NCBI GenBank assembly: GCA_019163375.1
Contig: JAFLKK010000004.1
Span: forward strand, 620,001-684,000
Direction of reading: 5' to 3'
Length of the DNA stretch: 64,000 nt
From: Paludibacter sp.
Lineage (GTDB): Bacteria > Bacteroidota > Bacteroidia > Bacteroidales > Paludibacteraceae
A program made the translations under genes and the position numbers. This document shows, piece by piece, positions 1 to 64,000 of the stretch. Below the pieces are notes generated by a model. The model did not search any database. It saw only the letters and a list, made by a program, of their open reading frames with translations, and was not told the DNA's origin. Every line of letters begins with the position of its first letter. The stretch's first letter is position 1.

Positions 1-481
1 GCCATAATCCTGTTACTTGTTGATTCTTGTGTTTGATGATAAGAATATGTTCTGATTCTCCTATTCCTCCAGAAAAGTATGCAATTAACGTGATATTGTC
101 TCCCAAACCAAGATAAACAAGTTGTCTCGCAGGTAATTCTTCAACAACATCGTCAGTCACTTGCCATTTTTCGCCATAATCGGCAATTGAAAAGTTGTCA
201 GCTGTCATACGATTTAAAGTTTTCCTTATGAAGTTTGGAATTTCATTCGCTTTTTTCTTTTCTTTCAGATTTTTTTTTTCAAGTTCAGCTATTAATACCG
301 GTAGTTTCTCATCTGAAAGTAATAATGATTTATCAATAATAGGTTCGTGAAAATAATTTGGATATTTTCTTTTTAATACAATAGAGTCTTTTTGACTTGA
401 TTGACTTGACTTATTCGTACAAGCACAAAAAATCGTCAAGATAAGTCCAATAATTAATTTTATTCTAATTGAATCATTCAT
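1..481 (-). CDS. Putative lipoprotein, C-terminus outside window
   Basis: The reading frame runs from an ATG at 481 off the left edge, giving at least 160 residues without a stop. The N-terminus is a short lipoprotein signal: a hydrophobic stretch LIIGLILTIF is followed by cysteines at residues 19 and 21, either of which could be lipidated, then a Ser/Gln/Lys-rich linker. The rest mixes charged helix (residues about 60-85) and a beta-rich part ending in ISEH-like strands. I do not recognise the family. It is AT-rich like the lipoproteins at 59039-60388. Its start codon lies about 120 bp from a 21-bp-repeat element, the same arrangement seen around 60585. Confidence 0.7.
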   Translation of the reverse strand, partial: MNDSIRIKLIIGLILTIFCACTNKSSQSSQKDSIVLKRKYPNYFHEPIIDKSLLLSDEKLPVLIAELEKKNLKEKKKANEIPNFIRKTLNRMTADNFSIADYGEKWQVTDDVVEELPARQLVYLGLGDNITLIAYFSGGIGESEHILIIKHKNQQVTGLW

Positions 482-684
482 AAATCTTGTCTTATTTTTT
501 TTACGGCTGCTGCCAACACCTATTCACCCCCAGTTCACTCCCGTTATTCCTTGTTTTATCCGGATATACCCGGTAAACAGGACATATATTGCCTTTATGG
601 GTAGTGTCAGTTATTTTTACACTGCACAAACATACAAAATGTTATGAATGTTACCAATATTTTTTCTAACTATTTGTAAATAAA

Positions 685-720
685 AAGACCGCCTTTGGTG
701 TTGATACCAAAGGCGGCTTT
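685..720 (+). ncRNA. Conserved leader stem-loop of the repeat element
   Basis: CCGCCTTTGGT, loop GTTGAT, ACCAAAGGCGG forms an 11-bp perfect stem. In copy 2 the right arm is ACCAAGGGTGG. The two changes turn a G-C pair into G-U and a U-A pair into U-G if the plus strand is RNA, but would give mismatches on the minus strand. Two substitutions are suggestive, not proof, of a plus-strand structured transcript. Confidence 0.5.
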
Positions 721-760
721 CGGAGATGTTCTTTTTGGGTTGTTTTATTACTTGTTCAGG

Positions 761-1076
761 TTGGCTATTCCTCCGTTGAGGTGGATTACTCGTCCGATGA
801 GGTATATTATTCCTCCGTTGAGGTGGATTACTCGTCCGATGAGGTATATTATTCCTCCATTGAGGTAGATTACTTCTCCGATGAGGTCTATTATTCCTCC
901 GTTGAGGTTCAACAACCATACCGTGGGGTTCCTCTACTCAAAATTGGGGTCTTCTAACCCCAAGGATGGGGTTCTTGATAGGTCGGTTGGGGTTGTATAA
1001 CCTCAATGTAGGGTTGATGAACCGTATTTTAGGGTTGTATAACCTCAACGGATGGTTAATGAACCCCATCGATGCT
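761..1076 (+). repeat. 15-unit 21-bp tandem array (copy 1)
   Basis: Fifteen consecutive imperfect units of 21 bp, with one extra G near unit 11-12. Left units contain CCTCCGTTGAGG (770-781, 812-823, 896-907, with variants between); right units contain the reverse complement CCTCAACGGA (1043-1052). Many units are small hairpins by themselves (CCTC-CGTT-GAGG, GGTT-GTAT-AACC, GGGGT-CTTCTA-ACCCC). The array is therefore both tandem and globally inverted about a centre near 910-960. Confidence 0.85.
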
Positions 1077-1288
1077 ATTTTACTCCCTTTTGCAGGTGTA
1101 AAGAACCCCGCGTTCGGTGTCGAGATCCGCTCTCCCGGTTTATTTAGAGTGCCTCTTGAAGTCGCACCCCGAATAGGCACGCAACCTCATTAAAAATAAA
1201 TCATTATTGTCGGTGAAAATCCGTTTATTCGGTGTATTCCGTGTGCTGCTTATCGTAACAGCAGCTGTTCGGTGGGATTGAAAAACGC

Positions 1289-1325
1289 AAACTCATCCTA
1301 TGACTTCAAGTCATAGGATGAGTTT
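1289..1325 (-). terminator. Perfect 18-bp hairpin downstream of fabH-like gene
   Basis: AAACTCATCCTATGACTT and its exact reverse complement are separated by one base (C1307). An A-rich run (GAAAAACG) on the plus strand precedes it, giving a U-tract for minus-strand transcripts leaving the gene at 1416. It is probably a rho-independent terminator. The core TGACTT-N-AAGTCA recurs in the hairpin at 58331-58363. Confidence 0.7.
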
Positions 1326-1415
1326 GAATACTACAAAATGGTTCAATATGCTGTACCTGAAACTAATGGGTACATTACTTCCTGCTTACTGATAACTGTT
1401 TACTGATAACTGATT

Positions 1416-2498
1416 TTACGCTTGATAAACGAATGCATTGATATTCATCCCTGCACCTACCGAGGCGAAAACCACTTTGTCACCTTTGTTTATTTGGTGT
1501 TCGGGCATTTCACCTTTCATGATCAAATCCAGCAAAGTAGGCAATGTAGCTACAGAAGTATTTCCCAGCGTGCCCACCGTCATTGGCATTACACCTTCAG
1601 GCGATTCTTTGATGTCATAAAGGGCATACAATCTTTTCAGGATGGCATCGTCCATTTTGCCGTTCGCCTGGTGTATAAGCACTTTAGTTATTTCGGTAAT
1701 GTCGGTATTACTTTTCTCCAAACAGGCCTTAATAGCTTGCGGAACGGTTTCCAACGCGTATTGGTACAGGCGGCGACCATTCATTTTGAGGAACAAATCA
1801 TCTCCTTTTTCGAAATCGGGGTTGTACGATTTACCCATTAACAGCAATCCTGCATGATGTAAGGTGTCGGAGCGTGTTTTGTGAGCAAGGATACCGATAG
1901 GTTTTGTACTTTCTTTGGCTTCCAATACCACAGCACCTGCACCGTCGGCATATAACATACAATCACGGTCGTGCGGATCGCTGATTCTCGACAATACCTC
2001 TGCACCAATCACCAAAATCTTGCTGGCATCGCCCGATTTGATAAAATAATCGGCCTGAATAACGGCTTGTAACCAACCCGGACAACCAAAGGTCAAGTCG
2101 TAAGCTACAGTTTCGGGGTTGACGATACCCAGTTTTTGTTTTACTTTCGAAGCCAGACTCGGAACGTGATCCGCAGCTCTGTTATCTGCTCGTGTATCGC
2201 CAAAGTTATTGGCTACAATGATGTAATCCAGTGTTTCTTTATCAATATTCGCAGATTTAATGGCTCCCTCGGCAGCTAAATGCGCCAGGTCGGAAGTTTT
2301 CATTTCATCGGCAACATATCTACGTTCGGCAATTGTGGTAATTTCAAAAAACTTATCCGTTATCTCTTTCGTTGGTTTTTCAATCTTTTTTCCACTTTCC
2401 TCAAAGAATTCATACTTCTCAAAATCGGCATTGGTAACCTGTTTTGATGGAATGTAACTTCCTGTTCCTGTAATCACACTGTAGATCTTATTGCTCAT
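1416..2498 (-). CDS. 3-oxoacyl-ACP synthase III family protein (KAS III)
   Basis: A thiolase-fold condensing enzyme of 360 residues; FabH-type enzymes join an acyl-CoA primer to malonyl-ACP to start fatty acid chains. The triad is visible: Cys139 in LTFGCPGW, His276 in LIHQANG and Asn313 in GTLGNTSV. It is about 30 residues longer than E. coli FabH, with a charged insertion near residues 27-55 common in Bacteroidota homologues. I chose the start MSNKIYSV at 2498; a longer frame begins at 2537 but adds 13 non-conserved residues. A candidate promoter lies at 2563-2570 and a strong hairpin follows. It could serve a secondary lipid or pigment pathway rather than housekeeping synthesis. Confidence 0.88.
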   Translation of the reverse strand: MSNKIYSVITGTGSYIPSKQVTNADFEKYEFFEESGKKIEKPTKEITDKFFEITTIAERRYVADEMKTSDLAHLAAEGAIKSANIDKETLDYIIVANNFGDTRADNRAADHVPSLASKVKQKLGIVNPETVAYDLTFGCPGWLQAVIQADYFIKSGDASKILVIGAEVLSRISDPHDRDCMLYADGAGAVVLEAKESTKPIGILAHKTRSDTLHHAGLLLMGKSYNPDFEKGDDLFLKMNGRRLYQYALETVPQAIKACLEKSNTDITEITKVLIHQANGKMDDAILKRLYALYDIKESPEGVMPMTVGTLGNTSVATLPTLLDLIMKGEMPEHQINKGDKVVFASVGAGMNINAFVYQA

Positions 2499-2562
2499 GT
2501 CTAAATATATTTTTCTAGTTATAATATGCAAATTCAACGCCGTCTCAGCTTGAATTGAACGG

Positions 2563-2570
2563 CAAAGTTA
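2563..2570 (-). promoter_or_regulatory. Candidate -7 element for the KAS III gene
   Basis: CAAAGTTA on the plus strand reads TAACTTTG on the minus strand, matching the Bacteroidota -7 consensus TAnnTTTG, 65 bp before the start at 2498. Confidence 0.5.
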
Positions 2571-3019
2571 AATATTAAATTCTAAGTACTCGAATAAAAT
2601 GAGCTAAAAAGTTCAAAAACCTTGACAAAAAAGGAAATTGGGGATTGAAAAATCAAATAATGTCGCGTTATTTAGCTGTATACCGATGAGGTTGGGTAAA
2701 TCCAAACAAGAAAATTTAAACCACATAGGCACATAGATTCGGTTTATTTGGGATATACATAAAAACCAAAATGGAGCTTATTACCAATATAATAAAACGA
2801 AGTTTTATTTCTATGTGTTCTTTTCCCGGTTATGTAAAACACTTCAATAATGAAATTTTGTATGTGTCTATGTGATCTATGTGGTTCATTATCTCCTTTT
2901 AAACCACATAGGTTCGATTTATTGAAGATGCAGATAAAACATAAATCTAAGTGCTGAAAAATCTATTGATACTATTTGTCTTTTCTTCAAATCATCATAA
3001 AGCAGCAATGCACTCTTAA

Positions 3020-3035
3020 ACCCCCATTTGGGGGT
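3020..3035 (-). terminator. Short C/G hairpin after the sulfatase gene
   Basis: ACCCCC-ATTT-GGGGGT, 10 bp beyond the stop of the gene at 3045, preceded by ATGCACTCTTAAA. The same ATGCACTCTTAAA leader precedes another palindrome at 5207-5220 next to the neighbouring gene. It could be a terminator or a REP-like intergenic repeat. Confidence 0.45.
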
Positions 3036-3044
3036 AGGGGGTGA

Positions 3045-4871
3045 TTATCTTTTTTCCAAATCATCATAAAGTGTTTGCAGCAATGCTTCGGCTTTCTTTT
3101 TGTTCTCATCTTTGTTGCCGCTATTTAGAAAAACTGCTTTTCCTTCGTAGTCGTAAATATACTGATTTTGAGGAGTTACCATCCCAAATCCATTCTTAAA
3201 CGTAAAGTACCCAAAGTGTGGCGATGCCGGATTCAATAGGTTTTTGCTAAACTTAAACTCATCGTGCGGCAACTGAAGTTGCGATAGTAATGTAGCCGAA
3301 ATATCTATTTGCGAACCGTAAGTGTCAATCCTTTGGGCTGCTTTCACGGCGCCACCCACTATTAAAAGCGGAATTTTGTATCGTTCTACCGATCGCTGGT
3401 CTAAAGTTTGCGGATAATGTGCAGCATGATCGGGAACCAATACCACGATGGTGTTTTTCCACCATTTTGTCTTTTTAAAACGTTCGATAAAAACGCCTAA
3501 ACAGCTGTCGGTATACGCCACAGAATTCAGATATGGATTTTCCAACTTATGAAACGGCACATCAAACGGTTCGTGACTGCTCAGTGTTTGAAAGATTTTT
3601 AGAAACGGTTCTTTCTGATGCTTATCCAGATCAGTCGCTAATCTATTGAAAACAATATGGTCGGGCACACCCCATTTCCCGCTCTGATCCCCCGGAGGAA
3701 AACTTTGGTCCGAAACAATATTTACTATTCCCGCCCCCACAAGGTACGACCGCATATTCGTAAAATCGGCATCACCGCCATAATAATATTGCAAATCGTA
3801 TCCCCCTCTTTTCAGAGATTTTGGGATAGAAGGCAAGGACTGCGCCTTTCGGGCATATTTCATTATCGAAGTATTGGGCTGACCGGGATAGCCACTAAAA
3901 ATAGATACCAATCCCCTATCGGTTCGGAAACTGTTCGCGTAAAAGTTAGTAAACAAAATGCCCTCTTCTGCCAGTTTATTCATTCGTACAGCCACATTCG
4001 GCAATCCACCCAGAGCTTCCATGTCCTTCGACATAAAACTCTCCAGCACTATAAAAATTACATTGGGATGCTTTACAGTAAACAGCTGCGGAATGCTATC
4101 CGACGCCGGTTGATCAACAACAGTTGCAAAAACCGATTTGGCTTCTTCGGCTTTCATAAAACGGTATTGCTTGTCGAAGCCATTCTCAAAACTAAGTGCT
4201 TCGAAAAAGCTAAACAATGGATTTATAGCAGCATGATTCAGTTCTTTACGGTCGCTGAAATATACTTTTCCCACGTTCATCGTCGAAACACTTACACCTC
4301 CACGTATCGGCAAAAAAAGTAGGGCAGTAGAAAACAATAAGGCCAACGCAATATATAGTTTTTGTTTCTGAAGGACGGGCGCTACATTTTTATTGGCCAG
4401 AAATCGTTGAAAAATATAATACAGCAGTCTGGCAATGAGTAGAATAAAAAGGAATCCCAGAATGTTCGTAGTCCAGTTGGCACTGGCCAGGGCATCTTTA
4501 GGCGATTTGAGATAAAATAGCGGAGTAGAATCCAACCGAAACCCCCAGTAACGGTACAAAACCAAATCCACCACAAAATCGATGGAGATAAGCAACGAAA
4601 CTAATATGTAATAGAAACCAACGATGGGCTTCATAATACGGGGCTTTACCCAAAGCGAGATGATAAGAAACAAACCCGGAAGTACAGCCAGGTATCCGGC
4701 CATAGAGGCATCTAACTGAAAACCGTGATACACCACCGAGAGAAAGTCCACCAACCCAGCTTCACGATAAATATCGTGATAAAACAACATGAACAGTGGT
4801 TTTTCTATTACAAATATGAGAATGAATAAAAGGTAGGTTTTGAGAAACAGGAGGAGATATTTTTTCATCAT
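3045..4871 (-). CDS. LTA synthase-like membrane sulfatase-family transferase
   Basis: 608 residues: about five N-terminal membrane helices (residues 1-190), then an extracytoplasmic alkaline phosphatase/sulfatase-superfamily domain. Visible metal and nucleophile motifs are NVIFIVLESF, the FRTDRG segment whose Thr is the likely phospho-acceptor, and VLVPDHAAHYP near the C-terminus. Gram-positive relatives (LtaS) polymerise glycerol phosphate. Bacteroidota lack lipoteichoic acid, so the true substrate is probably another phospho-head-group for lipid or glycan; this is inference. The start is the first ATG of a doublet; a GTG lies one codon upstream. A candidate promoter is at 4926-4933. Confidence 0.82.
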   Translation of the reverse strand: MMKKYLLLFLKTYLLFILIFVIEKPLFMLFYHDIYREAGLVDFLSVVYHGFQLDASMAGYLAVLPGLFLIISLWVKPRIMKPIVGFYYILVSLLISIDFVVDLVLYRYWGFRLDSTPLFYLKSPKDALASANWTTNILGFLFILLIARLLYYIFQRFLANKNVAPVLQKQKLYIALALLFSTALLFLPIRGGVSVSTMNVGKVYFSDRKELNHAAINPLFSFFEALSFENGFDKQYRFMKAEEAKSVFATVVDQPASDSIPQLFTVKHPNVIFIVLESFMSKDMEALGGLPNVAVRMNKLAEEGILFTNFYANSFRTDRGLVSIFSGYPGQPNTSIMKYARKAQSLPSIPKSLKRGGYDLQYYYGGDADFTNMRSYLVGAGIVNIVSDQSFPPGDQSGKWGVPDHIVFNRLATDLDKHQKEPFLKIFQTLSSHEPFDVPFHKLENPYLNSVAYTDSCLGVFIERFKKTKWWKNTIVVLVPDHAAHYPQTLDQRSVERYKIPLLIVGGAVKAAQRIDTYGSQIDISATLLSQLQLPHDEFKFSKNLLNPASPHFGYFTFKNGFGMVTPQNQYIYDYEGKAVFLNSGNKDENKKKAEALLQTLYDDLEKR

Positions 4872-5264
4872 CACGTTTTAAATTGAAAATCGATATTGCA
4901 ATCGTATTATTTTTTTATTAAAGTGCAAAATTACTCTTTTCAATCAAACATTTCGGTATTTTTTAAATAAGCTTTTGTTAATGAGTTCGGAAGATGGTAG
5001 GAATGGAACATAAAACGTTGGATCTGTTTAATAGAAGTAGTTGGAAAGAAAAAATGCCATATTCTCATTGTCTGTCGCCGCTATGCGGCTTTAATCGCAA
5101 CTTATAACTCCTATTTACTACCTAACTTTCGGTGCTATGCACCTACCTTAGCCGCATAACTGAATTTATTTTTTGTCAAAAGTCTCTTTAATGCACTCTT
5201 AAACCTCCGTCAGCTGACGGATTGGGGGTCATGACTATTTCATATCTATCCCCTAACATGAATA
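4872..5264. other. Intergenic region with promoter and palindromes
   Basis: 393 bp without a gene. It holds the minus-strand -7 element CAAAATTA (4926-4933), a small hairpin GCCGC-TAT-GCGGC near 5089-5101, the leader ATGCACTCTTAAA (5191 onward) and the 14-bp palindrome CCGTCAGCTGACGG (5207-5220) that may end the PorP transcript. Confidence 0.55.
4926..4933 (-). promoter_or_regulatory. Candidate -7 element for sulfatase-like gene
   Basis: Plus-strand CAAAATTA reads TAATTTTG on the minus strand (consensus TAnnTTTG), about 55 bp before the start at 4871. Confidence 0.45.
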
Positions 5265-6218
5265 TCAATGATACCAGAACTCATCCTTTTGGCCTAACTG
5301 TCTGGTGGACGATGAGCGGGAAAAAATACGGCATTCAAGCATAATTTCGTGCGTGGTATTGAAAGTGTAACCGGTATTAAAGCTTTGGTTGTAAGCATAT
5401 CCCACCCTAAAATCATTAAATAGATTTATCCCGAACAGAAATGTCATTTGCTTGGAAGAACGATACGTCATCCCCAGATCGAAAAGCTCGCGTGGACCGG
5501 AACTTAAACCGGTGGCATGCTTAAACCGTATATTTGCACTTCCCTCCAATACCGTTAGGTTATTTCTGTTCACCATTTGCACACCCACATTGTAATTAAA
5601 TAGTTCAAGATTATTCTGTTTGTACATGGCATAAGCATAGCGGTGGTTCGAAGCCAGAAACAAATCCTCGGGTTTCATGATTGCAAATAAGTGAGTAGAC
5701 GAAGCTCCAAAAATAAAATGTGGCGACTGAATTTCAATCCCTATATTCGCGTCGGGTCGAATGATCCGATCCACTTCATAATTAATGGATGGATCATTAA
5801 TCTCTACCGGTTCGAACTGTGTACCGTCAAAATTACGCGAAAAAACGCCGGCCGACAAGCCCATCGATAGCGACCATTCTTTGCTGTTTTCTATTTTGAA
5901 GGCATAGGTAAGCATGGGGTTAATTACCTGCGAAACACCTATTTTATCGCTGACAAGTGAAATTCCAAAAGCAGAGTTGGTGCTTTGAAAAAACTGTGAA
6001 GCTTGGATGTTAATCACCAACGGACCACCACTCACTCCATTCCACTGGCTACGCACACTTGTGAACAGATATAAATAATTGGGGCGCGCTATAGCCGCGG
6101 GGTTGTAACTAGCCCTATTAAATGAATGGGTAATCATGCTGATATCCGACTGAGCAATAATAAAATTACTACTCAATAAATACAGCAGAATAAATAGAGT
6201 GAACTGTTTTAGCTTCAT
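5265..6218 (-). CDS. PorP/SprF family type IX secretion outer-membrane protein
   Basis: 317 residues with a signal peptide ending near FIIAQS and the family hallmark at the mature N-terminus, HSFNRASYNPAA followed by RSQWNGVSGGP. The remainder alternates amphipathic strands as expected of a beta-barrel of the PorP/SprF family. Such proteins are usually encoded beside large CHU_C (type B) cargo and are thought to hold that cargo at the cell surface after export by the type IX secretion system. The gene begins 7 bp after the stop of the CHU_C gene at 6226, so the two are almost certainly co-transcribed and co-functional. Confidence 0.92.
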   Translation of the reverse strand: MKLKQFTLFILLYLLSSNFIIAQSDISMITHSFNRASYNPAAIARPNYLYLFTSVRSQWNGVSGGPLVINIQASQFFQSTNSAFGISLVSDKIGVSQVINPMLTYAFKIENSKEWSLSMGLSAGVFSRNFDGTQFEPVEINDPSINYEVDRIIRPDANIGIEIQSPHFIFGASSTHLFAIMKPEDLFLASNHRYAYAMYKQNNLELFNYNVGVQMVNRNNLTVLEGSANIRFKHATGLSSGPRELFDLGMTYRSSKQMTFLFGINLFNDFRVGYAYNQSFNTGYTFNTTHEIMLECRIFSRSSSTRQLGQKDEFWYH

Positions 6219-6225
6219 TTTGGTA

Positions 6226-8346
6226 TTATCTTATCAAGGTAACAAATCCTTTTTTTGTATGCAATTGATTATTTATGTCGGTATAATTGGCAGTGTAAAA
6301 ATAGGAGTCGTTATCCATATTTCTTCCGTTATAGGTTCCATCCCAACCGGAATTTCCTTTGTATAAAACCAGTCCATTCCTATCGAAAACGAATAACTCC
6401 AGCCCCTCGAGCAAAAGATCATTTACCCCATCACCATTGGGTGTAAAGACATTCGGGAAAAAGGGAACAATTTCAATCTGCTGTGAACTAAAGTCTTCAC
6501 AACCGGCTATTGACTTTGCACGGAGGCTAATGGTATATTTCCCAATCTGACTTAAGTCGGTATATGTATGCGAAACCGGCGAGACTGATTCGGTATACAC
6601 CTCATTGTCGCCAAAGTTCCAGTAATATCGTGTGCCCTCCTCTTGCGGAATGGTACATGTCAACTGATTGTGTCGGCGATCGAGCGTTGCAGTCGATAAG
6701 GTAAAATCCACTTTTGGGAGTTTGTTTTCAATAATGTTTATGTCAATCGTCTTCTCGCATCCCCGCGGATTGGTTCCTGTAACCCGGTATATTCCGGGAG
6801 TCTTTACCGTAATCCTGTCGGTGGTTTTGTTGGTTGGGCTCCACTGATACTTTACAGCGCCCGAAGCAATCACAGTGAGACTATCAGATTCGCAATAAGA
6901 GCTCCCATCACTGACAGCAAACTCCCAATCCGGTTCTTCGTTTATTGTTTTGTATTTTTTTTCTGTAACGCAATTATTACTTGAATAGCCCAGCATCCAG
7001 TAGGTGCCGGCTTTGGATACGCTTAATGAATCGGCAGTAGATAAAACTTCCGCATCTTTCCCCCAGCTGTAATGATGCGCTCCATAGGCTTTCAATATTG
7101 CCGGATGGTTATCACAAAAGGTGCTGTCGCCGGTGATACCCACAAATGGAGGATTAAAAGTCTCAACCTGTTTACTCACTGAATCAAAACAGGTAGAGGG
7201 CGGGTTTTTTACTACCAGACTCACCGTATGCATTCCCGATGTTGAATACACGTGAGTAGGACTGGGAAGATTGGATTGTGTTCCATCGCCAAAATCCCAT
7301 TTGTATTCCAGATATCCATTCAGAGGAGCATGCAGATTCGAAAATTTTATTGAATTGGTATGCACGTTACAATCAACCAAATCATATTTAAAATCGGCAT
7401 TAGGCTCATATTTTATAATTTTGGAGGTTAGTGATACCGGGCAGCCGGTAGCTGAAACCATATCGCAAGCATAAGTTGCTCCTTCTTCGGGATTTGCCAA
7501 CGCTAATTCTTGTTTATCTCCCACCACCGCTCCTTTACCATCCTTCCAACTATAGGTTTCAAAACCGGTAGGTGCAGTAAGTGTTGCAGCTACATCATTC
7601 GAGCAAAATTTTACGGATATATAAAGTGGCTGGCATTCAGCAACAAGATAAGCATATCCAAAATGACCTGCCCGTCTGCAATTGGCAGTCATAAACTCGA
7701 TGGTTATTTTTTGCCCGATATATTTCGAGAGATCAACTCCCACCGCTGTCCAGTCGCGCCAAAACAACGTTTGAGTTCCGAAACTACCGGTATAAGAGCC
7801 TTGTTGCCAACCACCAATTCTGGCATCGGAGGCAAAAACATCATAATTGGCGCAATCGGGAATAATGTTTCCCGACTGATCGAGTATGGTAACTTTAAAC
7901 CGCGGTTCATCGATTACTTCGTGACTTGCATCATGCGGATCGAGCAAAACAACGGCGAAATGGTATACCAGAAATGCATTTTCTTTAGAGACATCTAAGG
8001 CGTATGTCAAACTCTGTCGCAATCCTCCGTTCCCAAGATAAGTAGAGCCTAATCGAGCAGAAGTGGCATACCCGGTTGGAATCACTTTTAGCTTCGTTCC
8101 TCCTACCACCGGATCATATCCGGTCGATGTGATTACGGTTTGCCTGTTCGCTTTTGTTCCAAATACTTTCGGTGTGGTTGGTATCGGAGTCCCCGGTTGT
8201 CCTTCGCTCCAGGTGTATCCTTCCCAATTAGTAAAATCGCCTAATTCAAAACCCAGATTCTGACAATAAGGATCTTTACCATAGGCCTTTGGTAGAGCTA
8301 TCAGTAAGAAAAAGAAACAAAAAAATATCCTTATTATTATTTTCAT
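6226..8346 (-). CDS. T9SS type B cargo protein with PKD domains (CHU_C)
   Basis: 706 residues. A signal peptide (to about residue 23) is followed by an N-terminal beta domain (FELGDFTNWEGYTW), then Ig/PKD-like repeats with WDFGDGTQ near residue 350 and YWNFGDN near residue 575. The C-terminal 80 residues are the gliding-motility-associated CHU_C sorting domain, starting FFPNVFTPNGDGVNDLL and ending KKGFVTLIR. The protein should be exported by the T9SS and retained through the PorP/SprF partner 7 bp downstream. It is a close paralogue of the gene at 8516 with the same domain order. The function is unknown; it is probably an adhesin or surface structural protein. Confidence 0.9.
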   Translation of the reverse strand: MKIIIRIFFCFFFLLIALPKAYGKDPYCQNLGFELGDFTNWEGYTWSEGQPGTPIPTTPKVFGTKANRQTVITSTGYDPVVGGTKLKVIPTGYATSARLGSTYLGNGGLRQSLTYALDVSKENAFLVYHFAVVLLDPHDASHEVIDEPRFKVTILDQSGNIIPDCANYDVFASDARIGGWQQGSYTGSFGTQTLFWRDWTAVGVDLSKYIGQKITIEFMTANCRRAGHFGYAYLVAECQPLYISVKFCSNDVAATLTAPTGFETYSWKDGKGAVVGDKQELALANPEEGATYACDMVSATGCPVSLTSKIIKYEPNADFKYDLVDCNVHTNSIKFSNLHAPLNGYLEYKWDFGDGTQSNLPSPTHVYSTSGMHTVSLVVKNPPSTCFDSVSKQVETFNPPFVGITGDSTFCDNHPAILKAYGAHHYSWGKDAEVLSTADSLSVSKAGTYWMLGYSSNNCVTEKKYKTINEEPDWEFAVSDGSSYCESDSLTVIASGAVKYQWSPTNKTTDRITVKTPGIYRVTGTNPRGCEKTIDINIIENKLPKVDFTLSTATLDRRHNQLTCTIPQEEGTRYYWNFGDNEVYTESVSPVSHTYTDLSQIGKYTISLRAKSIAGCEDFSSQQIEIVPFFPNVFTPNGDGVNDLLLEGLELFVFDRNGLVLYKGNSGWDGTYNGRNMDNDSYFYTANYTDINNQLHTKKGFVTLIR

Positions 8347-8427
8347 GATTGAATCAATAGCAGACCCCTTGTAGGAATTCCATTATATAGTCGATACTAT
8401 TTCCGCGAGCTTTAGAATTAAGTGAGG

Positions 8428-8435
8428 CAAAGATA
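8428..8435 (-). promoter_or_regulatory. Candidate -7 element, CHU_C gene at 6226
   Basis: CAAAGATA (TATCTTTG on the minus strand) 82 bp before the start. It lies in a 26-bp stretch (8427-8452) identical to 10729-10754 upstream of the paralogue, so the promoter was duplicated with the gene. Confidence 0.55.
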
Positions 8436-8515
8436 GTTATTTGTAATTTATTATTGCGCCTTAAGTAAATATAGTAAATTTCGGGAAGACTTATTTCTGA
8501 TTTTCATCCAGATGA

Positions 8516-10645
8516 TTAGCGTAACAAGGTCACCGATCCTTTCTTTGTTTGTTGCTGATTATTTTTGTCGATATAACTTGCCGTATAAAAATAAGTGTCG
8601 CTATCCATGTCTTTACCATTATATTTTCCGTCCCAACCGGTATTCCCACTGTAAAGTAGCATTCCATTTCTGTCATAAATCAATATTTTGATGCCTTCCA
8701 TCAACAAATCATTTATACCATCTCCATTGGGTGTAAACACGTTGGGGAAGAATGGCACAATTTCTAACGACTTAACGGTCTCTGTGAAACAACCCACTGC
8801 ATTAGTCGCTTTAAGTGTAACTTTATATTCCAAATCAGCATTTAATACGCCACTGTATCGGTGCTGAATAATTGTACCTGTTTCGAAACTTCCATCTCCC
8901 ATCTCCCAGTTGTATTCAACATTGGGTTTCGGCCCTACCACGAAACATTTGAGTATGCTGCGCCTCGCATCAACCGAAGGGTTTAACATGATAAAGTTAG
9001 ATTCGGGAAGTGCCACCTCATCAATGTTTACACTAACAGACTGTTCACAGCCTATGGGACTTAAACCGGCCACTGTGTACAGACCGGGTTTCTTTACATA
9101 AATCGAACTCGTTGTCTCTCCGGTACTCCATTGGTAAGTTATTGCTCCCGAAGCTGTTAATTGGATGCTGTCACCATAACAAAAAGCTGTTGGCCCATCT
9201 ACAGTCAGTTGCCATTGGGGTTCTTCCCGTACCGATAATGGTATTTGAGCAACACAGCCGGAACTCGAATACCCTATCAGCCAAATATCTTCCGGAGTAT
9301 CTACCACCAGAGAATCGGCTATAGAAATAATCGCTCCATCTTTAAACCATTCGTACCTGTACGCTCCGTATGCTTTTAATGTCGTCTTTTTATTTGCACA
9401 GTAAAAACGGCTTCCGGTTGTTCCCACTAAATCGGATGAAAACGAATCAATCTCTTTTTGCAACATATCAACGCAGGAAGAGGGTGGGTTACTTACCTGT
9501 AAACTTACCTTGTGTACCCCGGAGGTGGTGTAAGTATGTATCGGGTTCTTATCGGTAGAAGTAGTTCCGTCGCCAAAATCCCAAAGATAGCTGAGCGTAC
9601 CTTTAGTTGTTGTAGATAAATCAGTAAACTGAACGCTGTTTGTATTACACCCAACCAGCGAACTAGTGAAATTAGCTTTAGGTACATATCGTTCGGTTTT
9701 AGCCTTCAACGCAACAGTACAGCCTGTTTCAGATGTCATATTACATGTAAATTCCTTACCCTCAGTCGGATTGGATATTGATAAATTTTGATTTGTACCT
9801 ACAATAATCCCTGAGTCATCAATCCATGAGTATTTAAAACCTGCCGGAGCAGTGAGTGTAGCATTCAAGTCAGCTTCGCAATAGTTGATGATAATATTTA
9901 ATGGATGACATTCTGCTACAAAATAAGCATAACCATAGTGCGCTCCCCGGGTACAATCTCCGGCCATAAATTCAATAGAAATGGTTTTCCCGATATAAGC
10001 TGAAAGGTCTGCGCCCACAGCAGTCCAATCACGCCAAAAAATAGGATTGGCCGTACCTCCGAATGGATAATAGGTTTGAAAATTATTGATTTTTGCATCA
10101 GAAGCATATACATCGTAATTGGAACAATTTTTAATTGTATCGCCTTTATCATCAAATAAAGTAACTTTAAAACGAGGCTCCTCAAATTTAGCATGCTTCG
10201 CTTTTGGTTCTTCTGTTTTTGGATCTTCCAGCACAACTGCAAATTTATATACCAGAAGTGCATTGCTTTGGTCTACTTTAAGCTTGTAAGACAAACTTTC
10301 CATTAATCCCCCCTTAATTACCACTCCATTTTTTACTTCTCCACCTAATTTGGCCGAATATTTTGAACCAGAAGGTATAATCTTGAGTTTTCTACCTGTA
10401 TTTGGGTCATAAGCATTCGTATCTGTCATTATGCTATGACGCCCATTGACAATGTTAGATATCTTAGGGCTGGTTAAATTGATATTCGCCGAATCGGTTC
10501 TCAGAACCCAGGTATATCCGGTCCAATTTGTAAAATTCCCCTGTTCAAATCCAATGTTCTGGCAAAAAAGATTGCTACTGTACGTAAACATTACAGCAAA
10601 GAAGAAAAAGAAATAATATAGAAAAAAAGACTTCTTTCTTTTCAT
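8516..10645 (-). CDS. T9SS type B cargo protein with PKD domains (CHU_C), paralogue
   Basis: 709 residues, collinear with the product of 6226: signal peptide, N-terminal FEQGNFTNWTGYTW domain, PKD repeats (LWDFGDGTT near residue 350, NWEMGDGSF near residue 590) and a C-terminal CHU_C domain with FFPNVFTPNGDGINDLL and final KKGSVTLLR. Divergence is substantial in the middle but the ends are strongly conserved, indicating an older tandem duplication. It may share the single PorP/SprF protein at 5265 as its surface anchor. Its own promoter candidate is at 10730-10737. I assign no binding or enzymatic activity. Confidence 0.9.
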   Translation of the reverse strand: MKRKKSFFLYYFFFFFAVMFTYSSNLFCQNIGFEQGNFTNWTGYTWVLRTDSANINLTSPKISNIVNGRHSIMTDTNAYDPNTGRKLKIIPSGSKYSAKLGGEVKNGVVIKGGLMESLSYKLKVDQSNALLVYKFAVVLEDPKTEEPKAKHAKFEEPRFKVTLFDDKGDTIKNCSNYDVYASDAKINNFQTYYPFGGTANPIFWRDWTAVGADLSAYIGKTISIEFMAGDCTRGAHYGYAYFVAECHPLNIIINYCEADLNATLTAPAGFKYSWIDDSGIIVGTNQNLSISNPTEGKEFTCNMTSETGCTVALKAKTERYVPKANFTSSLVGCNTNSVQFTDLSTTTKGTLSYLWDFGDGTTSTDKNPIHTYTTSGVHKVSLQVSNPPSSCVDMLQKEIDSFSSDLVGTTGSRFYCANKKTTLKAYGAYRYEWFKDGAIISIADSLVVDTPEDIWLIGYSSSGCVAQIPLSVREEPQWQLTVDGPTAFCYGDSIQLTASGAITYQWSTGETTSSIYVKKPGLYTVAGLSPIGCEQSVSVNIDEVALPESNFIMLNPSVDARRSILKCFVVGPKPNVEYNWEMGDGSFETGTIIQHRYSGVLNADLEYKVTLKATNAVGCFTETVKSLEIVPFFPNVFTPNGDGINDLLMEGIKILIYDRNGMLLYSGNTGWDGKYNGKDMDSDTYFYTASYIDKNNQQQTKKGSVTLLR

Positions 10646-10729
10646 AATTTAATCAATAGTCTGGCTATAGAGTCGAAATGGTGTAATCTCGGAAGTTAGG
10701 AAATAAATGAAACACTCAGCAATTAAAAG

Positions 10730-10737
10730 CAAAGATA
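10730..10737 (-). promoter_or_regulatory. Candidate -7 element, CHU_C gene at 8516
   Basis: CAAAGATA (TATCTTTG on the minus strand), about 90 bp before the start at 10645, within the 26-bp segment duplicated at 8427-8452. Confidence 0.55.
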
Positions 10738-10893
10738 GTTATTTGTAATTTATTTAAACAAGTCTCATGTTAAACTTGTAGCATCAACTGCTACATTATT
10801 CAATCTAAATAACTAAAACAGTAATTATTTCCCACTATACAACGATTAACAACAACTTCTATATACTAGAATGATTTCTCACAATAAAAAAAA

Positions 10894-10923
10894 CGGGGAA
10901 CGATCCTTTCGAATTGTTCCCCG
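10894..10923 (-). terminator. Terminator of the M16 protease gene
   Basis: CGGGGAACGAT-CCTTTCGA-ATTGTTCCCCG forms an 11-bp stem with one G-U pair. A run of As on the plus strand just before it supplies the U-tract for minus-strand RNA. It lies 23 bp past the stop of the M16 gene. Confidence 0.8.
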
Positions 10924-10945
10924 CCTTATTCCCCATACTAAATTA

Positions 10946-13750
10946 CTATTCAGCCGGACTCATTACCACTTCTATAACATTGCCTTGCGATACAAGGTTT
11001 TTCAACGTTGCCTGAACGGTAGTAGGGGTTAATGCTTCAACCGATGCTTTGTAATCATCTACCATGTTTATTTTATCCTGATAGTAACGCTCTACTGCTG
11101 CTTTCCACCAACCGTTTTCAGCCACATCCTCGGTATATTTTTTCAACATGTTTTCTTTTACTTTTTGCAAATCATCTACACGGGGGCCATTGGCTACAAT
11201 TTCGGTAACTTCGGCATGAATTATACCCATCAGTTTGGATTGTTTTGCAGGATCAGTATCGAATTGCATCATTAGGGTTGCTTCTTGTACCGGTATGTTA
11301 TTAATACTTCCACGAACACCGACGCCGTATGATCCTCCTTCTTTTTCACGGATACTCTCCAGATAACGAATATTCAAAATGTTGCCAATAGCAGTCATCA
11401 ACGTGCGATTAGTCAGGTTGTAAGGCATTGCAGCTGTGTAGACAATTAAGTTCGAAGCCTTTTTTACTTTCATCTCTTTGGTGAAATAATTATTGACTTT
11501 ACCCTTTGGTCTGCGAATATTGTTGTCGGTGTATTTTTCAATACCGGCCTTTGTTTTCAAACCTCCTAAATAAGTACAAATTGTATTTTTTACCGCTTCA
11601 TTTGCCGGATCAATATTTCCGGTAAATATAAATGTGAAATCAGAAGGCATTGCAAAACGCTCTTTGAAAATGGCCAATGCTTTGTCCTGATTTACCAAAT
11701 CCATTGTTTTTAGATCCACGATTATGGTACGTGGACTATGACTTGTTACAGTTTTGTTGATTGAGTCGGAAAAAGCCTTCCGTGGGTCGGTAGCGCTATT
11801 GGCCAAACTAGCCCGATAACCGTTCATCATGGCAGCAAAAGCATTATCATCTTTACGAGGAGCTGTGAAGTTAAGATATACCAATTGCATCATGGTTTCA
11901 AAATCAGAAACAGACGAATTACCTGTGAATCCTTCTTTGTAACCATCAATCCATGGACTTACCGAAGCTATCTTCCCGGTTAGAATCTTACCTAGGTCGA
12001 TAGACGAATAGTCGCCCAGTCCGTTGTTGCTGACAATTCCACCTGCTAATACGCCCGAAGGAAGATCAGCTACATTTACTTTCGACAAACCTCCATCGCT
12101 ATATGCTGAAAGTAAAATCTCATCTTTCTTAAAAGTCGTTGGTTTGAAAATCACTTTCACACCATTGCTTAGAGTCCATTCGGTTGTTCCCAAAGATTTA
12201 TTTTGTCCAACTTTTGCAACTTTACCGGCTTTCGGTACTATGTTGATCAACGGTTTATTCAGATTTTCTTCTACTTTAGCAGTCAACTCAGCCTTTTTGG
12301 CAGCAGCTATTGCATTAAGAATGGCCTCTTTACCTGGTATTTTTACAGCCTCCTTGTCGGGTGCAGCAATGGATACAATCAGATTACTATCTGTTACATA
12401 CGATTTTGCAAGTTGATTTACCATTTCCAGTTTTAATTGAGGCACCATGGCTTTTGTAGTATTGTACTCCCACTCAATCCCTGGAATCACTTCCTGAACT
12501 AAGAAATTCCGCACGTATTCTCTAACTAAATTATTGTTTATCTGATTATCACGCTCGTTATACGCTTTTTCCATTGTTTTGAGGAAATCGGTTTTTGCAC
12601 GTTCCAATTCAGAGTTGGTAAATCCAAAACGTTTAATTTTTTCACCTTCAAGCAATAATGCATTTAAGCCTTCCAACTCTTTTCCTTCTTTAGGCAAAGC
12701 CAACAGTTGAAAAGCATCTTTCGATTTCACAAGCTCGCCATAGTAAGCATATGCTTCTACAAATGGTGCATCAGCCTGTTGTGTAATCTCTTCGAAGCGA
12801 TAACCGATCATTTTTGAAATCAAGGTATTGGCAACTCCAAAAAAGTAACCATTCATCGATAATTTTACATCTGTTGGTAAAACATCGTGCTTGTATTCCA
12901 GCTCTATTTGAGTCATACGTGCTTCTTTGTCTTTTACAATCGACACAATTGGTTCGGCGTTGTCAAGTATTGGATAAACAGGGCGTTCGCCGGCATTTTC
13001 TTTCTTCGGTATATCCGCAAAAAGAGCTTTAATCTTCGCTTCTACTTTGTCTACATCCACATCTCCTACGATCAATATTGCCTGTAAATCCGGACGATAC
13101 CATTTTTTATAATAGTCGCGAATGGTTTGATGCGTGAAATTATTGATAATAGCAGTATCCCCAATTACATCACGCTTAGCATATTGCGAACCCGGATATT
13201 TCAATTTGCTCGACTCTTTCCACATACGTCTTTCCGGACCTGCACCCTGACGCCATTCTTCACGTATCACACCCCGCTCATCATCTATTTCTTTTCCATC
13301 CAACGTGATAAAGCTTGACCAGTCGTGAAGTACCAACAAGGCACTATCAATAATCCCGTCGCGGGTTGTGGGTACATCCGATAAGTTGTAAACTGTTTCA
13401 TCCTGAGCTGTATATGCGTTAATATTGCTTCCAAACTTCACACCTATCGATTCGAAATAGTTGATAATTCCTTTTCCCGGATAATTTTTCGTTCCATTAA
13501 AAGCCATGTGCTCAAGGAAGTGAGCCAGCCCGTTTTGGTTGTCCATTTCTAAAATTGCACCCACATTTTGGGCTATGTAAAACTCAGCCCGATCTTTAGG
13601 CTTCTGATTGGCACGTATATAATACGTCAATCCGTTATCTAACTTCCCCCAACGCACCTTCGTGTCTACGGGTATCGGTTGTGCTGAAGCGTTTGCTGCC
13701 AAAACGAGCAGTAAACAAATAGAAATCAATCTACAAAAATTCTTTTTCAT
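10946..13750 (-). CDS. M16 family zinc metallopeptidase (insulinase-like), exported
   Basis: 934 residues. Signal peptide to about residue 24 (ANASAQ), then an active M16 half with the inverted zinc motif HFLEH at residues 77-81 and the distal glutamates in DDERGVIREEW. A second, catalytically degenerate half makes up the C-terminal part, as usual in full-length pitrilysin/insulinase-type enzymes of 900-950 residues. It probably degrades peptides in the periplasm. I placed the start at MKKNFCRL (13750), which begins a proper signal peptide; a frame from 13786 adds 12 unlikely residues. It appears monocistronic, with a terminator immediately downstream. Confidence 0.9.
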   Translation of the reverse strand: MKKNFCRLISICLLLVLAANASAQPIPVDTKVRWGKLDNGLTYYIRANQKPKDRAEFYIAQNVGAILEMDNQNGLAHFLEHMAFNGTKNYPGKGIINYFESIGVKFGSNINAYTAQDETVYNLSDVPTTRDGIIDSALLVLHDWSSFITLDGKEIDDERGVIREEWRQGAGPERRMWKESSKLKYPGSQYAKRDVIGDTAIINNFTHQTIRDYYKKWYRPDLQAILIVGDVDVDKVEAKIKALFADIPKKENAGERPVYPILDNAEPIVSIVKDKEARMTQIELEYKHDVLPTDVKLSMNGYFFGVANTLISKMIGYRFEEITQQADAPFVEAYAYYGELVKSKDAFQLLALPKEGKELEGLNALLLEGEKIKRFGFTNSELERAKTDFLKTMEKAYNERDNQINNNLVREYVRNFLVQEVIPGIEWEYNTTKAMVPQLKLEMVNQLAKSYVTDSNLIVSIAAPDKEAVKIPGKEAILNAIAAAKKAELTAKVEENLNKPLINIVPKAGKVAKVGQNKSLGTTEWTLSNGVKVIFKPTTFKKDEILLSAYSDGGLSKVNVADLPSGVLAGGIVSNNGLGDYSSIDLGKILTGKIASVSPWIDGYKEGFTGNSSVSDFETMMQLVYLNFTAPRKDDNAFAAMMNGYRASLANSATDPRKAFSDSINKTVTSHSPRTIIVDLKTMDLVNQDKALAIFKERFAMPSDFTFIFTGNIDPANEAVKNTICTYLGGLKTKAGIEKYTDNNIRRPKGKVNNYFTKEMKVKKASNLIVYTAAMPYNLTNRTLMTAIGNILNIRYLESIREKEGGSYGVGVRGSINNIPVQEATLMMQFDTDPAKQSKLMGIIHAEVTEIVANGPRVDDLQKVKENMLKKYTEDVAENGWWKAAVERYYQDKINMVDDYKASVEALTPTTVQATLKNLVSQGNVIEVVMSPAE

Positions 13751-13896
13751 ATTAAAACAGTTAGCGAGAATTAGTTTTTCGGACACGCCGATTTTTATTT
13801 AGTAAAAATGAATTACAAAGGAAAGTAAAATTATTGAGTTAACAAAAAAATTATTGTTTTTTTGCATTCATGTATAATTCACTGATTAGTTCTATG

Positions 13897-13904
13897 TATT
13901 TTTG
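13897..13904 (+). promoter_or_regulatory. Candidate -7 element for msrC
   Basis: TATTTTTG matches TAnnTTTG; the start codon follows 23 bp later, leaving a leader of about 15-20 nt. Confidence 0.55.
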
Positions 13905-13926
13905 CACTAAATAAATTAAAACCAAT

Positions 13927-14412
13927 ATGGCAGAAGAATTGTTTATCGAAAAAGAGGTATCTAAAAAGGAAAAGTATGAAGCACTACTACCACAATTAAA
14001 AGCTTTGGTGGATGGAGAGCCTGATTTAATTGCCAATTTAGCCAACCTATCGGCAGCGCTGCATGAGGTTTTTGCATGGTGGTGGGTCGGGTTTTATTGG
14101 GTAAAAGCGGATGAGTTGGTATTGGGACCTTTTCAGGGACCAATTGCATGTACGCGCATTCGCTTTGGTAAAGGAGTGTGTGGTACGGCGTGGAAAGAGC
14201 AAAAAAGCCTGTTAGTGCCCGACGTGAATGCTTTTGCAGGGCATATTGCTTGCAGCAGTAGCTCTGTGTCCGAAATAGTGGTGCCGATCGTCGATGTTCA
14301 TCAAACCGTTGTTGGCGTATTGGATGTGGACAGTGAGAAATACGATACTCTTGACGAAACAGATGTGCATTATCTGGAATTGATTTGTGAACTGATAAGC
14401 ACTAAGCTATAA
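13927..14412 (+). CDS. msrC: Free methionine-(R)-sulfoxide reductase (GAF domain)
   Basis: A single GAF domain of 161 residues. The three conserved cysteines are Cys75 (GPIACTRI), Cys85 (GKGVCGTAW) and Cys109 (GHIACSSSS), with the same 10- and 24-residue spacing as the catalytic set of E. coli fRMsr. The enzyme reduces free Met-R-sulfoxide to methionine, with thioredoxin as usual reductant, and so repairs oxidised methionine in the cytoplasm. The family is normally 150-165 residues, so the gene is complete. It is divergent from the M16 protease gene and convergent with the acyl-CoA synthetase gene, with a shared terminator between. Confidence 0.93.
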   Translation: MAEELFIEKEVSKKEKYEALLPQLKALVDGEPDLIANLANLSAALHEVFAWWWVGFYWVKADELVLGPFQGPIACTRIRFGKGVCGTAWKEQKSLLVPDVNAFAGHIACSSSSVSEIVVPIVDVHQTVVGVLDVDSEKYDTLDETDVHYLELICELISTKL

Positions 14413-14418
14413 AATACC

Positions 14419-14449
14419 GAAAGCCCGGAATCTATAACCCCGGGCTTTC
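14419..14449. terminator. Bidirectional terminator between msrC and acyl-CoA synthetase gene
   Basis: GAAAGCCCGG-(11 nt)-CCGGGCTTTC, a 10-bp perfect stem in the 62-bp gap between convergent genes. Confidence 0.8.
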
Positions 14450-14474
14450 GCATTCTTTCTATTATTTAGCAAAA

Positions 14475-16379
14475 TCAGCTTATAGCATGAATATTTTCAT
14501 CATTATCAATATTCTTTGCCCCACCCGAATATAAATTTTCAATTCTATTCGCATAACGCTCCTCTACTTTGGCACGCATAATCTTCATCGTGCTGTTCAC
14601 TAATCCATTTTGTTCGGTAAATGGCTCTCCTATAACGGCAACAGCAGCCGGCAACCACCGTTCCGGAAACATACCCTCGTATTTCCCGCCCTTGCGATAT
14701 TCATTTATTTCCCGTTGTAGTTTATTTAAAGCTAATTGCTTTGCTTCACGTGTTTCCCAAGCGAGATGGGGCTTCTTGCGATGAACATAGCGTTTCAGAG
14801 CCTCTTTATTGGCAACGATTAGTGCCGTAGTGTATGGATTTTGATTGTTGTAAAGCACTACCTGATCAATAAAATGAGAATTATCCGACAAGGATTCTTC
14901 AATACCCTCCGGACTGTATTTTTCACCATCGCTCGATATCAGTAAACTTTTAAAACGGCCTACAACATACAAAAAACCATCATTATCCATATACCCCATA
15001 TCACCGGTGTGCAACCAACCGTCAACAACAGTTTCGGCAGTCGCTTTATCATTTTTGTAATAACCCAGCATTACATTCTCACCTTTAATTACAATCTCAC
15101 CTTTCTCGTAATTGGGCAACTCCTTCCCGTCTAAATCGCATATTTTTAATTCCATCGGTTTCACCAGATAACCGGACGAACCTAATTTATGATTTGCCAA
15201 CCCATTGGACGAAATAATCGGTGTTGCTTCGCTTAGTCCGTAACCTTGAAACATAGGAATACCGATGGCATAATAAAAACGCTGTAAGTCAATGTCAAGC
15301 AATGCGCCACCACCAATAAAGAAATCGAGCTGCCCTCCAAAACCTTCTCTGATCTTAGCGAAAATTATCTTGTCGAACAATGCTAACAATGGCTTTTTAA
15401 GAATTTGGAACCCTTCCCCTTTATTAAACCCTTCCTTGTTGTACGAATATGACATTTTCAAAGCCGTATTAAACAGCCAATTTACAACAGCCCCTTGCGA
15501 ACGAATGCTACTTTCAATATTTTTCTTGAAACTTTTAGCCAATGCGGGAACGCTAAGCAACAAATTCGGCTTTAATTCTTTAATGTTTAGCGGTATGTTT
15601 TTCAATGTTTCCATACCTGTTTTACCACTTTGTACAGTTCCCACACTGGCTCCCGAAGCCATAAAACTATAAAAGCCTGCCACATGTGCAAAACAGTGAT
15701 CCAGAGGTAGAATAAGCAGCGTGCGGTAAGTGGTTGGTATGGTCATCAGTGTGAGCGCTTGCTCCACATTTGCAGTGTAGTTCCGGTGACTAAGCAATAT
15801 ACCTTTGGGATCGGCGGTGGTACCGGACGTATAACTGATATTGGCAATATCATCGGGTTGTATTGCTTTTGAGCGCTCTTCAACAATAGTAGGGTGGGAT
15901 AGAAGGTGTTTTTTTCCCGTTGCAATCAATTCAGTAAGGCTTATTTCTTTGTCCTCATATTCTAGCTGGTCATCAAAAACAATTACTTTTTTTATTTGTG
16001 GCAATGCACCAACAATAAGACGAATTTTTTTCAATTGACCCGCTGATACCAATACATATTGCGTCTCGGAATGAATGAGTCGAAATATCAAGTCATTACT
16101 TTCTTCCAATTTTATGGATAGTGGTACATTCACCGCACCTGTATGCAATATACCCAACTCGCCAATAATCCATGCATTTCTACCTTCCGACAGAAGTGCT
16201 ACTTTATCGCCAACCTCCACTCCAAGTTCAATTAAGCCTGCAGCCAGTAAATGCGTTTGATGTTTTACCTCAGAATAAGTAGTGGCCTGAAATTCAGCGT
16301 TTGTTTTTTCCCATAAAAATGGGTTGTCTGCGTACTTCTCTACGCTTTGGTTCAGTAAATCAATAATTGTGGGTTTCAT
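14475..16379 (-). CDS. Long-chain fatty acid-CoA ligase family protein (AMP-binding)
   Basis: 634 residues of the ANL adenylate-forming superfamily. Motifs in order: the P-loop YTSGTTADPKGILLSH near residues 184-199, GYGLSEATP near residue 380, and the hinge region GWLHTGDMGYMDNDGF followed by VVGRFKSLLI near residue 480. The length and FadD15-like layout point to long-chain acyl-CoA synthetase, which activates fatty acids to acyl-CoA through an acyl-AMP intermediate. No clear membrane segment was seen. It is a single gene facing msrC; chain-length preference cannot be read from the sequence. Confidence 0.88.
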   Translation of the reverse strand: MKPTIIDLLNQSVEKYADNPFLWEKTNAEFQATTYSEVKHQTHLLAAGLIELGVEVGDKVALLSEGRNAWIIGELGILHTGAVNVPLSIKLEESNDLIFRLIHSETQYVLVSAGQLKKIRLIVGALPQIKKVIVFDDQLEYEDKEISLTELIATGKKHLLSHPTIVEERSKAIQPDDIANISYTSGTTADPKGILLSHRNYTANVEQALTLMTIPTTYRTLLILPLDHCFAHVAGFYSFMASGASVGTVQSGKTGMETLKNIPLNIKELKPNLLLSVPALAKSFKKNIESSIRSQGAVVNWLFNTALKMSYSYNKEGFNKGEGFQILKKPLLALFDKIIFAKIREGFGGQLDFFIGGGALLDIDLQRFYYAIGIPMFQGYGLSEATPIISSNGLANHKLGSSGYLVKPMELKICDLDGKELPNYEKGEIVIKGENVMLGYYKNDKATAETVVDGWLHTGDMGYMDNDGFLYVVGRFKSLLISSDGEKYSPEGIEESLSDNSHFIDQVVLYNNQNPYTTALIVANKEALKRYVHRKKPHLAWETREAKQLALNKLQREINEYRKGGKYEGMFPERWLPAAVAVIGEPFTEQNGLVNSTMKIMRAKVEERYANRIENLYSGGAKNIDNDENIHAIS

Positions 16380-16498
16380 TGGATCGATTTTTATTTGTAG
16401 AAACTAATGTATAATCAGTTTCATGGATCATTGTATTTAATTGTAATCTTGGTTAATACAATATAATTGCAGAATAAATGGTTTGTATTATAACTACA

Positions 16499-16537
16499 AA
16501 CGCAACAAAACCCATTTTGTTGGGATATTGTTGCGTT
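16499..16537 (-). terminator. Possible terminator downstream of first OmpA-family gene
   Basis: CGCAACA (16501-16507) pairs with TGTTGCG (16529-16535), and CCC with GGG inside. It lies 23 bp past the stop at 16560. The stem is interrupted and there is no clear U-tract, so this is tentative. Confidence 0.35.
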
Positions 16538-16559
16538 CTATAAGTTTAATAAATCAATA

Positions 16560-18170
16560 TCAGTTGCTAAAGAAGAAATCGCATCGTCTGTTTGGACGAT
16601 ATTTCACGCGTGGCTCGATAATTTTTCCTTTTCCATTCGCAATAATTCTGTCGGGAGATATTTTCCACATTTTCACCAATTCTGCTTTCACTCTGTCAGA
16701 TCTGCGTTGGCTCAGTTGATTATTGTAAGGACTATTTCCTAAATAGTCGCAATAGCCTCTTACTTCTACTATTAATGAAGGATCGGCATGCATTTTAAAG
16801 GCAATTTTACTTATATCTTCCAATGCGTCATCATCCAGATCGGTACGGTCGAAGGCAAAGTAGACGGTTGGAACATTATCAAAACTGATTGAATTGCTTC
16901 CGTAATCAGCAGGTAAATAATTATCTGCTACTGTGTTTGTCCCCTTTTTGTTTTTACCAGGGCTTGTGCTGGAATTGCTTGAGGCTTCTCCCGTTCCGCT
17001 AGGTCCTCTGTCACCTTTCTCCCCTTTTTCGCCTCTTGGACCTCTGTCACCTTTATCTCCTTTGATAGTTTTAATTCCACCTACACTTGTAGTGCCACTA
17101 AAATTGTAAGGACTGGTTCCATTGTTTCCAACATTAGTCCTGTCTGTAGTATTAGCATTATCTTCGTTGGAATTATTCAATTGGTCATTTTGGCCGGGAT
17201 TTCTGTTCACATCTTGCGAAGCATACGAAATAGGCAATGCTTTACCCCAAAAATCAACAGGAGTATTGGCCGGTGTGTTCGAATCTTTGTCACGGTGATC
17301 AGGGACTCCATCCGCGTCACTATCCGGACCATCATTCGACAAGAACAACGAAAGTGAGTCCAATCTGCGGTCATGAGCATCTACTCTCTTCTCTAATTTT
17401 TTTAATGATTTATCTAAACCGTTCACTTTGTCCATGGCTTGTTTAGCAAGGTCCATAGCTTTATTTGGTTCAAATTCATCCATTGTAATATTTCTCAAGT
17501 GTTTTTTGCGTCCACCTGCATTAATTTTATAACGCATAGCCAACGAAACGATACCGATGTAATCGTTTGTAACACCTTTAAAGTTCAAGTAAGGAACACC
17601 TTCCAGATTATCATTGGTAAATGCGCGGTAATGCCCCTTAACTCCAAAAGCAAACTGCTGACTGAAATTGTATTCCAGTAACAATGTAATGGGCATAGCG
17701 CTGGTTATAACCGGCTTAATCAAAGCAACCTGAGGTGAGTTTACGGGATCGGGATACTTAAAGTTGGAATTGAAAATCGCGAAACCCATTCCAATGGTTC
17801 CGTTTACTGTGAATTTGGATTTGCTTTGCGGAAATATCATCTTCGTAAAGTTGATAGTGGCACTTAAATCCGTATTATTCAGATCGGTTTTGAAGTAAGC
17901 TATTTGATTGGTACCAGTAAACGGTAGATGGTAATAATCTACGCTAAGACCCCAGATAGGAGTTAGGGCATATTCAAGCGTACCTCCGTATGTAATATCT
18001 TGTAATGATTTTGGAATAAATCCTGAAGAGGTGGGAGCTAAATCACCGAAGAAAAATTGATTAACCCCGTATTCTACTGAAACAGACCATTTCGAGAACT
18101 TCCTACTAGCTGCGTAGCTGGTAGAAGCAACTGAAATTGCGAGGATTAATACTACTATTTTATTTTTCAT
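16560..18170 (-). CDS. OmpA-family outer-membrane protein with collagen-like segment
   Basis: 536 residues. Signal peptide ending near SYAAS, an N-terminal beta-barrel-like region (about 25-225), a coiled segment, an acidic thrombospondin type 3-like calcium motif (DSDADGVPDHRDKDS), an Asn/Thr-rich linker, eight Gly-X-Y triplets near residues 368-393 (GDKGDRGPRGEKGEKG...), and a C-terminal OmpA domain with VYFAFDRTDLDDDAL and NQLSQRRSDRVKAEL that should bind peptidoglycan. The collagen-like stretch is absent from the paralogue at 18612. The start is MKNKIVVL at 18170; an upstream frame to 18206 lacks a signal peptide. A candidate promoter is at 18229-18236. Confidence 0.88.
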   Translation of the reverse strand: MKNKIVVLILAISVASTSYAASRKFSKWSVSVEYGVNQFFFGDLAPTSSGFIPKSLQDITYGGTLEYALTPIWGLSVDYYHLPFTGTNQIAYFKTDLNNTDLSATINFTKMIFPQSKSKFTVNGTIGMGFAIFNSNFKYPDPVNSPQVALIKPVITSAMPITLLLEYNFSQQFAFGVKGHYRAFTNDNLEGVPYLNFKGVTNDYIGIVSLAMRYKINAGGRKKHLRNITMDEFEPNKAMDLAKQAMDKVNGLDKSLKKLEKRVDAHDRRLDSLSLFLSNDGPDSDADGVPDHRDKDSNTPANTPVDFWGKALPISYASQDVNRNPGQNDQLNNSNEDNANTTDRTNVGNNGTSPYNFSGTTSVGGIKTIKGDKGDRGPRGEKGEKGDRGPSGTGEASSNSSTSPGKNKKGTNTVADNYLPADYGSNSISFDNVPTVYFAFDRTDLDDDALEDISKIAFKMHADPSLIVEVRGYCDYLGNSPYNNQLSQRRSDRVKAELVKMWKISPDRIIANGKGKIIEPRVKYRPNRRCDFFFSN

Positions 18171-18611
18171 ACGGCTAAAGTTATAACTTTGAAAGTAGAT
18201 ATTCACCTAAATTCATTCTAATAAAGCCCAAAGTTAAGAATATATTTTAGTAGTGCGTTTTTAAGAACTAATAAATATATTACATTTTATTACACATACA
18301 TGTAATTTTATGTGTAAGTGGCTGCAATTCATGTTTTTATTCGTATTGCCCGAGAATAAAAGAACTTGCATTAAAAAATGATAATAAATAGAAAATTAGC
18401 TGGTTAAACTGAATTTAACTATAATATATCTTAAACTTTAGGAATAAAGGGATTTGTGAATGTTGTAGTAATTAATGCTACAAAAAACTAGCCAGGTAAC
18501 TACAAAACTCATACCAAAAACAACATGAATCCAATTTGATATGCAACAAAAATGCTATCTTGCTCTCGAATTATTCAACTTAATCTGATAATAAACCTAT
18601 GCTTGCTCAAT
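18171..18611. other. AT-rich gap between OmpA paralogues
   Basis: 441 bp without a gene. Apart from the minus-strand -7 element CAAAGTTA at 18229-18236 (59 bp before the start at 18170), I see no structured repeat, terminator or RNA gene. Confidence 0.55.
18229..18236 (-). promoter_or_regulatory. Candidate -7 element, OmpA-family gene at 16560
   Basis: CAAAGTTA (TAACTTTG on the minus strand) at a normal distance from the start at 18170. Confidence 0.45.
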
Positions 18612-19979
18612 TTATTTATTGAAGAAGAAATCACATCGCCTGTTTCCTGGATAAACTGAAGGAGGATCCATCACTATTCCTTTGCCTGTGGATGTAACGC
18701 GGGATAGAGGAATTCCCCATTCTTTCACCAGCAGAGTTTTTACATTATCAGCTCGTAGCTGACTTAAACGAGCGTTGTAAGCTTGACTTCCGGCAACATC
18801 GCAAAAGCCTCTAATCTCTACTGTCATCGTTTTGTCCGATTTTAGTCGGGCAGCAACTTTCGCTATTACCAATCGTGATTTTGAATCAATATCTGCTTTT
18901 GCTGTTTCAAAATATACCGGTGGAACAACATCATAGACAATAACCTTGTTTGTAAGCGCATCCTTTACAACGATAGGAACAACCTTTAATGTAGTTGGTG
19001 CTTTATTCACTATAGGTGCAACAGGCTCAGTTTTCACTTTCACTTCGGGCACAATTACCTTTACTTCGGGCACTACCTTCTTCGCTTCCGGTACTCTTAT
19101 GGCTCTGCCACAGCAATCTACAGATGTGTTTTTAGGTGTGCGCAACTCCATATCTCTGCTATCAGGAATGCCATCGCCATCTGTATCCATTTTATCCATT
19201 GCCAAAGCCAGCAAAAGCGAGTCTAACTTACGGCTTTGATTGTTAAATTTCTTCTCGAGATTATTATAAGTGGTATCCGGACTGTAGGTGCTCTTATTGA
19301 TATTTCTTAAATGTACCTTATTTAAAGCATTCAGTTTATATCTAACATTTAAAGTGAAACCTCCTAAGTAATCATTGGTCACCCCTTTGTAGTTAAGGTA
19401 TGGCACCCCTTCCAGGTTATCGCCTGCAAATGAGCGATAATGGCTTCTAAAGCCTAAAGCAACCGACTTAGAAACATTATATTCAAATAATAATGAAATA
19501 GGAATGGTGCTAACCATTATTGGATGAGGTGTTTTCTCCAGTATGGGTGAGTTGGGATCGGGGTACTTATACTTGCAGGTGTATACCGCAAATCCAACAC
19601 CCAAAGTGGCATTTACAGCAAATTTTGAATTCGTTTTTGGAAAAATCCACTTTGTTATATTCACCGTGCCAATAATATCGGTATTTACGAGTTTCGTTTT
19701 AAAACTGGCAAATTCATTTTTACCCGAGAAAGGTAAATTGTATAAATCAACACCCAGCCCCCAAATTGGTGTAAAAGCATACTCGGCAGTTGCGCCAAAG
19801 TTCAGTTCGCTGATGGATGAAGGAATCACTCCACCAAAAACCGGATGCATATCTCCAAAAAAATAAGTGCTTACATACTCAGCAGTAAATGACCAACGCG
19901 AGAAATTATTAGATTGACCGACAGAATAGAAAATTGAAAAAAATGAAATAGATAAGAACGTTACTAAAATTCGCTTCAT
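18612..19979 (-). CDS. OmpA-family outer-membrane protein, paralogue
   Basis: 455 residues, same plan as the product of 16560: signal peptide, barrel-like N-terminal domain (FSRWSFTAEYVSTYFFGD), a calcium-type acidic repeat (DTDGDGIPDSRD), a Val/Lys/Pro-rich linker with repeated PEVKV units, and a C-terminal OmpA domain (VYFETAKADIDSKS, ARLSQLRADNVKTLL). It presumably links outer membrane to peptidoglycan. The two genes are tandem paralogues, differing most in the linker, PEVKV repeats here versus collagen-like triplets there. The start MKRILVTF at 19979 gives a proper signal peptide; the frame extends to 20054 without one. Confidence 0.88.
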   Translation of the reverse strand: MKRILVTFLSISFFSIFYSVGQSNNFSRWSFTAEYVSTYFFGDMHPVFGGVIPSSISELNFGATAEYAFTPIWGLGVDLYNLPFSGKNEFASFKTKLVNTDIIGTVNITKWIFPKTNSKFAVNATLGVGFAVYTCKYKYPDPNSPILEKTPHPIMVSTIPISLLFEYNVSKSVALGFRSHYRSFAGDNLEGVPYLNYKGVTNDYLGGFTLNVRYKLNALNKVHLRNINKSTYSPDTTYNNLEKKFNNQSRKLDSLLLALAMDKMDTDGDGIPDSRDMELRTPKNTSVDCCGRAIRVPEAKKVVPEVKVIVPEVKVKTEPVAPIVNKAPTTLKVVPIVVKDALTNKVIVYDVVPPVYFETAKADIDSKSRLVIAKVAARLKSDKTMTVEIRGFCDVAGSQAYNARLSQLRADNVKTLLVKEWGIPLSRVTSTGKGIVMDPPSVYPGNRRCDFFFNK

Positions 19980-20294
19980 ATTGCAAGATAAACATATGTT
20001 CATGTATGAACGACAGGAACAATTAATTGTAAGTAAAGTGATATTCAAGCGCAAGATATATATACATTTTATTTATTGTTCGAATAAAAATTCAAAAAAA
20101 CGTTACAATGTATTACTTTTTTGTAAATATTACAAATATATTGTTGATTTAATGGGACTTATGCTGTTTCAGAAAATAGTATAATAAAATAAAAAAACAG
20201 CGTTTGTTAATGAACAAAGCGCTGTTTAATACTTAGTTAGCATGCTATTGTTAAGCGAAATAGCTGTGCAAATATGTAAATATCGAAAAAATAA
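19980..20294. other. Intergenic region with palindrome and terminator
   Basis: 315 bp. It contains a 14-bp palindrome GTTCAT-GT-ATGAAC (19998-20011) just upstream of the OmpA start, possibly an operator, and the mrp terminator at 20195-20227. The rest is AT-rich without recognisable features. Confidence 0.5.
20195..20227 (-). terminator. Terminator of the mrp operon
   Basis: AAACAGCG-TTTGTT-AATG-AACAAAG-CGCTGTTT, a 14-bp stem with one bulged base, preceded on the plus strand by an A-rich run that becomes the U-tract of minus-strand RNA. Confidence 0.8.
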
Positions 20295-21401
20295 TTACTT
20301 CGCCATTGCTACTTTCTGAGTAGCTTCCATAGTGGTATTACGGAAATTTACACGCTCAACTACATTCTCGGCCAACGAACGAAAAGCCATAGACATGATG
20401 CTATCATCGCTAACGGCAACCGGTCTACCGGCATCACCACACTCGCGGATACTTTGAACCAATGGAATTTGCCCCAAAAGTGGAACTTCTAATTCATCGG
20501 CTAAACGCTTGCCTCCGTCTTTCCCAAAAATGTAATATTTATTTTCAGGAAGTTCGGCTGGCGTAAACCAGGCCATATTCTCTACAATTCCCAGTACAGG
20601 TACATTTACCTTTTCGCCGGTGAACATATTTATACCTTTTCGGGCATCGGCAAGCGCCACTTCTTGTGGTGTAGTTACTACTATTGCCCCGGTGATACCC
20701 ATAGTTTGTACCAGGGTAAGATGTATATCACCGGTTCCCGGTGGTAAATCCATTACAAAGTAGTCCAAGTCTCCCCACTGCGTATCAGTTATTAGCTGTT
20801 TTAGGGCGTTGCTTGCCACCGTACCTCTCCAGACTAGGGCTTGAGCCGGATCAACAAAGAAACCGATAGAAACCATTTTTACACCATATTTTTCAATAGG
20901 CATAATCATATGTTTACCGTCAATTTCTTTCATTTCGGGATGAGCAGACTCTACTCCAAACATTTTTGGCAATGATGGTCCAAGAATATCGGCATCGAGT
21001 AATCCAACTTTATAGCCAAGTGCGGCGAGTGAAATTGCCAGATTTGATGATACGGTAGATTTACCGACTCCACCTTTGCCCGAGGAAACGGCAATAATAT
21101 TTTTTACATTTGGTAAAATTGAGGCCGGTTTAGGCGCAGGTGCTTCCTTAAAAACAATTTCGATATTTCCCTTAATATCTATTTCCTCACCCGCATATGT
21201 ATGGATAGCTTGCTCAGCAGCCTTTACTACCGATTTTGCAAAAGGATCGTTGGGTTTTTCGAAATAAATAGAAAAAGTAACTTTATTACCCTCAATTACG
21301 AGATTATCTTGCACCATTCCCGACGAAACAATGTCCTTTCCGGTGCCCGGATAACGAACATGCACTAAGGCCTCGAGAATTGATTGACGATTTAATGACA
21401 T
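20295..21401 (-). CDS. mrp: Mrp/NBP35-type iron-sulfur carrier P-loop ATPase
   Basis: 368 residues. An N-terminal MIP18-like (DUF59) domain (1-90) is followed by a deviant-Walker ParA/MinD-type ATPase with GKGGVGKST at residues 108-116 and DLPPGTGD. Mrp/ApbC proteins bind Fe-S clusters and hand them to target proteins. The usual C-terminal CxxC that holds the bridging cluster is not present: the segment after VENMAWF reads TPAELPENKYYIFG with no cysteine, which I believe is common in Bacteroidota versions. Last gene of the holB-ricT-gldH-trmB-mrp run; a terminator follows at 20195. Confidence 0.9.
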   Translation of the reverse strand: MSLNRQSILEALVHVRYPGTGKDIVSSGMVQDNLVIEGNKVTFSIYFEKPNDPFAKSVVKAAEQAIHTYAGEEIDIKGNIEIVFKEAPAPKPASILPNVKNIIAVSSGKGGVGKSTVSSNLAISLAALGYKVGLLDADILGPSLPKMFGVESAHPEMKEIDGKHMIMPIEKYGVKMVSIGFFVDPAQALVWRGTVASNALKQLITDTQWGDLDYFVMDLPPGTGDIHLTLVQTMGITGAIVVTTPQEVALADARKGINMFTGEKVNVPVLGIVENMAWFTPAELPENKYYIFGKDGGKRLADELEVPLLGQIPLVQSIRECGDAGRPVAVSDDSIMSMAFRSLAENVVERVNFRNTTMEATQKVAMAK

Positions 21402-21519
21402 ATATTTTTTATTTTGTATTTAATAAAATGAACCGAAACCTTGATGAGAATGAATAGATATGGCTTTACATAATTCAAAATATCGATTCTTTTGTCCGGA
21501 GTAACACTAAACAACAAAA

Positions 21520-22272
21520 CTACTCTAAATGTTGTCGCTTGCTTCTGCCAAAACTGCGGTAGCTGTCCGGCTCAATTTCTTCTTCAGGCTCAACAAAATT
21601 AGCTCTTGGTTCTAAATTGAACTGTATGTATTTAATTGTCAGTCCTCTGTCGAGCCATTGTTGTTCGTAGTAGGTTTTGATGGAAAGGATAGGATCCTGC
21701 AAATCGGAAGCATATAAATCGTTATTTGAGAAAACAACCGGATAATGATTTGCCTTTACCATTTCGCAAGTATAGGTAAACATAAAATTGCTATCGGTTT
21801 TCAAATGAATGAGCCCATTCGGTTTTACAAACTGCTGATACGATTTCATAAAATTAGTAGCAGTAAGCCGCTTAGTCACTTTTTTCATTTGCGGATCGGG
21901 GAAAGTAAGCCAGATTTCACTCACTTCGTTTTCAGCAAAGAAATGATGAATCATCTCAATATTAGTGCGCAAAAAAGCCACATTTTTCATACCTTTCTCG
22001 AACGATTCTTTAGCTCCTGTCCAGAGCCTTGCGCCTTTTATATCAACGCCTACAAAATTTTTGTCGGGATAAAGCTGACTTAAACCTACGGTATATTCGC
22101 CCTTACCACATCCCAATTCCAATACTATCGGATGATCATTTTTAAAAAAAAGTTCATTCCATTTGCCCTTCATCTCAAATCCGGCACCTTCGCGTAATGC
22201 ATGTGAAGTAACCTGAAAAACATGAGGAAACTCCTCCATATCGGCAAATTTCGATAATTTATTTTTACCCAC
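21520..22272 (-). CDS. trmB: tRNA (guanine-46-N7)-methyltransferase
   Basis: 250 residues with the SAM-binding motif [12 protein letters not shown] and family signature [19 protein letters not shown]. TrmB methylates N7 of guanine 46 in the tRNA variable loop. The best start is a GTG at 22272 giving [12 protein letters not shown], which matches how Bacteroidota homologues begin; the next ATG is 11 codons in. It lies 119 bp upstream of mrp and 78 bp downstream of gldH, in the same orientation. Confidence 0.92.
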
Positions 22273-22350
22273 CTTTATATATTCAATTAAAATTTAAATT
22301 GCTGTTGTTTTTATCAGCAAGGAATAATTATGTGCCCTTATACTTAGCAC

Positions 22351-22818
22351 TTACTTTATAATTTTCTCGATACGAATGCCTATGTCATTGATTCCCGGCA
22401 ATAGATCATCTCGCATTCCCTGCACAATTTTGTATTTGTAAGTGCCCGCTGTTTTAAACCGAACATTTTGTTGATACAAAACAGGCATTTCGTACACTGA
22501 ACCGACACCGGAGCCTAACCATTTACCACGGTTATCAGCCAAGTAGCACTCGATTGAGTCGGTAGACTGAATGGAGTCGGGAGTTAATTTATGCAGGAAT
22601 AACCACATGTTCTGATAAGGATATTCGCCTCTGTTCCGGATGTTTACGTATACATTGTAACTGGCCAACGTATCTATAATCGGCACTTCGAAAGTATAAG
22701 CGCTGTCTTTGCTCCAGCCCGCAGGATTTACAGCATTGTACTGAAAATACACGTCGTTCTTATGACACGAAACACAACAAAGCGAAATAACTATCGCCAA
22801 CAAAAAATTAGTTTTCAT
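22351..22818 (-). CDS. gldH: Gliding motility lipoprotein GldH
   Basis: 155 residues. The lipoprotein signal ends at Cys18 (LCCVSC), and the family-typical start of the mature chain, HKNDVYFQYNAVNPAGW, is followed by beta strands with RNRGEYPYQNMWLF. GldH is a Bacteroidota lipoprotein required for gliding in Flavobacterium; it also occurs in non-gliding Bacteroidales, where its role is unclear. The ATG at 22818 was chosen because it begins a compact lipoprotein signal; it overlaps the end of ricT by 11 bp, evidence of translational coupling. This neighbourhood (ricT, gldH) is common in the phylum. Confidence 0.9.
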   Translation of the reverse strand: MKTNFLLAIVISLCCVSCHKNDVYFQYNAVNPAGWSKDSAYTFEVPIIDTLASYNVYVNIRNRGEYPYQNMWLFLHKLTPDSIQSTDSIECYLADNRGKWLGSGVGSVYEMPVLYQQNVRFKTAGTYKYKIVQGMRDDLLPGINDIGIRIEKIIK

Positions 22819-24127
22819 TCTTCTTTGCATCAATATCTGTTTTCTTTACCGGTTTTTGAAATCTTGGAGCACCACCCTTATTTTCGGTACTTTTCTTTTT
22901 GTTTTCAGGCGGATTGGCTTTTGCCTCCTGGGCTTGTACTTGTGGTTTCGGTTTCGCTAACTGAGGACGGTTATCAGGACGCTCATTTGGTTTAGCATTG
23001 TTCGGTTTGTCGTTTGGTCGATTATTCGGACGTTTGTTTTTACCGTTTGGACGTTTTTTGTTGGTGTCAAAACGGGTTAAGCTATCCTGACCAACGCCGC
23101 TCTCGTATTCAACCGGCATAACTTTTTCTTCCTCGATATGATCATCCAGCAATTCAGGCTTTTGACCTTTCTTATTCATTGCAATTATCTCCTTGGCGCG
23201 TTGAGCTGTAATGGTCACCACATTCGCTCCAAAATTTGGAGATGTAGAGTAGGAGATAAGCCCTTTGAAAACATCCGTTTTAAAATAATAAAAGGTATTG
23301 TCTAGTGTTTCAAGTTGAATTTCTTTCGATGGATAGATTTTCAGGGCGTCGGAATAAGTATCTAATTCGAAATTCATACAGCATTTAAGCTTAGCACATT
23401 GACCGGCCAGCTTCTGTGGATTGAGTGATATGTCCTGAACACGCGCAGCACTGGTAGATACCGAGTTAAAGGTAGTCATCCAGCCCGAGCAACATAATTC
23501 GCGACCACATGGACCAATACCACCGATACGACCCGCTTCCTGACGAGCACCAATCTGCTTCATTTCTATCCGAACACGGAATGACTCTGCAAAAACCTTA
23601 ATCAACTGACGGAAGTCAACACGCTCATCGGCAATATAATAGAAAATGGCTTTGTTGCCATCGCCCTGATATTCAACATCCCCAATTTTCATGTTTAACT
23701 TCAGATTCTCAGCAATTTGTCTTGCTCTAATCATGGTTGCCTGTTCTTTGCCCTTAGCTTCCTGAAATTTCTCCAAATCGGTTTCCTTTGCTTTTCGATA
23801 CACACGGCGCACTTCCATTTTTTCGGGATGCACGTTGTATTTTTTCATTTGCAGGGTTACCAATCTTCCTACCAGAGTTACTTCACCAATATCGTGCCCC
23901 GGTGACGACTCAACGGCTACAATATCGCCTTTTTCGAGTGGAAGCTTAGTATTGTTCAGAAAATAGCCCTTACGGGTATTTTTAAATTGTACTTCTATAA
24001 AGTCAGTATCTTTTTGCGTTTCAGGCAAATCGCACATCCAATCGAAAGTGCTGAGTTTTTGAGTGGAATTTTTATTACACCCTTTTTTGTTCATGCTGCA
24101 TCCGCCGCTATTTGAATTACATCCCAT
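22808..24127 (-). CDS. ricT: PSP1-domain protein, RicT-like
   Basis: 439 residues. An N-terminal Cys/Asn/Gly/Ser-rich stretch (MGCNSNSGGCSMNKKGCN) is followed by the PSP1/RicT core (about 60-310) with GRELCCSGWM and CAKLKCCMNFE, whose cysteines bind an Fe-S cluster in the B. subtilis RicA-RicF-RicT complex that governs RNA maturation and development. The C-terminal 120 residues are a low-complexity Lys/Pro/Asn-rich tail (RPNNRPNDKPNN), probably disordered. The start ATG at 24127 is preferred over a TTG at 24202. It overlaps gldH, and holB lies 185 bp upstream. The function in Bacteroidota is inferred from family only. Confidence 0.85.
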   Translation of the reverse strand: MGCNSNSGGCSMNKKGCNKNSTQKLSTFDWMCDLPETQKDTDFIEVQFKNTRKGYFLNNTKLPLEKGDIVAVESSPGHDIGEVTLVGRLVTLQMKKYNVHPEKMEVRRVYRKAKETDLEKFQEAKGKEQATMIRARQIAENLKLNMKIGDVEYQGDGNKAIFYYIADERVDFRQLIKVFAESFRVRIEMKQIGARQEAGRIGGIGPCGRELCCSGWMTTFNSVSTSAARVQDISLNPQKLAGQCAKLKCCMNFELDTYSDALKIYPSKEIQLETLDNTFYYFKTDVFKGLISYSTSPNFGANVVTITAQRAKEIIAMNKKGQKPELLDDHIEEEKVMPVEYESGVGQDSLTRFDTNKKRPNGKNKRPNNRPNDKPNNAKPNERPDNRPQLAKPKPQVQAQEAKANPPENKKKSTENKGGAPRFQKPVKKTDIDAKKNEN

Positions 24128-24312
24128 ATTATTATAGTTATTTATCACCTCTTGGTGAGTTGTTTTGTTCGCAACAATACTTCGTTGTATTCCGCTCCAC
24201 AAAATTCAATTACCTGTAACAGGCATTATATATAAATTGCAGCTCGCTGCATTAAATTATTCGATATTTAGTTGTATCAATATGAAAGATATTGCTTTGA
24301 TACCTGCTTACA

Positions 24313-25470
24313 CTATCTTTTCAACAACATAATCACTTTTAATGTCAAATCAAAAAAAACCATTTTGGCATTCACATTTTGATCGATATGTCGTTCGGCC
24401 AATGCAAATTCACTCATTAAATCCTCTACATTTCGCTCGTTAATAAAAACCGAGAACCGTTGCGAAAAATCTGACTCAAATGAGGTTAAATAATTCAGCG
24501 TTGGTTGTTGTATGTTTCGTATAAAATTCTCGCGCGTCATTCGCTGCGCATATACCAGAAAATTTCGTTGTCGTTCACGCCCTACAGCAGCTGCAGCCAT
24601 ATCGTCGGCCCACTTGCGGAGGGTCTTTAGCGATGCATGGTCTTTTTTATTGCCCACCTGCCATGCCAGTCGCATTATCATTACAAATCGCTCAAAATTT
24701 TGTTTATTTTCATCACCTTCGTTCAGCACAGCTAAAGCACTCAGATAGCTTCCATTACCGATGTTGGCAGCATAAACAGCAGCGTCTCGCTCAATGTCCA
24801 AATCATCGTTTTTAAGTAGTGCCTGCACAATTTCGGCTTCTTTAAGTCGGGGAATATGAATGTGCTGTGTACGAGAAAGTATGGTGGTGATAATTTGATC
24901 CGGCTCGTTCGAAACCATTAGAAAAACGGTTTTTTCGGGTGGTTCTTCTAATATTTTAAGCAATTTATTGGCACAGGTAGAGTGCATTTTTTCGGGCAGC
25001 CAGATAATCATTATTTTGTATTCCGACTCATAAGTTTTCAAACTTAGTTTTCGAAGAATCTCTTCGCTTTCATTCGAATAAATCAAACCCTGTTTGGCAT
25101 CACCCGAAATACCGGCATACCATTCATTCACTCCAAAATAGGGGCTTTGCAGCACCATGGAACGAAACTCTGCAATAAAATCATCGCATACTACCGACGA
25201 TTTTCCGGTAGGTTTAATCACCGGAAAAACGAAATGCAAGTCAGGGTGCGCCATTTTTTTGTACTTCACACAGGAAGGACAGGTACCACACGAATCGGTT
25301 GCAGTTTTGTTCTCGCAACAAATATATTGGGCATATGCAATGGCTAGTGCTAATTTTCCTACACCTGATGGTCCACGCAATAGTTGCGCATGCGGAATTC
25401 GTTGTTCGACTACCGTGCGCACCAGACGTGCTTTAATGTCTTGTTGACCAATAATTTCGGAAAATAGCAT
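24313..25470 (-). CDS. holB: DNA polymerase III subunit delta prime
   Basis: 385 residues of the clamp-loader AAA+ family. Walker A GPSGVGKLAL at about residues 33-42, a zinc-binding CGTCPSC cluster near residue 61, and the sensor region TILSRTQHIHIPR. Delta prime is part of the clamp loader that places the sliding clamp on DNA. The arginine-finger motif SRT, typical of delta prime, is present. First gene of the minus-strand run toward mrp; a -7 candidate lies at 25511-25518. Confidence 0.9.
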   Translation of the reverse strand: MLFSEIIGQQDIKARLVRTVVEQRIPHAQLLRGPSGVGKLALAIAYAQYICCENKTATDSCGTCPSCVKYKKMAHPDLHFVFPVIKPTGKSSVVCDDFIAEFRSMVLQSPYFGVNEWYAGISGDAKQGLIYSNESEEILRKLSLKTYESEYKIMIIWLPEKMHSTCANKLLKILEEPPEKTVFLMVSNEPDQIITTILSRTQHIHIPRLKEAEIVQALLKNDDLDIERDAAVYAANIGNGSYLSALAVLNEGDENKQNFERFVMIMRLAWQVGNKKDHASLKTLRKWADDMAAAAVGRERQRNFLVYAQRMTRENFIRNIQQPTLNYLTSFESDFSQRFSVFINERNVEDLMSEFALAERHIDQNVNAKMVFFDLTLKVIMLLKR

Positions 25471-25510
25471 GGGAGAAAATTACAGTTTTATTGCAGATTA
25501 TGATAAAGTG

Positions 25511-25518
25511 CAAATATA
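25511..25518 (-). promoter_or_regulatory. Candidate -7 element for holB
   Basis: CAAATATA (TATATTTG on the minus strand), about 45 bp before the holB start. Confidence 0.5.
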
Positions 25519-25592
25519 CAAAAAAAGAAAGGATTATGAAAAATGGGATTAAATGAGTAAAAAAAACAGTGGAAATCTTTTATATAAGCCTG

Positions 25593-25600
25593 TATTTTTG
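25593..25600 (+). promoter_or_regulatory. Candidate -7 element for the NigD-like gene
   Basis: TATTTTTG; it would give a leader of about 135 nt containing a hairpin CCACACA/TGTGTGG (25681-25708). The long leader makes this less certain than shorter-spaced examples. Confidence 0.4.
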
Positions 25601-25743
25601 CCGAAATTGAAAAGAAATTGCGTTATTTCTCAAGAGAGATGCAACGTTTTTCCTCCTCCTTTCATCATACACATACAATCCCACACAACGCAGACTTGTG
25701 ATGTGTGGAATATACTATTCAACTAAATTAAATATGTAAGGTT

Positions 25744-26490
25744 ATGAAAAAGCTTTTAACTGGAATTATAGTATTATTCCTAATTATTTCGTGTAATAAC
25801 GATGACGTAAACTCTAATGACAAAAACTGGCAGGCTATTGCCACAGTAGAAAATCCAACATTGGCAACTGAATTCAATTTCCGCCTGGACAATGGTGACT
25901 TGATGCACACAAACACAACCGCGTTGTTGAATTATAAACCTAAAGATGGTCAGCGCATTATTGCAAATTATAGCATAATTGAGCCCACTTTACCTGCTAG
26001 CAGCACTATCAAAAGCAATGTAAGATTGAATGATGCGTATGAAATTCTTACAAAAGGAATTTTTAAAATTAAGCCGGCGCAACAAGATAGTATTGGCAAT
26101 AATGAGATTGAAATCAAAAGCATTTGGGTGGGCAGCGACTATTTGAATGTGGAATTTGTTTATCTTGGATACAACAAAAATCATTATATCAATCTGGTTT
26201 CGGATGATGCTAAAACCTATACGGACAATAAGGTTCACTTAGAGTTTAGACACAATGCCAACAGCGATTATCCTTCAAGTTCTAAATGGGGTATGGCTTC
26301 TTTCGATTTGCGATCACTTAAAGTAAATCACAATCCAAATGATTCGGTAAAAATGGTTATTCATACGAAGGAGTATGGAACTACAACCGATAAAACTTAT
26401 CCTTTGACTTATAAATTTGGAGTTCCAACTGCAGCGCAGTCTGCCAAAATAATCTCTTTACCTTTTAATGCCGACAATAAGATTCAGTAA
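25744..26490 (+). CDS. NigD-like lipoprotein
   Basis: 248 residues. A type II signal peptide ends at Cys17 (LFLIISC), followed by an Asn/Asp linker and a beta-rich domain beginning NWQAIATVENP with DGQRIIANYSII, the pattern of the NigD family of Bacteroidales lipoproteins. NigD genes were first noted in bacteriocin-related loci, but most family members have no known role. It is isolated here: promoter upstream, terminator at 26516, and no bacteriocin gene nearby. Confidence 0.82.
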   Translation: MKKLLTGIIVLFLIISCNNDDVNSNDKNWQAIATVENPTLATEFNFRLDNGDLMHTNTTALLNYKPKDGQRIIANYSIIEPTLPASSTIKSNVRLNDAYEILTKGIFKIKPAQQDSIGNNEIEIKSIWVGSDYLNVEFVYLGYNKNHYINLVSDDAKTYTDNKVHLEFRHNANSDYPSSSKWGMASFDLRSLKVNHNPNDSVKMVIHTKEYGTTTDKTYPLTYKFGVPTAAQSAKIISLPFNADNKIQ

Positions 26491-26515
26491 GTTTCGTATT
26501 TTGATTTTGCAAAAG

Positions 26516-26545
26516 TCCATTCTTGAACACAAGAATGGATTTTTG
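26516..26545 (+). terminator. Terminator of the NigD-like gene
   Basis: TCCATTCTTG-AACA-CAAGAATGGA followed by TTTTT, a 10-bp perfect stem. Confidence 0.9.
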
Positions 26546-26618
26546 TGTTTTAAATGGGTACACTTCAAGCACAATTAATATAAACAGAAAATATATATCG
26601 TTGGCGGTGGCTTTTTTC

Positions 26619-26626
26619 TATCTTTG
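26619..26626 (+). promoter_or_regulatory. Promoter of pepD
   Basis: TATCTTTG with an upstream TTGGC near 26601 as a possible -33 element; the start codon is 46 bp downstream. Confidence 0.6.
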
Positions 26627-26671
26627 CAATTCATTTTTTATCAAAACAATTCGCACTAATCATTTCAGAAA

Positions 26672-28117
26672 ATGAAAACTCTTCAACCAATTGCCTTGTG
26701 GAACTATTTCCACGAAATAACTCAAATTCCACGTCCATCAAAAAAAGAAGAACGCATTATCGGTTATTTAAAATCATTCGGAGAAAAAAATAATCTCAGC
26801 ACAAAAACAGATACCGCAGGTAATGTGCTGATTTGCAAACCGGCAACCGCAGGATATGAAAACATGAAGACGATTATTTTGCAAGCTCATATCGACATGG
26901 TGTGTGAAAAAAACAGTGATGTAGATTTCAATTTCGAAACGGATGCTATCCAAACTTATATTGAAGAAGATTGGGTTAAAGCACATGGCACTACGCTTGG
27001 TGCCGACAATGGTATTGGTATGTCGATGATGCTGACAGTGCTGGCTTCCGATAATCTGCAGCACCCGGCACTGGAATGCTTGTTCACCGTGGACGAAGAA
27101 ACCGGTTTGACAGGTGCTTTTGCGTTGGATAAGAATTTCCTGAGTGGCGAAGTTCTTATTAATTTAGATTCGGAAGATGATGGAGAGATATTTGTGGGCT
27201 GTGCCGGTGGAATTGACACTACTGCAACACTTTCATACCAATCAGAAAAGACGCCGGATAATTATTTTGCATTCAATGTTTCGGTAAAAGGACTTAAAGG
27301 CGGACATTCGGGCGATGATATTAATAAAGGACTGGGTAATGCCAATAAAATTCTCAACCGATTCTTGTGGACTATCAATCAGCAAATGGACTTGCGCTTG
27401 TGTAGTTTTGATGGTGGAAATTTAAGAAATGCAATTGCTCGTGAAGCGGTAGCGTTGGCATGTGTGCCTTACTCCGAAAAAGAAAGAGTGCGAATTCTTT
27501 TTAATCATTTCAGCATAGATCTTGAAAACGAAATGGGCAGTATTGAACCGAAAATGCGACTGGATTTGGAATCGGAGTCGCTCCCGGCAACTGTTATTGA
27601 TAAAAAGACATCCGATATATTATTTAATGCTTTATACGCTTGTTCGCACGGTGTTATAGCCATGAGTGCCGACATGCCCGGTTTGGTTGAAACATCTACT
27701 AATTTGGCTTCGGTAAAGATGAAGGATAACCAAACCATCCTTATCACCACCAGTCAACGCAGCTCAGTTGAATCATCAAAATACGATATTGCGAATCAGG
27801 TTGAAGCAGTATTTGCACTTTCGGGTGCTACCGTTACACATGGAGATGGTTATCCGGGCTGGAAGCCAAATCTGAATTCTGCAATTTTGAACGTAGCAAA
27901 AGAAAGCTATGTAAAACTCTTTAAATCAGAACCCAAAATACGAGCTATCCATGCAGGGCTGGAATGTGGCTTGTTTCTCGAAAAATATCCAATGCTTGAC
28001 ATGATTTCTATCGGGCCACAAATGTACGGTGTTCATTCGCCCGACGAACGCCTGAGTATAACATCTACACAAAATTGCTGGAAGTGGTTGGTTGATATTT
28101 TATCTGCTATTGATTAG
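26672..28117 (+). CDS. pepD: Aminoacyl-histidine dipeptidase (Xaa-His dipeptidase)
   Basis: 481 residues, M20 metallopeptidase family. Zinc ligands and catalytic residues are visible: His73 and Asp75 (LQAHIDMV), Asp112 (GADNGIG), Glu142/143 (DEETGLTG), plus a dimerisation lid domain starting near residue 200 (VKGLKGGHSGDDI). PepD hydrolyses carnosine-like dipeptides with C-terminal His and several other dipeptides in the cytoplasm. Length fits the family (about 480-490). It is a single gene with its own promoter. Confidence 0.93.
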   Translation: MKTLQPIALWNYFHEITQIPRPSKKEERIIGYLKSFGEKNNLSTKTDTAGNVLICKPATAGYENMKTIILQAHIDMVCEKNSDVDFNFETDAIQTYIEEDWVKAHGTTLGADNGIGMSMMLTVLASDNLQHPALECLFTVDEETGLTGAFALDKNFLSGEVLINLDSEDDGEIFVGCAGGIDTTATLSYQSEKTPDNYFAFNVSVKGLKGGHSGDDINKGLGNANKILNRFLWTINQQMDLRLCSFDGGNLRNAIAREAVALACVPYSEKERVRILFNHFSIDLENEMGSIEPKMRLDLESESLPATVIDKKTSDILFNALYACSHGVIAMSADMPGLVETSTNLASVKMKDNQTILITTSQRSSVESSKYDIANQVEAVFALSGATVTHGDGYPGWKPNLNSAILNVAKESYVKLFKSEPKIRAIHAGLECGLFLEKYPMLDMISIGPQMYGVHSPDERLSITSTQNCWKWLVDILSAID

Positions 28118-28213
28118 TCTGTTTAGTGTCGGAGACTGTCAGTACTTTGATCATTTTATACAATGGATAAAAGATTTTTTTTTATTTTAGTTGCGTATTA
28201 AAAATAAAAGATA

Positions 28214-28221
28214 TATTTTTG
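28214..28221 (+). promoter_or_regulatory. Promoter of the TetR gene
   Basis: TATTTTTG, 36 bp before the start codon; the palindrome at 28227-28238 would cover the transcription start. Confidence 0.6.
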
Positions 28222-28226
28222 TACCG

Positions 28227-28238
28227 AAAAACGTTTTT
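28227..28238. promoter_or_regulatory. Candidate TetR operator 1
   Basis: Perfect 12-bp palindrome AAAAACGTTTTT just after the -7 element of the regulator gene. The identical palindrome occurs at 28943-28954 before the efflux genes, as expected for a local TetR-type repressor acting on both. Binding is inferred. Confidence 0.5.
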
Positions 28239-28256
28239 AGTCGAAAAACTTAATTT

Positions 28257-28889
28257 ATGCTTACCAAAGAGGAAATAATAAGAGAAGAGGTAATAACTGC
28301 TGCCCAACGATTATTCCAACGTTATGGTTTTGCCAAAACAACGATGGAGGACATTGCTAAAGCTATGGGGCGCGGTAAAAGTACCTTGTACTATTATTAC
28401 AAAAGCAAGGATGATATTTTCAAAGACGTAATCATACATGAAACGAATGAAGTATTGACTGCAGTTTTAGAGGTTTGTGAGCAGAATGGAACTGCTCAGG
28501 AGAAACTTTATAGATATATATCAACTTTATTGAATAAAATACGTACTACAGTAAGTCTTTATGAGGTAATGAAAAAAGAGTTTATGGAAGAAGGTAGTGC
28601 ATGCATGCATCAACCAAGTCTCCATGAAGCTCTTCTCAGATTTGATGAAAAACAAAAGACTCTTTTGAAAAGTATTTTATTCCTCGGAGTTCAAAACAAA
28701 GAATTTAGCGAACGTATTGGTAATGATCTAGACCTTGTAGCGGAAGTTATATATGTCAGTTTAGGAGGGTTTGTTCTAAACTTTACTCTTTTGCCGGATA
28801 AAAAACTACTTTATCTAAATGAGGATAATCTGAAGGAGGAAAAAATGAGAGCAATTATCAATATTTTGGTGTACGGTCTTAAGAACTAA
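28257..28889 (+). CDS. TetR/AcrR family transcriptional regulator
   Basis: 210 residues. An N-terminal TetR helix-turn-helix occupies about residues 10-60 (AQRLFQRYGFAKTTMEDIAKAMGRG then STLYYYYKSKDDIF). The C-terminal ligand-binding domain is helical and unclassified. Located 199 bp upstream of an RND efflux operon in the same direction, so it is probably its repressor. The shared palindrome AAAAACGTTTTT in front of both units supports auto- and cross-regulation. The inducer cannot be predicted. Confidence 0.9.
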   Translation: MLTKEEIIREEVITAAQRLFQRYGFAKTTMEDIAKAMGRGKSTLYYYYKSKDDIFKDVIIHETNEVLTAVLEVCEQNGTAQEKLYRYISTLLNKIRTTVSLYEVMKKEFMEEGSACMHQPSLHEALLRFDEKQKTLLKSILFLGVQNKEFSERIGNDLDLVAEVIYVSLGGFVLNFTLLPDKKLLYLNEDNLKEEKMRAIINILVYGLKN

Positions 28890-28942
28890 TGCATTGCAAA
28901 CTGCTTTAGTTTTTTTTATCGCTAATTTTAGACTAAAAAACA

Positions 28943-28954
28943 AAAAACGTTTTT
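28943..28954. promoter_or_regulatory. Candidate TetR operator 2, upstream of efflux operon
   Basis: Same 12-bp palindrome as at 28227, lying 20 bp after a weak -7-like TAATTTTA (28923-28930) and 135 bp before the adaptor start. Confidence 0.45.
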
Positions 28955-29088
28955 GAAAATAATCGTATCAATAATTAAATATATAACCAAACAGTGAAAT
29001 AGGGGATAAACTAAAAGCTCCATATTCTATATAAATTCTAATAAGTAAAATAACTAAAAATAACGGATTACGAAAAAACAAACAAGTT

Positions 29089-30111
29089 ATGAAAAAGACA
29101 ATTTTATTTACATTGACAGTATTGTCACTTGTGGGGTGTAATAATAAACCCAAAGTTGAAAGTCCTACTAGTCCGCAAGTGGTTTTAGCTGAGGTTGTTA
29201 AAGTGAATGGAGCGACAGATTTGCACTATAGTGGTAGTATTGAGGCATTTCAAACAATACCTCTCGCATTTCAATCCACAGGAACTGTGCTTACAGTTTT
29301 GGTAAACGCCGGCGATGTGGTTCGTAAAGGACAATTGCTTGCTACAGTGGATAAAGCAGATGCACTAAGTATGTATGAAGTAGCTAATGCGAAATACAAG
29401 CAGGCTAAAGATGCATATAATAGGCTCAAAGAAGTGCATGACAACGGAAGTTTGTCCGAAATTAAATGGGTGGAGATGGAATCCAACTTGGAGCAGGCAA
29501 AGTCATCGGTAGCAATGGCCAAGAATAATCTTAATAAATGTGCTTTATATTCTCCCGATAACGGCATTATCGGCAGTCGCAATATAGAACCGGGTATGTC
29601 AGCCTTAGGAAACCCGATTTCGCCACTTGAATTAGTAAAAATAGAATCGGTTTATGTAAAGATTTCGGTGCCAGAAAATGAAATTGGGAAAATACAAAAA
29701 GGGCAGAAGGCTACTTTCAAAGTTTCAGCTCTTGAGAACAAGGTTTTCGAAGGTGTGATTACTAGTGTGGGAGTGGTGGCTGACCAGATTTCACGCACTT
29801 ATGAAGTGAAGATGCTGGTAAAAAATCCAGGATTATTATTGAAGCCGGGCATGGTATGCGATGTAAATCTTGGCATAACAACAAACAAAGAAGTAGTGGT
29901 AGTTCCGTACCAAGCAGTAGATCAGGATAAAGATAACAATAGTTTTGTATACGTTGTAGATCCGGCTCAAAAAACGGCTCAGAAAAGAATTATACACACA
30001 GAAAATTACCTGAACAGCAGCCTGGAAGTTGTTGATGGACTGGCTGTTGGCGAAAAGGTAGTATGTGAAGGGAAACAAAAATTGTCGGACAACTGTAAAG
30101 TTACACTTTGA
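29089..30111 (+). CDS. RND efflux periplasmic adaptor (membrane fusion protein)
   Basis: 340 residues. A lipoprotein signal ends at Cys17 (LSLVGC). Then come a beta-barrel/lipoyl half (FQSTGTVLTVLVNAGDVVRKGQLL), a short alpha hairpin (about 95-145), the second lipoyl half (ALYSPDNGIIGS) and a C-terminal membrane-proximal domain. It is an AcrA/MexA-type adaptor that couples the inner-membrane pump to the outer-membrane channel. The following permease starts 2 bp after this gene's stop, so the two are co-translated. Confidence 0.92.
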   Translation: MKKTILFTLTVLSLVGCNNKPKVESPTSPQVVLAEVVKVNGATDLHYSGSIEAFQTIPLAFQSTGTVLTVLVNAGDVVRKGQLLATVDKADALSMYEVANAKYKQAKDAYNRLKEVHDNGSLSEIKWVEMESNLEQAKSSVAMAKNNLNKCALYSPDNGIIGSRNIEPGMSALGNPISPLELVKIESVYVKISVPENEIGKIQKGQKATFKVSALENKVFEGVITSVGVVADQISRTYEVKMLVKNPGLLLKPGMVCDVNLGITTNKEVVVVPYQAVDQDKDNNSFVYVVDPAQKTAQKRIIHTENYLNSSLEVVDGLAVGEKVVCEGKQKLSDNCKVTL

Positions 30112-30113
30112 TT

Positions 30114-33100
30114 ATGAAACAGAAGAAGATTGGTTATATAGGTTGGGCAATGCGTTATCACAACATTGTCCTGATATTGGTTGGCTTATTTGTTATGTTC
30201 GGGGTGTATGCTCTATTAAATATGCCTCGGAATGAATTTCCAAATTTCACTATTCGGCAAGGATTAGTAGTCGGAATTTACCCTGGGGCCAACTCTGCTG
30301 AAGTAGAAACTCAATTGACGAAGGAGGTTGAAAATTACGTATTTGGATTTAAAGAGGTAAAAAAATCCAAAACCTATTCTCAGTCCAAAGAAGGGATGAT
30401 GATTTTGTATGTCGAACTAAATGACAATGTAAAAGATGCAGATGCTTTTTGGTCGAAACTGAAACATGGACTCGCTGAACTCAAGTCGACCTTGCCAAGC
30501 GGTGTAATGGCTTTAATCGGTAATAATGATTTTGGGGACACATCCGCTTTGTTGATAACCCTATCGTCGGATACAAAGAGCTACAAAGACATGGAAAATG
30601 AACTTGAGAAACTCAAGGCAGAATGTCGTAAAATTAGTTCGGTTTCCAAAATTAAGGATTATGGCGTTCAAAAAGAAAAAATATATGTCAACGTTCAGCC
30701 CGAAAAGCTGAATGAATACAATGTGAAATCAATATCGCTCCTGGCTGCTTACCAGACAAATGGAATGGTTTCATCAGCCGGTAAGCTCAAAAATGGAGAA
30801 AATGATTTATACGTTCATTTCCCGAATAATTTTAATTCGGAGAAAGATTTATCGGATCAAATTGTATACTCAGACCCTAACGGTGGAGTTGTTCGCTTAA
30901 AAGACATTGCTAAAATTGAACGTCGGAATGAAGATCCTGATAGTTACATCTGTCAAAATGGAAAGAAAACCATTTTGCTATCGCTTGAAATGCAGCAAGG
31001 CAACAACATTGTTCAGTTTGGTAAAGATGTTGATAAGGCGTTGGAAGTATTCAAAAAACAATGTCCGAAAGATATTCAGGTAAACGTAATATCTAACTTA
31101 CCAAAATATGTAGATGATTCCGTTACAAACTTTATGCATGAGTTTATAATTGCGATTATTTCCGTGTTGCTTGTCGTTATGTTGTTGTTGCCTAAAAAAG
31201 TTGCAACAATAGCCGGAGTTACGGTGCCAATTGCTGTGCTCATTACGCTTGGCGTATTGTATTTTGTCGGCATTGAACTAAATACCGTTTCGTTAGCAGC
31301 GCTAATTATCGTGCTGGGAATGATTGTGGACAATGCCATTGTTGTGATAGATAATTATGTTGAGAAGAAGGATCAAGGCATGTCATCATGGCACGCAGCC
31401 ATAAAAAGTGCACGCGAATTGGTAACGCCAATTATTAGTGCTACCCTTGCAATTTGCGCCGCATATATTCCTCTTGGACTAATGTTGCCGGGGACTTCGG
31501 GCGACTTTGTACACGATCTGCCAATAGTAATCTGTGTAGCTCTGGGTGTATCCGTAATTGTTGCTTTGCTTGTTGTTCCATTTCTCAATTTCTTCTTTAT
31601 TAAAAAAGGATTAAAATCTGCAGAAAAAAAAGATGATAAGAAAAGTATGCTGGACAGATTGCAAATTTTCTTTGATGCAACATTAGAAAAAGCTTTTAGA
31701 TATCCCAAAATCACTATCGGGTTAGGTATCGGCTCCATTTTTCTAGCCATAATTATATTCAAATCGATTGATCAACAGTTATTTCCAAATGTAGAACGTA
31801 ATCAGTTTGCAGTAGAAGTTTATTTGCCAACCGGAGCATCGTTGGAAAGTACATCAAAGGTTATGAATACCTTGGAAATGGCACTGAAAAAAGATGACCG
31901 AATTAGCACTGTTACCAGTTTTGTTGGAACCAGCTCCCCCCGTTTCCACAGCGTGTATGCACCCAACATGGCAAGTACAAACTATGGTCAGCTATTAGTG
32001 AACACAACATCGAATGAGGCCACCGAAAAAGTGTGTGAAGAATTTGACAAGAAATTTGCAAGCACTTTTCCAAATGCCCACATTAAATGGAAAATTCTTT
32101 CGATGCAAAGCACTAAAGCACCTATTGAGATTCGCATCGTAGGTGACTCAATTAAAGATTTACGCAATGTAGAGGCAATGATCGACTCTATCATTAAACC
32201 GGAGAAAAGCATAACCTGGGTGCGTACAGACTGGGATCAGAAACAACAAAATGTACGTGTGGAGATGGATAAAGATAAGGCGACTCGTATGGGTTATTCT
32301 AAATCAGCTGTTGCCACATCGCTTATGATTGGCATTGATGGAATTCCGCTTACTACTATTTGGGAAGACGATTATCCCGTGCAAGTTCGTTTGTCTCAGG
32401 ATAATGGAAAGAAGAAGGATGTAGCCTATCTTGGAAATCAAACTGTCACTTCGCCCATGAGCTTTTCTTCTATTCCGCTACGTTCGTTTGCTACATTCAC
32501 ACCGGAATGGACAGAAGGAACTATTGTTCACCGCAATGGGACAAGGACATTGACTGTGCAAATAGATGTAAATTCGAAGGTTATGGCATCAAGTGTATTA
32601 GCCAAAATCAGACCGGGTATCGACAAACTAACATTGCCGGAAGGTGTTTCAATTAATTATGGCGGCGAAGCTGAGGGGTCGGTAGAAACATTTGTACCCA
32701 TGGCTGAAGCGTTATTAATAAGCATTGTCGTAATTTTCTTTATCCTCTTGTTTCAATTCAAAAAAGTGAAACTTGCTTCGCTTGTTTTGGCTACTATGTT
32801 ATTGGGTTTGCCAGGAGCTGCTATTGGGTTATATGTTACCGGCTATCCATTCGGCCTTACTGCTTTTATGGGCATTACCAGTCTGTGTGGGATCGTTGTT
32901 CGTAACGGAATTATCCTGATAGATTATCTTCAGGAATTAAGAACTTTACACGGAATGAATGTGAGAGAAGCCGCTCTGGCAGCCGGAAAGCGACGTATGC
33001 GTCCAATATTCCTTACTTCGGCTGCAGCAGCTGTAGGTGTTATTCCGATGATTGCAAGCGGCTCAACACTTTGGGGACCATTAGGATCGGTCATCTGCTT

Positions 33101-34568
33101 TGGTTTAATTATTTCAATGGTACTTACATTGTTCATTCTTCCAGTTTTATACACAATCATTTATAGTGATAAAAAAACGGGCAAAATTGTAAAGAAGCAT
33201 ATCCCGTATGTCAATCTCAATAAAAATATTCCAATAGTCATTTTGTTTTTTATAATAATACCCATTGCCGGGCAAGCTCAGGATCGAACCCTATCAATAG
33301 ATTCGTGTAAAATTCTAGCATTAAAGAATAACAAAACAATTAAAAATGCAGATTTAGATGTAAAAAGTGCGCTGGAGACAAAGAAGAGTGCCTTTACCAA
33401 CTATTTTCCAAAAGTAAGTGCTTCAGCTTTGTCTATGCACTCGGCAGATTATCTGATTAAAGGTACAATACCATCTATGAACTTGCCGGTATACGATGGT
33501 AATCTGGCAAACTTAGCAACTGCAAGTCAGTATGCTTATATACCTGAAACTCCTATAAAAGCACTGGATTATATCAATATGGCCAGTGTCTCGGTTACAC
33601 AGCCGATTTTTGCCGGTGGACGTATTGTGAATGGCAATAAGTTGGCAAAAATTGGACAGAATGTTAGTGTGGAGAAACAGATGATGAGCACTACCGAAGT
33701 TCTTGTTAAAACGGAAGAATTATATTGGAGCATAATTGCGCTTCAAGGGAAGCTTAAAACATTAAATAGTTATGATAAATTACTAAATCAGTTGCTCTCA
33801 GATGTAACCGTCTCACTTAAAGCCGGTCTAATTTACAGAAGCGATTTGCTTAAAGTTCAATTAAAAATGAATGAGTTAGCAGTAAACAAAATGAAATTAA
33901 AGAATGGTATCGATTTGTCTAAAAGAGCTTTGTGTCAGCATGTTGGTCTCGCTTATGATAGTGCTTTAGTGCTGGTTCAACCCTTGACTCCGGATAAAAT
34001 GTCACTCCAAAGCACCGATACGAGTAGCGATATTGCAAAGAACAGACATGAATATAAATTGCTAAGCAATGCTGTAGAAGCAGAAAAATTGCAAAAGAAA
34101 ATGGTTTTAGGAGAATATCTTCCTCAAGTTGCACTTGGCGGAGTGGGGTTTGTAAATGATGTGATGAATACGAAAAGTTCCAATGCATTGGCTTATATTT
34201 CTGTTTCTGTGCCTATTTCCGACTGGTGGGGAGGGTCGCACAAACTGAAAGAGTCGCAATTCAAAATTGAACAGGCAAAAAACAGACTTGCTGAGACAAG
34301 CGAACAGTTGTCGCTGCAGGTTGAACAAACAAAAAATGCTTATACCGAGGAGTATCAACAAATTGGCATTGCCCAAAAATCCATTGATCAGGCTCGCGAA
34401 AATCTGAAAGTGACAAATGATAATTATAAAGCGGGGGTGTCAGGCATGTCTGATTTGCTCGAAGCACAGTCGATGTGTCAAAATGCTGAAGACAACTTAA
34501 TTGAAGCGCAATGTAATTATCAAATAAAAAAAGTAAAGTATTTGGAGTCGATAAACGTCTACAAATAA
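30114..34568 (+). CDS. RND efflux permease fused to TolC-like outer-membrane channel
   Basis: 1484 residues in one uninterrupted frame. Residues 1 to about 1020 are a complete RND pump: first helix, two large periplasmic loops, and TM segments including GMIVDNAIVVIDN (DN where AcrB has DD), ending FILPVLYTIIYSD. After a Lys-rich cytoplasmic-type linker, a new hydrophobic segment near 1038-1055 (IPIVILFFIIIPIAGQAQ) looks like a signal peptide. Residues about 1057-1484 are a TolC-type outer-membrane factor with two helical repeats (NADLDVKSALETKKSA; EYKLLSNAVEAEK) and a barrel strand SVSVTQPIFAGG. The chain may be cleaved after AQ. The start is the ATG at 30114; a TTG lies two codons upstream. 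Confidence 0.9.
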   Translation: MKQKKIGYIGWAMRYHNIVLILVGLFVMFGVYALLNMPRNEFPNFTIRQGLVVGIYPGANSAEVETQLTKEVENYVFGFKEVKKSKTYSQSKEGMMILYVELNDNVKDADAFWSKLKHGLAELKSTLPSGVMALIGNNDFGDTSALLITLSSDTKSYKDMENELEKLKAECRKISSVSKIKDYGVQKEKIYVNVQPEKLNEYNVKSISLLAAYQTNGMVSSAGKLKNGENDLYVHFPNNFNSEKDLSDQIVYSDPNGGVVRLKDIAKIERRNEDPDSYICQNGKKTILLSLEMQQGNNIVQFGKDVDKALEVFKKQCPKDIQVNVISNLPKYVDDSVTNFMHEFIIAIISVLLVVMLLLPKKVATIAGVTVPIAVLITLGVLYFVGIELNTVSLAALIIVLGMIVDNAIVVIDNYVEKKDQGMSSWHAAIKSARELVTPIISATLAICAAYIPLGLMLPGTSGDFVHDLPIVICVALGVSVIVALLVVPFLNFFFIKKGLKSAEKKDDKKSMLDRLQIFFDATLEKAFRYPKITIGLGIGSIFLAIIIFKSIDQQLFPNVERNQFAVEVYLPTGASLESTSKVMNTLEMALKKDDRISTVTSFVGTSSPRFHSVYAPNMASTNYGQLLVNTTSNEATEKVCEEFDKKFASTFPNAHIKWKILSMQSTKAPIEIRIVGDSIKDLRNVEAMIDSIIKPEKSITWVRTDWDQKQQNVRVEMDKDKATRMGYSKSAVATSLMIGIDGIPLTTIWEDDYPVQVRLSQDNGKKKDVAYLGNQTVTSPMSFSSIPLRSFATFTPEWTEGTIVHRNGTRTLTVQIDVNSKVMASSVLAKIRPGIDKLTLPEGVSINYGGEAEGSVETFVPMAEALLISIVVIFFILLFQFKKVKLASLVLATMLLGLPGAAIGLYVTGYPFGLTAFMGITSLCGIVVRNGIILIDYLQELRTLHGMNVREAALAAGKRRMRPIFLTSAAAAVGVIPMIASGSTLWGPLGSVICFGLIISMVLTLFILPVLYTIIYSDKKTGKIVKKHIPYVNLNKNIPIVILFFIIIPIAGQAQDRTLSIDSCKILALKNNKTIKNADLDVKSALETKKSAFTNYFPKVSASALSMHSADYLIKGTIPSMNLPVYDGNLANLATASQYAYIPETPIKALDYINMASVSVTQPIFAGGRIVNGNKLAKIGQNVSVEKQMMSTTEVLVKTEELYWSIIALQGKLKTLNSYDKLLNQLLSDVTVSLKAGLIYRSDLLKVQLKMNELAVNKMKLKNGIDLSKRALCQHVGLAYDSALVLVQPLTPDKMSLQSTDTSSDIAKNRHEYKLLSNAVEAEKLQKKMVLGEYLPQVALGGVGFVNDVMNTKSSNALAYISVSVPISDWWGGSHKLKESQFKIEQAKNRLAETSEQLSLQVEQTKNAYTEEYQQIGIAQKSIDQARENLKVTNDNYKAGVSGMSDLLEAQSMCQNAEDNLIEAQCNYQIKKVKYLESINVYK

Positions 34569-34890
34569 CAGACACTGTTTTTTCAGAGTCCGAAAGGAGG
34601 GCGTTTTTTTTGCTTTTATTCCTCTATCTTTCGATGTGTTGGCAAGGAAATGTAATCAATGGCTCGATAACCATTTTGGGCATTTAAATATTTAAAAATG
34701 TCGTTTTGAGGTGTAAGTTTACTTAAGTGCGAATTTTGTAGCATACTTTTGTAGTTCAAATGCATTCAAAAATTAGTTAATTAATGTTATATGCGTATTT
34801 TTCTAAACTGTATGAAAATAAATATTTTTTCTTTTTAGAATATAAAATCCTTATGTAACAAAAGTAGCAAACCATTATTTTTTCATACTC

Positions 34891-34898
34891 TACCTTTG
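34891..34898 (+). promoter_or_regulatory. Candidate orphan -7 element
   Basis: TACCTTTG inside the gene-free gap, with no start codon of a real gene for about 700 bp. Either chance or a promoter for a non-coding RNA. Confidence 0.3.
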
Positions 34899-35400
34899 TA
34901 CAGTCAAAAAAAAGTACAATTGTGGTTCAAAATTCTAACGCTGACTTTCATATTTTCTGTTAGGGTTTTTCGCAAAGTGAGTACTACTTTTGAGGGTAAC
35001 TGAAAATGTTTTTACAAATTGGTTTTTACATGAAATAAATATGTCTTACATGGATTAGCACCATCTATAGCTCAAGAAAGTAAGTTTTTTCTATTATTCC
35101 GGGTCAAATATTCCGAATAGTATATCAGGCAGACTATCAGTTGGTAGGAGTTAGTATTTTAGAAATTATATTGCACATTTAAATTCTAAAATATTGATTT
35201 CTACTGACTCCAAAATCAAGTTTTCAGGAATTGTCTCAATTGAAATGAACCACTGTTTTTTCAAAATGAATATACAATTTGCGTAAGTTTGGTTGCAAAA
35301 ATAAATAGCGAATTGATAGCACAATTTGCCCCTAATAAGTGTTCAATGACATAATAAATCAATTCGGGTCATTAAAAGCGGATATGTTTGATTTTTTGAT

Positions 35401-35408
35401 TAATTTTG
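35401..35408 (+). promoter_or_regulatory. Candidate -7 element for DUF5686 gene
   Basis: TAATTTTG, 192 bp before the start at 35600; the leader would be long. Confidence 0.3.
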
Positions 35409-35599
35409 CCGATTGTTTGTTTATAAATATATTTTCTTAATTCTTTGACATTCTCGGCATATATTTTTTAGTCGGGGTTATTGAAAATTAAGTATAAAGT
35501 ATGTAATTTCTAACCTCAGAAAGATAGTGTCTTTTTGATAAAAAATGTTTCTAATCGTGTATGTGGCGATGTCAAATACATAGACTGAATTTTAAATTG

Positions 35600-38140
35600 A
35601 TGAAAATAAAAATTTTATTACTAGCCTCATTTGTGAGTTTTATGCCTTTCTTTGGTTTTTCTCAAACCGAGAAACCTGTAGCATTCAAAGGGATAATAAT
35701 TGATGCGCAAACCAACGAACCCATTCCTTCGGCCTCTGTTGTCTTGATTGGCAAAGGGCAGGTAACAAAAACAAACTTGCTTGGGCAATTTACATTATTT
35801 GCCAATGCAAGTACTGAAATAAAAAAACAAATTAAAGTGTCATGTGTCGGTTATAAAACTGAAACTTTGTTTCTTTTGAGCGATAAAAGCGAACAACAAA
35901 TTAAGCTTACAGCTCAGTCGCAGACACTTGGCGAGGTAACGGTAAAAAAACAGAAGTATCGTAATAAAAATAATCCTGCGGTTGATCTTATTGAGAAAGT
36001 TATAGCCAATAAGAGCAAAAACAAAAAGGAGTCATTGGATTATTACGAGAACGAAGAGTACGAAAAAATTCAATTCGCATTTAATGAAATTACTCCGAAG
36101 TTCAAACAAAAGAAGATATTCAAGCATTTCCAATTTATGTTCGAACCCGGTGATTCGATAGATAACGGGGGTGAGATTTTACCCATCTATATGAAAGAGG
36201 TGCTGTCAAACCACTACTATAGAAAGTCGCCTAAAGATGACAAGGAGGTCATCAAATCCCAAAAAATGGTGACTTTCCAAGGACTTGACAACAAGGGGCT
36301 TGACGATAATATCAAGTACATGTATCAGGACATAAATATATATGACAATAATATCACCTTACTTACTAACCAGTTTCTAAGCCCTATTGCCCCTTCGGCG
36401 CCGTCTTTCTACAGGTATTATATTACCGACACCATTCAATCGGGGTCAGAGAAATTTATAAAATTATTTTTTGGATCGAGAAATAAGCAAGATCTGCTTT
36501 TTCAGGGCTTTCTGTACATTACAATGGATGGAAACTATTCCATCTCGGGTGTAGAACTATCGGTAAACAAGAATATCAACCTGAACTTTGTGAAAGACGT
36601 TAAAATCAATCAACAGTTTGAAAAAGTAGAAAATCAGGGTTGGTTGCTCAAGTCCGACCAAACAATTATCAATTTTGGGATTACCAAAAAAGGGCAGAGC
36701 TTGCTCGGAAAAAGAACCGTTTCGTATAAGGATTATAAATTTACGCCACCTTCGAACGATTCTATTTTCAAAGGGCTGGATGTGGTTACACTCGACGGTG
36801 CAAATCAGCGAAGTGAAGAGTATTGGGATGCTAATAGGCATCAAGAACTTACGAAGTCGGAAGAAGGTACCTATGCTATTGTTGACAGCATACAAAAAGT
36901 GCCTTCGTTCAGAAGAACCATGGACATTGCCCAAATTGTATTTTTTGGCTATAAAGTGATGGGGAAATATGAAATCGGACCGGTAAATACTTTTTATAGC
37001 TACAATCCGATTGAAGGGATCAGAGCTCGCTTTGGAGGTAGAACTACTCCTGAGTTTAGCAAAAAATTAAATTTTGAAACGTATGTGGGATATGGTTTTG
37101 GCGATCATAATTTGAAATATTTTTTGAGTAGTACATGGTCATTAGCTCCTACATCCATTTACGAGTTTCCTGTAAAATCGATCAAGGCCAGCTATCAAAA
37201 AGATACAAAATTCCCTGGACAGGATTTACAGTTTATAACGGAGGATAATGTGTTGTTGTCGATAAAACGTGGAGTTAATGATAAATTGTTCTACAACAGA
37301 ACATTCAAATTGGAACATTTGAATGAATTTGAGAACCATTTTTCATACACTTTAGGATACCAATTCACTAAAACCACTCCGGGTGGCAATCTGTACTTTA
37401 ATACTACCGATTACTCTACACATACAAACGATGTGGGGCTGATCAACGTTTCTGAAACCTCATTAAAACTCAGATATGCTCCCAACGAGAAATTTTACCA
37501 GAGTAAATCGTTTAGAATTCCTGTTTATAGTAAGTTCCCTATTTTCGAATTGCAAATTACCAATGGGTCTAAGTTCCTGAAAAATGACTATAACTACACC
37601 AATGTACGTTTCTCGTTTTCGAAGCGATTTTACTCTTCTATCTTAGGTTACTCTGATGTTGTTTTGGAATCAGGAAAAATATTCGGGAAAGTGCCTTATC
37701 CTTTGCTGAATATTCACCGGGCTAATCAGACCTATTCGTACCAGATATTATCGTATAACTTAATGAACTTTTTGGAGTTTGTGAGCGATCAATATGTGTC
37801 ATTGAATATTGACCACTGTTTCAATGGGTTTTTCCTTAATAAGATTCCAATTATCAGACGTTTAGAGTTGAGGGAGTATGCCACCTTCAAGATTTTGGAA
37901 GGGAGTGTTTCGAATACGAATGATCCAAATAGAAATACAGATTTATTCAAATTTCCGGTTTATGCCGATGGAAGAACAGCAACTTATGGTCTTGGAAAAA
38001 CTCCGTATATTGAAGGTAGCGTTGGGGTAGGTAATATCTTTAAAATTTTCAGGGTTGACCTTGTAAAACGTTTTACGTATCTCAATAATCCGAACATATC
38101 AACGATAGGTCTAAGAATGCGATTTAGATTTGATTTTTAA
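35600..38140 (+). CDS. DUF5686 outer-membrane protein with CarboxypepD_reg-like domain
   Basis: 846 residues. Signal peptide to about residue 23 (FFGFSQ), then a carboxypeptidase-regulatory-like beta-sandwich (about 30-115: FKGIIIDAQTNEPIPSASVVLIG), then the DUF5686 region: a conserved N-terminal half with NNPAVDLIEKVIANK and a C-terminal beta-barrel half ending in alternating strands and RMRFRFDF. The final Phe fits an outer-membrane barrel. The family is widespread in Bacteroidota, without an assigned reaction, and is found as single genes as here. The start MKIKILLL at 35600 begins the signal peptide; the open frame extends 13 codons further up. Confidence 0.85.
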   Translation: MKIKILLLASFVSFMPFFGFSQTEKPVAFKGIIIDAQTNEPIPSASVVLIGKGQVTKTNLLGQFTLFANASTEIKKQIKVSCVGYKTETLFLLSDKSEQQIKLTAQSQTLGEVTVKKQKYRNKNNPAVDLIEKVIANKSKNKKESLDYYENEEYEKIQFAFNEITPKFKQKKIFKHFQFMFEPGDSIDNGGEILPIYMKEVLSNHYYRKSPKDDKEVIKSQKMVTFQGLDNKGLDDNIKYMYQDINIYDNNITLLTNQFLSPIAPSAPSFYRYYITDTIQSGSEKFIKLFFGSRNKQDLLFQGFLYITMDGNYSISGVELSVNKNINLNFVKDVKINQQFEKVENQGWLLKSDQTIINFGITKKGQSLLGKRTVSYKDYKFTPPSNDSIFKGLDVVTLDGANQRSEEYWDANRHQELTKSEEGTYAIVDSIQKVPSFRRTMDIAQIVFFGYKVMGKYEIGPVNTFYSYNPIEGIRARFGGRTTPEFSKKLNFETYVGYGFGDHNLKYFLSSTWSLAPTSIYEFPVKSIKASYQKDTKFPGQDLQFITEDNVLLSIKRGVNDKLFYNRTFKLEHLNEFENHFSYTLGYQFTKTTPGGNLYFNTTDYSTHTNDVGLINVSETSLKLRYAPNEKFYQSKSFRIPVYSKFPIFELQITNGSKFLKNDYNYTNVRFSFSKRFYSSILGYSDVVLESGKIFGKVPYPLLNIHRANQTYSYQILSYNLMNFLEFVSDQYVSLNIDHCFNGFFLNKIPIIRRLELREYATFKILEGSVSNTNDPNRNTDLFKFPVYADGRTATYGLGKTPYIEGSVGVGNIFKIFRVDLVKRFTYLNNPNISTIGLRMRFRFDF

Positions 38141-38452
38141 AAAAAAATGATGTCTGAGTGGAATTAATCTTTGGTAAATAAGGTATTCCTGTATTTAAAA
38201 AAGAGGACAGAAAGAAAGTATTAAACTTTTTAGTTGCATTTTTATAAAATTATTGTACCTTAGATGAAAAATACGCATGCAAAAAAACTGAAAATGACGC
38301 TAAAGGAAATATTTAAGCACGCACCATAATTAAAATAGTAAATTTATTAATTTGATTTTTCACTTTAGATGGTGCTGAAATCAACTCTAATTTAAGTTCC
38401 GTTTGAACCCGAGACACTGAAAAACACATCACCAATTATACAAATATTCAAC
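38141..38452. other. Intergenic region, no assigned feature
   Basis: 312 bp. One 21-codon frame (38264-38329, Lys-rich product) was judged coincidental. No terminator or promoter of good quality was recognised. Confidence 0.5.
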
Positions 38453-39154
38453 ATGAAATCAGAGAATACGCATTCTTTTAGTGACGTTTTAAAATCGATT
38501 ACACAAGATAGAGGACGTACCAACATCCTAAGAAAATATGAACAAAATGCGCTTGCTTATCTAGTTCAACGAGTTCCCTCCTTCATCAGTTCCGACATGC
38601 TTACTGCCATCGGATTTTGTGGAAGCATAATTACATTTTTAAGTTTTGTATTAGCCTCTTTCTTTGGCTCAACCTATCTTTTATTGGGGGTACTTGGGTA
38701 TTTTGTAAGTTGGCTCGGCGATTCGCTTGATGGACGTTTAGCTTACTACAGAAACAAACAACGCAAATGGTATGGGTTTGCACTTGACCTCACAGCCGAC
38801 TGGATTGGGGTTGCCTTAATGGGCTTCGGATTTGTAATTTATATCGAAAATTCATGGGAAATTCTCGGGTTTAGTTTCGTGGTTTTATACGGTTGGGAAA
38901 TACTTACTACTCTGATAAGATACAAAGTAACAAATAAATACTCTATCGATTCAGGATTATTAGGACCTACAGAAGTGCGCATCGTGATATCATTTATGCT
39001 GATACTTGAAGTGCTTGTAAAAGACTCGTTCATATACACTGCATCTATTGCTTGTGTAATATTGCTGATTAGTAATATTGTTGATTTTTACAAATTACTA
39101 AAAATGGCTGATGCACAGGACAAAGAAGAAAAAGAATTGAAGAAACATGAATAA
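38453..39154 (+). CDS. CDP-alcohol phosphatidyltransferase family protein
   Basis: 233 residues with several membrane helices. The active-site signature occupies residues 90-116: Asp90-x2-Asp93-Gly94-x2-Ala97-Tyr98-x9-Gly108-x3-Asp112-x3-Asp116. All four catalytic aspartates are present; the usual Arg after Ala is Tyr98. The enzyme transfers a phospho-alcohol from a CDP-activated donor to an alcohol acceptor in the inner membrane, making a phospholipid or a related product such as an inositol phosphate. The acceptor cannot be predicted. It overlaps the GtrA-like gene by 8 bp, so a joint role in polar lipid or glycan export is likely. Confidence 0.85.
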   Translation: MKSENTHSFSDVLKSITQDRGRTNILRKYEQNALAYLVQRVPSFISSDMLTAIGFCGSIITFLSFVLASFFGSTYLLLGVLGYFVSWLGDSLDGRLAYYRNKQRKWYGFALDLTADWIGVALMGFGFVIYIENSWEILGFSFVVLYGWEILTTLIRYKVTNKYSIDSGLLGPTEVRIVISFMLILEVLVKDSFIYTASIACVILLISNIVDFYKLLKMADAQDKEEKELKKHE

Positions 39155-39575
39155 ATTTGTTGAAAGAGCACTTATTTTTTCGAAAGCTCAAGTGTCTGCA
39201 TTTATTGGCGGTATATGTGATTACATGATTATGGTCTTCATTACTGAAGTCTTTCATGTTCATTATATGATATCTATTGCCATTGGGGGAGTTATTGGGG
39301 CTGTTGTAAATTTCAGCCTAAATAAAGGCTGGACCTTTCGGTCGAAAGATGTGCCTTACAAAAACTCCATCTATAAACAACTCCTTAAATTTGTACTGGT
39401 AGTGCTAAACAGCATTTTGCTGAAGTCGTCCGGAACTTATTTAATTACCACTTTCTTAAGGCTGGATTACAAAATCAGCCGTATTTTTGTCGATTTAGTG
39501 GTTTCATTGGCTTTTAATTACACCCTTCAAAAGCATTGGGTTTTCAAAAAGGTAAGTAAAAGTCCAACTGCATAA
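39147..39575 (+). CDS. GtrA-like family membrane protein
   Basis: 142 residues with four predicted membrane helices and the GtrA hallmark GGVIGAVVNFSLNKGWTF, repeated in degenerate form near the end as FNYTLQKHWVFKK. GtrA-type proteins are proposed to flip or present polyprenyl-linked sugars in polysaccharide modification. The start overlaps the stop region of the CDP-alcohol phosphatidyltransferase gene (8 bp), implying translational coupling and related substrates. Confidence 0.85.
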   Translation: MNKFVERALIFSKAQVSAFIGGICDYMIMVFITEVFHVHYMISIAIGGVIGAVVNFSLNKGWTFRSKDVPYKNSIYKQLLKFVLVVLNSILLKSSGTYLITTFLRLDYKISRIFVDLVVSLAFNYTLQKHWVFKKVSKSPTA

Positions 39576-39760
39576 ACTTACTTCCAGCATCTAAAAATAA
39601 ATATCCGTTTAAACTGTATGATTTTTTTAGCTCCGAATAGTGTTCATGTATCACCTGAACACTATTCGGAGTACTACAGGTTCATCAGAAAAGTATAAAT
39701 TCCGGGGTCGACATCGCACAATTCAATACCTACAGTGTAGCTGCATCGCTTTAATTTATG

Positions 39761-39768
39761 TATCTTTG
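39761..39768 (+). promoter_or_regulatory. Promoter of the HD hydrolase gene
   Basis: TATCTTTG, 90 bp upstream of the ATG at 39858. Confidence 0.5.
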
Positions 39769-39857
39769 TAACTACGAGATTAGAATTGTAGTCACCGGTG
39801 TGCCTGTCAACGACAGAATCTTGACATTTGTTTCGTATTCAATCCACTGAAGTGAAA

Positions 39858-41087
39858 ATGAAAAAACCAAATAAGCGTAAAATAATCAATGACCCGGTAT
39901 TCGGATTTATCAATATCCCGAATGACTTGTTATACGACATTATTCAGCACCCTTATTTTCAACGGTTGGGTCGCATCAAACAGCTGGGATTGACATCGAC
40001 CGTTTATCCGGGGGCTCAACACACCCGCTTGCAACATTCATTGGGGGCGATGCATCTAATGGGTGAAGCTATAGCGCAATTGCGTCAGGTAGGTCATGAC
40101 ATTAGCTCTTTAGAGGATGAAGGTGCAAGAGCATCCATTTTACTCCACGACATAGGTCATGGTCCGTTTTCGCATGCCTTGGAAAACAGCCTTGTGAGTG
40201 GGGTAAGCCACGAGGAAATTTCGCTTTGGATGATGGAGAAAATCAATGCGGAGTTGGGCGGGAAATTAGACATCGCTTTATCCATATTTACCAATAATTA
40301 TCACAAGAAATATCTGCACCAGTTAGTTTCAAGCCAACTGGATATGGACAGGCTTGACTATTTAAGTCGCGATAGTTTCTTCTCAGGTGTGAGCGAAGGA
40401 ATAATAGGAGCGGCACGGATCATTAAAATGTTAAATATCCATAACGATCAACTCGTTGTGGAAGCCAAAGGAATCTACTCTATTGAGAAATTTTTGGTGG
40501 CGCGCCGCCTGATGTATTGGCAGGTCTATTTGCACAAAACATCTGTTGCTGCCGAAAAAATGTTGCTGAATATATTGAAACGTGCCAAAGAGTTAGCAAG
40601 TGGAAAAGTGGAGCTTTTTGCATCGCCGGCATTACATTATTTCCTTTATAATGAGGTGAATAAACAAAACTTCATGCATTCAGGTGCAGCGCTCGAAAAT
40701 TTTGCAATGCTTGATGATTCGGATATAATTTGCGCCATTAAAGTTTGGTCTGCTCATTCCGATATAGTTTTGTCCACATTGTGCAAAGCTTTTACTGACA
40801 GGCAATTGTTTAAAGTGGAAATTGTCCCCGAACCCATTTCGGACGAGAAACGACAGGGGCAGCTGGAACTATATGTCAACCATTTTGGTGTAAGTATAAC
40901 TGACGCAGCATACTTTTTAGGAGAAGAAATCGTTAGTACTGACACCTATACTCCGCAAGATGATAATATAAATATACTTTACAAGGATGGAACAATCAAA
41001 GATATTGCAGAGGCATCGGATATGCTGAACATTACAGTTCTGACTAAAAAAGTAGAAAAACATTATTTTTGTTATCTCAAGATTTAA
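39858..41087 (+). CDS. HD-domain phosphohydrolase (SAMHD1/dNTPase-like)
   Basis: 409 residues. An HD domain begins near residue 35: histidine in RLQHSLGAMHLM, the HD pair in LLHDIGHGPFSHALE, and the downstream aspartate in SQLDMDRLDYLSRDSFFSGV. This arrangement matches the dGTPase/SAMHD1-like branch, whose members hydrolyse deoxynucleoside triphosphates, although substrates of this bacterial subgroup are mostly untested. The C-terminal 170 residues are helical and unclassified. The start MKKPNKRK at 39858 is preferred; a frame from 39828 adds 10 residues. It precedes the lipid A genes, which have their own promoter. Confidence 0.82.
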   Translation: MKKPNKRKIINDPVFGFINIPNDLLYDIIQHPYFQRLGRIKQLGLTSTVYPGAQHTRLQHSLGAMHLMGEAIAQLRQVGHDISSLEDEGARASILLHDIGHGPFSHALENSLVSGVSHEEISLWMMEKINAELGGKLDIALSIFTNNYHKKYLHQLVSSQLDMDRLDYLSRDSFFSGVSEGIIGAARIIKMLNIHNDQLVVEAKGIYSIEKFLVARRLMYWQVYLHKTSVAAEKMLLNILKRAKELASGKVELFASPALHYFLYNEVNKQNFMHSGAALENFAMLDDSDIICAIKVWSAHSDIVLSTLCKAFTDRQLFKVEIVPEPISDEKRQGQLELYVNHFGVSITDAAYFLGEEIVSTDTYTPQDDNINILYKDGTIKDIAEASDMLNITVLTKKVEKHYFCYLKI

Positions 41088-41193
41088 GATTTTATAAATA
41101 TATTTATGTAATAATAATTGTATTTATTGCCCGTATAGTGCCGATTTATGATAATACACCTTAGACTTTTAAGGTTTATAGGAAAAAGTTTAT

Positions 41194-41201
41194 TACTTTT
41201 G
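41194..41201 (+). promoter_or_regulatory. Promoter of the lpxD-lpxC/fabZ-lpxA operon
   Basis: TACTTTTG followed by CA, 18 bp before the lpxD start codon; the transcript leader would be very short. Confidence 0.6.
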
Positions 41202-41218
41202 CAACCAAATTTTTTAAT

Positions 41219-42274
41219 ATGGAGTTTACGGCTCAACAAATTGCTGATTTTTTAGGTGGAGAGGTTCAAGGTAATCCACAGGTAAAGGTGAATACCTTTT
41301 CGAAAATTGAAGAGGGGAAACCCGGGACTTTGAGTTTTTTATCGAACCCAAAATACAGTCATTTTATATACGACACGCAAGCGAGTATTGTACTGGTAAA
41401 TAAAGATTTTGTGCCGGAAAGAGAGCTTGATACAACACTTATACGTGTTGATGACGCTTATAAATCTCTTGCTGTATTGCTGTCGTTGGTTGAACAAGCC
41501 AAGCCAAAGAAAGTTGGAATTTCACCTTTGGCCTATGTGTCGCCTTCGGCTACTATTGGCGAAAATGTGTATATTGCACCCTTTGTGTATATTGGCGAAA
41601 ATGTAGTGATTGGTAACAACACGCTGCTTCATGCACATTGTAGTGTTGAAGACGGTGTACAAATAGCCGACAATGTTAGCTTATTTGCAGGAGTAAAGGT
41701 TTACAATGACTGTGTCATTGGTAAAAACTGTATTCTGCATTCGGGTGTAGTCATTGGCTCGGATGGATTTGGATTTGCTCCAACCGAAGATGGTTCTTAC
41801 AAAAAGATTCCTCAAATGGGGAATGTGATTTTGGAGGACGATGTAGAGATTGGCGCCAATACCGTGGTCGACAGAGCAACACTTGGTAGCACCATCATTC
41901 GTAAGGGTGTTAAGCTGGACAATTTAGTACAGATTGCGCACAATGTGGAAGTGGGGTCAAATACTGTTGTGGCGTCGCAGACGGGTGTTTCCGGTTCAAC
42001 TAAGATAGGCAAACAATGTATTTTAGCCGGTCAGGTTGGGCTTGCAGGGCATCTAACGATAGCCGACAACACAACTTTTGGAGCAAAAACAGGTGTGGCC
42101 GGATCGGTGAAAAAACCAAATCAAGTGTTACAAGGTTATCCGGCAATACCGGTGATGACATTCCAGCGATCATCTGTGGTTTTCAAGAATCTGCCGGATT
42201 TACAAAAAACAGTTTCGGAATTGCAAAAACAAATAAAAGACTTAGAAAACAAGATAAATAGTATCTCTTTATAA
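41219..42274 (+). CDS. lpxD: UDP-3-O-(3-hydroxyacyl)glucosamine N-acyltransferase
   Basis: 351 residues. An N-terminal uridine-binding domain (1-100; [20 protein letters not shown]) is followed by a left-handed parallel beta-helix of hexapeptide repeats (about 105-320) with the catalytic His in [10 protein letters not shown], and a C-terminal helix ending in a short coiled coil ([18 protein letters not shown]). It catalyses the third step of lipid A synthesis, adding a 3-hydroxyacyl chain from ACP. The next gene starts 3 bp later. Confidence 0.95.
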
Positions 42275-42277
42275 TAT

Positions 42278-43660
42278 ATGTCAAAACAGAACACTATCAA
42301 GCAAGCCTTTACAGTTTCAAGCAAAGGCTTACATTCCGGTTTGGAAATTACGCTTACATTCGTACCGGCTCCCGAAAACCATGGAATAAAAATTAAACGT
42401 GTAGATTTAGCCGATCAACCGGTTATGGACGCAGTGGCCGAATATGTTACTGAAACCACCCGAGGAACCGTTTTGAAAAAAGGTGAAATGCACGTTAGCA
42501 CAGTTGAACATGCAATGTCGGCTTTGTACGCTTTTGGTATTGACAACTGTTTGTTGGAAGTTGATGCACCGGAATTTCCAATTCTGGACGGCAGTGCGAA
42601 GTTCTTTGTTGAAAACATCTTACGTGTTGGGATCGAAGAACAAAAAGCAGAAAAAGATTATTATATTGTTCGCAAGAAAATAGAATACAGCATCCCCGAA
42701 ACGGGAGCTAAAATAACGATTTTACCCGATGACACCTTTAGCCTGGATGTTCATATTGGTTTCAAATCATCAGTATTAGGCAATCAGTTTGCCACTTTGG
42801 CATCGCTCGATGAATTTGCCACAGAGATTTCTAATGCCCGTACATTTGTATTTGTACGTGAAATAGAGCCCTTACTTCAAATGAATTTGATTAAAGGTGG
42901 CGATTTGAAAAATGCGATTGTTATCTACGACGTATTGAAATCGCAGGAGGATTTAGATAAACTGGCCGATTTGATGGAGCAACCTCACCACGATGCAAGC
43001 TTGCTTGGTTACTTAAGTGGAGAATTGCATTTCGACAATGAACCTGCCCGTCATAAATTGATGGATGTGATTGGTGATTTGGCATTGATTGGCAAACCGA
43101 TTCGTGGAAAAGTAATTGCAACCTATCCGGGTCATAAAATCAATACCGATGTAGCTAAAATTATCCGCAAAGAACTAAAAAAACAAGAGATACAAGCTCC
43201 GGTTTACGACGATACCATTGCACCGATAATGGATGTAAATGCCATCAAAAAATTATTGCCACACCGCTGGCCATTTTTAATGGTGGATAAAATCATTGCC
43301 ATTCGCGAAAAAGTAATCGTTGGAGTGAAAAATGTAACTGCAAATGAAACATTTTTCATGGGTCACTTTCCTGATGAGCCTGTAATGCCGGGCGTGCTGA
43401 TTGTTGAAGCCATGGCGCAAACCGGTGGACTATTGGTATTAAACTCAGTAGAAAATCCTGAAACATATTCTACCTATTTTTTAAAGATAGACAGCGTAAA
43501 GTTCCGTCAAAAGGTAGTGCCAGGCGATACATTGATCTTCCATTTGGAAATGATTGATGAAATTCGCCGTGGATGTGCACTAATGAAAGGACACGCATTT
43601 GTAGGTGGGAAAATTGTTTGTGAAGCTGAGTTTATGGCTCAGATTGTAAAAAACAAATAA
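42278..43660 (+). CDS. lpxC/fabZ: Bifunctional LpxC deacetylase / FabZ dehydratase
   Basis: 460 residues. Residues 1 to about 300 are LpxC, UDP-3-O-acyl-GlcNAc deacetylase, with zinc ligands His78 (STVEHAMSAL), His259 and Asp263 (ARHKLMDVIGDL), and the general acid region His286 (PGHKINT). Residues about 315-460 are FabZ, 3-hydroxyacyl-ACP dehydratase, with His363 in MGHFPDEPVMPG and Glu377 in IVEAMAQTGG. The fusion is characteristic of Bacteroidota; it couples the committed lipid A step to the competing fatty acid elongation step that uses the same hydroxyacyl-ACP. Confidence 0.96.
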   Translation: MSKQNTIKQAFTVSSKGLHSGLEITLTFVPAPENHGIKIKRVDLADQPVMDAVAEYVTETTRGTVLKKGEMHVSTVEHAMSALYAFGIDNCLLEVDAPEFPILDGSAKFFVENILRVGIEEQKAEKDYYIVRKKIEYSIPETGAKITILPDDTFSLDVHIGFKSSVLGNQFATLASLDEFATEISNARTFVFVREIEPLLQMNLIKGGDLKNAIVIYDVLKSQEDLDKLADLMEQPHHDASLLGYLSGELHFDNEPARHKLMDVIGDLALIGKPIRGKVIATYPGHKINTDVAKIIRKELKKQEIQAPVYDDTIAPIMDVNAIKKLLPHRWPFLMVDKIIAIREKVIVGVKNVTANETFFMGHFPDEPVMPGVLIVEAMAQTGGLLVLNSVENPETYSTYFLKIDSVKFRQKVVPGDTLIFHLEMIDEIRRGCALMKGHAFVGGKIVCEAEFMAQIVKNK

Positions 43661-43734
43661 ACTATCCCACAAGATAACTGATTGGCCAACAACCTCACAC
43701 CTATTTAAAGTAATAAAACTGAAAAAGCAATATA

Positions 43735-44514
43735 ATGAAACAACCTTTAGCTTACGTTCATCCCGATGCAAAAATTTCTCCTACAGTGGTGATTGAACCA
43801 TTTGTAACTATTGATAAGAATGTTGTAATTGGCGACGGTACCCGTATTGGTTCAAATGTGACCATTTTAGAAGGAGTACGTATTGGAAAAAACTGTACCA
43901 TTTTTCCAGGTGCAGTAATTGGAGCCGTGCCACAAGATTTGAAATTTAAGGGCGAGGATACATTGGTAGTCATTGGCGACAACACCACTATTCGTGAGTA
44001 CGTTACCATTAACCGTGGAACAGCAGCAAAGGGCAAAACAGTAGTTGGTGACAACTGTCTGATTATGGCGTACTGCCACATTGCCCACGACTGTATTGTA
44101 GGTAACAATATAATTATGGGAAATGCTACTCAGTTGGCCGGTGAAGTAGTCATTGCTGACTATGCCATCTTAAGTGCAGCCATTCTTGTTCACCAGTTCT
44201 CACATATCGGTTCACACGTTATGATTCAGGGTGGTTCAAAAATAAACAAAGACGTTCCACCATTTGTAACTGCCGGTCGCGATCCTATCTCTTATGCAGG
44301 GATCAATTCTATCGGTTTACGTCGTAGAGGATTTACCAACGAACAAATACGTGATATACAGGATGTATATCGTTATCTATATCAGTCAGGAATGAATACT
44401 TCACACGCAGTGGAACGTATTCAGGCCGAATTACCTGCAACAAAAGAACGTGATGAAATTTTACTATTTGTGAAAAATTCACCTCGTGGAATTATTAAAG
44501 GATACTTTGATTAA
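43735..44514 (+). CDS. lpxA: Acyl-ACP:UDP-N-acetylglucosamine O-acyltransferase
   Basis: 259 residues of left-handed beta-helix followed by a C-terminal helical domain (from about 190). The catalytic His118 lies in MAYCHIAHDC, equivalent to His125 of E. coli LpxA. It performs the first step of lipid A synthesis. Located 74 bp downstream of lpxC/fabZ and probably in the same transcript, followed by a strong hairpin. Confidence 0.95.
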   Translation: MKQPLAYVHPDAKISPTVVIEPFVTIDKNVVIGDGTRIGSNVTILEGVRIGKNCTIFPGAVIGAVPQDLKFKGEDTLVVIGDNTTIREYVTINRGTAAKGKTVVGDNCLIMAYCHIAHDCIVGNNIIMGNATQLAGEVVIADYAILSAAILVHQFSHIGSHVMIQGGSKINKDVPPFVTAGRDPISYAGINSIGLRRRGFTNEQIRDIQDVYRYLYQSGMNTSHAVERIQAELPATKERDEILLFVKNSPRGIIKGYFD

Positions 44515-44537
44515 TTAAGAAGCAAGGAGTAAGATGT

Positions 44538-44574
44538 AAGAGGCAAGCACGTTCCTATTACGTACTTGCCTCTT
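44538..44574 (+). terminator. Hairpin between lpxA and glnS
   Basis: AAGAGGCAAG-C-ACGT-TCCTATT-ACGT-A-CTTGCCTCTT, a 14-bp stem with one internal mismatch. It sits inside a broader imperfect inverted repeat, since GGAGTAAGATGTAAGAGG (44526-44543) reappears inverted as TACTTCTTACCTCTTTACTC downstream, so it may be a repeat element serving as terminator. There is no T-run directly after the stem. Confidence 0.55.
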
Positions 44575-44627
44575 GGCTCTTACCTCTTCACGTTTCATAC
44601 TTCTTACCTCTTTACTCTTTATAAAAA

Positions 44628-46325
44628 ATGAATACAGAAAATATTGACGAAGCAGCTCCAAAGAAAAGCCTGAATTTTATCGAAGCTTTTGTGGAACAAG
44701 ACTTGAAAGATGGTAAAAATGGCGGTCGCATACAAACGCGCTTCCCGCCGGAGCCAAACGGCTATTTACACATCGGACATGCCAAAGCTATTTGTTTAGA
44801 CTTTGGCATTGCCGACAATTACGGTGGCATTTGTAACCTTCGTTTCGATGACACCAATCCGGTGAAAGAAGATGTTGAATATGTTGATTCCATTCAGGAA
44901 GATATTCAATGGCTCGGTTACCAGTGGAAGAACATCTATTATGCTTCGGATTATTTTCAACAGCTTTGGGATCTGACGATTGAATTCATTAAACAAGGTA
45001 AAGCCTATGTTGATGAACAATCGGCCGAAACGATAGCCAAGCAAAAAGGAACACCTACGGTTCCCGGAACGGAGAGTCCGTACCGCAACCGTCCGGTAGA
45101 AGAAAGTCTGGCATTATTCCAAAAAATGAATACCGGCGAAGTACCTGAAGGTGCTATGATTTTACGAGCCAAAATAGATATGGCTTCGTCGAACATGCAT
45201 TTCCGCGACCCGATTATGTATCGCGTTATTAATTCGCATCCGCATCATCGTACCGGCACAACATGGAAAGCATATCCGATGTATGACTATGCACATGGTC
45301 AATCGGATTATTTCGAAGGGGTTACACACTCGCTTTGTACGCTCGAATTTGAAGTTCACCGCCCGTTATACGACTGGTTTATCGATCAGTTTAAAGACTC
45401 TGATTACCGTCCGCGTCAAATTGAATTCAACCGTTTGAACCTGACTTACACCGTTATGAGCAAACGCAAGATGCTTCAACTGGTACAGGAAGGTTTAGTA
45501 AGCGGCTGGGACGATCCTCGTATGCCAACTATTTGCGGCTTACGTCGTCGTGGTTATTCTCCGGAATCCATTCATAACTTTATTAACAAGATCGGTTACA
45601 CCAAATTCGAAGCTCAAAATGATATTGGCCTGATGGAACATGCAGTACGCGAGAGCCTGAACAAAACGGCTCACCGTATGAATGCAGTGATTGACCCGGT
45701 AAAGCTAATCATTACCAACTATCCTGAAGGGCAAGTGGAAATGATGGAAACTATAAATAATCCTGAAGATGAATCGGCAGGCAGCCGCGAACTGGCTTTC
45801 TCACGTGAATTGTACATCGAACGTGATGACTTTATGGAAGAAGCTCCAAAGAAATACTTCCGCTTAACGCCGGGACAAGAAGTGCGCTTGAAGAGTGCTT
45901 ACTTTGTAAAATGTACCGGCTGCAAGAAAGATGCTGATGGACGTGTAGAAGAAATCTATTGCGAATATGACCCGATGACCAAGAGCGGTATGCCAGACGC
46001 TAATCGTAAAGTAAAAGGAACACTTCATTGGGTATCGGCAGCGCATAGCTTAACAGCTGAGGTGCGTTTGTACGACCGTTTGTTTAGTGTAGAAAATCCT
46101 TCGGCTGACGAACGTGATTTTCGCGATCTGTTGAATCCTGATTCGTTGAAAGTGCTTACTAACTGTCAGGTGGAAGCATCGCTTAAGAATGCCAAACCAT
46201 TGGATCAATTCCAGTTCCAACGTATTGGGTATTTTAATGTAGACCCGGATTCTACTCCCGACAAATTGGTATTCAACCGTACTGCTTCATTGAAAGACAG
46301 TTGGGCGAAAGAACAAGGAAAATAA
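44628..46325 (+). CDS. glnS: Glutaminyl-tRNA synthetase
   Basis: 565 residues, class I synthetase. HIGH motif at residues 48-51 (PPEPNGYLHIGHAK), KMSKS-like loop in VMSKRKML near residue 280, and the C-terminal beta-barrel anticodon-binding domains (about 345-565). Direct charging of tRNA-Gln with glutamine. Length is normal for the bacterial enzyme. It carries its own strong terminator and shows high-expression-like codon choice relative to the AT-rich genes nearby. Confidence 0.96.
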   Translation: MNTENIDEAAPKKSLNFIEAFVEQDLKDGKNGGRIQTRFPPEPNGYLHIGHAKAICLDFGIADNYGGICNLRFDDTNPVKEDVEYVDSIQEDIQWLGYQWKNIYYASDYFQQLWDLTIEFIKQGKAYVDEQSAETIAKQKGTPTVPGTESPYRNRPVEESLALFQKMNTGEVPEGAMILRAKIDMASSNMHFRDPIMYRVINSHPHHRTGTTWKAYPMYDYAHGQSDYFEGVTHSLCTLEFEVHRPLYDWFIDQFKDSDYRPRQIEFNRLNLTYTVMSKRKMLQLVQEGLVSGWDDPRMPTICGLRRRGYSPESIHNFINKIGYTKFEAQNDIGLMEHAVRESLNKTAHRMNAVIDPVKLIITNYPEGQVEMMETINNPEDESAGSRELAFSRELYIERDDFMEEAPKKYFRLTPGQEVRLKSAYFVKCTGCKKDADGRVEEIYCEYDPMTKSGMPDANRKVKGTLHWVSAAHSLTAEVRLYDRLFSVENPSADERDFRDLLNPDSLKVLTNCQVEASLKNAKPLDQFQFQRIGYFNVDPDSTPDKLVFNRTASLKDSWAKEQGK

Positions 46326-46350
46326 TTCCGATAAGAATATACTTTTTTAG

Positions 46351-46387
46351 AAGACCGTTGCATTTTGATGCAGCGGTCTTTTTTTTT
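46351..46387 (+). terminator. Terminator of glnS
   Basis: AAGACCGTTGCA-TTTTGA-TGCAGCGGTCTT, a 12-bp stem with one G-U pair, followed by seven Ts. Confidence 0.92.
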
Positions 46388-46389
46388 GC

Positions 46390-46468
46390 TGTCACAACTT
46401 TGTCACTATAACTACACAGAAGCATAACGATTTCGGAATATGCTTGTAACAATCCCCCTTTACTTTTG
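46390..46468 (+). promoter_or_regulatory. PHO-box-like promoter of the beta-helix lipoprotein gene
   Basis: Direct repeats TGTCAC at 46390 and 46401 (11 bp apart) and TGTAAC at 46445 (44 bp = 4 x 11 further), then the -7 element TACTTTTG at 46461, exactly 16 bp after the start of the last hexamer. The geometry is shared with three other promoters up to 50295. PhoB-type regulators bind 11-bp direct repeats of TGTCA; binding here is inferred. Confidence 0.6.
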
Positions 46469-46519
46469 CATTATAATTTTTGAAAGAAAAAAACCAAATT
46501 ATAAAACAAAAGAAAAAAG

Positions 46520-47917
46520 ATGAAAAAGATTTTTTTGAATTCAGTTGTTGCTTTAGCTGGCACAGCATTTCTATTTAGCTCATGCGATAGTAAAGACACA
46601 GAAATTGTAAAAGTTCCTACGTCAAAAGAAGTTATTATCAAAGCCGACATTACGGGTACCCGTAGTTTAGTAAAAGACTCTACTTATGTACTTCAGGGAC
46701 AAATCAATGTTTCGGGTACAATAAACATTGCTGCCGGAACAGTTATTAAAGGCGATAAAGTAACCAAAGGATGTTTAATCATTGTTCCCGGAGGTAAAAT
46801 AAATGCAGTAGGTACTGCTAGCAGCCCAATCGTATTTACTTCGGCTTTGGCTCCGGGATTACGTTCTGCCGGCGACTGGGGTGGTTTGGTAATTGTAGGA
46901 AAAGCTCCGGTAAATCAAACAACAGCTGTTGTGGAAGGATTAAGCCGCGAAGTAGCTTATGGAACTTCTGCTTTTGCAACTCGCGATGTTGCCGATAATT
47001 CAGGAACATTGAAATATGTGCGTATCGAATTTGCCGGTATATCATTACAACCCGACAAAGAAATCAATGGTTTGACCATGTGTGCAGTAGGTTCGGGTAC
47101 AACTATTGATCACGTACAAGTATCGTATTGTGGTGATGACTCTTTCGAATGGTTTGGCGGTAATGTAAACGCTAAATATCTGATTGCTTACTTAGGATTG
47201 GATGATGAGTTTGACACAGACTATGGTTACCAGGGTAGAGTGCAATTTGCATTGGGTGTACGCAATCCACGTGTAGGTGACGTTTCAACGTCTAACGGCT
47301 TTGAATCGGACAATGATGGTACAGGAACTACCGCGGCACCACAAACTGCACCGGTATTCTCGAACGTAACATTGATAGGCCCATGGAAAACCAAAGATGA
47401 TAAAAACGTAAGTGCTCTGTTTGGAGCAGGAATGCATATCCGTCGTAACAGTTCACTTTCTGCTTTCAACTCAGTATTTGCAGGTTGGAACACAGGATTA
47501 TTGCTTGATGCAACATCTACTTATGCAAATGCCACTGCCGGAACATTGGCTATTCAAAACTGTGCTTTAGTATCTTCGAAAGTAACAGCAGTTAATGGAG
47601 CCGGAATTACTGCACAAGTTGCTACTGATTTCTTCAACACTGCAGGATTCAATAATCAGATTATAGATACCAACGCTACTGCTAAGATTTTAAACTCATT
47701 CTACGATGCCAGCAAAACAGGAACAGCTGCTAACCCAACTTCTTTCTTGCCGGAAGCGGGTTCTCCACTTATTGCAGCAGGAGCCGGTGCATTTACACAT
47801 ACAAAATTAGCTGATGCGTTTTTCGACAAAACAGCGACCTACATGGGTGCTTTCGGAACTACCGACTGGACAAAAGAAGCATGGGTAAACTTTGACCCAC
47901 AAAACACAGTTTATTAA
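46520..47917 (+). CDS. Right-handed beta-helix lipoprotein
   Basis: 465 residues. Lipoprotein signal to Cys22 (FLFSSC). The mature part is built of short strand-turn repeats typical of right-handed beta-helices (INVSGTINIAAGTVIKGD, FTSALAPGLRSAGDWGGLVIVG, LKYVRIEFAGI, FEWFGGNVNAKYLIA), with conserved DWGG and DSFEWFGG motifs. I have seen this pattern in Bacteroidota surface lipoproteins encoded near TonB receptors, but I cannot assign a substrate. Its promoter has the same 11-bp-grid boxes as the response regulator and TonB receptor genes, suggesting a shared regulon, possibly for phosphate-related uptake. A strong terminator follows. Confidence 0.75.
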   Translation: MKKIFLNSVVALAGTAFLFSSCDSKDTEIVKVPTSKEVIIKADITGTRSLVKDSTYVLQGQINVSGTINIAAGTVIKGDKVTKGCLIIVPGGKINAVGTASSPIVFTSALAPGLRSAGDWGGLVIVGKAPVNQTTAVVEGLSREVAYGTSAFATRDVADNSGTLKYVRIEFAGISLQPDKEINGLTMCAVGSGTTIDHVQVSYCGDDSFEWFGGNVNAKYLIAYLGLDDEFDTDYGYQGRVQFALGVRNPRVGDVSTSNGFESDNDGTGTTAAPQTAPVFSNVTLIGPWKTKDDKNVSALFGAGMHIRRNSSLSAFNSVFAGWNTGLLLDATSTYANATAGTLAIQNCALVSSKVTAVNGAGITAQVATDFFNTAGFNNQIIDTNATAKILNSFYDASKTGTAANPTSFLPEAGSPLIAAGAGAFTHTKLADAFFDKTATYMGAFGTTDWTKEAWVNFDPQNTVY

Positions 47918-47950
47918 TTTCTTTCAATGATTTGAATTTAGTCAGGATGG

Positions 47951-47984
47951 AGAGAAGTTGCGGTGACGTAACTTCTCTTTTTTT
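47951..47984 (+). terminator. Terminator of the beta-helix lipoprotein gene
   Basis: AGAGAAGTTGCG-GTGA-CGTAACTTCTCT followed by six Ts; one mismatch in a 12-bp stem. Confidence 0.9.
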
Positions 47985-48150
47985 ACCTGAGCGAAATTTT
48001 GTAATACATATTAAATTATTAAGCACGTACAACTTGCAATTTAAACTTATTACTCTGTTATAATGTGGTTTACACATCGATAGCATATTGAATAGGGGAG
48101 GCGTAGAGCTTTGCTGATGAGGAGGATGTATATTCATTGGAAATAAGTAC

Positions 48151-48158
48151 TATTTTTG
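48151..48158 (+). promoter_or_regulatory. Promoter of the YwqK-like gene
   Basis: TATTTTTG, 38 bp upstream of the start at 48196. No TGTMAY hexamer lies 16 bp upstream, so this promoter is not part of the 11-bp-grid set. Confidence 0.5.
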
Positions 48159-48195
48159 TGAATAGCTTAAGTTGTCACTTAAAATAATCAACATT

Positions 48196-48672
48196 ATGAG
48201 AAAAATAATCATCGCATTATTCGTTTTATTGGGTGTTCAGTTTTCATTATTGGCGCAAAACGGAAAGATCATCCAAAGTGACGGTCTGTTTTTTACAGAT
48301 AATACCCAAACAAAGTTGTATACCGGAGAATATAAAGAGTATTTCCCCGATGGATCTATCAAAGTAGAGATATACATAAAAAACGGAAAGCCGGAAGGAG
48401 CTTACATTGTTTATTTTCCCAATGGAAAGCCAAATGAGGTGCGGGCATACCTGAATGGGGAGTTTCATGGGGTGTGGCGGACGTATAACGAGGCCGGAAT
48501 GCTGGTTGCGCAAGCTGAGTATCGCAACAATAAAAAACACGGTACGTGGCATGTCTGGGACGATTCGGGCATTATGCGTTACGAGATGGAATATGCCAAC
48601 GGAAAAAAAACAGGCACATGGTATATGTGGGATGAAAAAGGGAAACTGATTTCGGAGAAAAAATATGAGTGA
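48196..48672 (+). CDS. YwqK/MORN-repeat secreted protein
   Basis: 158 residues: signal peptide ending near FSLLAQ, then five tandem MORN-variant repeats of about 23 residues with the motif Y-x-G-x-x-x-x-Y-F-x-x-G (YKEYFPDGSIKVEIYIKNGK; YMWDEKGKLI). Such proteins are labelled toxin-antitoxin system YwqK family antitoxin in databases, but the repeat is a general beta-hairpin and there is no toxin gene beside it, so I would not call this a toxin-antitoxin gene. The start at 48196 is chosen for the signal peptide. Confidence 0.75.
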   Translation: MRKIIIALFVLLGVQFSLLAQNGKIIQSDGLFFTDNTQTKLYTGEYKEYFPDGSIKVEIYIKNGKPEGAYIVYFPNGKPNEVRAYLNGEFHGVWRTYNEAGMLVAQAEYRNNKKHGTWHVWDDSGIMRYEMEYANGKKTGTWYMWDEKGKLISEKKYE

Positions 48673-48701
48673 TATTGATTGAAACATAATCTTCACGAGA
48701 T

Positions 48702-48747
48702 TGTATATTCTTTGTAATCAATCTGTAATAGTTTTAGTATTACTTTG
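48702..48747 (+). promoter_or_regulatory. PHO-box-like promoter of the small domain protein
   Basis: TGTATA at 48702, TGTAAT at 48713 and TGTAAT at 48724, each 11 bp apart, then the -7-like TTACTTTG at 48740, 16 bp after the last hexamer start. This is the cleanest example of the shared geometry. Confidence 0.65.
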
Positions 48748-48791
48748 CACTGTAATTAAAAGGCAAAAGTAAACTAACAAAATATACAGTT

Positions 48792-49136
48792 ATGAAAAAG
48801 GTATTGTTCCTATCAGTTATCGCATTGTTGTTCATCTCAATGAATGTATCGGCATCCAAAAGCCCGGCTCCGGCACCAAAGGTTGAAGTGCAAAACCAGA
48901 CTACAGTTTTGAAAGGACTGATTTCTGACAACCTGACTAACGAAACACTTGCCGGTGCGGTAGTTACTGCAAACGGTCAGAAAGTATACAGTGACTTGGA
49001 TGGTAATTTCTCAATCAATAATTTGTGCGAAGGTAAATGCCAACTAAAGATCAGCCTTATATCCTACGAAGATCAGGTGCTTGAGGTAGATTTGCAAAGC
49101 GCAAAAACTCTTGAGATTAAGCTTCAACAAAGATAA
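48792..49136 (+). CDS. Small secreted CarboxypepD_reg-like domain protein
   Basis: 114 residues: signal peptide ending near NVSASK, a Pro/Ala-rich linker, and a single carboxypeptidase-regulatory-like beta-sandwich (about 40-114; VLKGLISDNLTNETLAGAVV, SDLDGNFSINNL). The domain resembles the N-terminal extension of TonB receptors such as that at 50323 but stands alone. With the 11-bp-grid promoter it is probably co-regulated with the receptor and could act as a periplasmic partner; that role is inference. A terminator with a 16-bp stem follows. Confidence 0.75.
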   Translation: MKKVLFLSVIALLFISMNVSASKSPAPAPKVEVQNQTTVLKGLISDNLTNETLAGAVVTANGQKVYSDLDGNFSINNLCEGKCQLKISLISYEDQVLEVDLQSAKTLEIKLQQR

Positions 49137-49180
49137 ACGTTACCACATCGTTTCAAATTTTTCCACAAAATCATACTAAG

Positions 49181-49216
49181 TAAGAGAGGCAAGTCCGTAT
49201 GGATTTGCCTCTCTTA
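49181..49216 (+). terminator. Terminator of the small domain protein gene
   Basis: TAAGAGAGGCAAGTCC-GTAT-GGATTTGCCTCTCTTA, a 16-bp stem with one G-U pair. Confidence 0.85.
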
Positions 49217-49262
49217 TTTATTTCTATTGATAACAAGAAAAAAATGTGAATCATCACTGATT

Positions 49263-49308
49263 TGTAATAATCATCACATAATTCTGTAATACGAATATCG
49301 TTACTTTG
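49263..49308 (+). promoter_or_regulatory. PHO-box-like promoter of the response regulator gene
   Basis: TGTAAT at 49263, TCACAT at 49274 and TGTAAT at 49285 (11-bp steps), then TTACTTTG at 49301, 16 bp after the last hexamer start. It implies autoregulation of the regulator downstream. Confidence 0.65.
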
Positions 49309-49407
49309 ATGAATATTTATTATTTATCAATTAATCTGCTGTTTGTGAATCCAATCTCCTTAAAACAGACAAGTTACGAATTATCAATTTCTAACAGTCA
49401 AATAGTT

Positions 49408-50094
49408 ATGAGTCCTTATCGAATTTTAGTAGTAGACGATGAAGAAGATCTGTGTGAGATTCTTCAATTCAATTTAGAAATAGAAGGTTACCTTGTAGAT
49501 GTAGCCTACTCGGCCGAAGAAGCATTAAAAAAGGATTTATCGATATACAACCTCCTGTTGTTGGATGTGATGATGGGTGAAATTTCGGGATTCAGAATGG
49601 CACGCGCCGTACGCGAGGATGCCAGAACCGAACATATCCCTATCGTTTTTCTAACCGCTAAGGATAGCGAAAACGACCGGCTGACCGGTTTTAGTCTGGG
49701 AGCCGATGATTATATCAACAAACCCTTTTCTATCCGCGAAGTAATTGCGCGTATAAAAGCAGTCATTCGCAGGGCGGAGTCGTCCAAAGAAAAAGAGGTG
49801 GAAAGCCTTAGTTACGAAACGCTGGAAATGCAGCTCAACAATAAGAAAGTGTTGGTCGACAATAACGAAGTGGCATTTACCCGCAAAGAATACGAGATCT
49901 TGAAATTGTTTTTAGAGAACAAGAACCGTTTGTTTACACGTGATGAGATTCTTGTACGTATATGGTCCAATGAAGTGATAGTGCTGGACCGAACGATAGA
50001 TGTAAACATCACCCGCCTGCGTAAGAAAATTGGGCGGTACGAAAAGAATATCGTTACCCGACTTGGTTATGGCTATTGTTTCGAAGATAAATAA
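49408..50094 (+). CDS. OmpR/PhoB-family response regulator
   Basis: 228 residues. Receiver domain 1-120 with acidic pocket Asp10/Asp11, phospho-acceptor Asp53 (LLLDVMMG), Thr83 (FLTAKDS) and Lys105 (YINKPFS). A winged-helix DNA-binding domain (about 135-228) ends RLGYGYCFEDK, the OmpR/PhoB class. No sensor kinase gene is adjacent. The start MSPYRILVVDD at 49408 is the only one giving a normal receiver; the open frame extends 34 codons upstream into the leader. Its own promoter and three neighbours carry the 11-bp direct repeats typical of PhoB-class sites, so it is probably the local regulator. PhoB identity itself is unproven. Confidence 0.92.
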   Translation: MSPYRILVVDDEEDLCEILQFNLEIEGYLVDVAYSAEEALKKDLSIYNLLLLDVMMGEISGFRMARAVREDARTEHIPIVFLTAKDSENDRLTGFSLGADDYINKPFSIREVIARIKAVIRRAESSKEKEVESLSYETLEMQLNNKKVLVDNNEVAFTRKEYEILKLFLENKNRLFTRDEILVRIWSNEVIVLDRTIDVNITRLRKKIGRYEKNIVTRLGYGYCFEDK

Positions 50095-50108
50095 GAGACA
50101 AAACTGAC

Positions 50109-50148
50109 CCAAAAAGGAGGATAAACAAGTGTTTATTCTCCTTTTTGG
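50109..50148 (+). terminator. Terminator of the response regulator gene
   Basis: CCAAAAAGGAG-G-ATAAAC-AAGT-GTTTAT-T-CTCCTTTTTGG, a long stem with one mismatch, 15 bp after the stop. Confidence 0.85.
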
Positions 50149-50238
50149 CATTTAAACCCTACCCACGGCAGAGCTAACTGTACATTTGAAAATTGATACT
50201 GGGACTAATAGTTTCAAATATCACTGTCAATTACATTC

Positions 50239-50295
50239 AGTAACCTTATTGTCATACGCTTTTATCCCTTTTGAAACAGGTATGTCTTATTTTTG
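50239..50295 (+). promoter_or_regulatory. PHO-box-like promoter of the TonB receptor gene
   Basis: AGTAAC at 50239, TGTCAT at 50250 and TGAAAC at 50272 lie on one 11-bp grid, then TATTTTTG at 50288, again 16 bp after the last hexamer start. Another TGTCAA at 50225 is off the grid by 3 bp. It is weaker than the other three members. Confidence 0.5.
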
Positions 50296-50322
50296 TGGCG
50301 TATAAAAAAGATAAGAAGATAA

Positions 50323-53124
50323 ATGAAAAATCGACTATTATTTCGCAGTATTACTTTAGTCTGCACGCTGTTTCTGTCATTAGCCTTGCAGGCTCAGGTT
50401 TCAATTCAGGGACACGTTACCGATAAACGGACGAACGAACCACTCACAGGAGCAGCCATCATGGTAGAAGGCACCAGCAAAGGCACTACCGCCGACATCG
50501 ACGGAAATTATAAAATCTCGGGACTGGCACCGGGAAAGTATAGCCTGACGGTAAGCTATGTATCGTACAATAAACAACGTGTAGCCAACGTAACTGTGGC
50601 AGGTGCTGCAACTACCATTCAGGATATTGCGATGGAAGAAGCCGGACTGGCTCTTAATGCAGTACAAGTGGTGGCGCAACGCCGAACCGACACGGAGTTA
50701 TCTATGCTAAAAAGTGTACGTACTTCATTACAGGTGGTGAGTGGCATTTCGTCTCAACAAATAGGCAAAACACTTGACCGCGATGCCTCCGAGGTTGTAA
50801 AGCGTGTGCCGGGCGTAACAATTCAGGACAATCGTTTTATTGTGGTGCGCGGACTCAACCAACGGTACAATAATGTATGGCTCAACAATGCTGCCACACC
50901 CAGTAGCGAAACGGATGTAAAAGCCTTCTCGTTCGATGCCATTCCGAGCAGTATGATTGATAATCTATTGATATATAAGAGCGGTTCGCCCGAACTGCCT
51001 GCCGAAGCAACAGGTGGTTTCATAAAAATATCGACCAAGAACATTCCAGATGAGAATTTCTTAACTATGGAGTACGGTATTGGTTACAACGATCAGACTA
51101 CATTCAAAGACAGCTATCATTTGCCCTCCAAACCGCTTGACTTTCTCGGTCTGGGAAGTGGTGCACGTTCTGTTCCCGGAAACTTTCCGGCTAATTTAAA
51201 CACACTAACTGCCGCTCAAAGCGATGCAGCTGCCTTGCAATTGAAATCCAACTGGGTGGCTCAACCGTCTATGGCACTGCCCAATCAGAAACTCGCTATT
51301 GCCTTTGGAAAAAAATGGGCATTGAACAATGGTGCTAAGTTAGGTACTATTACTTCGCTGAACTACAGCAACAATTACAGCACCCGCTCCAACATGGACA
51401 ACAACACCTATGAGCGGTACGACGCAACTACTGAAACACCGACTTACCTTTATAAAGACAAAGTGAATGTATACAGCAACGATTTCAAGGTAGGATTGAT
51501 GCACAACTGGGCGTATCAAACCAAAGGGGGTACATTGTATGAATTTAAAAACATCTTTAATCAGATAGGAGGCGACAAAACCGCCAATACAGAAGGGTTG
51601 AACACTTATCGTCAAGGTAACTTCAGGTATTTCACTAATCAGTATTCCAGTCGCACTACCTATTCGGGTCAACTGAGTGGGAAACATGCTTTGTCCGATA
51701 AAATTGAGTCTAAACTGGACTGGAACATGGGCTTTGCTTATGCCAACCGCATAGAGCCGGATCGCCAAAACCGGAGCATGAAACAAAACGCCGCCGGTAA
51801 TTATGAGTATATGTTGCCAATAGTGGCAAGTATTAATGAATTGGGCAGACTTTATCTGAGCAACAACGAGAATGTAAGCACTGCCGCTCTCAATTACGAA
51901 CAAAAACTATCCATTCTCAATGTAAAATCAACCCTTAAGGCCGGTGGTTATGCCGAATATAAAACGCGTAATTATGCTGAGCGGAGCCTTTCTTACCGTA
52001 AACTCGACTCCGGATTTTTGAGTGACGATGAAATAAATGCTTTGCCATTCGAATCGCTCTTTACCGAACAATACATGGGACAGAATAAAGTGATTGCCAT
52101 TGTGGAGCAAACCGATGTAGCTAATAAATACAATGCAAGTAATTTACTGTCGGCAGGTTATGTTTCGCTTAACTTACCCCTTGGAGCATTCAATATCTAT
52201 GGTGGACTGCGGGGAGAATACAATCGCCTGACCCTGGATGGCTACCGTGATGCGAATACGCCTGTGGCTATAGATGTTCCAACCTTCAATTTGTTTCCGT
52301 CAGTAAATATTTCGTACAACCTTACTCCTAAGAGTTTACTGCGCTTTGCCTATGCAAGCACTATCAATCGTCCTGAATTTCGGGAGGTGTCGCCACTGAG
52401 CTATTATGATTTTACAGAAAAATACTCGGTGAAAGGAAATCCTGCGCTGAAAGATGCAATGATACAAAACCTCGACCTACGTTTCGAACACTACCCTACG
52501 CCTAACGAAACATTCTCGCTAGCGGCTTTCTACAAGCACTTTACTAATCCGATTGAAATGGTGAGTGTGGGTGCAGGATCCGATTTCTCGTTCGAAAATG
52601 CAGTAGGAGCTACCAACTACGGTTTGGAGTTGGAAGTGAAAAAATCGTTGGAAACAATGATTGGGCTGCGTAACTTTAGTGTAAGCCTCAACGCCTCGTA
52701 TATCTTCAGCGAAGTGCAGTTTGCCAACTCAATGTCGGAACGCAGTCGTCCACTTCAGGGTCAGTCGCCCTTTGTAGTGAATACCTCACTTTTTTATCAA
52801 AATGATAAACTTGGACTTTCCTCGTCGCTGATGTACAATGTGATGGGTAAACGTATTCTGGTAGCTGCCGAGCTTAATCAGGGTGAGGTAGTACAACCCG
52901 ACATCTACGAAATGTCCCGCCACGTGCTCGACTTTTCACTCAATAAAAAAGTAGGAAAACATATGGAACTCAAACTAGGTATTAAAGATATGTTGGCACA
53001 AAACTATGTAACCCAACAAACCTACGAATACAAAAAAGAGGGTGTGTCTAAATCGGCTACGCTCAATAACAAAACCTACAACCTTGGACGCACATGGACC
53101 GTAGGTGCAAGTTGGAAGTTTTAA
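50323..53124 (+). CDS. TonB-dependent outer-membrane receptor
   Basis: 933 residues. Signal peptide (to ALQAQ), a CarboxypepD_reg-like domain (about 26-105; IQGHVTDKRTNEPLTGAAIMVEG), a plug domain (about 115-235; VVKRVPGVTIQDNRFIVVRGLNQRYN) and a 22-strand-type barrel ending RTWTVGASWKF with the C-terminal Phe. There is no SusD gene beside it, so it is a single-component receptor rather than a glycan-type SusCD pair. The ligand is unknown. The promoter boxes and the neighbouring regulator suggest induction under a phosphate-like starvation signal, an inference. It shares a perfect bidirectional terminator with the GH9 gene. Confidence 0.9.
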   Translation: MKNRLLFRSITLVCTLFLSLALQAQVSIQGHVTDKRTNEPLTGAAIMVEGTSKGTTADIDGNYKISGLAPGKYSLTVSYVSYNKQRVANVTVAGAATTIQDIAMEEAGLALNAVQVVAQRRTDTELSMLKSVRTSLQVVSGISSQQIGKTLDRDASEVVKRVPGVTIQDNRFIVVRGLNQRYNNVWLNNAATPSSETDVKAFSFDAIPSSMIDNLLIYKSGSPELPAEATGGFIKISTKNIPDENFLTMEYGIGYNDQTTFKDSYHLPSKPLDFLGLGSGARSVPGNFPANLNTLTAAQSDAAALQLKSNWVAQPSMALPNQKLAIAFGKKWALNNGAKLGTITSLNYSNNYSTRSNMDNNTYERYDATTETPTYLYKDKVNVYSNDFKVGLMHNWAYQTKGGTLYEFKNIFNQIGGDKTANTEGLNTYRQGNFRYFTNQYSSRTTYSGQLSGKHALSDKIESKLDWNMGFAYANRIEPDRQNRSMKQNAAGNYEYMLPIVASINELGRLYLSNNENVSTAALNYEQKLSILNVKSTLKAGGYAEYKTRNYAERSLSYRKLDSGFLSDDEINALPFESLFTEQYMGQNKVIAIVEQTDVANKYNASNLLSAGYVSLNLPLGAFNIYGGLRGEYNRLTLDGYRDANTPVAIDVPTFNLFPSVNISYNLTPKSLLRFAYASTINRPEFREVSPLSYYDFTEKYSVKGNPALKDAMIQNLDLRFEHYPTPNETFSLAAFYKHFTNPIEMVSVGAGSDFSFENAVGATNYGLELEVKKSLETMIGLRNFSVSLNASYIFSEVQFANSMSERSRPLQGQSPFVVNTSLFYQNDKLGLSSSLMYNVMGKRILVAAELNQGEVVQPDIYEMSRHVLDFSLNKKVGKHMELKLGIKDMLAQNYVTQQTYEYKKEGVSKSATLNNKTYNLGRTWTVGASWKF

Positions 53125-53184
53125 GCCATAGTGAAACAAAGATAAGTCTTTAGAGGGTAGAAAAATATTCTAAATTCTAAAATT

Positions 53185-53221
53185 AAACAGGAGCTAAATC
53201 ACTTGGATTTAGCTCCTGTTT
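53185..53221. terminator. Bidirectional terminator, TonB receptor / GH9
   Basis: AAACAGGAGCTAAATC and its exact reverse complement around a 5-nt loop ACTTG; a 16-bp perfect stem between convergent genes. Confidence 0.92.
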
Positions 53222-53228
53222 GAAACTT

Positions 53229-55712
53229 TTATTTTAGAACTTCTTTGGCAGCTAATACGATAAACAAGAAGTCAGTTGTGCCGCCGCCCAACACATACTC
53301 TGTTTGTTGCCAGAAATAAGGCCATTCTTTCAATTCGGGAAAATCGGGACGAATAATGCCTGTGCCGGAAACCGAACCTCCCGGAATAAATGAACGATCG
53401 GCTCTATTGACGCCATAGGCCTGCAACACCGAACGCGATCCTACTCCCGAAACAAAAGAAGAAGTGTTCTCGCCCGGATGATTTCCAAGTACAAAATTCA
53501 ATGCGTTGAGTAAATAGTTGGAATTGTATATTTCAGGAAAACCTTTCAAAAGAAAATACTGATTCACTGCAAAATTCTGAATATTCCAACCATCACCCCA
53601 AATATATGGATGATAAGGCACCCCAAACGGATTTTCACTTTGAATTTTATCAACCTCAGCTTTATAGTTTTTAGCAGCGGTCACTACTATAGCGCTAAGT
53701 TTTTTATCGTTTATTTTGGTGAGAACCCGCCCTAAATAGCCAACGAGTTCACTCTTTTTTAACACCTCAGCAGTTGTATATTTCAGGATGTCCTGTTTGT
53801 ATTTCGAATCGCTGGTAGTCAGATACAATTCCACTGCTGCTCCAATTTTATTGGCAGATAATTGTTGAGTACTACTTCCCGCAATGCGGTCGTACAATGC
53901 TATGGCAGTGGACAGAGATTGAGTAGATAAGGTGTCGTTAAATCCTTTTAATGCCCGGGCAGCAGTTGCCAATGCCCCTGCTACTTCCAATTCGCGTCGG
54001 GGATTCTCCTCGGTAAATACCAACCTGTCATCCAATTTACCCGACTCAGTGGCTGTAACTTCAACATCCTTCAACGCCGGATTGTATTTCCGTCCATCGG
54101 TTATGGTAGCCGCATCTCCTAAATGAACATACTGACGAATGTTATTTTCGATAATACCACGGTACAAACGCCCCATGCTTTGATAACCCGCCAGAATAGA
54201 GATGACACCATGTTCAACTTGTTGGAGTAGGTCGTTTTTACCATCCGGACGATGGATTTCAACAATAAGATTCTTTTGATCAATGGTTGTCTGATCCCAA
54301 TCGGGGTGAAATAACTCATAGGCTTGCGACAGTCCCCAAACGGTTCCTGCCTGTGATTCAACTCGCAAGTCGTAATCACCTGCATCGTGCCATCCTCCGC
54401 GATTTAAACCGGGCACCTGTTCGTACGGTTTAAATTTAGTAAGCGTAGAAGGACCTTGTGCATAACCATCAAAATGAATGGTATCAACCGGTGCCATCAG
54501 TGCATCGTCCATGTGGCACAGGCCATGCCATACACGGTAACCTTCGTTGATGCGCATATGACACATTTGTACCGGAAGAAAGTATTCGAGGGTAGGTTGC
54601 CACACATTTCGGTCGTAAATAGTACTGGCTATTCGAAAAGGTTCGGTAATGTTTCCGGCATAACGAATCTGATACATGCCGGGAGTTGTAATATCCGAAA
54701 AATCGAAACGGTAATAATTGAACCGTAGAAACTTTCCCCATTTCTGAGGCTCGGCAGTACGAATTTCCTTCAAACCGCCATTTTCGGAGATACGATACAA
54801 ACTTACGTTGGCTACTGTTTGGGTATTTTTATCCACTTCAATAGTAGCTATTTTTTGTTGATTGGGATGATAACCTATCTGGCTAACATGCACTACCGGT
54901 TTCGTTTGGAAATTCTTCAACACATTACAATCAACCACCCATTCAATGGCTCCTTTTGTTTTGCCGGGTGTTACCAGTGAGCGAACAACGAACCAACCGT
55001 TGTTGTGATAAAAACGTCCATCGAGCAATTGCAAAGGCTGTCCTTTACTTTCAATCACCATGGATTGTTCTGCAACTTCAGGCGCAATGCTGAGTTTCTG
55101 CCCAATAGCCTGAGGGAAAGCCTGCCAGGCTCCATCAATATCTTTTTCCATAGCACCATTGGCTTGCGTGGGAAAGATTCCCGACTGCTCATCGAGGTAC
55201 CAGCTTTTTCCAAACAAAATAGCGGGAAACAGTTCAAAATTAAACCCTACTTTCTTTTCCCAATCCGCAGGTAGTGCTTTGTCTAGATCAACTAAAATTC
55301 GGAATTTATTGCCATCTGCAACTACTCGCACCTGATAAGTAAAGTTCAAATCAGGATACTCTATCGGGTTGAAGCCTTTGCGGTGTAAGTTTGAGTCGGG
55401 ATAGGCACAGCTTACGCCGATTTCATTTTTCAAGGTGTCAACCGTTCGTTTTCCCACTTTGGGAATCGGTTGCCATTGTCCGGGCGTAGGTTCCAACCGC
55501 AAATCGCCGTTGGTAGCTACGCGAACTCCATTCTGAATAATTCCCACTCCGCCCTGATGACCTTCAGGATAGATGTCTAAAAAAACCATTACATTCAAAC
55601 CCGGTTTTTCAAAATATCCGGTTTCATTTATTTGGAGCGATTGAGCCGATACCTTCGTTGGCATAAAAAGGATGGCAATAAGAAAAGTGAAGAGTGTGAT
55701 GTTGGATTTCAT
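53229..55712 (-). CDS. Glycoside hydrolase family 9 (cellulase-like), exported
   Basis: 827 residues. A signal peptide (to about residue 24) precedes an N-terminal beta domain of about 240 residues not recognised here, a CelD_N Ig-like domain (about 271-362; VVHVSQIGYHPNQQKIA), and the GH9 (alpha/alpha)6 domain from about 370. Catalytic aspartates lie in RGGWHDAGDYD (Asp443, Asp446), and the acid Glu near residue 805 in TEYVLGGG. GH9 enzymes cleave beta-1,4-glucans by inversion. No CHU_C or dockerin is visible, so it is probably periplasmic or exported by another route. No SusCD pair is adjacent. A -7 candidate is at 55814. Confidence 0.9.
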   Translation of the reverse strand: MKSNITLFTFLIAILFMPTKVSAQSLQINETGYFEKPGLNVMVFLDIYPEGHQGGVGIIQNGVRVATNGDLRLEPTPGQWQPIPKVGKRTVDTLKNEIGVSCAYPDSNLHRKGFNPIEYPDLNFTYQVRVVADGNKFRILVDLDKALPADWEKKVGFNFELFPAILFGKSWYLDEQSGIFPTQANGAMEKDIDGAWQAFPQAIGQKLSIAPEVAEQSMVIESKGQPLQLLDGRFYHNNGWFVVRSLVTPGKTKGAIEWVVDCNVLKNFQTKPVVHVSQIGYHPNQQKIATIEVDKNTQTVANVSLYRISENGGLKEIRTAEPQKWGKFLRFNYYRFDFSDITTPGMYQIRYAGNITEPFRIASTIYDRNVWQPTLEYFLPVQMCHMRINEGYRVWHGLCHMDDALMAPVDTIHFDGYAQGPSTLTKFKPYEQVPGLNRGGWHDAGDYDLRVESQAGTVWGLSQAYELFHPDWDQTTIDQKNLIVEIHRPDGKNDLLQQVEHGVISILAGYQSMGRLYRGIIENNIRQYVHLGDAATITDGRKYNPALKDVEVTATESGKLDDRLVFTEENPRRELEVAGALATAARALKGFNDTLSTQSLSTAIALYDRIAGSSTQQLSANKIGAAVELYLTTSDSKYKQDILKYTTAEVLKKSELVGYLGRVLTKINDKKLSAIVVTAAKNYKAEVDKIQSENPFGVPYHPYIWGDGWNIQNFAVNQYFLLKGFPEIYNSNYLLNALNFVLGNHPGENTSSFVSGVGSRSVLQAYGVNRADRSFIPGGSVSGTGIIRPDFPELKEWPYFWQQTEYVLGGGTTDFLFIVLAAKEVLK

Positions 55713-55813
55713 AATAGTAGACTGTCTTTAATAAGTGTTGGAGCATTGTAAGCTTAAGTAGGTGTGAATGAAGATACAACTCCACCTATTCTTACAAGAA
55801 AAATCTCAGGATT

Positions 55814-55821
55814 CAAAGATA
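55814..55821 (-). promoter_or_regulatory. Candidate -7 element for GH9 gene
   Basis: CAAAGATA (TATCTTTG on the minus strand), 102 bp before the start. Confidence 0.45.
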
Positions 55822-55936
55822 CGAATTTTATCTGTTCAGAGATGTATTTATCTTTTTTTGTCTGAATGACAGTTACATTTAAGCCCAAAATATGTCTTTT
55901 CAGTTGAAGTCTTCCCCGATTCAGAATCATTTTAGG

Positions 55937-56389
55937 CTACTCCATTATCTTCTCGAAACATACGCTGTTCTCCACATTTTCGTACTGACCGTAGTTGGGA
56001 ATTACTGCGTATCCGTTTTTGTGATAAAGTCGTATCGCTTCAGGTTGTTTTTTACCCGTTTCCAATACACATTTGGTATAATTCAGCTCAGCAGCCCATG
56101 CCTCCAGAGCCATTAGTACTTCCGAAGCAATTCCTTCCCCGCGGTGGTGGGGTTGTACATACATTCGTTTTACCTCCACCGCATCGGTTGAGTATTCCTT
56201 TATGGCACCGCAACCTACGGCCTTATTGTTTACGTACGCCACCACCACATGTTTAATATGATCTATCTTATTAAACTGCGCATAAAACGTATGCTCTTCT
56301 CCATCACGTTTTTGTAAGTCGGCATCCAATTTCCGCACCAGTCGACGAAAATCTTCATTGTCCGAATCCGTTTTGATACACTTTATCAT
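55937..56389 (-). CDS. GNAT family N-acetyltransferase
   Basis: 150 residues with the GNAT fold: acetyl-CoA-binding motif VQPHHRGEGIASEVL near residues 88-102 (Q/RxxGxG/A type) and the C-terminal KCVLETGKKQPEAIRLYHKNGY. Substrate unknown. It is last in a tight minus-strand run after the DUF4407 gene (15-bp gap). Confidence 0.88.
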   Translation of the reverse strand: MIKCIKTDSDNEDFRRLVRKLDADLQKRDGEEHTFYAQFNKIDHIKHVVVAYVNNKAVGCGAIKEYSTDAVEVKRMYVQPHHRGEGIASEVLMALEAWAAELNYTKCVLETGKKQPEAIRLYHKNGYAVIPNYGQYENVENSVCFEKIME

Positions 56390-56404
56390 TCTTCCAAATC
56401 AGGT

Positions 56405-57367
56405 TTATTTTTTTACCATATCGCTTAATGCATCCCGTTTCACATTCAGTTGATGCTCCACTATTAAATCATAATCGCAGGTTACATCTTTTATTTTACT
56501 TACCACTACCAGCAGCTCCAACGTAAAAATAAAGGTAAAGAGCAGCAGATAAAAAAGGAAGGCCAAAGGTTCCGACTTCACCAAAACAATCATAGCTTTC
56601 AGCTCCTCCAAAAAGCCGGCATGAGCCTCTAACTCCTTTCGCACCGTATCTTCCACATTAATCTTTTGGTTGTATAAATCGTCCAATCGGCTTCGGCATT
56701 TATCAATGGTTGCCGAATTGGATTTTATCTGGTCGATTCGGGTATTTGCCACATGTTGCGTAGAAACGATCGTTTTCGTATTAGTCGTTTTCGATCCATC
56801 GGCGTTTGTAACCGGGTTTTTCTCCGTGGTCACATTGGTCACAGCTATAGTGGGTCGTTTGGCAACTTCATCGTTCAGCTTCGAGTTTATCAAATCCAGC
56901 GAATCGATAATCAGGTTAAGTTTGGTGATCTCAAGCTGCATGGTTATTTGTCTTTTCGCTGATATCTGATTCACCTTATCCGCTCTGATATCTACCAATA
57001 CCTTCTCAACATCATTCTTAAAAATAATCTGATCCAGAATCGTTGAACCGATCAAGGCCATCAAAATGGCAAGCATAACCCTGAACCACGAGATCCATTT
57101 ATTCTTTCCAACAGTAAGAATAACCTGCCGCTCTATCTGAATAACGATAATCATAAAGATAACCGCCGTGATGGCACAGCCCCACCAATGCTCTACCGAC
57201 AAATAGCGCTGAGCAAAAGTATAACCCGTTGCACCCCATATAAACAGCAAAATCAATATCGAGGATGCATATTTCTTCAAAGCCTTGTAACTTGCTTCGG
57301 TACAGTTTTTAAGTATATTGGGGTTCCAACCTACTATAAAACATTTGAATCTAATCCACCAGTTCAT
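56405..57367 (-). CDS. DUF4407 membrane protein
   Basis: 320 residues. N-terminal helices near residues 34-52, 60-80 and 88-110 (SSILILLFIWGATGYTF; WGCAITAVIFMIIVIQI), a long coiled-coil extracytoplasmic or cytoplasmic segment (about 125-265; ISAKRQITMQLEITKLNLIIDSL), and a final membrane helix (about 275-297; LAFLFYLLLFTFIFTLELLV). This is the DUF4407 layout; the family has no assigned function. It starts 3 bp after the stop of the 186-residue gene, so coupled expression is very likely. Confidence 0.82.
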   Translation of the reverse strand: MNWWIRFKCFIVGWNPNILKNCTEASYKALKKYASSILILLFIWGATGYTFAQRYLSVEHWWGCAITAVIFMIIVIQIERQVILTVGKNKWISWFRVMLAILMALIGSTILDQIIFKNDVEKVLVDIRADKVNQISAKRQITMQLEITKLNLIIDSLDLINSKLNDEVAKRPTIAVTNVTTEKNPVTNADGSKTTNTKTIVSTQHVANTRIDQIKSNSATIDKCRSRLDDLYNQKINVEDTVRKELEAHAGFLEELKAMIVLVKSEPLAFLFYLLLFTFIFTLELLVVVSKIKDVTCDYDLIVEHQLNVKRDALSDMVKK

Positions 57368-57370
57368 AGC

Positions 57371-57931
57371 TTATCGTTTTATGTTTAAGGTTTCCAGCGA
57401 CAAAGCGGCAAAGCCTCTCAAAAAGCCTCTTTCGTACGACAACAACATACCAATCATGTAGTCCTCTCCTTTTTCCAGGTCTTCCTCCATCTTGGTGATT
57501 TCTTTGAAATGATTGTCGAGCATATCTTTCCTGTTTTTCAACAAATCAACAATATCTATCAATCCTGCCTGTGAACGTGATTTGATATGAAAATCCGTTC
57601 TGTTCAGGCTATCAATATAGTTTTGCTTCACCTGTTTAAACAGCACCTTCAGATTACTAATGATAAGCTTTTTATTCATATCCCGATACGAAATATCCGG
57701 ATTACTCAAAGCATCCTCATATCCCCGGCTCTCGAAATCAATTTGAAGATATTTGTATATCTCATCTATTGGCATAGCTACCGACAGTCCGCTGTCTGAA
57801 GCATTCGGGTCGGAATTATCAATAAAGTCCTGTTCCTTTATTTCCGGAAGTACTTGCTCTTCTACTTTCGGTTGAGGGTCGATATTTTGTTCCGAAAAGC
57901 TCTTTCTTTTAAATACATCAAATAGTCCCAT
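57371..57931 (-). CDS. Unrecognised protein in the DUF4407 cluster
   Basis: 186 residues, mostly helical, acidic N-terminus (PEIKEQDFIDNSDPNASDS), no signal peptide or membrane segment. The central part (about 60-130) has amphipathic helices around YKYLQIDFESRGYEDAL and KVLFKQVKQNYIDSL, and the C-terminal helix includes MIGMLLSYERGFLRGFAAL. I do not recognise a family. The ATG at 57931 is preferred over a TTG three codons earlier. It lies 18 bp after the HNH gene and 3 bp before the DUF4407 gene. Confidence 0.7.
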   Translation of the reverse strand: MGLFDVFKRKSFSEQNIDPQPKVEEQVLPEIKEQDFIDNSDPNASDSGLSVAMPIDEIYKYLQIDFESRGYEDALSNPDISYRDMNKKLIISNLKVLFKQVKQNYIDSLNRTDFHIKSRSQAGLIDIVDLLKNRKDMLDNHFKEITKMEEDLEKGEDYMIGMLLSYERGFLRGFAALSLETLNIKR

Positions 57932-57949
57932 CTTATTCAATTTTTAGTT

Positions 57950-58240
57950 TTAGATATTCATTGTTGGTACTTCAAACTTAGCATGCCCGCGCCTGTGACA
58001 ACTTTCGCAAAGTGTGATCAGGTACTTATCGTCGTACTCCCACGGGTCCCAGTATCTGTTTAGCTTCGTGGAGAAATGATATTTTTTGTGATGAACGCTC
58101 AAACCGCTCGTACTATTGCACAACACGCATTTAAAATGATCTCTTTCAAGAATCTGTTTCCGTTTCCACTGCCATTTGGGGTCAAACAGCTTCCCTTTGT
58201 ACGAGCCGTGGTTTGCATGTTGCATCATTGTAGTTTTCAT
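57950..58240 (-). CDS. Small HNH-type endonuclease-like protein
   Basis: 96 residues forming a compact HNH domain: zinc cysteines Cys38/Cys41 (KCVLC) and Cys78/Cys81 (LCESCH), catalytic His50-His51 (LSVHHKKYH) and terminal His82/His86. The fold cleaves DNA or RNA nicks in phages, mobile introns and defence systems. No intron, intein or phage gene is present. It heads the HNH-186aa-DUF4407-GNAT cluster. Confidence 0.82.
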   Translation of the reverse strand: MKTTMMQHANHGSYKGKLFDPKWQWKRKQILERDHFKCVLCNSTSGLSVHHKKYHFSTKLNRYWDPWEYDDKYLITLCESCHRRGHAKFEVPTMNI

Positions 58241-58330
58241 TTTAGGATATTCAGTCGGTGGTTAGGGATCGTTTACAGTCGTTGTCTGGTCATTAGACGC
58301 AGTTATGCAGAATTGGTTACAAAGGTTGGA

Positions 58331-58363
58331 ACTGATACGATGACTTTAAGTCAGCGTATCAGT
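58331..58363 (-). terminator. Hairpin after NlpC/P60 gene
   Basis: ACTGATACG-A-TGACTT-T-AAGTCA-G-CGTATCAGT, 15 pairs with one mismatch, 8 bp past the stop of the gene at 58371. Possible terminator, without a strong U-tract. Its core TGACTT-N-AAGTCA matches that of the hairpin at 1289-1325. Confidence 0.5.
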
Positions 58364-58370
58364 AAGTTTC

Positions 58371-58895
58371 TTACTTCACCCTGCCACCACACACCCATGT
58401 TTTGCGGTAATACGCTTCATCCAGATTGCTGACAATTACCCCCTTCGAAGTGGAGCTATGCACAAATTTGTTGTCCTTCAGGTAAAGACCCACATGGTTG
58501 ACATTGGATTTGCCTCCGGTACTAAAGAAAACCAGGTCGCCTTCTTTTAGTTTGTTGCGGTTTATTCGTTTACAGTTTTTAGTCAACATAGCAGCCGAAT
58601 TGCGCTCGATGGTTTTACGGTAAACGGATTTATAAAGGGAGTACACCAGAAAAGAGCAGTCGGTGCCGTTGCGCGACATACCGCCGTCCACATGCCGAAC
58701 GTGCAACCAGCTAGCCGCTTCTTTGTAAAGGGCAATATTATCATCCCGGTCGGGCTTTAATCCTAAGGCTTCATAGACTTCGTTGGTGTGTCGCTTTTCA
58801 ACACGTCGTGCCGTGCTGCAACTGAAAAGCAGGAACACAAGCCCCCAAAGAAATACCGTTCGAAACGAAACCAACTTTTGTACAGAAATTCTCAT
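58371..58895 (-). CDS. NlpC/P60 (C40) peptidoglycan hydrolase lipoprotein
   Basis: 174 residues. Lipoprotein signal to Cys26 (LLFSC), then a NlpC/P60 cysteine peptidase: catalytic Cys80 (NGTDCSFLV), His134 (VNHVGLYL) and the polar third residue His146 (KFVHSSTS). Members cut the D-Glu-meso-diaminopimelate bond in peptide stems. The start MRISVQKL at 58895 produces the lipoprotein signal; the frame extends 12 codons upstream. A 130-bp gap with a hairpin separates it from the HNH gene, so it may be a separate unit. Confidence 0.88.
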   Translation of the reverse strand: MRISVQKLVSFRTVFLWGLVFLLFSCSTARRVEKRHTNEVYEALGLKPDRDDNIALYKEAASWLHVRHVDGGMSRNGTDCSFLVYSLYKSVYRKTIERNSAAMLTKNCKRINRNKLKEGDLVFFSTGGKSNVNHVGLYLKDNKFVHSSTSKGVIVSNLDEAYYRKTWVCGGRVK

Positions 58896-59038
58896 ATTTA
58901 TCCGGCTGATTTGTATTTTTTTCGTATTCAATTCATCAATCTTAAACTCTTAGAACAAAAAACTTCGCACTATATTGCGTTTTATTTTGCTTTTTGTGAT
59001 GGTTTAGAGAATTGCGCCAGTGGGGAGTCATCAGATCT

Positions 59039-59644
59039 TTAGCAGCAATTAAAATACACAACTACTTTTTTCGTTTTTTTTGAATAGGAGATACTCCTTC
59101 CATCTTCTTCTCCCACCAAGTAACGAAATCCTATAGCTGTTTGGTCTGATTTTATGTCAAGCCAAACCTCTTTGTCAGAATAGTCCTTGTCAAATTTCTC
59201 ATCTTCTTTAATCGCTGGTGCAATAAAGTTTTTCTCGTCAAAGAAGTTTGCTATCCTATTCTTCATATATTTCTCTCTGTCTTTCATTGAATTAAGGTCA
59301 CCAATAAATCCGTAATCCATTAAACGATATGAAGGAAATTCTTCTTTTAGTATTTCAATTCCGTCGTGACTTGTGATTTTAAAAACTACTTTCCCATCTG
59401 AAATCGATTTGCCCTTTATACAAATATAAAATTCATCTTTTTTGTCCTGTTGAGAAAACTCATGCATGACTTTTTTCTCGATTATCAATGAGTCAGTTTG
59501 CTTTGTTTTCTGAAATTCTACTTTTTCTATCGTTGTTTCTTTCTTAGTCTGACTAATTATAGTCGATTGAGATGCTTTTCCTGTTGAGTTTCCACTACAT
59601 GAAGCACATGAAATAATTAACACAATCCAAAATAGTTTTTTCAT
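59039..59644 (-). CDS. Putative lipoprotein, unknown family
   Basis: 201 residues. Hydrophobic leader MKKLFWIVLIISCASC with Cys13 or Cys16 as lipidation site, a Ser/Thr/Lys linker and a mixed alpha/beta domain rich in Lys and Asp (LDIKSDQTAIGFRYLVGEEDGRS) ending KVVVYFNCC. No family recognised. AT-rich and flanked by palindromic intergenic DNA, as are its neighbours; probably accessory. Confidence 0.65.
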   Translation of the reverse strand: MKKLFWIVLIISCASCSGNSTGKASQSTIISQTKKETTIEKVEFQKTKQTDSLIIEKKVMHEFSQQDKKDEFYICIKGKSISDGKVVFKITSHDGIEILKEEFPSYRLMDYGFIGDLNSMKDREKYMKNRIANFFDEKNFIAPAIKEDEKFDKDYSDKEVWLDIKSDQTAIGFRYLVGEEDGRSISYSKKTKKVVVYFNCC

Positions 59645-59721
59645 AGCTCTTTTTTTATTATGATTTCGGTCAACCGCGGCTAATCATCCTCCAAGTCTAT
59701 AAAAATGTGCAAATGTGGATA

Positions 59722-59782
59722 GTCCAAGTTACGCTTCGCTAAACTTGAACTATGTAACGACTGCAAAACAACAAACTTGGAC
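59722..59782. repeat. Long inverted repeat between lipoprotein genes
   Basis: GTCCAAGTT (59722-59730) pairs exactly with AACTTGGAC (59774-59782); an alternative inner arm AAACTTGAAC (59741-59750) also pairs with the left arm around CGCTTCGCT. The 61-bp unit resembles the folded recombination sites of gene cassettes in overall shape, but canonical attC core sites were not established. Confidence 0.5.
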
Positions 59783-59824
59783 GAAAAAGGGGACTTTTAT
59801 TTTAGTCAAATGCAATTTCGTAAT

Positions 59825-60388
59825 TCAACATGCGTTTACAAAATACAATGTCAGTTTCCAGTTCTCATCAAGTTTCTCAAATCCTAATTGATAAATTACT
59901 CCGACTTCCTTTAATTCAAATTCAAAGAATACTTTATCTTCACTTGTATAAACCGTATTGTTCCATTCTTCTATGGGTTCTGTTTCACTACCTTTACTAA
60001 AGAATTTTATAAAATCCCAGTCAATGAACTCCCAGTCTTTGTAGCTCAAGTAAGTAATTTCTTCGCAATCTCCAATTACTCCAATTAGCTCATTAAAATT
60101 TATATTTTCTTTTTGATATACACTGTCAACCACAAACTTTTTATAAAATCCTAGAAAGTTTTCAGGCAATCGAGTTAAGTCATTATGTCTTTTTAGCCCA
60201 TTTTTAAACCATTCAGTTTTTTTTTCTAGTTCATAGTATTCATTTTCATATATTTCTTTGGTCTTTTTAGATTTATCGGTTTGCACAGTTTCTCTTCTTT
60301 GGGTTGAATTTACCGTTTTACTGTCAGTCCGGTTGGAACAAGAAATTAGTACGAAGCCTACAATTATAATTAAAATTTTTGCGTTCAT
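59825..60388 (-). CDS. Putative lipoprotein, unknown family
   Basis: 187 residues. Type II signal to Cys17 (GFVLISC), Thr/Lys/Glu-rich linker, then a soluble domain with many aromatic residues (DWEFIDWDFIKFF, VIYQLGFEKLD) and a C-terminal strand ending FVNAC. No family recognised. Its start overlaps the stop of the small membrane protein gene at 60385 by 4 bp (ATGA type), so the two are co-translated. Confidence 0.65.
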   Translation of the reverse strand: MNAKILIIIVGFVLISCSNRTDSKTVNSTQRRETVQTDKSKKTKEIYENEYYELEKKTEWFKNGLKRHNDLTRLPENFLGFYKKFVVDSVYQKENINFNELIGVIGDCEEITYLSYKDWEFIDWDFIKFFSKGSETEPIEEWNNTVYTSEDKVFFEFELKEVGVIYQLGFEKLDENWKLTLYFVNAC

Positions 60389-60585
60389 TTCTCGTTTCTT
60401 TTATTCAGTTGTTTTAAAGTCAAATAGATACCTGCCGAAAATGAAATAGTTGCAGTTCCCCATATTATCCAGTCTTCAGTCATATGAGGTCTAAACATTA
60501 AGCGTCCATGATTTCCAAACCAATACAAGAAAATGGAAAGTCCACTCAATATAAAAAGTCCAACAGTAACTATTATTCGTCTCAT
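60385..60585 (-). CDS. Small two-helix membrane protein
   Basis: 66 residues with two hydrophobic helices (IIVTVGLFILSGLSIFLYW; TEDWIIWGTATISFSAGIYL) and a basic end. The start MRRIIVTV at 60585 is chosen; the frame reaches 60642. The 4-bp overlap with the lipoprotein gene downstream indicates one operon. Function unknown. Confidence 0.6.
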   Translation of the reverse strand: MRRIIVTVGLFILSGLSIFLYWFGNHGRLMFRPHMTEDWIIWGTATISFSAGIYLTLKQLNKRNEK

Positions 60586-60857
60586 TTTCTTTTTTTTTAC
60601 ACTTGCGAATAACACCAATATGTCCGCACTTTTATTGCCCATATATCTCCATACAGCAGGATATGCGCAACTAAGCGGCTCGTATCTCCACTTTAGGATA
60701 AGTGTCTGTTATTTTTTCGCCCCACAAACATACAAAACATTATGAATGTTACCAATCTTTTTTATAACTATTTGTAAATAAAAGACCGCCTTTGGTGTTG
60801 ATACCAAGGGTGGCTTTCGGAGATGTCTTTTTGGGATTGTTTTATTACTTGTTTAGG

Positions 60858-61130
60858 TTGGCTATTCCTCCGTTGTGGTGGATTACTCGTCCGATAAGGT
60901 ATATTATTCCTCCGTTGAGGTATATTATTCCTCCATTGAGGTTGATTACTTCTCCGTTGAGGTTCAACAACCATACCGTGAGGTTCCTCTATCCTAAATT
61001 GGGGTCTTCTAACCCCAATGATGGGGTTCTTGATAGGTCGGTTGGGTTGATGAACCGTATTTTAGGGTTGTATCACCTCAACGGAGGTATGCAAAACCTC
61101 AACGGAGGATTGATGAACCCCATCGAAGCT
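60858..61130 (+). repeat. 13-unit 21-bp tandem array (copy 2)
   Basis: Exactly 273 bp = 13 x 21. Units alternate around hairpin cores; the left and right halves are inverted with respect to each other. It differs from copy 1 by at least two whole units and one single-base indel, showing unit gain or loss after duplication. Confidence 0.85.
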
Positions 61131-61195
61131 ATTTTACTCCCTTTTGCAGGTGTAAAGAACCCTTCGCTCGGCATGGAAATCCGCTCTCCCGGTTT

Positions 61196-61228
61196 ATTCG
61201 GAGTGCGACTTGAAGTCGCGCCCCGAAT
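61196..61228 (+). other. Tail hairpin of copy 2
   Basis: 16-bp stem around G61212, with one mismatch and one G-U pair in plus-strand RNA. It closes the element at its 3' side opposite the leader stem-loop. It could be a terminator-like boundary, though there is no following T-run. Confidence 0.4.
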
Positions 61229-61403
61229 AGACTCCAACGCCGTTGTAAAACAAATCATCTTTGTCAGTGCAAATCCGTGTATTCCGTGTGCTTATTGTAA
61301 CTTTTTTGAATATTTACATAGAGAAAATACCGAACATTAAAATAATTATTATATTTGCAGGGTCATAGTTTAAGTTTTTTAGATCTATAATTGAATATAA
61401 CCA

Positions 61404-61435
61404 AAACAGACCGGTTCGCGAGAATCGGTCTGTTT
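61404..61435. terminator. Terminator downstream of glycosyltransferase gene
   Basis: AAACAGACCGGTTC-GCGA-GAATCGGTCTGTTT, a 14-bp stem with one G-U pair, flanked by A-rich and T-rich tracts. It works in both directions and insulates the repeat element from the gene at 61466. Confidence 0.88.
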
Positions 61436-61465
61436 GCTTTTATTATTCTATAGTTCTGCGTCAGT

Positions 61466-62635
61466 TTACTTCCATCTTCCCGATTTACCTTTTGCTGTTG
61501 AGCGTCCAAAGGTTAGGATATAGATAGAAACCATCGGTAAGAATAGATCGAATATTGGTAGGGTAAAGATATACTTCCGTCCGCCGAAATGCTTTGAGCT
61601 AGAGTTGATAATGCAGAGCTGAATGATATAGCGGGTCAGGAATACTACCCCGGCAGTTATCATCGTGATGAGGTTGCCGAGAATCAGTGTTGCTATAAAT
61701 GCAGCATAGAATATTCCGCGCGTAACGGGCTCCAATGCCAACCGAAAACGACTTGCCTTGCTGTAAAATGTAGACACAGACAGGTGACGTTCTTTTTGAA
61801 TAAACCAGTCTTTGTAGTTTCTGTTGGGTTCCGACCAGGTAATGCTGTCGGGTGCTATTTCCACGCGCGTATTGGTATCGGTGCTGGCTTTGTTTACAAT
61901 CAGATCATCATCGCCCGAGCGCAAGTGCAAGGTAGACGCAAAACCGCGTTGTGCAAAGAATGTAGCTTTGCGGTACGCCAGATTACGACCCACACCCATA
62001 TAAGGTTTGCCTACCAGCGCCATTCCCATATATTGCATGGCCACCAAAAGCGTGTCGTACGTAATTAGTTTGTTGATAAAACCCTTCTTTTTGAAGTAGG
62101 CACCGTAACCGAGCACAAACTCCGTTTCGGGTGTAAAGTTACGCGCCATGCTTGCTATCCATGTTTTGTCTTCGGGCATGCAATCGGCATCTGTAAAGAG
62201 CAACCAATCGTTTTTCGCCGCTTTGATACCCAAGGTCAGTCCAAGCTTCTTGGTGCTGATAATGTTGGCACCCACGGGTACAAAGGTGGTGCGTAGGTTC
62301 GAATATTCCTTACACAGGTCTTTGAGCAATTCATCCGTTGCGTCGGTAGAGCCGTCGTTGATAACAATCACCTCGAAGTCGGGATACTCCTGCGAAAGCA
62401 CCAACGGGAGAAACTGACGCAAATTGTCAGACTCGTCCTTAGCACAAATAATGACCGAAACAGGCGGTTGTTCGTCGGTAAAATCAACGCTGTCATTTTT
62501 GATTCTTGTTCGCTGGCGCAATATGCCGTTCAAAAATCGAAAATAATAAAACACCTGATGGATGAAAGCCAACAGCAGTACGCCGAAAACAATCAATTCT
62601 GCCAGGGAAAATTCAAAACTGTAAAGTTCTACCAT
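61466..62635 (-). CDS. Family 2 glycosyltransferase, membrane-anchored
   Basis: 389 residues. An N-terminal membrane helix (about 12-35), a GT-A domain (about 55-290) with VSVIICAKDESDNL, the DxD-type FTDADCMPEDK and the acceptor-region RSGDDDLIVN, then two or three C-terminal membrane helices (about 305-375). GT2 processive or lipid-linked enzymes have this layout. The donor and acceptor are unknown. No glycan cluster is adjacent; lysA is 190 bp upstream. Confidence 0.88.
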   Translation of the reverse strand: MVELYSFEFSLAELIVFGVLLLAFIHQVFYYFRFLNGILRQRTRIKNDSVDFTDEQPPVSVIICAKDESDNLRQFLPLVLSQEYPDFEVIVINDGSTDATDELLKDLCKEYSNLRTTFVPVGANIISTKKLGLTLGIKAAKNDWLLFTDADCMPEDKTWIASMARNFTPETEFVLGYGAYFKKKGFINKLITYDTLLVAMQYMGMALVGKPYMGVGRNLAYRKATFFAQRGFASTLHLRSGDDDLIVNKASTDTNTRVEIAPDSITWSEPNRNYKDWFIQKERHLSVSTFYSKASRFRLALEPVTRGIFYAAFIATLILGNLITMITAGVVFLTRYIIQLCIINSSSKHFGGRKYIFTLPIFDLFLPMVSIYILTFGRSTAKGKSGRWK

Positions 62636-62702
62636 ATATTAATTATCAAGCTCTAAGCCATGGAAAGAAAATTGGAGAATGAGGCTGTCTCAAAAAAAGA
62701 AA

Positions 62703-62816
62703 GAACGCAAATTACGCAAATAAACGCGAATTTAAATAAGATATAAATTATTATTGTTCAAAACATACAAGCGGGTAGCAAAATATGATTTGTGAAAATT
62801 TGCGTAATTTGCGTTC
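62703..62816. repeat. Perfect 19-bp inverted repeat between lysA and GT2 gene
   Basis: GAACGCAAATTACGCAAAT (62703-62721) and its exact reverse complement (62798-62816) flank 76 bp of AT-rich DNA with no coding frame. Within each arm, CGCAAAT-type words repeat. It resembles a miniature inverted-repeat or REP-like element, not an IS. Confidence 0.7.
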
Positions 62817-62825
62817 AAAAGTAGG

Positions 62826-63986
62826 TTATTTCAATTGATCAGAAGTATAACCTTTTGGCAATTTGCGAAGGTTATATTGCGAAGCCATAATTTCGCCATA
62901 AGCACCTGCCGAACGGATAGCAATGATGTCGCCGCGTTTGGTTTGGTTCAGGTTGAACTCTTTGGCAAAGGTATCCGACGATTCGCAGATAGGCCCTACA
63001 ATATCGTAAGGCTCTATGGCTGCATCTGAACTTAAGTTTTCGATAAGGTGATATGCCTGGTACAAAGCCGGACGGATCAAATCGGTGAAACCGGCATCAA
63101 GAATGGCGAATTTCTTCGAAGTACCTTCTTTTATGTACAATACTTTAGAGATAAGACTGCCGCATTGTGCTACCACTGCACGTCCTAATTCGAAGTGTAG
63201 GGTTTGGTTGGGACGAAGCACCAAATGATCGCGGAAGATTTTGAAATAAGCTTCGAAATCAGGAATAGGGAAATGATTCGGGTGTTCGTAGTTAATACCC
63301 AATCCACCACCTACATTGATATGCTGAAGTGAAATGTTGCGGGCAACAAAATAGTCCTGAATTTCATTCACACGCACACACAAGCCCTGAAAAGAAGTCA
63401 TGTCGGTGATTTGAGATCCAATGTGGAAATGAATACCAATCAATTGTACGTTAGCAAGCGTTGGGAAAAGATCCACCACTTTGTCCAACTCCGACATATT
63501 GATACCAAACTTGTTTTCGCTTAGTCCGGTAGTGATATAATGGTGCGTATTGGCACTTACATTTGGGTTGATACGCAACGCCACTTTGGCTACTTTGCCT
63601 TTGGCAGCTGCCAGTTCGTTGATCACTTCCAATTCGGGGATAGACTCCACGTTGAAACAGAAAATATCATTGTCCAGTCCTAAGTTGATTTCCCAGTCGG
63701 CTTTACCCACACCGGCAAAAACTACTTTCGAAGGTGCGATACCTGCTTTGATAGCTGCTTCTACTTCGCCACCGCTTACGCAGTCGGCTCCTAAGCCTGC
63801 CTCTTTAATTACGGCCAATACACTTTCGTTTACATTTGCTTTCATGGCATAATGCACGTGAAAGTCCGATTTTTTCGATTGCAGATTTACCTCATCAAGG
63901 GTGGTGCGCAATACGTCTAAATCATAATAATAAAAAGGAGTTTGAATATCCTGAAATTTATCTGTTGGGTAGTTTGCTTTAATCAT
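62826..63986 (-). CDS. lysA: Diaminopimelate decarboxylase
   Basis: 386 residues, fold-type III PLP enzyme. PLP lysine Lys49 (HYAMKANVN), His in IGIHFHIGSQITD, the glycine loop NVGGGLGINY and the C-terminal catalytic Cys in GPICESSDTFA. It converts meso-diaminopimelate to lysine, the last step of lysine synthesis. Length is normal for the family (about 385-420). The start ATG at 63986 lies close to the window edge, so the promoter is mostly unseen. Confidence 0.94.
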   Translation of the reverse strand: MIKANYPTDKFQDIQTPFYYYDLDVLRTTLDEVNLQSKKSDFHVHYAMKANVNESVLAVIKEAGLGADCVSGGEVEAAIKAGIAPSKVVFAGVGKADWEINLGLDNDIFCFNVESIPELEVINELAAAKGKVAKVALRINPNVSANTHHYITTGLSENKFGINMSELDKVVDLFPTLANVQLIGIHFHIGSQITDMTSFQGLCVRVNEIQDYFVARNISLQHINVGGGLGINYEHPNHFPIPDFEAYFKIFRDHLVLRPNQTLHFELGRAVVAQCGSLISKVLYIKEGTSKKFAILDAGFTDLIRPALYQAYHLIENLSSDAAIEPYDIVGPICESSDTFAKEFNLNQTKRGDIIAIRSAGAYGEIMASQYNLRKLPKGYTSDQLK

Positions 63987-64000
63987 GTTGTTTTTGATAT

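Follow-up and report, generated by a model that had tools for sequence, protein, structure and literature searches.

Four neighbouring promoters in a 64,000-nucleotide stretch of a Paludibacter sp. genome (the window) appear from their sequence to form a PhoB-type phosphate-starvation switch arranged in the E. coli manner. The regulator encoded in their cluster is an additional PhoB copy with no partner kinase gene next to it. Very probably, these are PHO-box promoters of a phosphate-starvation regulon, where phosphorylated PhoB would bind and switch on a scavenging gene set together with the extra copy, PhoB2. Phosphorylated PhoB would most likely occupy four head-to-tail 11-bp half-sites (up to six at the lipoprotein promoter) and the half-site nearest the Bacteroidota -7 element TWnnTTTG, 16 bp upstream of it, would provide the contact with RNA polymerase. 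The genes turned on would be a putative outer-membrane set for scavenging phosphate or organophosphate, namely a TonB receptor, a surface lipoprotein of beta-helix type and a small protein of carboxypeptidase-regulatory-like type, and PhoB2, a second PhoB with no kinase gene beside it. We infer binding, the response to phosphate and the transported substrate, and PhoB2 may amplify or tune the response on the same boxes.

The DNA itself shows the grid with its spacing, its recurrence in relatives and its occurrence upstream of pst and polyphosphate genes; it also shows two PhoBs that share one recognition-helix stretch. All four promoters lie on the forward strand. The lipoprotein promoter (46390..46468) has hexamers at 46390, 46401, 46412, 46423, 46434 and 46445 and the -7 element TACTTTTG at 46461-46468. 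Boxes of the small-protein promoter (48691..48747) start at 48691, 48702, 48713 and 48724, with TTACTTTG at 48740; those of the phoB2 promoter (49252..49308) start at 49252, 49263, 49274 and 49285, with TTACTTTG at 49301; and those of the TonB receptor promoter (50239..50295) start at 50239, 50250, 50261 and 50272, with TATTTTTG at 50288. The last hexamers (46445 TGTAAC, 48724 TGTAAT, 49285 TGTAAT and 50272 TGAAAC) each begin 16 bp before their -7 element. The coordinates and the 16-bp distance given in the original prediction are therefore exact at all four promoters, and the 11-bp hexamer grid that it described is present at 4/4, with the last box 16 bp before TWnnTTTG. Upstream hexamers occur at -27, -38 and -49 in all four promoters, and the lipoprotein promoter has additional ones at -60 and -71 (TGTCAC at 46401 and 46390). 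Several individual boxes are weak (CGGAAT, TCACAT and TTTATC among the four promoters; CTACAC/CATAAC/CGGAAT/TGTAAC at the lipoprotein promoter), so the sum over the grid counts rather than any one hexamer.

That AT-rich promoters yield such hexamers by chance is extremely improbable, although scans with short patterns stayed near their controls. The genome scan for TGTMAY-N5-TGTMAY suggested in the original prediction discriminated poorly (17 matches against 12 in the backward control). TGTMAY-N10-TWNNTTTG discriminated weakly (28 against 17), and two boxes plus the -7 element with at most three mismatches came near background (225 against 203). Because these two-hexamer and hexamer-plus--7 patterns were too weak, we used a matrix scan and a four-box scan instead, and their results are contrary to chance, as is a comparison of spacings. 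The box matrix was trained on 14 sites (56 boxes) from other genomes only. The window promoters scored 19.6 (small protein), 19.2 (TonB receptor), 18.5 (phoB2) and 12.7 (lipoprotein), ranking 1-4 in that order among the 221 TWNNTTTG sites on both strands of the window; the fifth-best -7-like site scored -4.5. The maximum over 100 first-order Markov versions of the window was 9.2, with 0/100 reaching 12.66. Period 11 with offset 16 was the only working one of 45 spacings, the other 44 peaking at 4.9. When distances of 8-84 were scanned, the mean box score of the four sites exceeded zero only at 16, 27, 38 and 49. The four-box pattern, designed after 11 sites of this genome had been seen, gave 15 genome matches against 0 in the backward control. 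We also considered the missing -33 TTTG (0/11 PHO sites) as a sign of activator dependence and rejected it as uninformative, because only 3/38 -7-like sites, some of them these PHO sites, have TTTG at -33.

The four-box matches include pstC, porin-pstS, the other phoB (phoB1) and ppk-ppx of the same genome. The 11-bp grid with its 16-bp offset also precedes a metallophosphatase gene, the gene for an HD protein and a second TonB gene in a TonB-lipoprotein-phosphatase locus; the second lipoprotein (L107:16242) matches Beta_helix PF13229. A genome-wide check, as first proposed, thus finds grid sites before pst genes, a phosphatase and another TonB gene. The grid before pstC, porin-pstS, phoB1 and ppk-ppx, together with the match of the regulator to a PhoB model, supports the PhoB-class reading of the original prediction, and its presence before phosphate genes of the same genome supports the suggested phosphate limitation. 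The window sites are very probably PHO boxes, with phosphate limitation as their likely signal. The pstCAB-phoU-phoB-phoR operon is located outside the window cluster; its phoB1 matches NF053854 and the adjoining phoR matches NF053855. One further four-box match (C1:174803), upstream of what looks by eye like a family 1 glycosidase gene, may be due to chance.

The forward-strand cluster opens with the lipoprotein gene (46520..47917; 465 aa), whose product is predicted from a structure model to be a right-handed beta-helix and had no match in Pfam. The model has a pLDDT of 72.7, and its best solved match is pectate lyase Pel9A (1ru4; E 8e-4, TM 0.29-0.32). Because this match is weak (TM about 0.3), we claim no enzyme activity from the fold. 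Judged by its context, the protein may resemble FII, a low-phosphate lipoprotein from F. johnsoniae. A terminator-like hairpin (47949..47980) lies 3' of the gene. The next gene encodes a MORN_2-repeat protein (48196..48672; 158 aa; PF07661), for which no separate grid site appeared among the best-scoring sites of the window matrix scan; in one relative, L280, the site before the MORN gene scored 13.5. It is followed by the gene for the small protein (48792..49136; 114 aa; PF13715), which is secreted and has a single CarboxypepD_reg-like domain, and by another terminator-like hairpin (49177..49220). The gene for PhoB2 (49408..50094; 228 aa) precedes an inverted repeat with 19-nt arms (50109..50148), a possible terminator that is absent from the terminator list. 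The TonB-dependent receptor (50323..53124; 933 aa; PF00593, PF07715, PF13715) carries an N-terminal CarboxypepD_reg-like domain, and a further terminator-like hairpin (53183..53223) lies 3' of its gene. It matches the whole TIGR01782 TonB-Xanth-Caul model at 213.6 bits, below the cut-off of 310, and a 72% identical copy in L130 lies on the same contig as pst-phoU-phoB-phoR. The PHO-box code would point the receptor and the lipoprotein towards phosphate scavenging.

Like the window promoters, the E. coli PHO box has 11-bp head-to-tail half-sites (TGTCAy), one of them 16 bp before TATAGT (phoA), CATAAT (phoB) or TATTTT (pstS), which we take to be the -10 hexamers of these genes. The window half-site, in contrast, reads TGTMAY (position 4 is often A, position 1 sometimes C), and the promoters have the Bacteroidota TWnnTTTG as their core element and usually four half-sites. 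The E. coli spacing is thus preserved despite a different core element. The PHO box is described as being defined by 11-nt repeats in the available part of one report (PMC4415409). What emerges is a concrete PHO-box code for this part of Bacteroidota: TGTMAY every 11 bp, the last 16 bp before TWnnTTTG. We found no such PHO box in the portions of the Bacteroidota literature at hand, where the one stated motif is TTTAACA for Riemerella anatipestifer PhoP, from DAP-seq with 583 peaks (PMC9603813). This PhoP is likewise a phosphate-responsive PhoP/PhoB-type regulator of Bacteroidota that binds its own promoter, but TTTAACA is not obviously the same motif as the window boxes, and the accessible text describes no TGTMAY grid (PMC9603813). 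In part of a marine study, Pho boxes are predicted near plcP with no sequence given.

The phosphate regulator PhoRB of Bacteroides fragilis (BF1575/BF1576) comes from the same order, and its PhoB is needed for pstC expression at low phosphate, as far as the available text goes (PMC3547664). The locus tags of phoR and phoB are adjacent in that species, and that text describes no orphan paralogue or PHO-box sequence. Similar in gene content is PUSIV of F. johnsoniae (Fjoh_0541-0549), in which a phoBR-linked TonB receptor (pf07715, pf13715, pf14905) and a lipoprotein of the pectin-lyase-fold class are induced by phosphate depletion, according to the accessible part of the study (PMC8115612). The window likewise links a TonB receptor and a beta-helix-class lipoprotein to phoB. 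However, PUSIV has phoB with its phoR, and no promoter motif is given in that part of the study, whereas the window has phoB2 without phoR and adds the MORN and small-protein genes. By description, ElpS of Caulobacter crescentus is also similar, a phosphate-starvation lipoprotein that co-occurs with the TonB receptor CC0171, but it belongs to another phylum and is linked to type II secretion in the portion of the report at hand (PMC2996285).

Against NF053854, the PhoB model for Bacteroides (cut-off 270), PhoB2 reaches 352.1 bits. It shares 79% identity with phoB1 from the pst operon; VLDRTIDVNITRLRKKIG is common to the two, and the recognition-helix stretch is the same in both PhoBs of the genome. 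It carries D10, D11, D53, T83 and K105, which we take from their roles to be the phosphorylation residues. There is no phoR among the genes neighbouring the window phoB2; we therefore file it as an orphan PhoB paralogue and not as the genome's PhoB. The cluster regulator is thus of OmpR/PhoB type, as originally described, but it is an orphan, and the phoB-phoR pair sits in the pst operon. Autoregulation of the cluster is plausible, and PhoB1, PhoB2 or both may act at the four promoters.

Second PhoB copies occur in 14/48 genomes of the genus (15 copies in total), orphan status having been examined in genomes with at least two PhoB copies. No phoR was seen beside any of the 15, one of which is cut by a contig end, and PHO boxes precede 14/15, the window copy included. 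The phospho-acceptor Asp is missing in 3/15. In four of the 14 genomes (the window's, L111, L279 and L288), phoB2 lies at one place after glnS. A single origin of PhoB2 is not established: a free tree scatters it (4 changes, 15 rows), while a one-clade tree is not rejected (16 rows, p-AU 0.65; earlier 6-row test, p 0.25). That phoR was lost next to phoB2 is a presumption, as is the direction in which any gene moved to the pst operon. In the single-copy genome L134, PhoB is without an adjoining phoR and without a strict grid, and we counted it among the phoR-linked rows in the comparison of copies.

If PhoB2 alone, rather than PhoB1-PhoR, governed the cluster, the four genes would form a dedicated regulon at this locus that answers to a separate signal, and the similarity of its boxes would stem from the shared DNA-binding helices. 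The position of phoB2 inside the cluster, with its own grid, is consistent with this, as is the RYE that follows the recognition helix in PhoB2, L111 and L167_3010, in place of the PYG of most phoR-linked copies. However, the cluster boxes resemble those of pstC, phoB1 and ppk, both PhoBs have the identical recognition-helix stretch, and in L120, L124 and L136 such genes adjoin the sole over-cut-off phoB with its phoR. We consider PhoB2-only control unlikely. It is far less likely still that another OmpR-family regulator, ArcA- or RprY-like, uses the grid for a signal other than phosphate. The 11-bp direct repeats are common to OmpR/PhoB-family regulators, 39 matches to NF053854 at E<=0.001 were counted in the genome, and the Riemerella motif has been compared to that of ArcA in the accessible text (PMC9603813). 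Against this, sites are concentrated before pst, phoB, ppk-ppx, phosphatase and TonB-phosphatase genes, and 12 chosen phoB promoters have four boxes in common.

PhoB2 might also act as a brake or buffer, competing with PhoB1 at PHO boxes or taking phosphoryl groups from PhoR, and so set a threshold instead of amplifying. With the sub-cut-off copy L233 counted, the phospho-acceptor Asp53 is lost in 4/16 PhoB2-type copies (Glu in 3, Gly in 1); these largely keep the recognition-helix stretch and often adjoin a patatin-like gene. Position 11 of the acidic pocket is altered in 5/16, and sequestration by non-cognate regulators is described for mycobacteria in part of one report (PMC10368727). The window copy, however, retains the phosphorylation residues and so may act as a normal activator; we consider a brake rather unlikely. 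Conceivable, though somewhat less likely than not, is a two-regulator cascade in which PhoB2 is PHO-box-driven, PhoR-less, active on the same boxes as PhoB1 and phosphorylation-independent in some lineages. Phosphorylated PhoB1 would switch on a self-sustaining or damping PhoB2 that determines how strong phosphate scavenging is or what memory it has. The PhoB2 series, from intact to Asp-less, offers a natural experiment on how a paralogue of a response regulator might become free of its kinase yet retain its operator.

Among selected orthologous promoters, the boxes differ less than the spacers do, a contrast that is partly built in because sites were picked by box score. More telling are promoter-specific weak boxes that recur though the matrix does not favour them: CATAAY and CGGAAY at the lipoprotein promoter in L167, L279 and L285, where the row of four reads TTACAC/CATAAT/CGGAAC/TGTAAY, and TGTATA at the small-protein promoter in L167, L279, L282 and L136. 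TonB receptor orthologues in L130, L133 and L136 have similar upstream sites. Cluster-like genes adjoin phoB-phoR, or are at most about 10 kb away from it, in L118, L120, L124, L136, L172, L196 and L203; a TonB receptor and a beta-helix-class lipoprotein are both linked to phoB in the window and, within about 10 kb, in L118, L124, L136, L196 and L203. The grid is present at 8/10 first phoB copies sampled in the genus (L290 and L295 are without it). A strict grid precedes phoB at 20/80 named Bacteroidales loci, counting loci without a recognised phoB ORF or -7 element as misses and including L159, the contig that holds a training site. A phoB grid shared by the whole order is thus unsupported. 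Equally high scores occur at 21/412 genes without a reference-set match, which may or may not include Pho genes. Allowing at most one mismatch across 80 genomes of the order, we found 23 matches in 12 genomes, 6 of them from this genome, and the backward control gave 9 matches, all in one genome. The matches in G102, G112 and G135 look like tandem repeats.

The original prediction described four promoters with an 11-bp grid of TGTMAY-like half-sites (boxes), the last hexamer and the -7 element (TWnnTTTG) starting at 46445 and 46461, 48724 and 48740, 49285 and 49301, and 50272 and 50288. These lie upstream of the genes for the beta-helix lipoprotein, the small CarboxypepD_reg-like protein, PhoB2 and the TonB receptor (window 46390-50295). 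The positions were confirmed, and in all four promoters the last hexamer starts 16 bp ahead of the -7 element. Four half-sites lie on the grid at each promoter, and six at the lipoprotein promoter; box quality ranges from perfect (TGTAAT, TGTCAT) to weak (CGGAAT, TTTATC). We scored the 221 TWNNTTTG sites of the window with a matrix trained on 14 sites (56 boxes) before Pho genes of other genomes, with the window left out. The four sites ranked 1 to 4 (19.6, 19.2, 18.5 and 12.7) and the fifth scored -4.5, a test of model transfer rather than blind discovery, since the grid model itself guided the choice of training sites, some of which are orthologues. The top score in 100 Markov-simulated windows was 9.2 (0/100 at 12.66 or above). 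Period 11 with offset 16 gave four sites scoring at least 10, and the 44 other combinations of period (9 to 13) and offset (12 to 20) peaked at 4.9. For 11 sites of the genome, of which the matrix had supplied five, single boxes scored above zero on average only at distances 16, 27, 38 and 49, as they did for the four window sites taken alone.

In E. coli K-12, a half-site also starts 16 bp before TATAGT at phoA (TGTCAC), CATAAT at phoB (TGTCAT) and TATTTT at pstS (TGTCAC), which we take to be the -10 hexamers of these promoters. Therefore, the geometry is common to both systems despite the differing -7 consensus.

A genome-wide scan for short box patterns, as originally proposed, gave more matches than the backward control, but the counts stayed close to it (17 vs 12, 28 vs 17 and 225 vs 203). 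Two of the 17 two-box matches are copies of a TGTAAC-rich intergenic stretch flanked by the same two genes (C5:116610 and C10:167650 of this genome), perhaps iterons of a mobile element. The expectation of sites before phosphate genes held for a four-box pattern, devised after inspection of 11 sites of this genome, which together with the -7 element had 15 matches genome-wide vs 0 in the backward control. All four window promoters are included, and one lipoprotein promoter counts twice among the 15, in two registers. The remaining matches precede pstC, porin-pstS, phoB1 (the copy in the pst operon), ppk-ppx and a metallophosphatase gene, or belong to genes for an HD protein, a TonB/SusC-like protein, a further Metallophos-like protein slightly below the Pfam cut-off, and an exo/endonuclease-phosphatase family protein that is sphingomyelin phosphodiesterase-like below cut-off (82 vs 248 bits); one is near a glycosidase-like gene. 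Judged from sequence, the window cluster is predicted to be a real PHO regulon island, for which phosphate limitation would most likely be the signal.

A second TonB-lipoprotein-phosphatase locus of this genome (C1:274-294 kb) has a grid site upstream of its TonB gene. The stretch C1:274001-294000 looks like a second phosphate island with several PHO grid sites, and it encodes an HD protein, ppx-ppk, a metallophosphatase, a glycosyltransferase-like protein, a CHAD protein, a TonB receptor, a beta-helix lipoprotein and a calcineurin-like phosphatase. Elsewhere in the genome, two tandem 131-aa ORFs (809-1201 and 1420-1812 of fetched locus L108), identical over the compared residues 1-90, lie near a PHO-like site at C1:60536 that precedes a third gene.

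The genome encodes two PhoBs. PhoB2 (49408..50094) scores 352 bits against the Bacteroides PhoB model NF053854 (cut-off 270), and no kinase gene adjoins it in the window. The other, PhoB1, lies inside pstCAB-phoU-phoB-phoR, facing porin-pstS, and the phoR of that operon scores 808 bits against NF053855 (cut-off 500). The two PhoBs are 79% identical, and VLDRTIDVNITRLRKKIG is the same in both.

We surveyed 48 genomes of the genus: 46 encode at least one over-cut-off PhoB and 14 encode two or more. The 14 multi-copy genomes hold 15 second copies, and phoR was seen beside none of them (0/15); only ~1 kb downstream is visible in relatives L280 and L286, and the L285 contig ends inside the gene, so phoR may follow there. 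A grid score of at least 11.6 precedes 14/15 second copies, L112 being without a grid under the strict -7 rule. Among ten first copies fetched, phoR is visible in 8; in L293 it stands behind a small opposite-strand ORF and phoB carries an internal stop, L296 has no phoR within its short contig, and the L297 copy is at a contig edge. The grid precedes 8/10 first copies (absent in L290 and L295). The window, L111, L279 and L288 have glnS near PhoB2. Immediately 3' of PhoB2, a patatin-like gene is present in L111, L112, L167, L279, L281, L284 and L288, and in L283 it comes one ORF later, which suggests that phospholipids are used or remodelled during phosphate stress. By eye, L233 also has a patatin-like gene directly 3' of its PhoB2-type gene.

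Residues D10, D11, D53, T83 and K105 are kept in 23/23 rows outside the PhoB2 class (15 PhoB1, 3 cluster and 5 other); the 23 include L134 and L296, where no phoR is visible, and L297, which is truncated. The PhoB2-type group has 16 rows, made up of the 15 second copies and sub-cut-off L233; four of them have lost D53 (Glu in L284, L286 and L233; Gly in L288) and five are altered at position 11 (the same four and L112). The recognition-helix stretch is largely kept in the four Asp53-less proteins, and the PHO grid lies upstream of the three scored (L284, L286 and L288). A single PhoB2 clade has no support in the tree, yet is not rejected. L167 carries two PhoB-like genes without phoR (3010-3696 and 10001-10684) within one TonB-lipoprotein cluster, the first with an altered recognition-helix stretch, GTIDRNINQ. 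L134, a genome with one over-cut-off copy, has a PhoB (5741-6484) 80% identical to PhoB1 that adjoins cytochrome oxidase-like genes, with neither an adjoining phoR nor a strict PHO grid.

Likeness within selected sets of orthologous promoters was 0.91 in boxes vs 0.68 in spacers for phoB (12 rows; L296 and the grid-less L290 and L295 are omitted), 0.75 vs 0.42 for PhoB2 (9 of 15 copies), 0.76 vs 0.36 for the small protein (8 rows; L285 in a different register), 0.78 vs 0.47 for TonB (4 rows) and 0.62 vs 0.36 for the lipoprotein (5 rows; the relaxed rule picks a different register for the window, and L136 has too little upstream DNA), a contrast partly built in because sites were selected by box score and because of the omissions from the phoB set. 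When the strict rule is applied, the lipoprotein promoter of the window agrees box by box with L167, L279 and L285. The strict grid precedes phoB in 20/80 named Bacteroidales loci and occurs at 21/412 genes outside the reference set. Across 80 genomes of the order, allowing at most one mismatch, 12 genomes gave 23 matches, 6 of them in this genome and a few resembling tandem repeats; the backward control gave 9, all in one genome (G111) and probably from a repeat array. Therefore, the code in this exact form is strongest within the genus and its close relatives.

Within the portions available of the open-access literature, neither a TGTMAY-type PHO box for Bacteroidota nor an orphan PhoB paralogue in Bacteroidota was found. 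Those portions concern B. fragilis PhoRB (PMC3547664), F. johnsoniae PUSIV (PMC8115612), ElpS (PMC2996285), the Riemerella PhoP motif TTTAACA (PMC9603813), the Pho system in review (PMC4415409), Pho boxes predicted near plcP in marine bacteria (PMC4796936) and regulator sequestration (PMC10368727). The orphan PhoB2 appears to be new, as does a box geometry stated explicitly for a core promoter of Bacteroidota.

Terminator-like hairpins lie 3' of glnS, the lipoprotein gene, the small-protein gene and the TonB gene; the scanned stretch contains 11 such hairpins over both strands, against 6.1 for shuffled sequence. The gene phoB2 is followed by an inverted repeat. Therefore, the four genes are probably for the most part transcribed separately, and this would account for the presence of a PHO promoter at every one of them. 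The window MORN gene has no PHO promoter of its own; in one relative, L280, a site scoring 13.5 lies upstream of the MORN gene. Convergent with the TonB gene is a family 9 glycoside hydrolase gene with a CelD_N domain in Pfam (53229-55712), which has no site among the best of the matrix scan. In relatives, genes like those of the window cluster adjoin phoB-phoR: TonB-lipoprotein-MORN-small protein-phoB-phoR is contiguous in L124, the same order from the lipoprotein gene onward in L136, and from MORN onward in L120. A single contig of L118 carries pst-phoU-phoB-phoR and MORN-lipoprotein-TonB, and in L130 a TonB orthologue (72%) occurs with pst-phoU-phoB-phoR.
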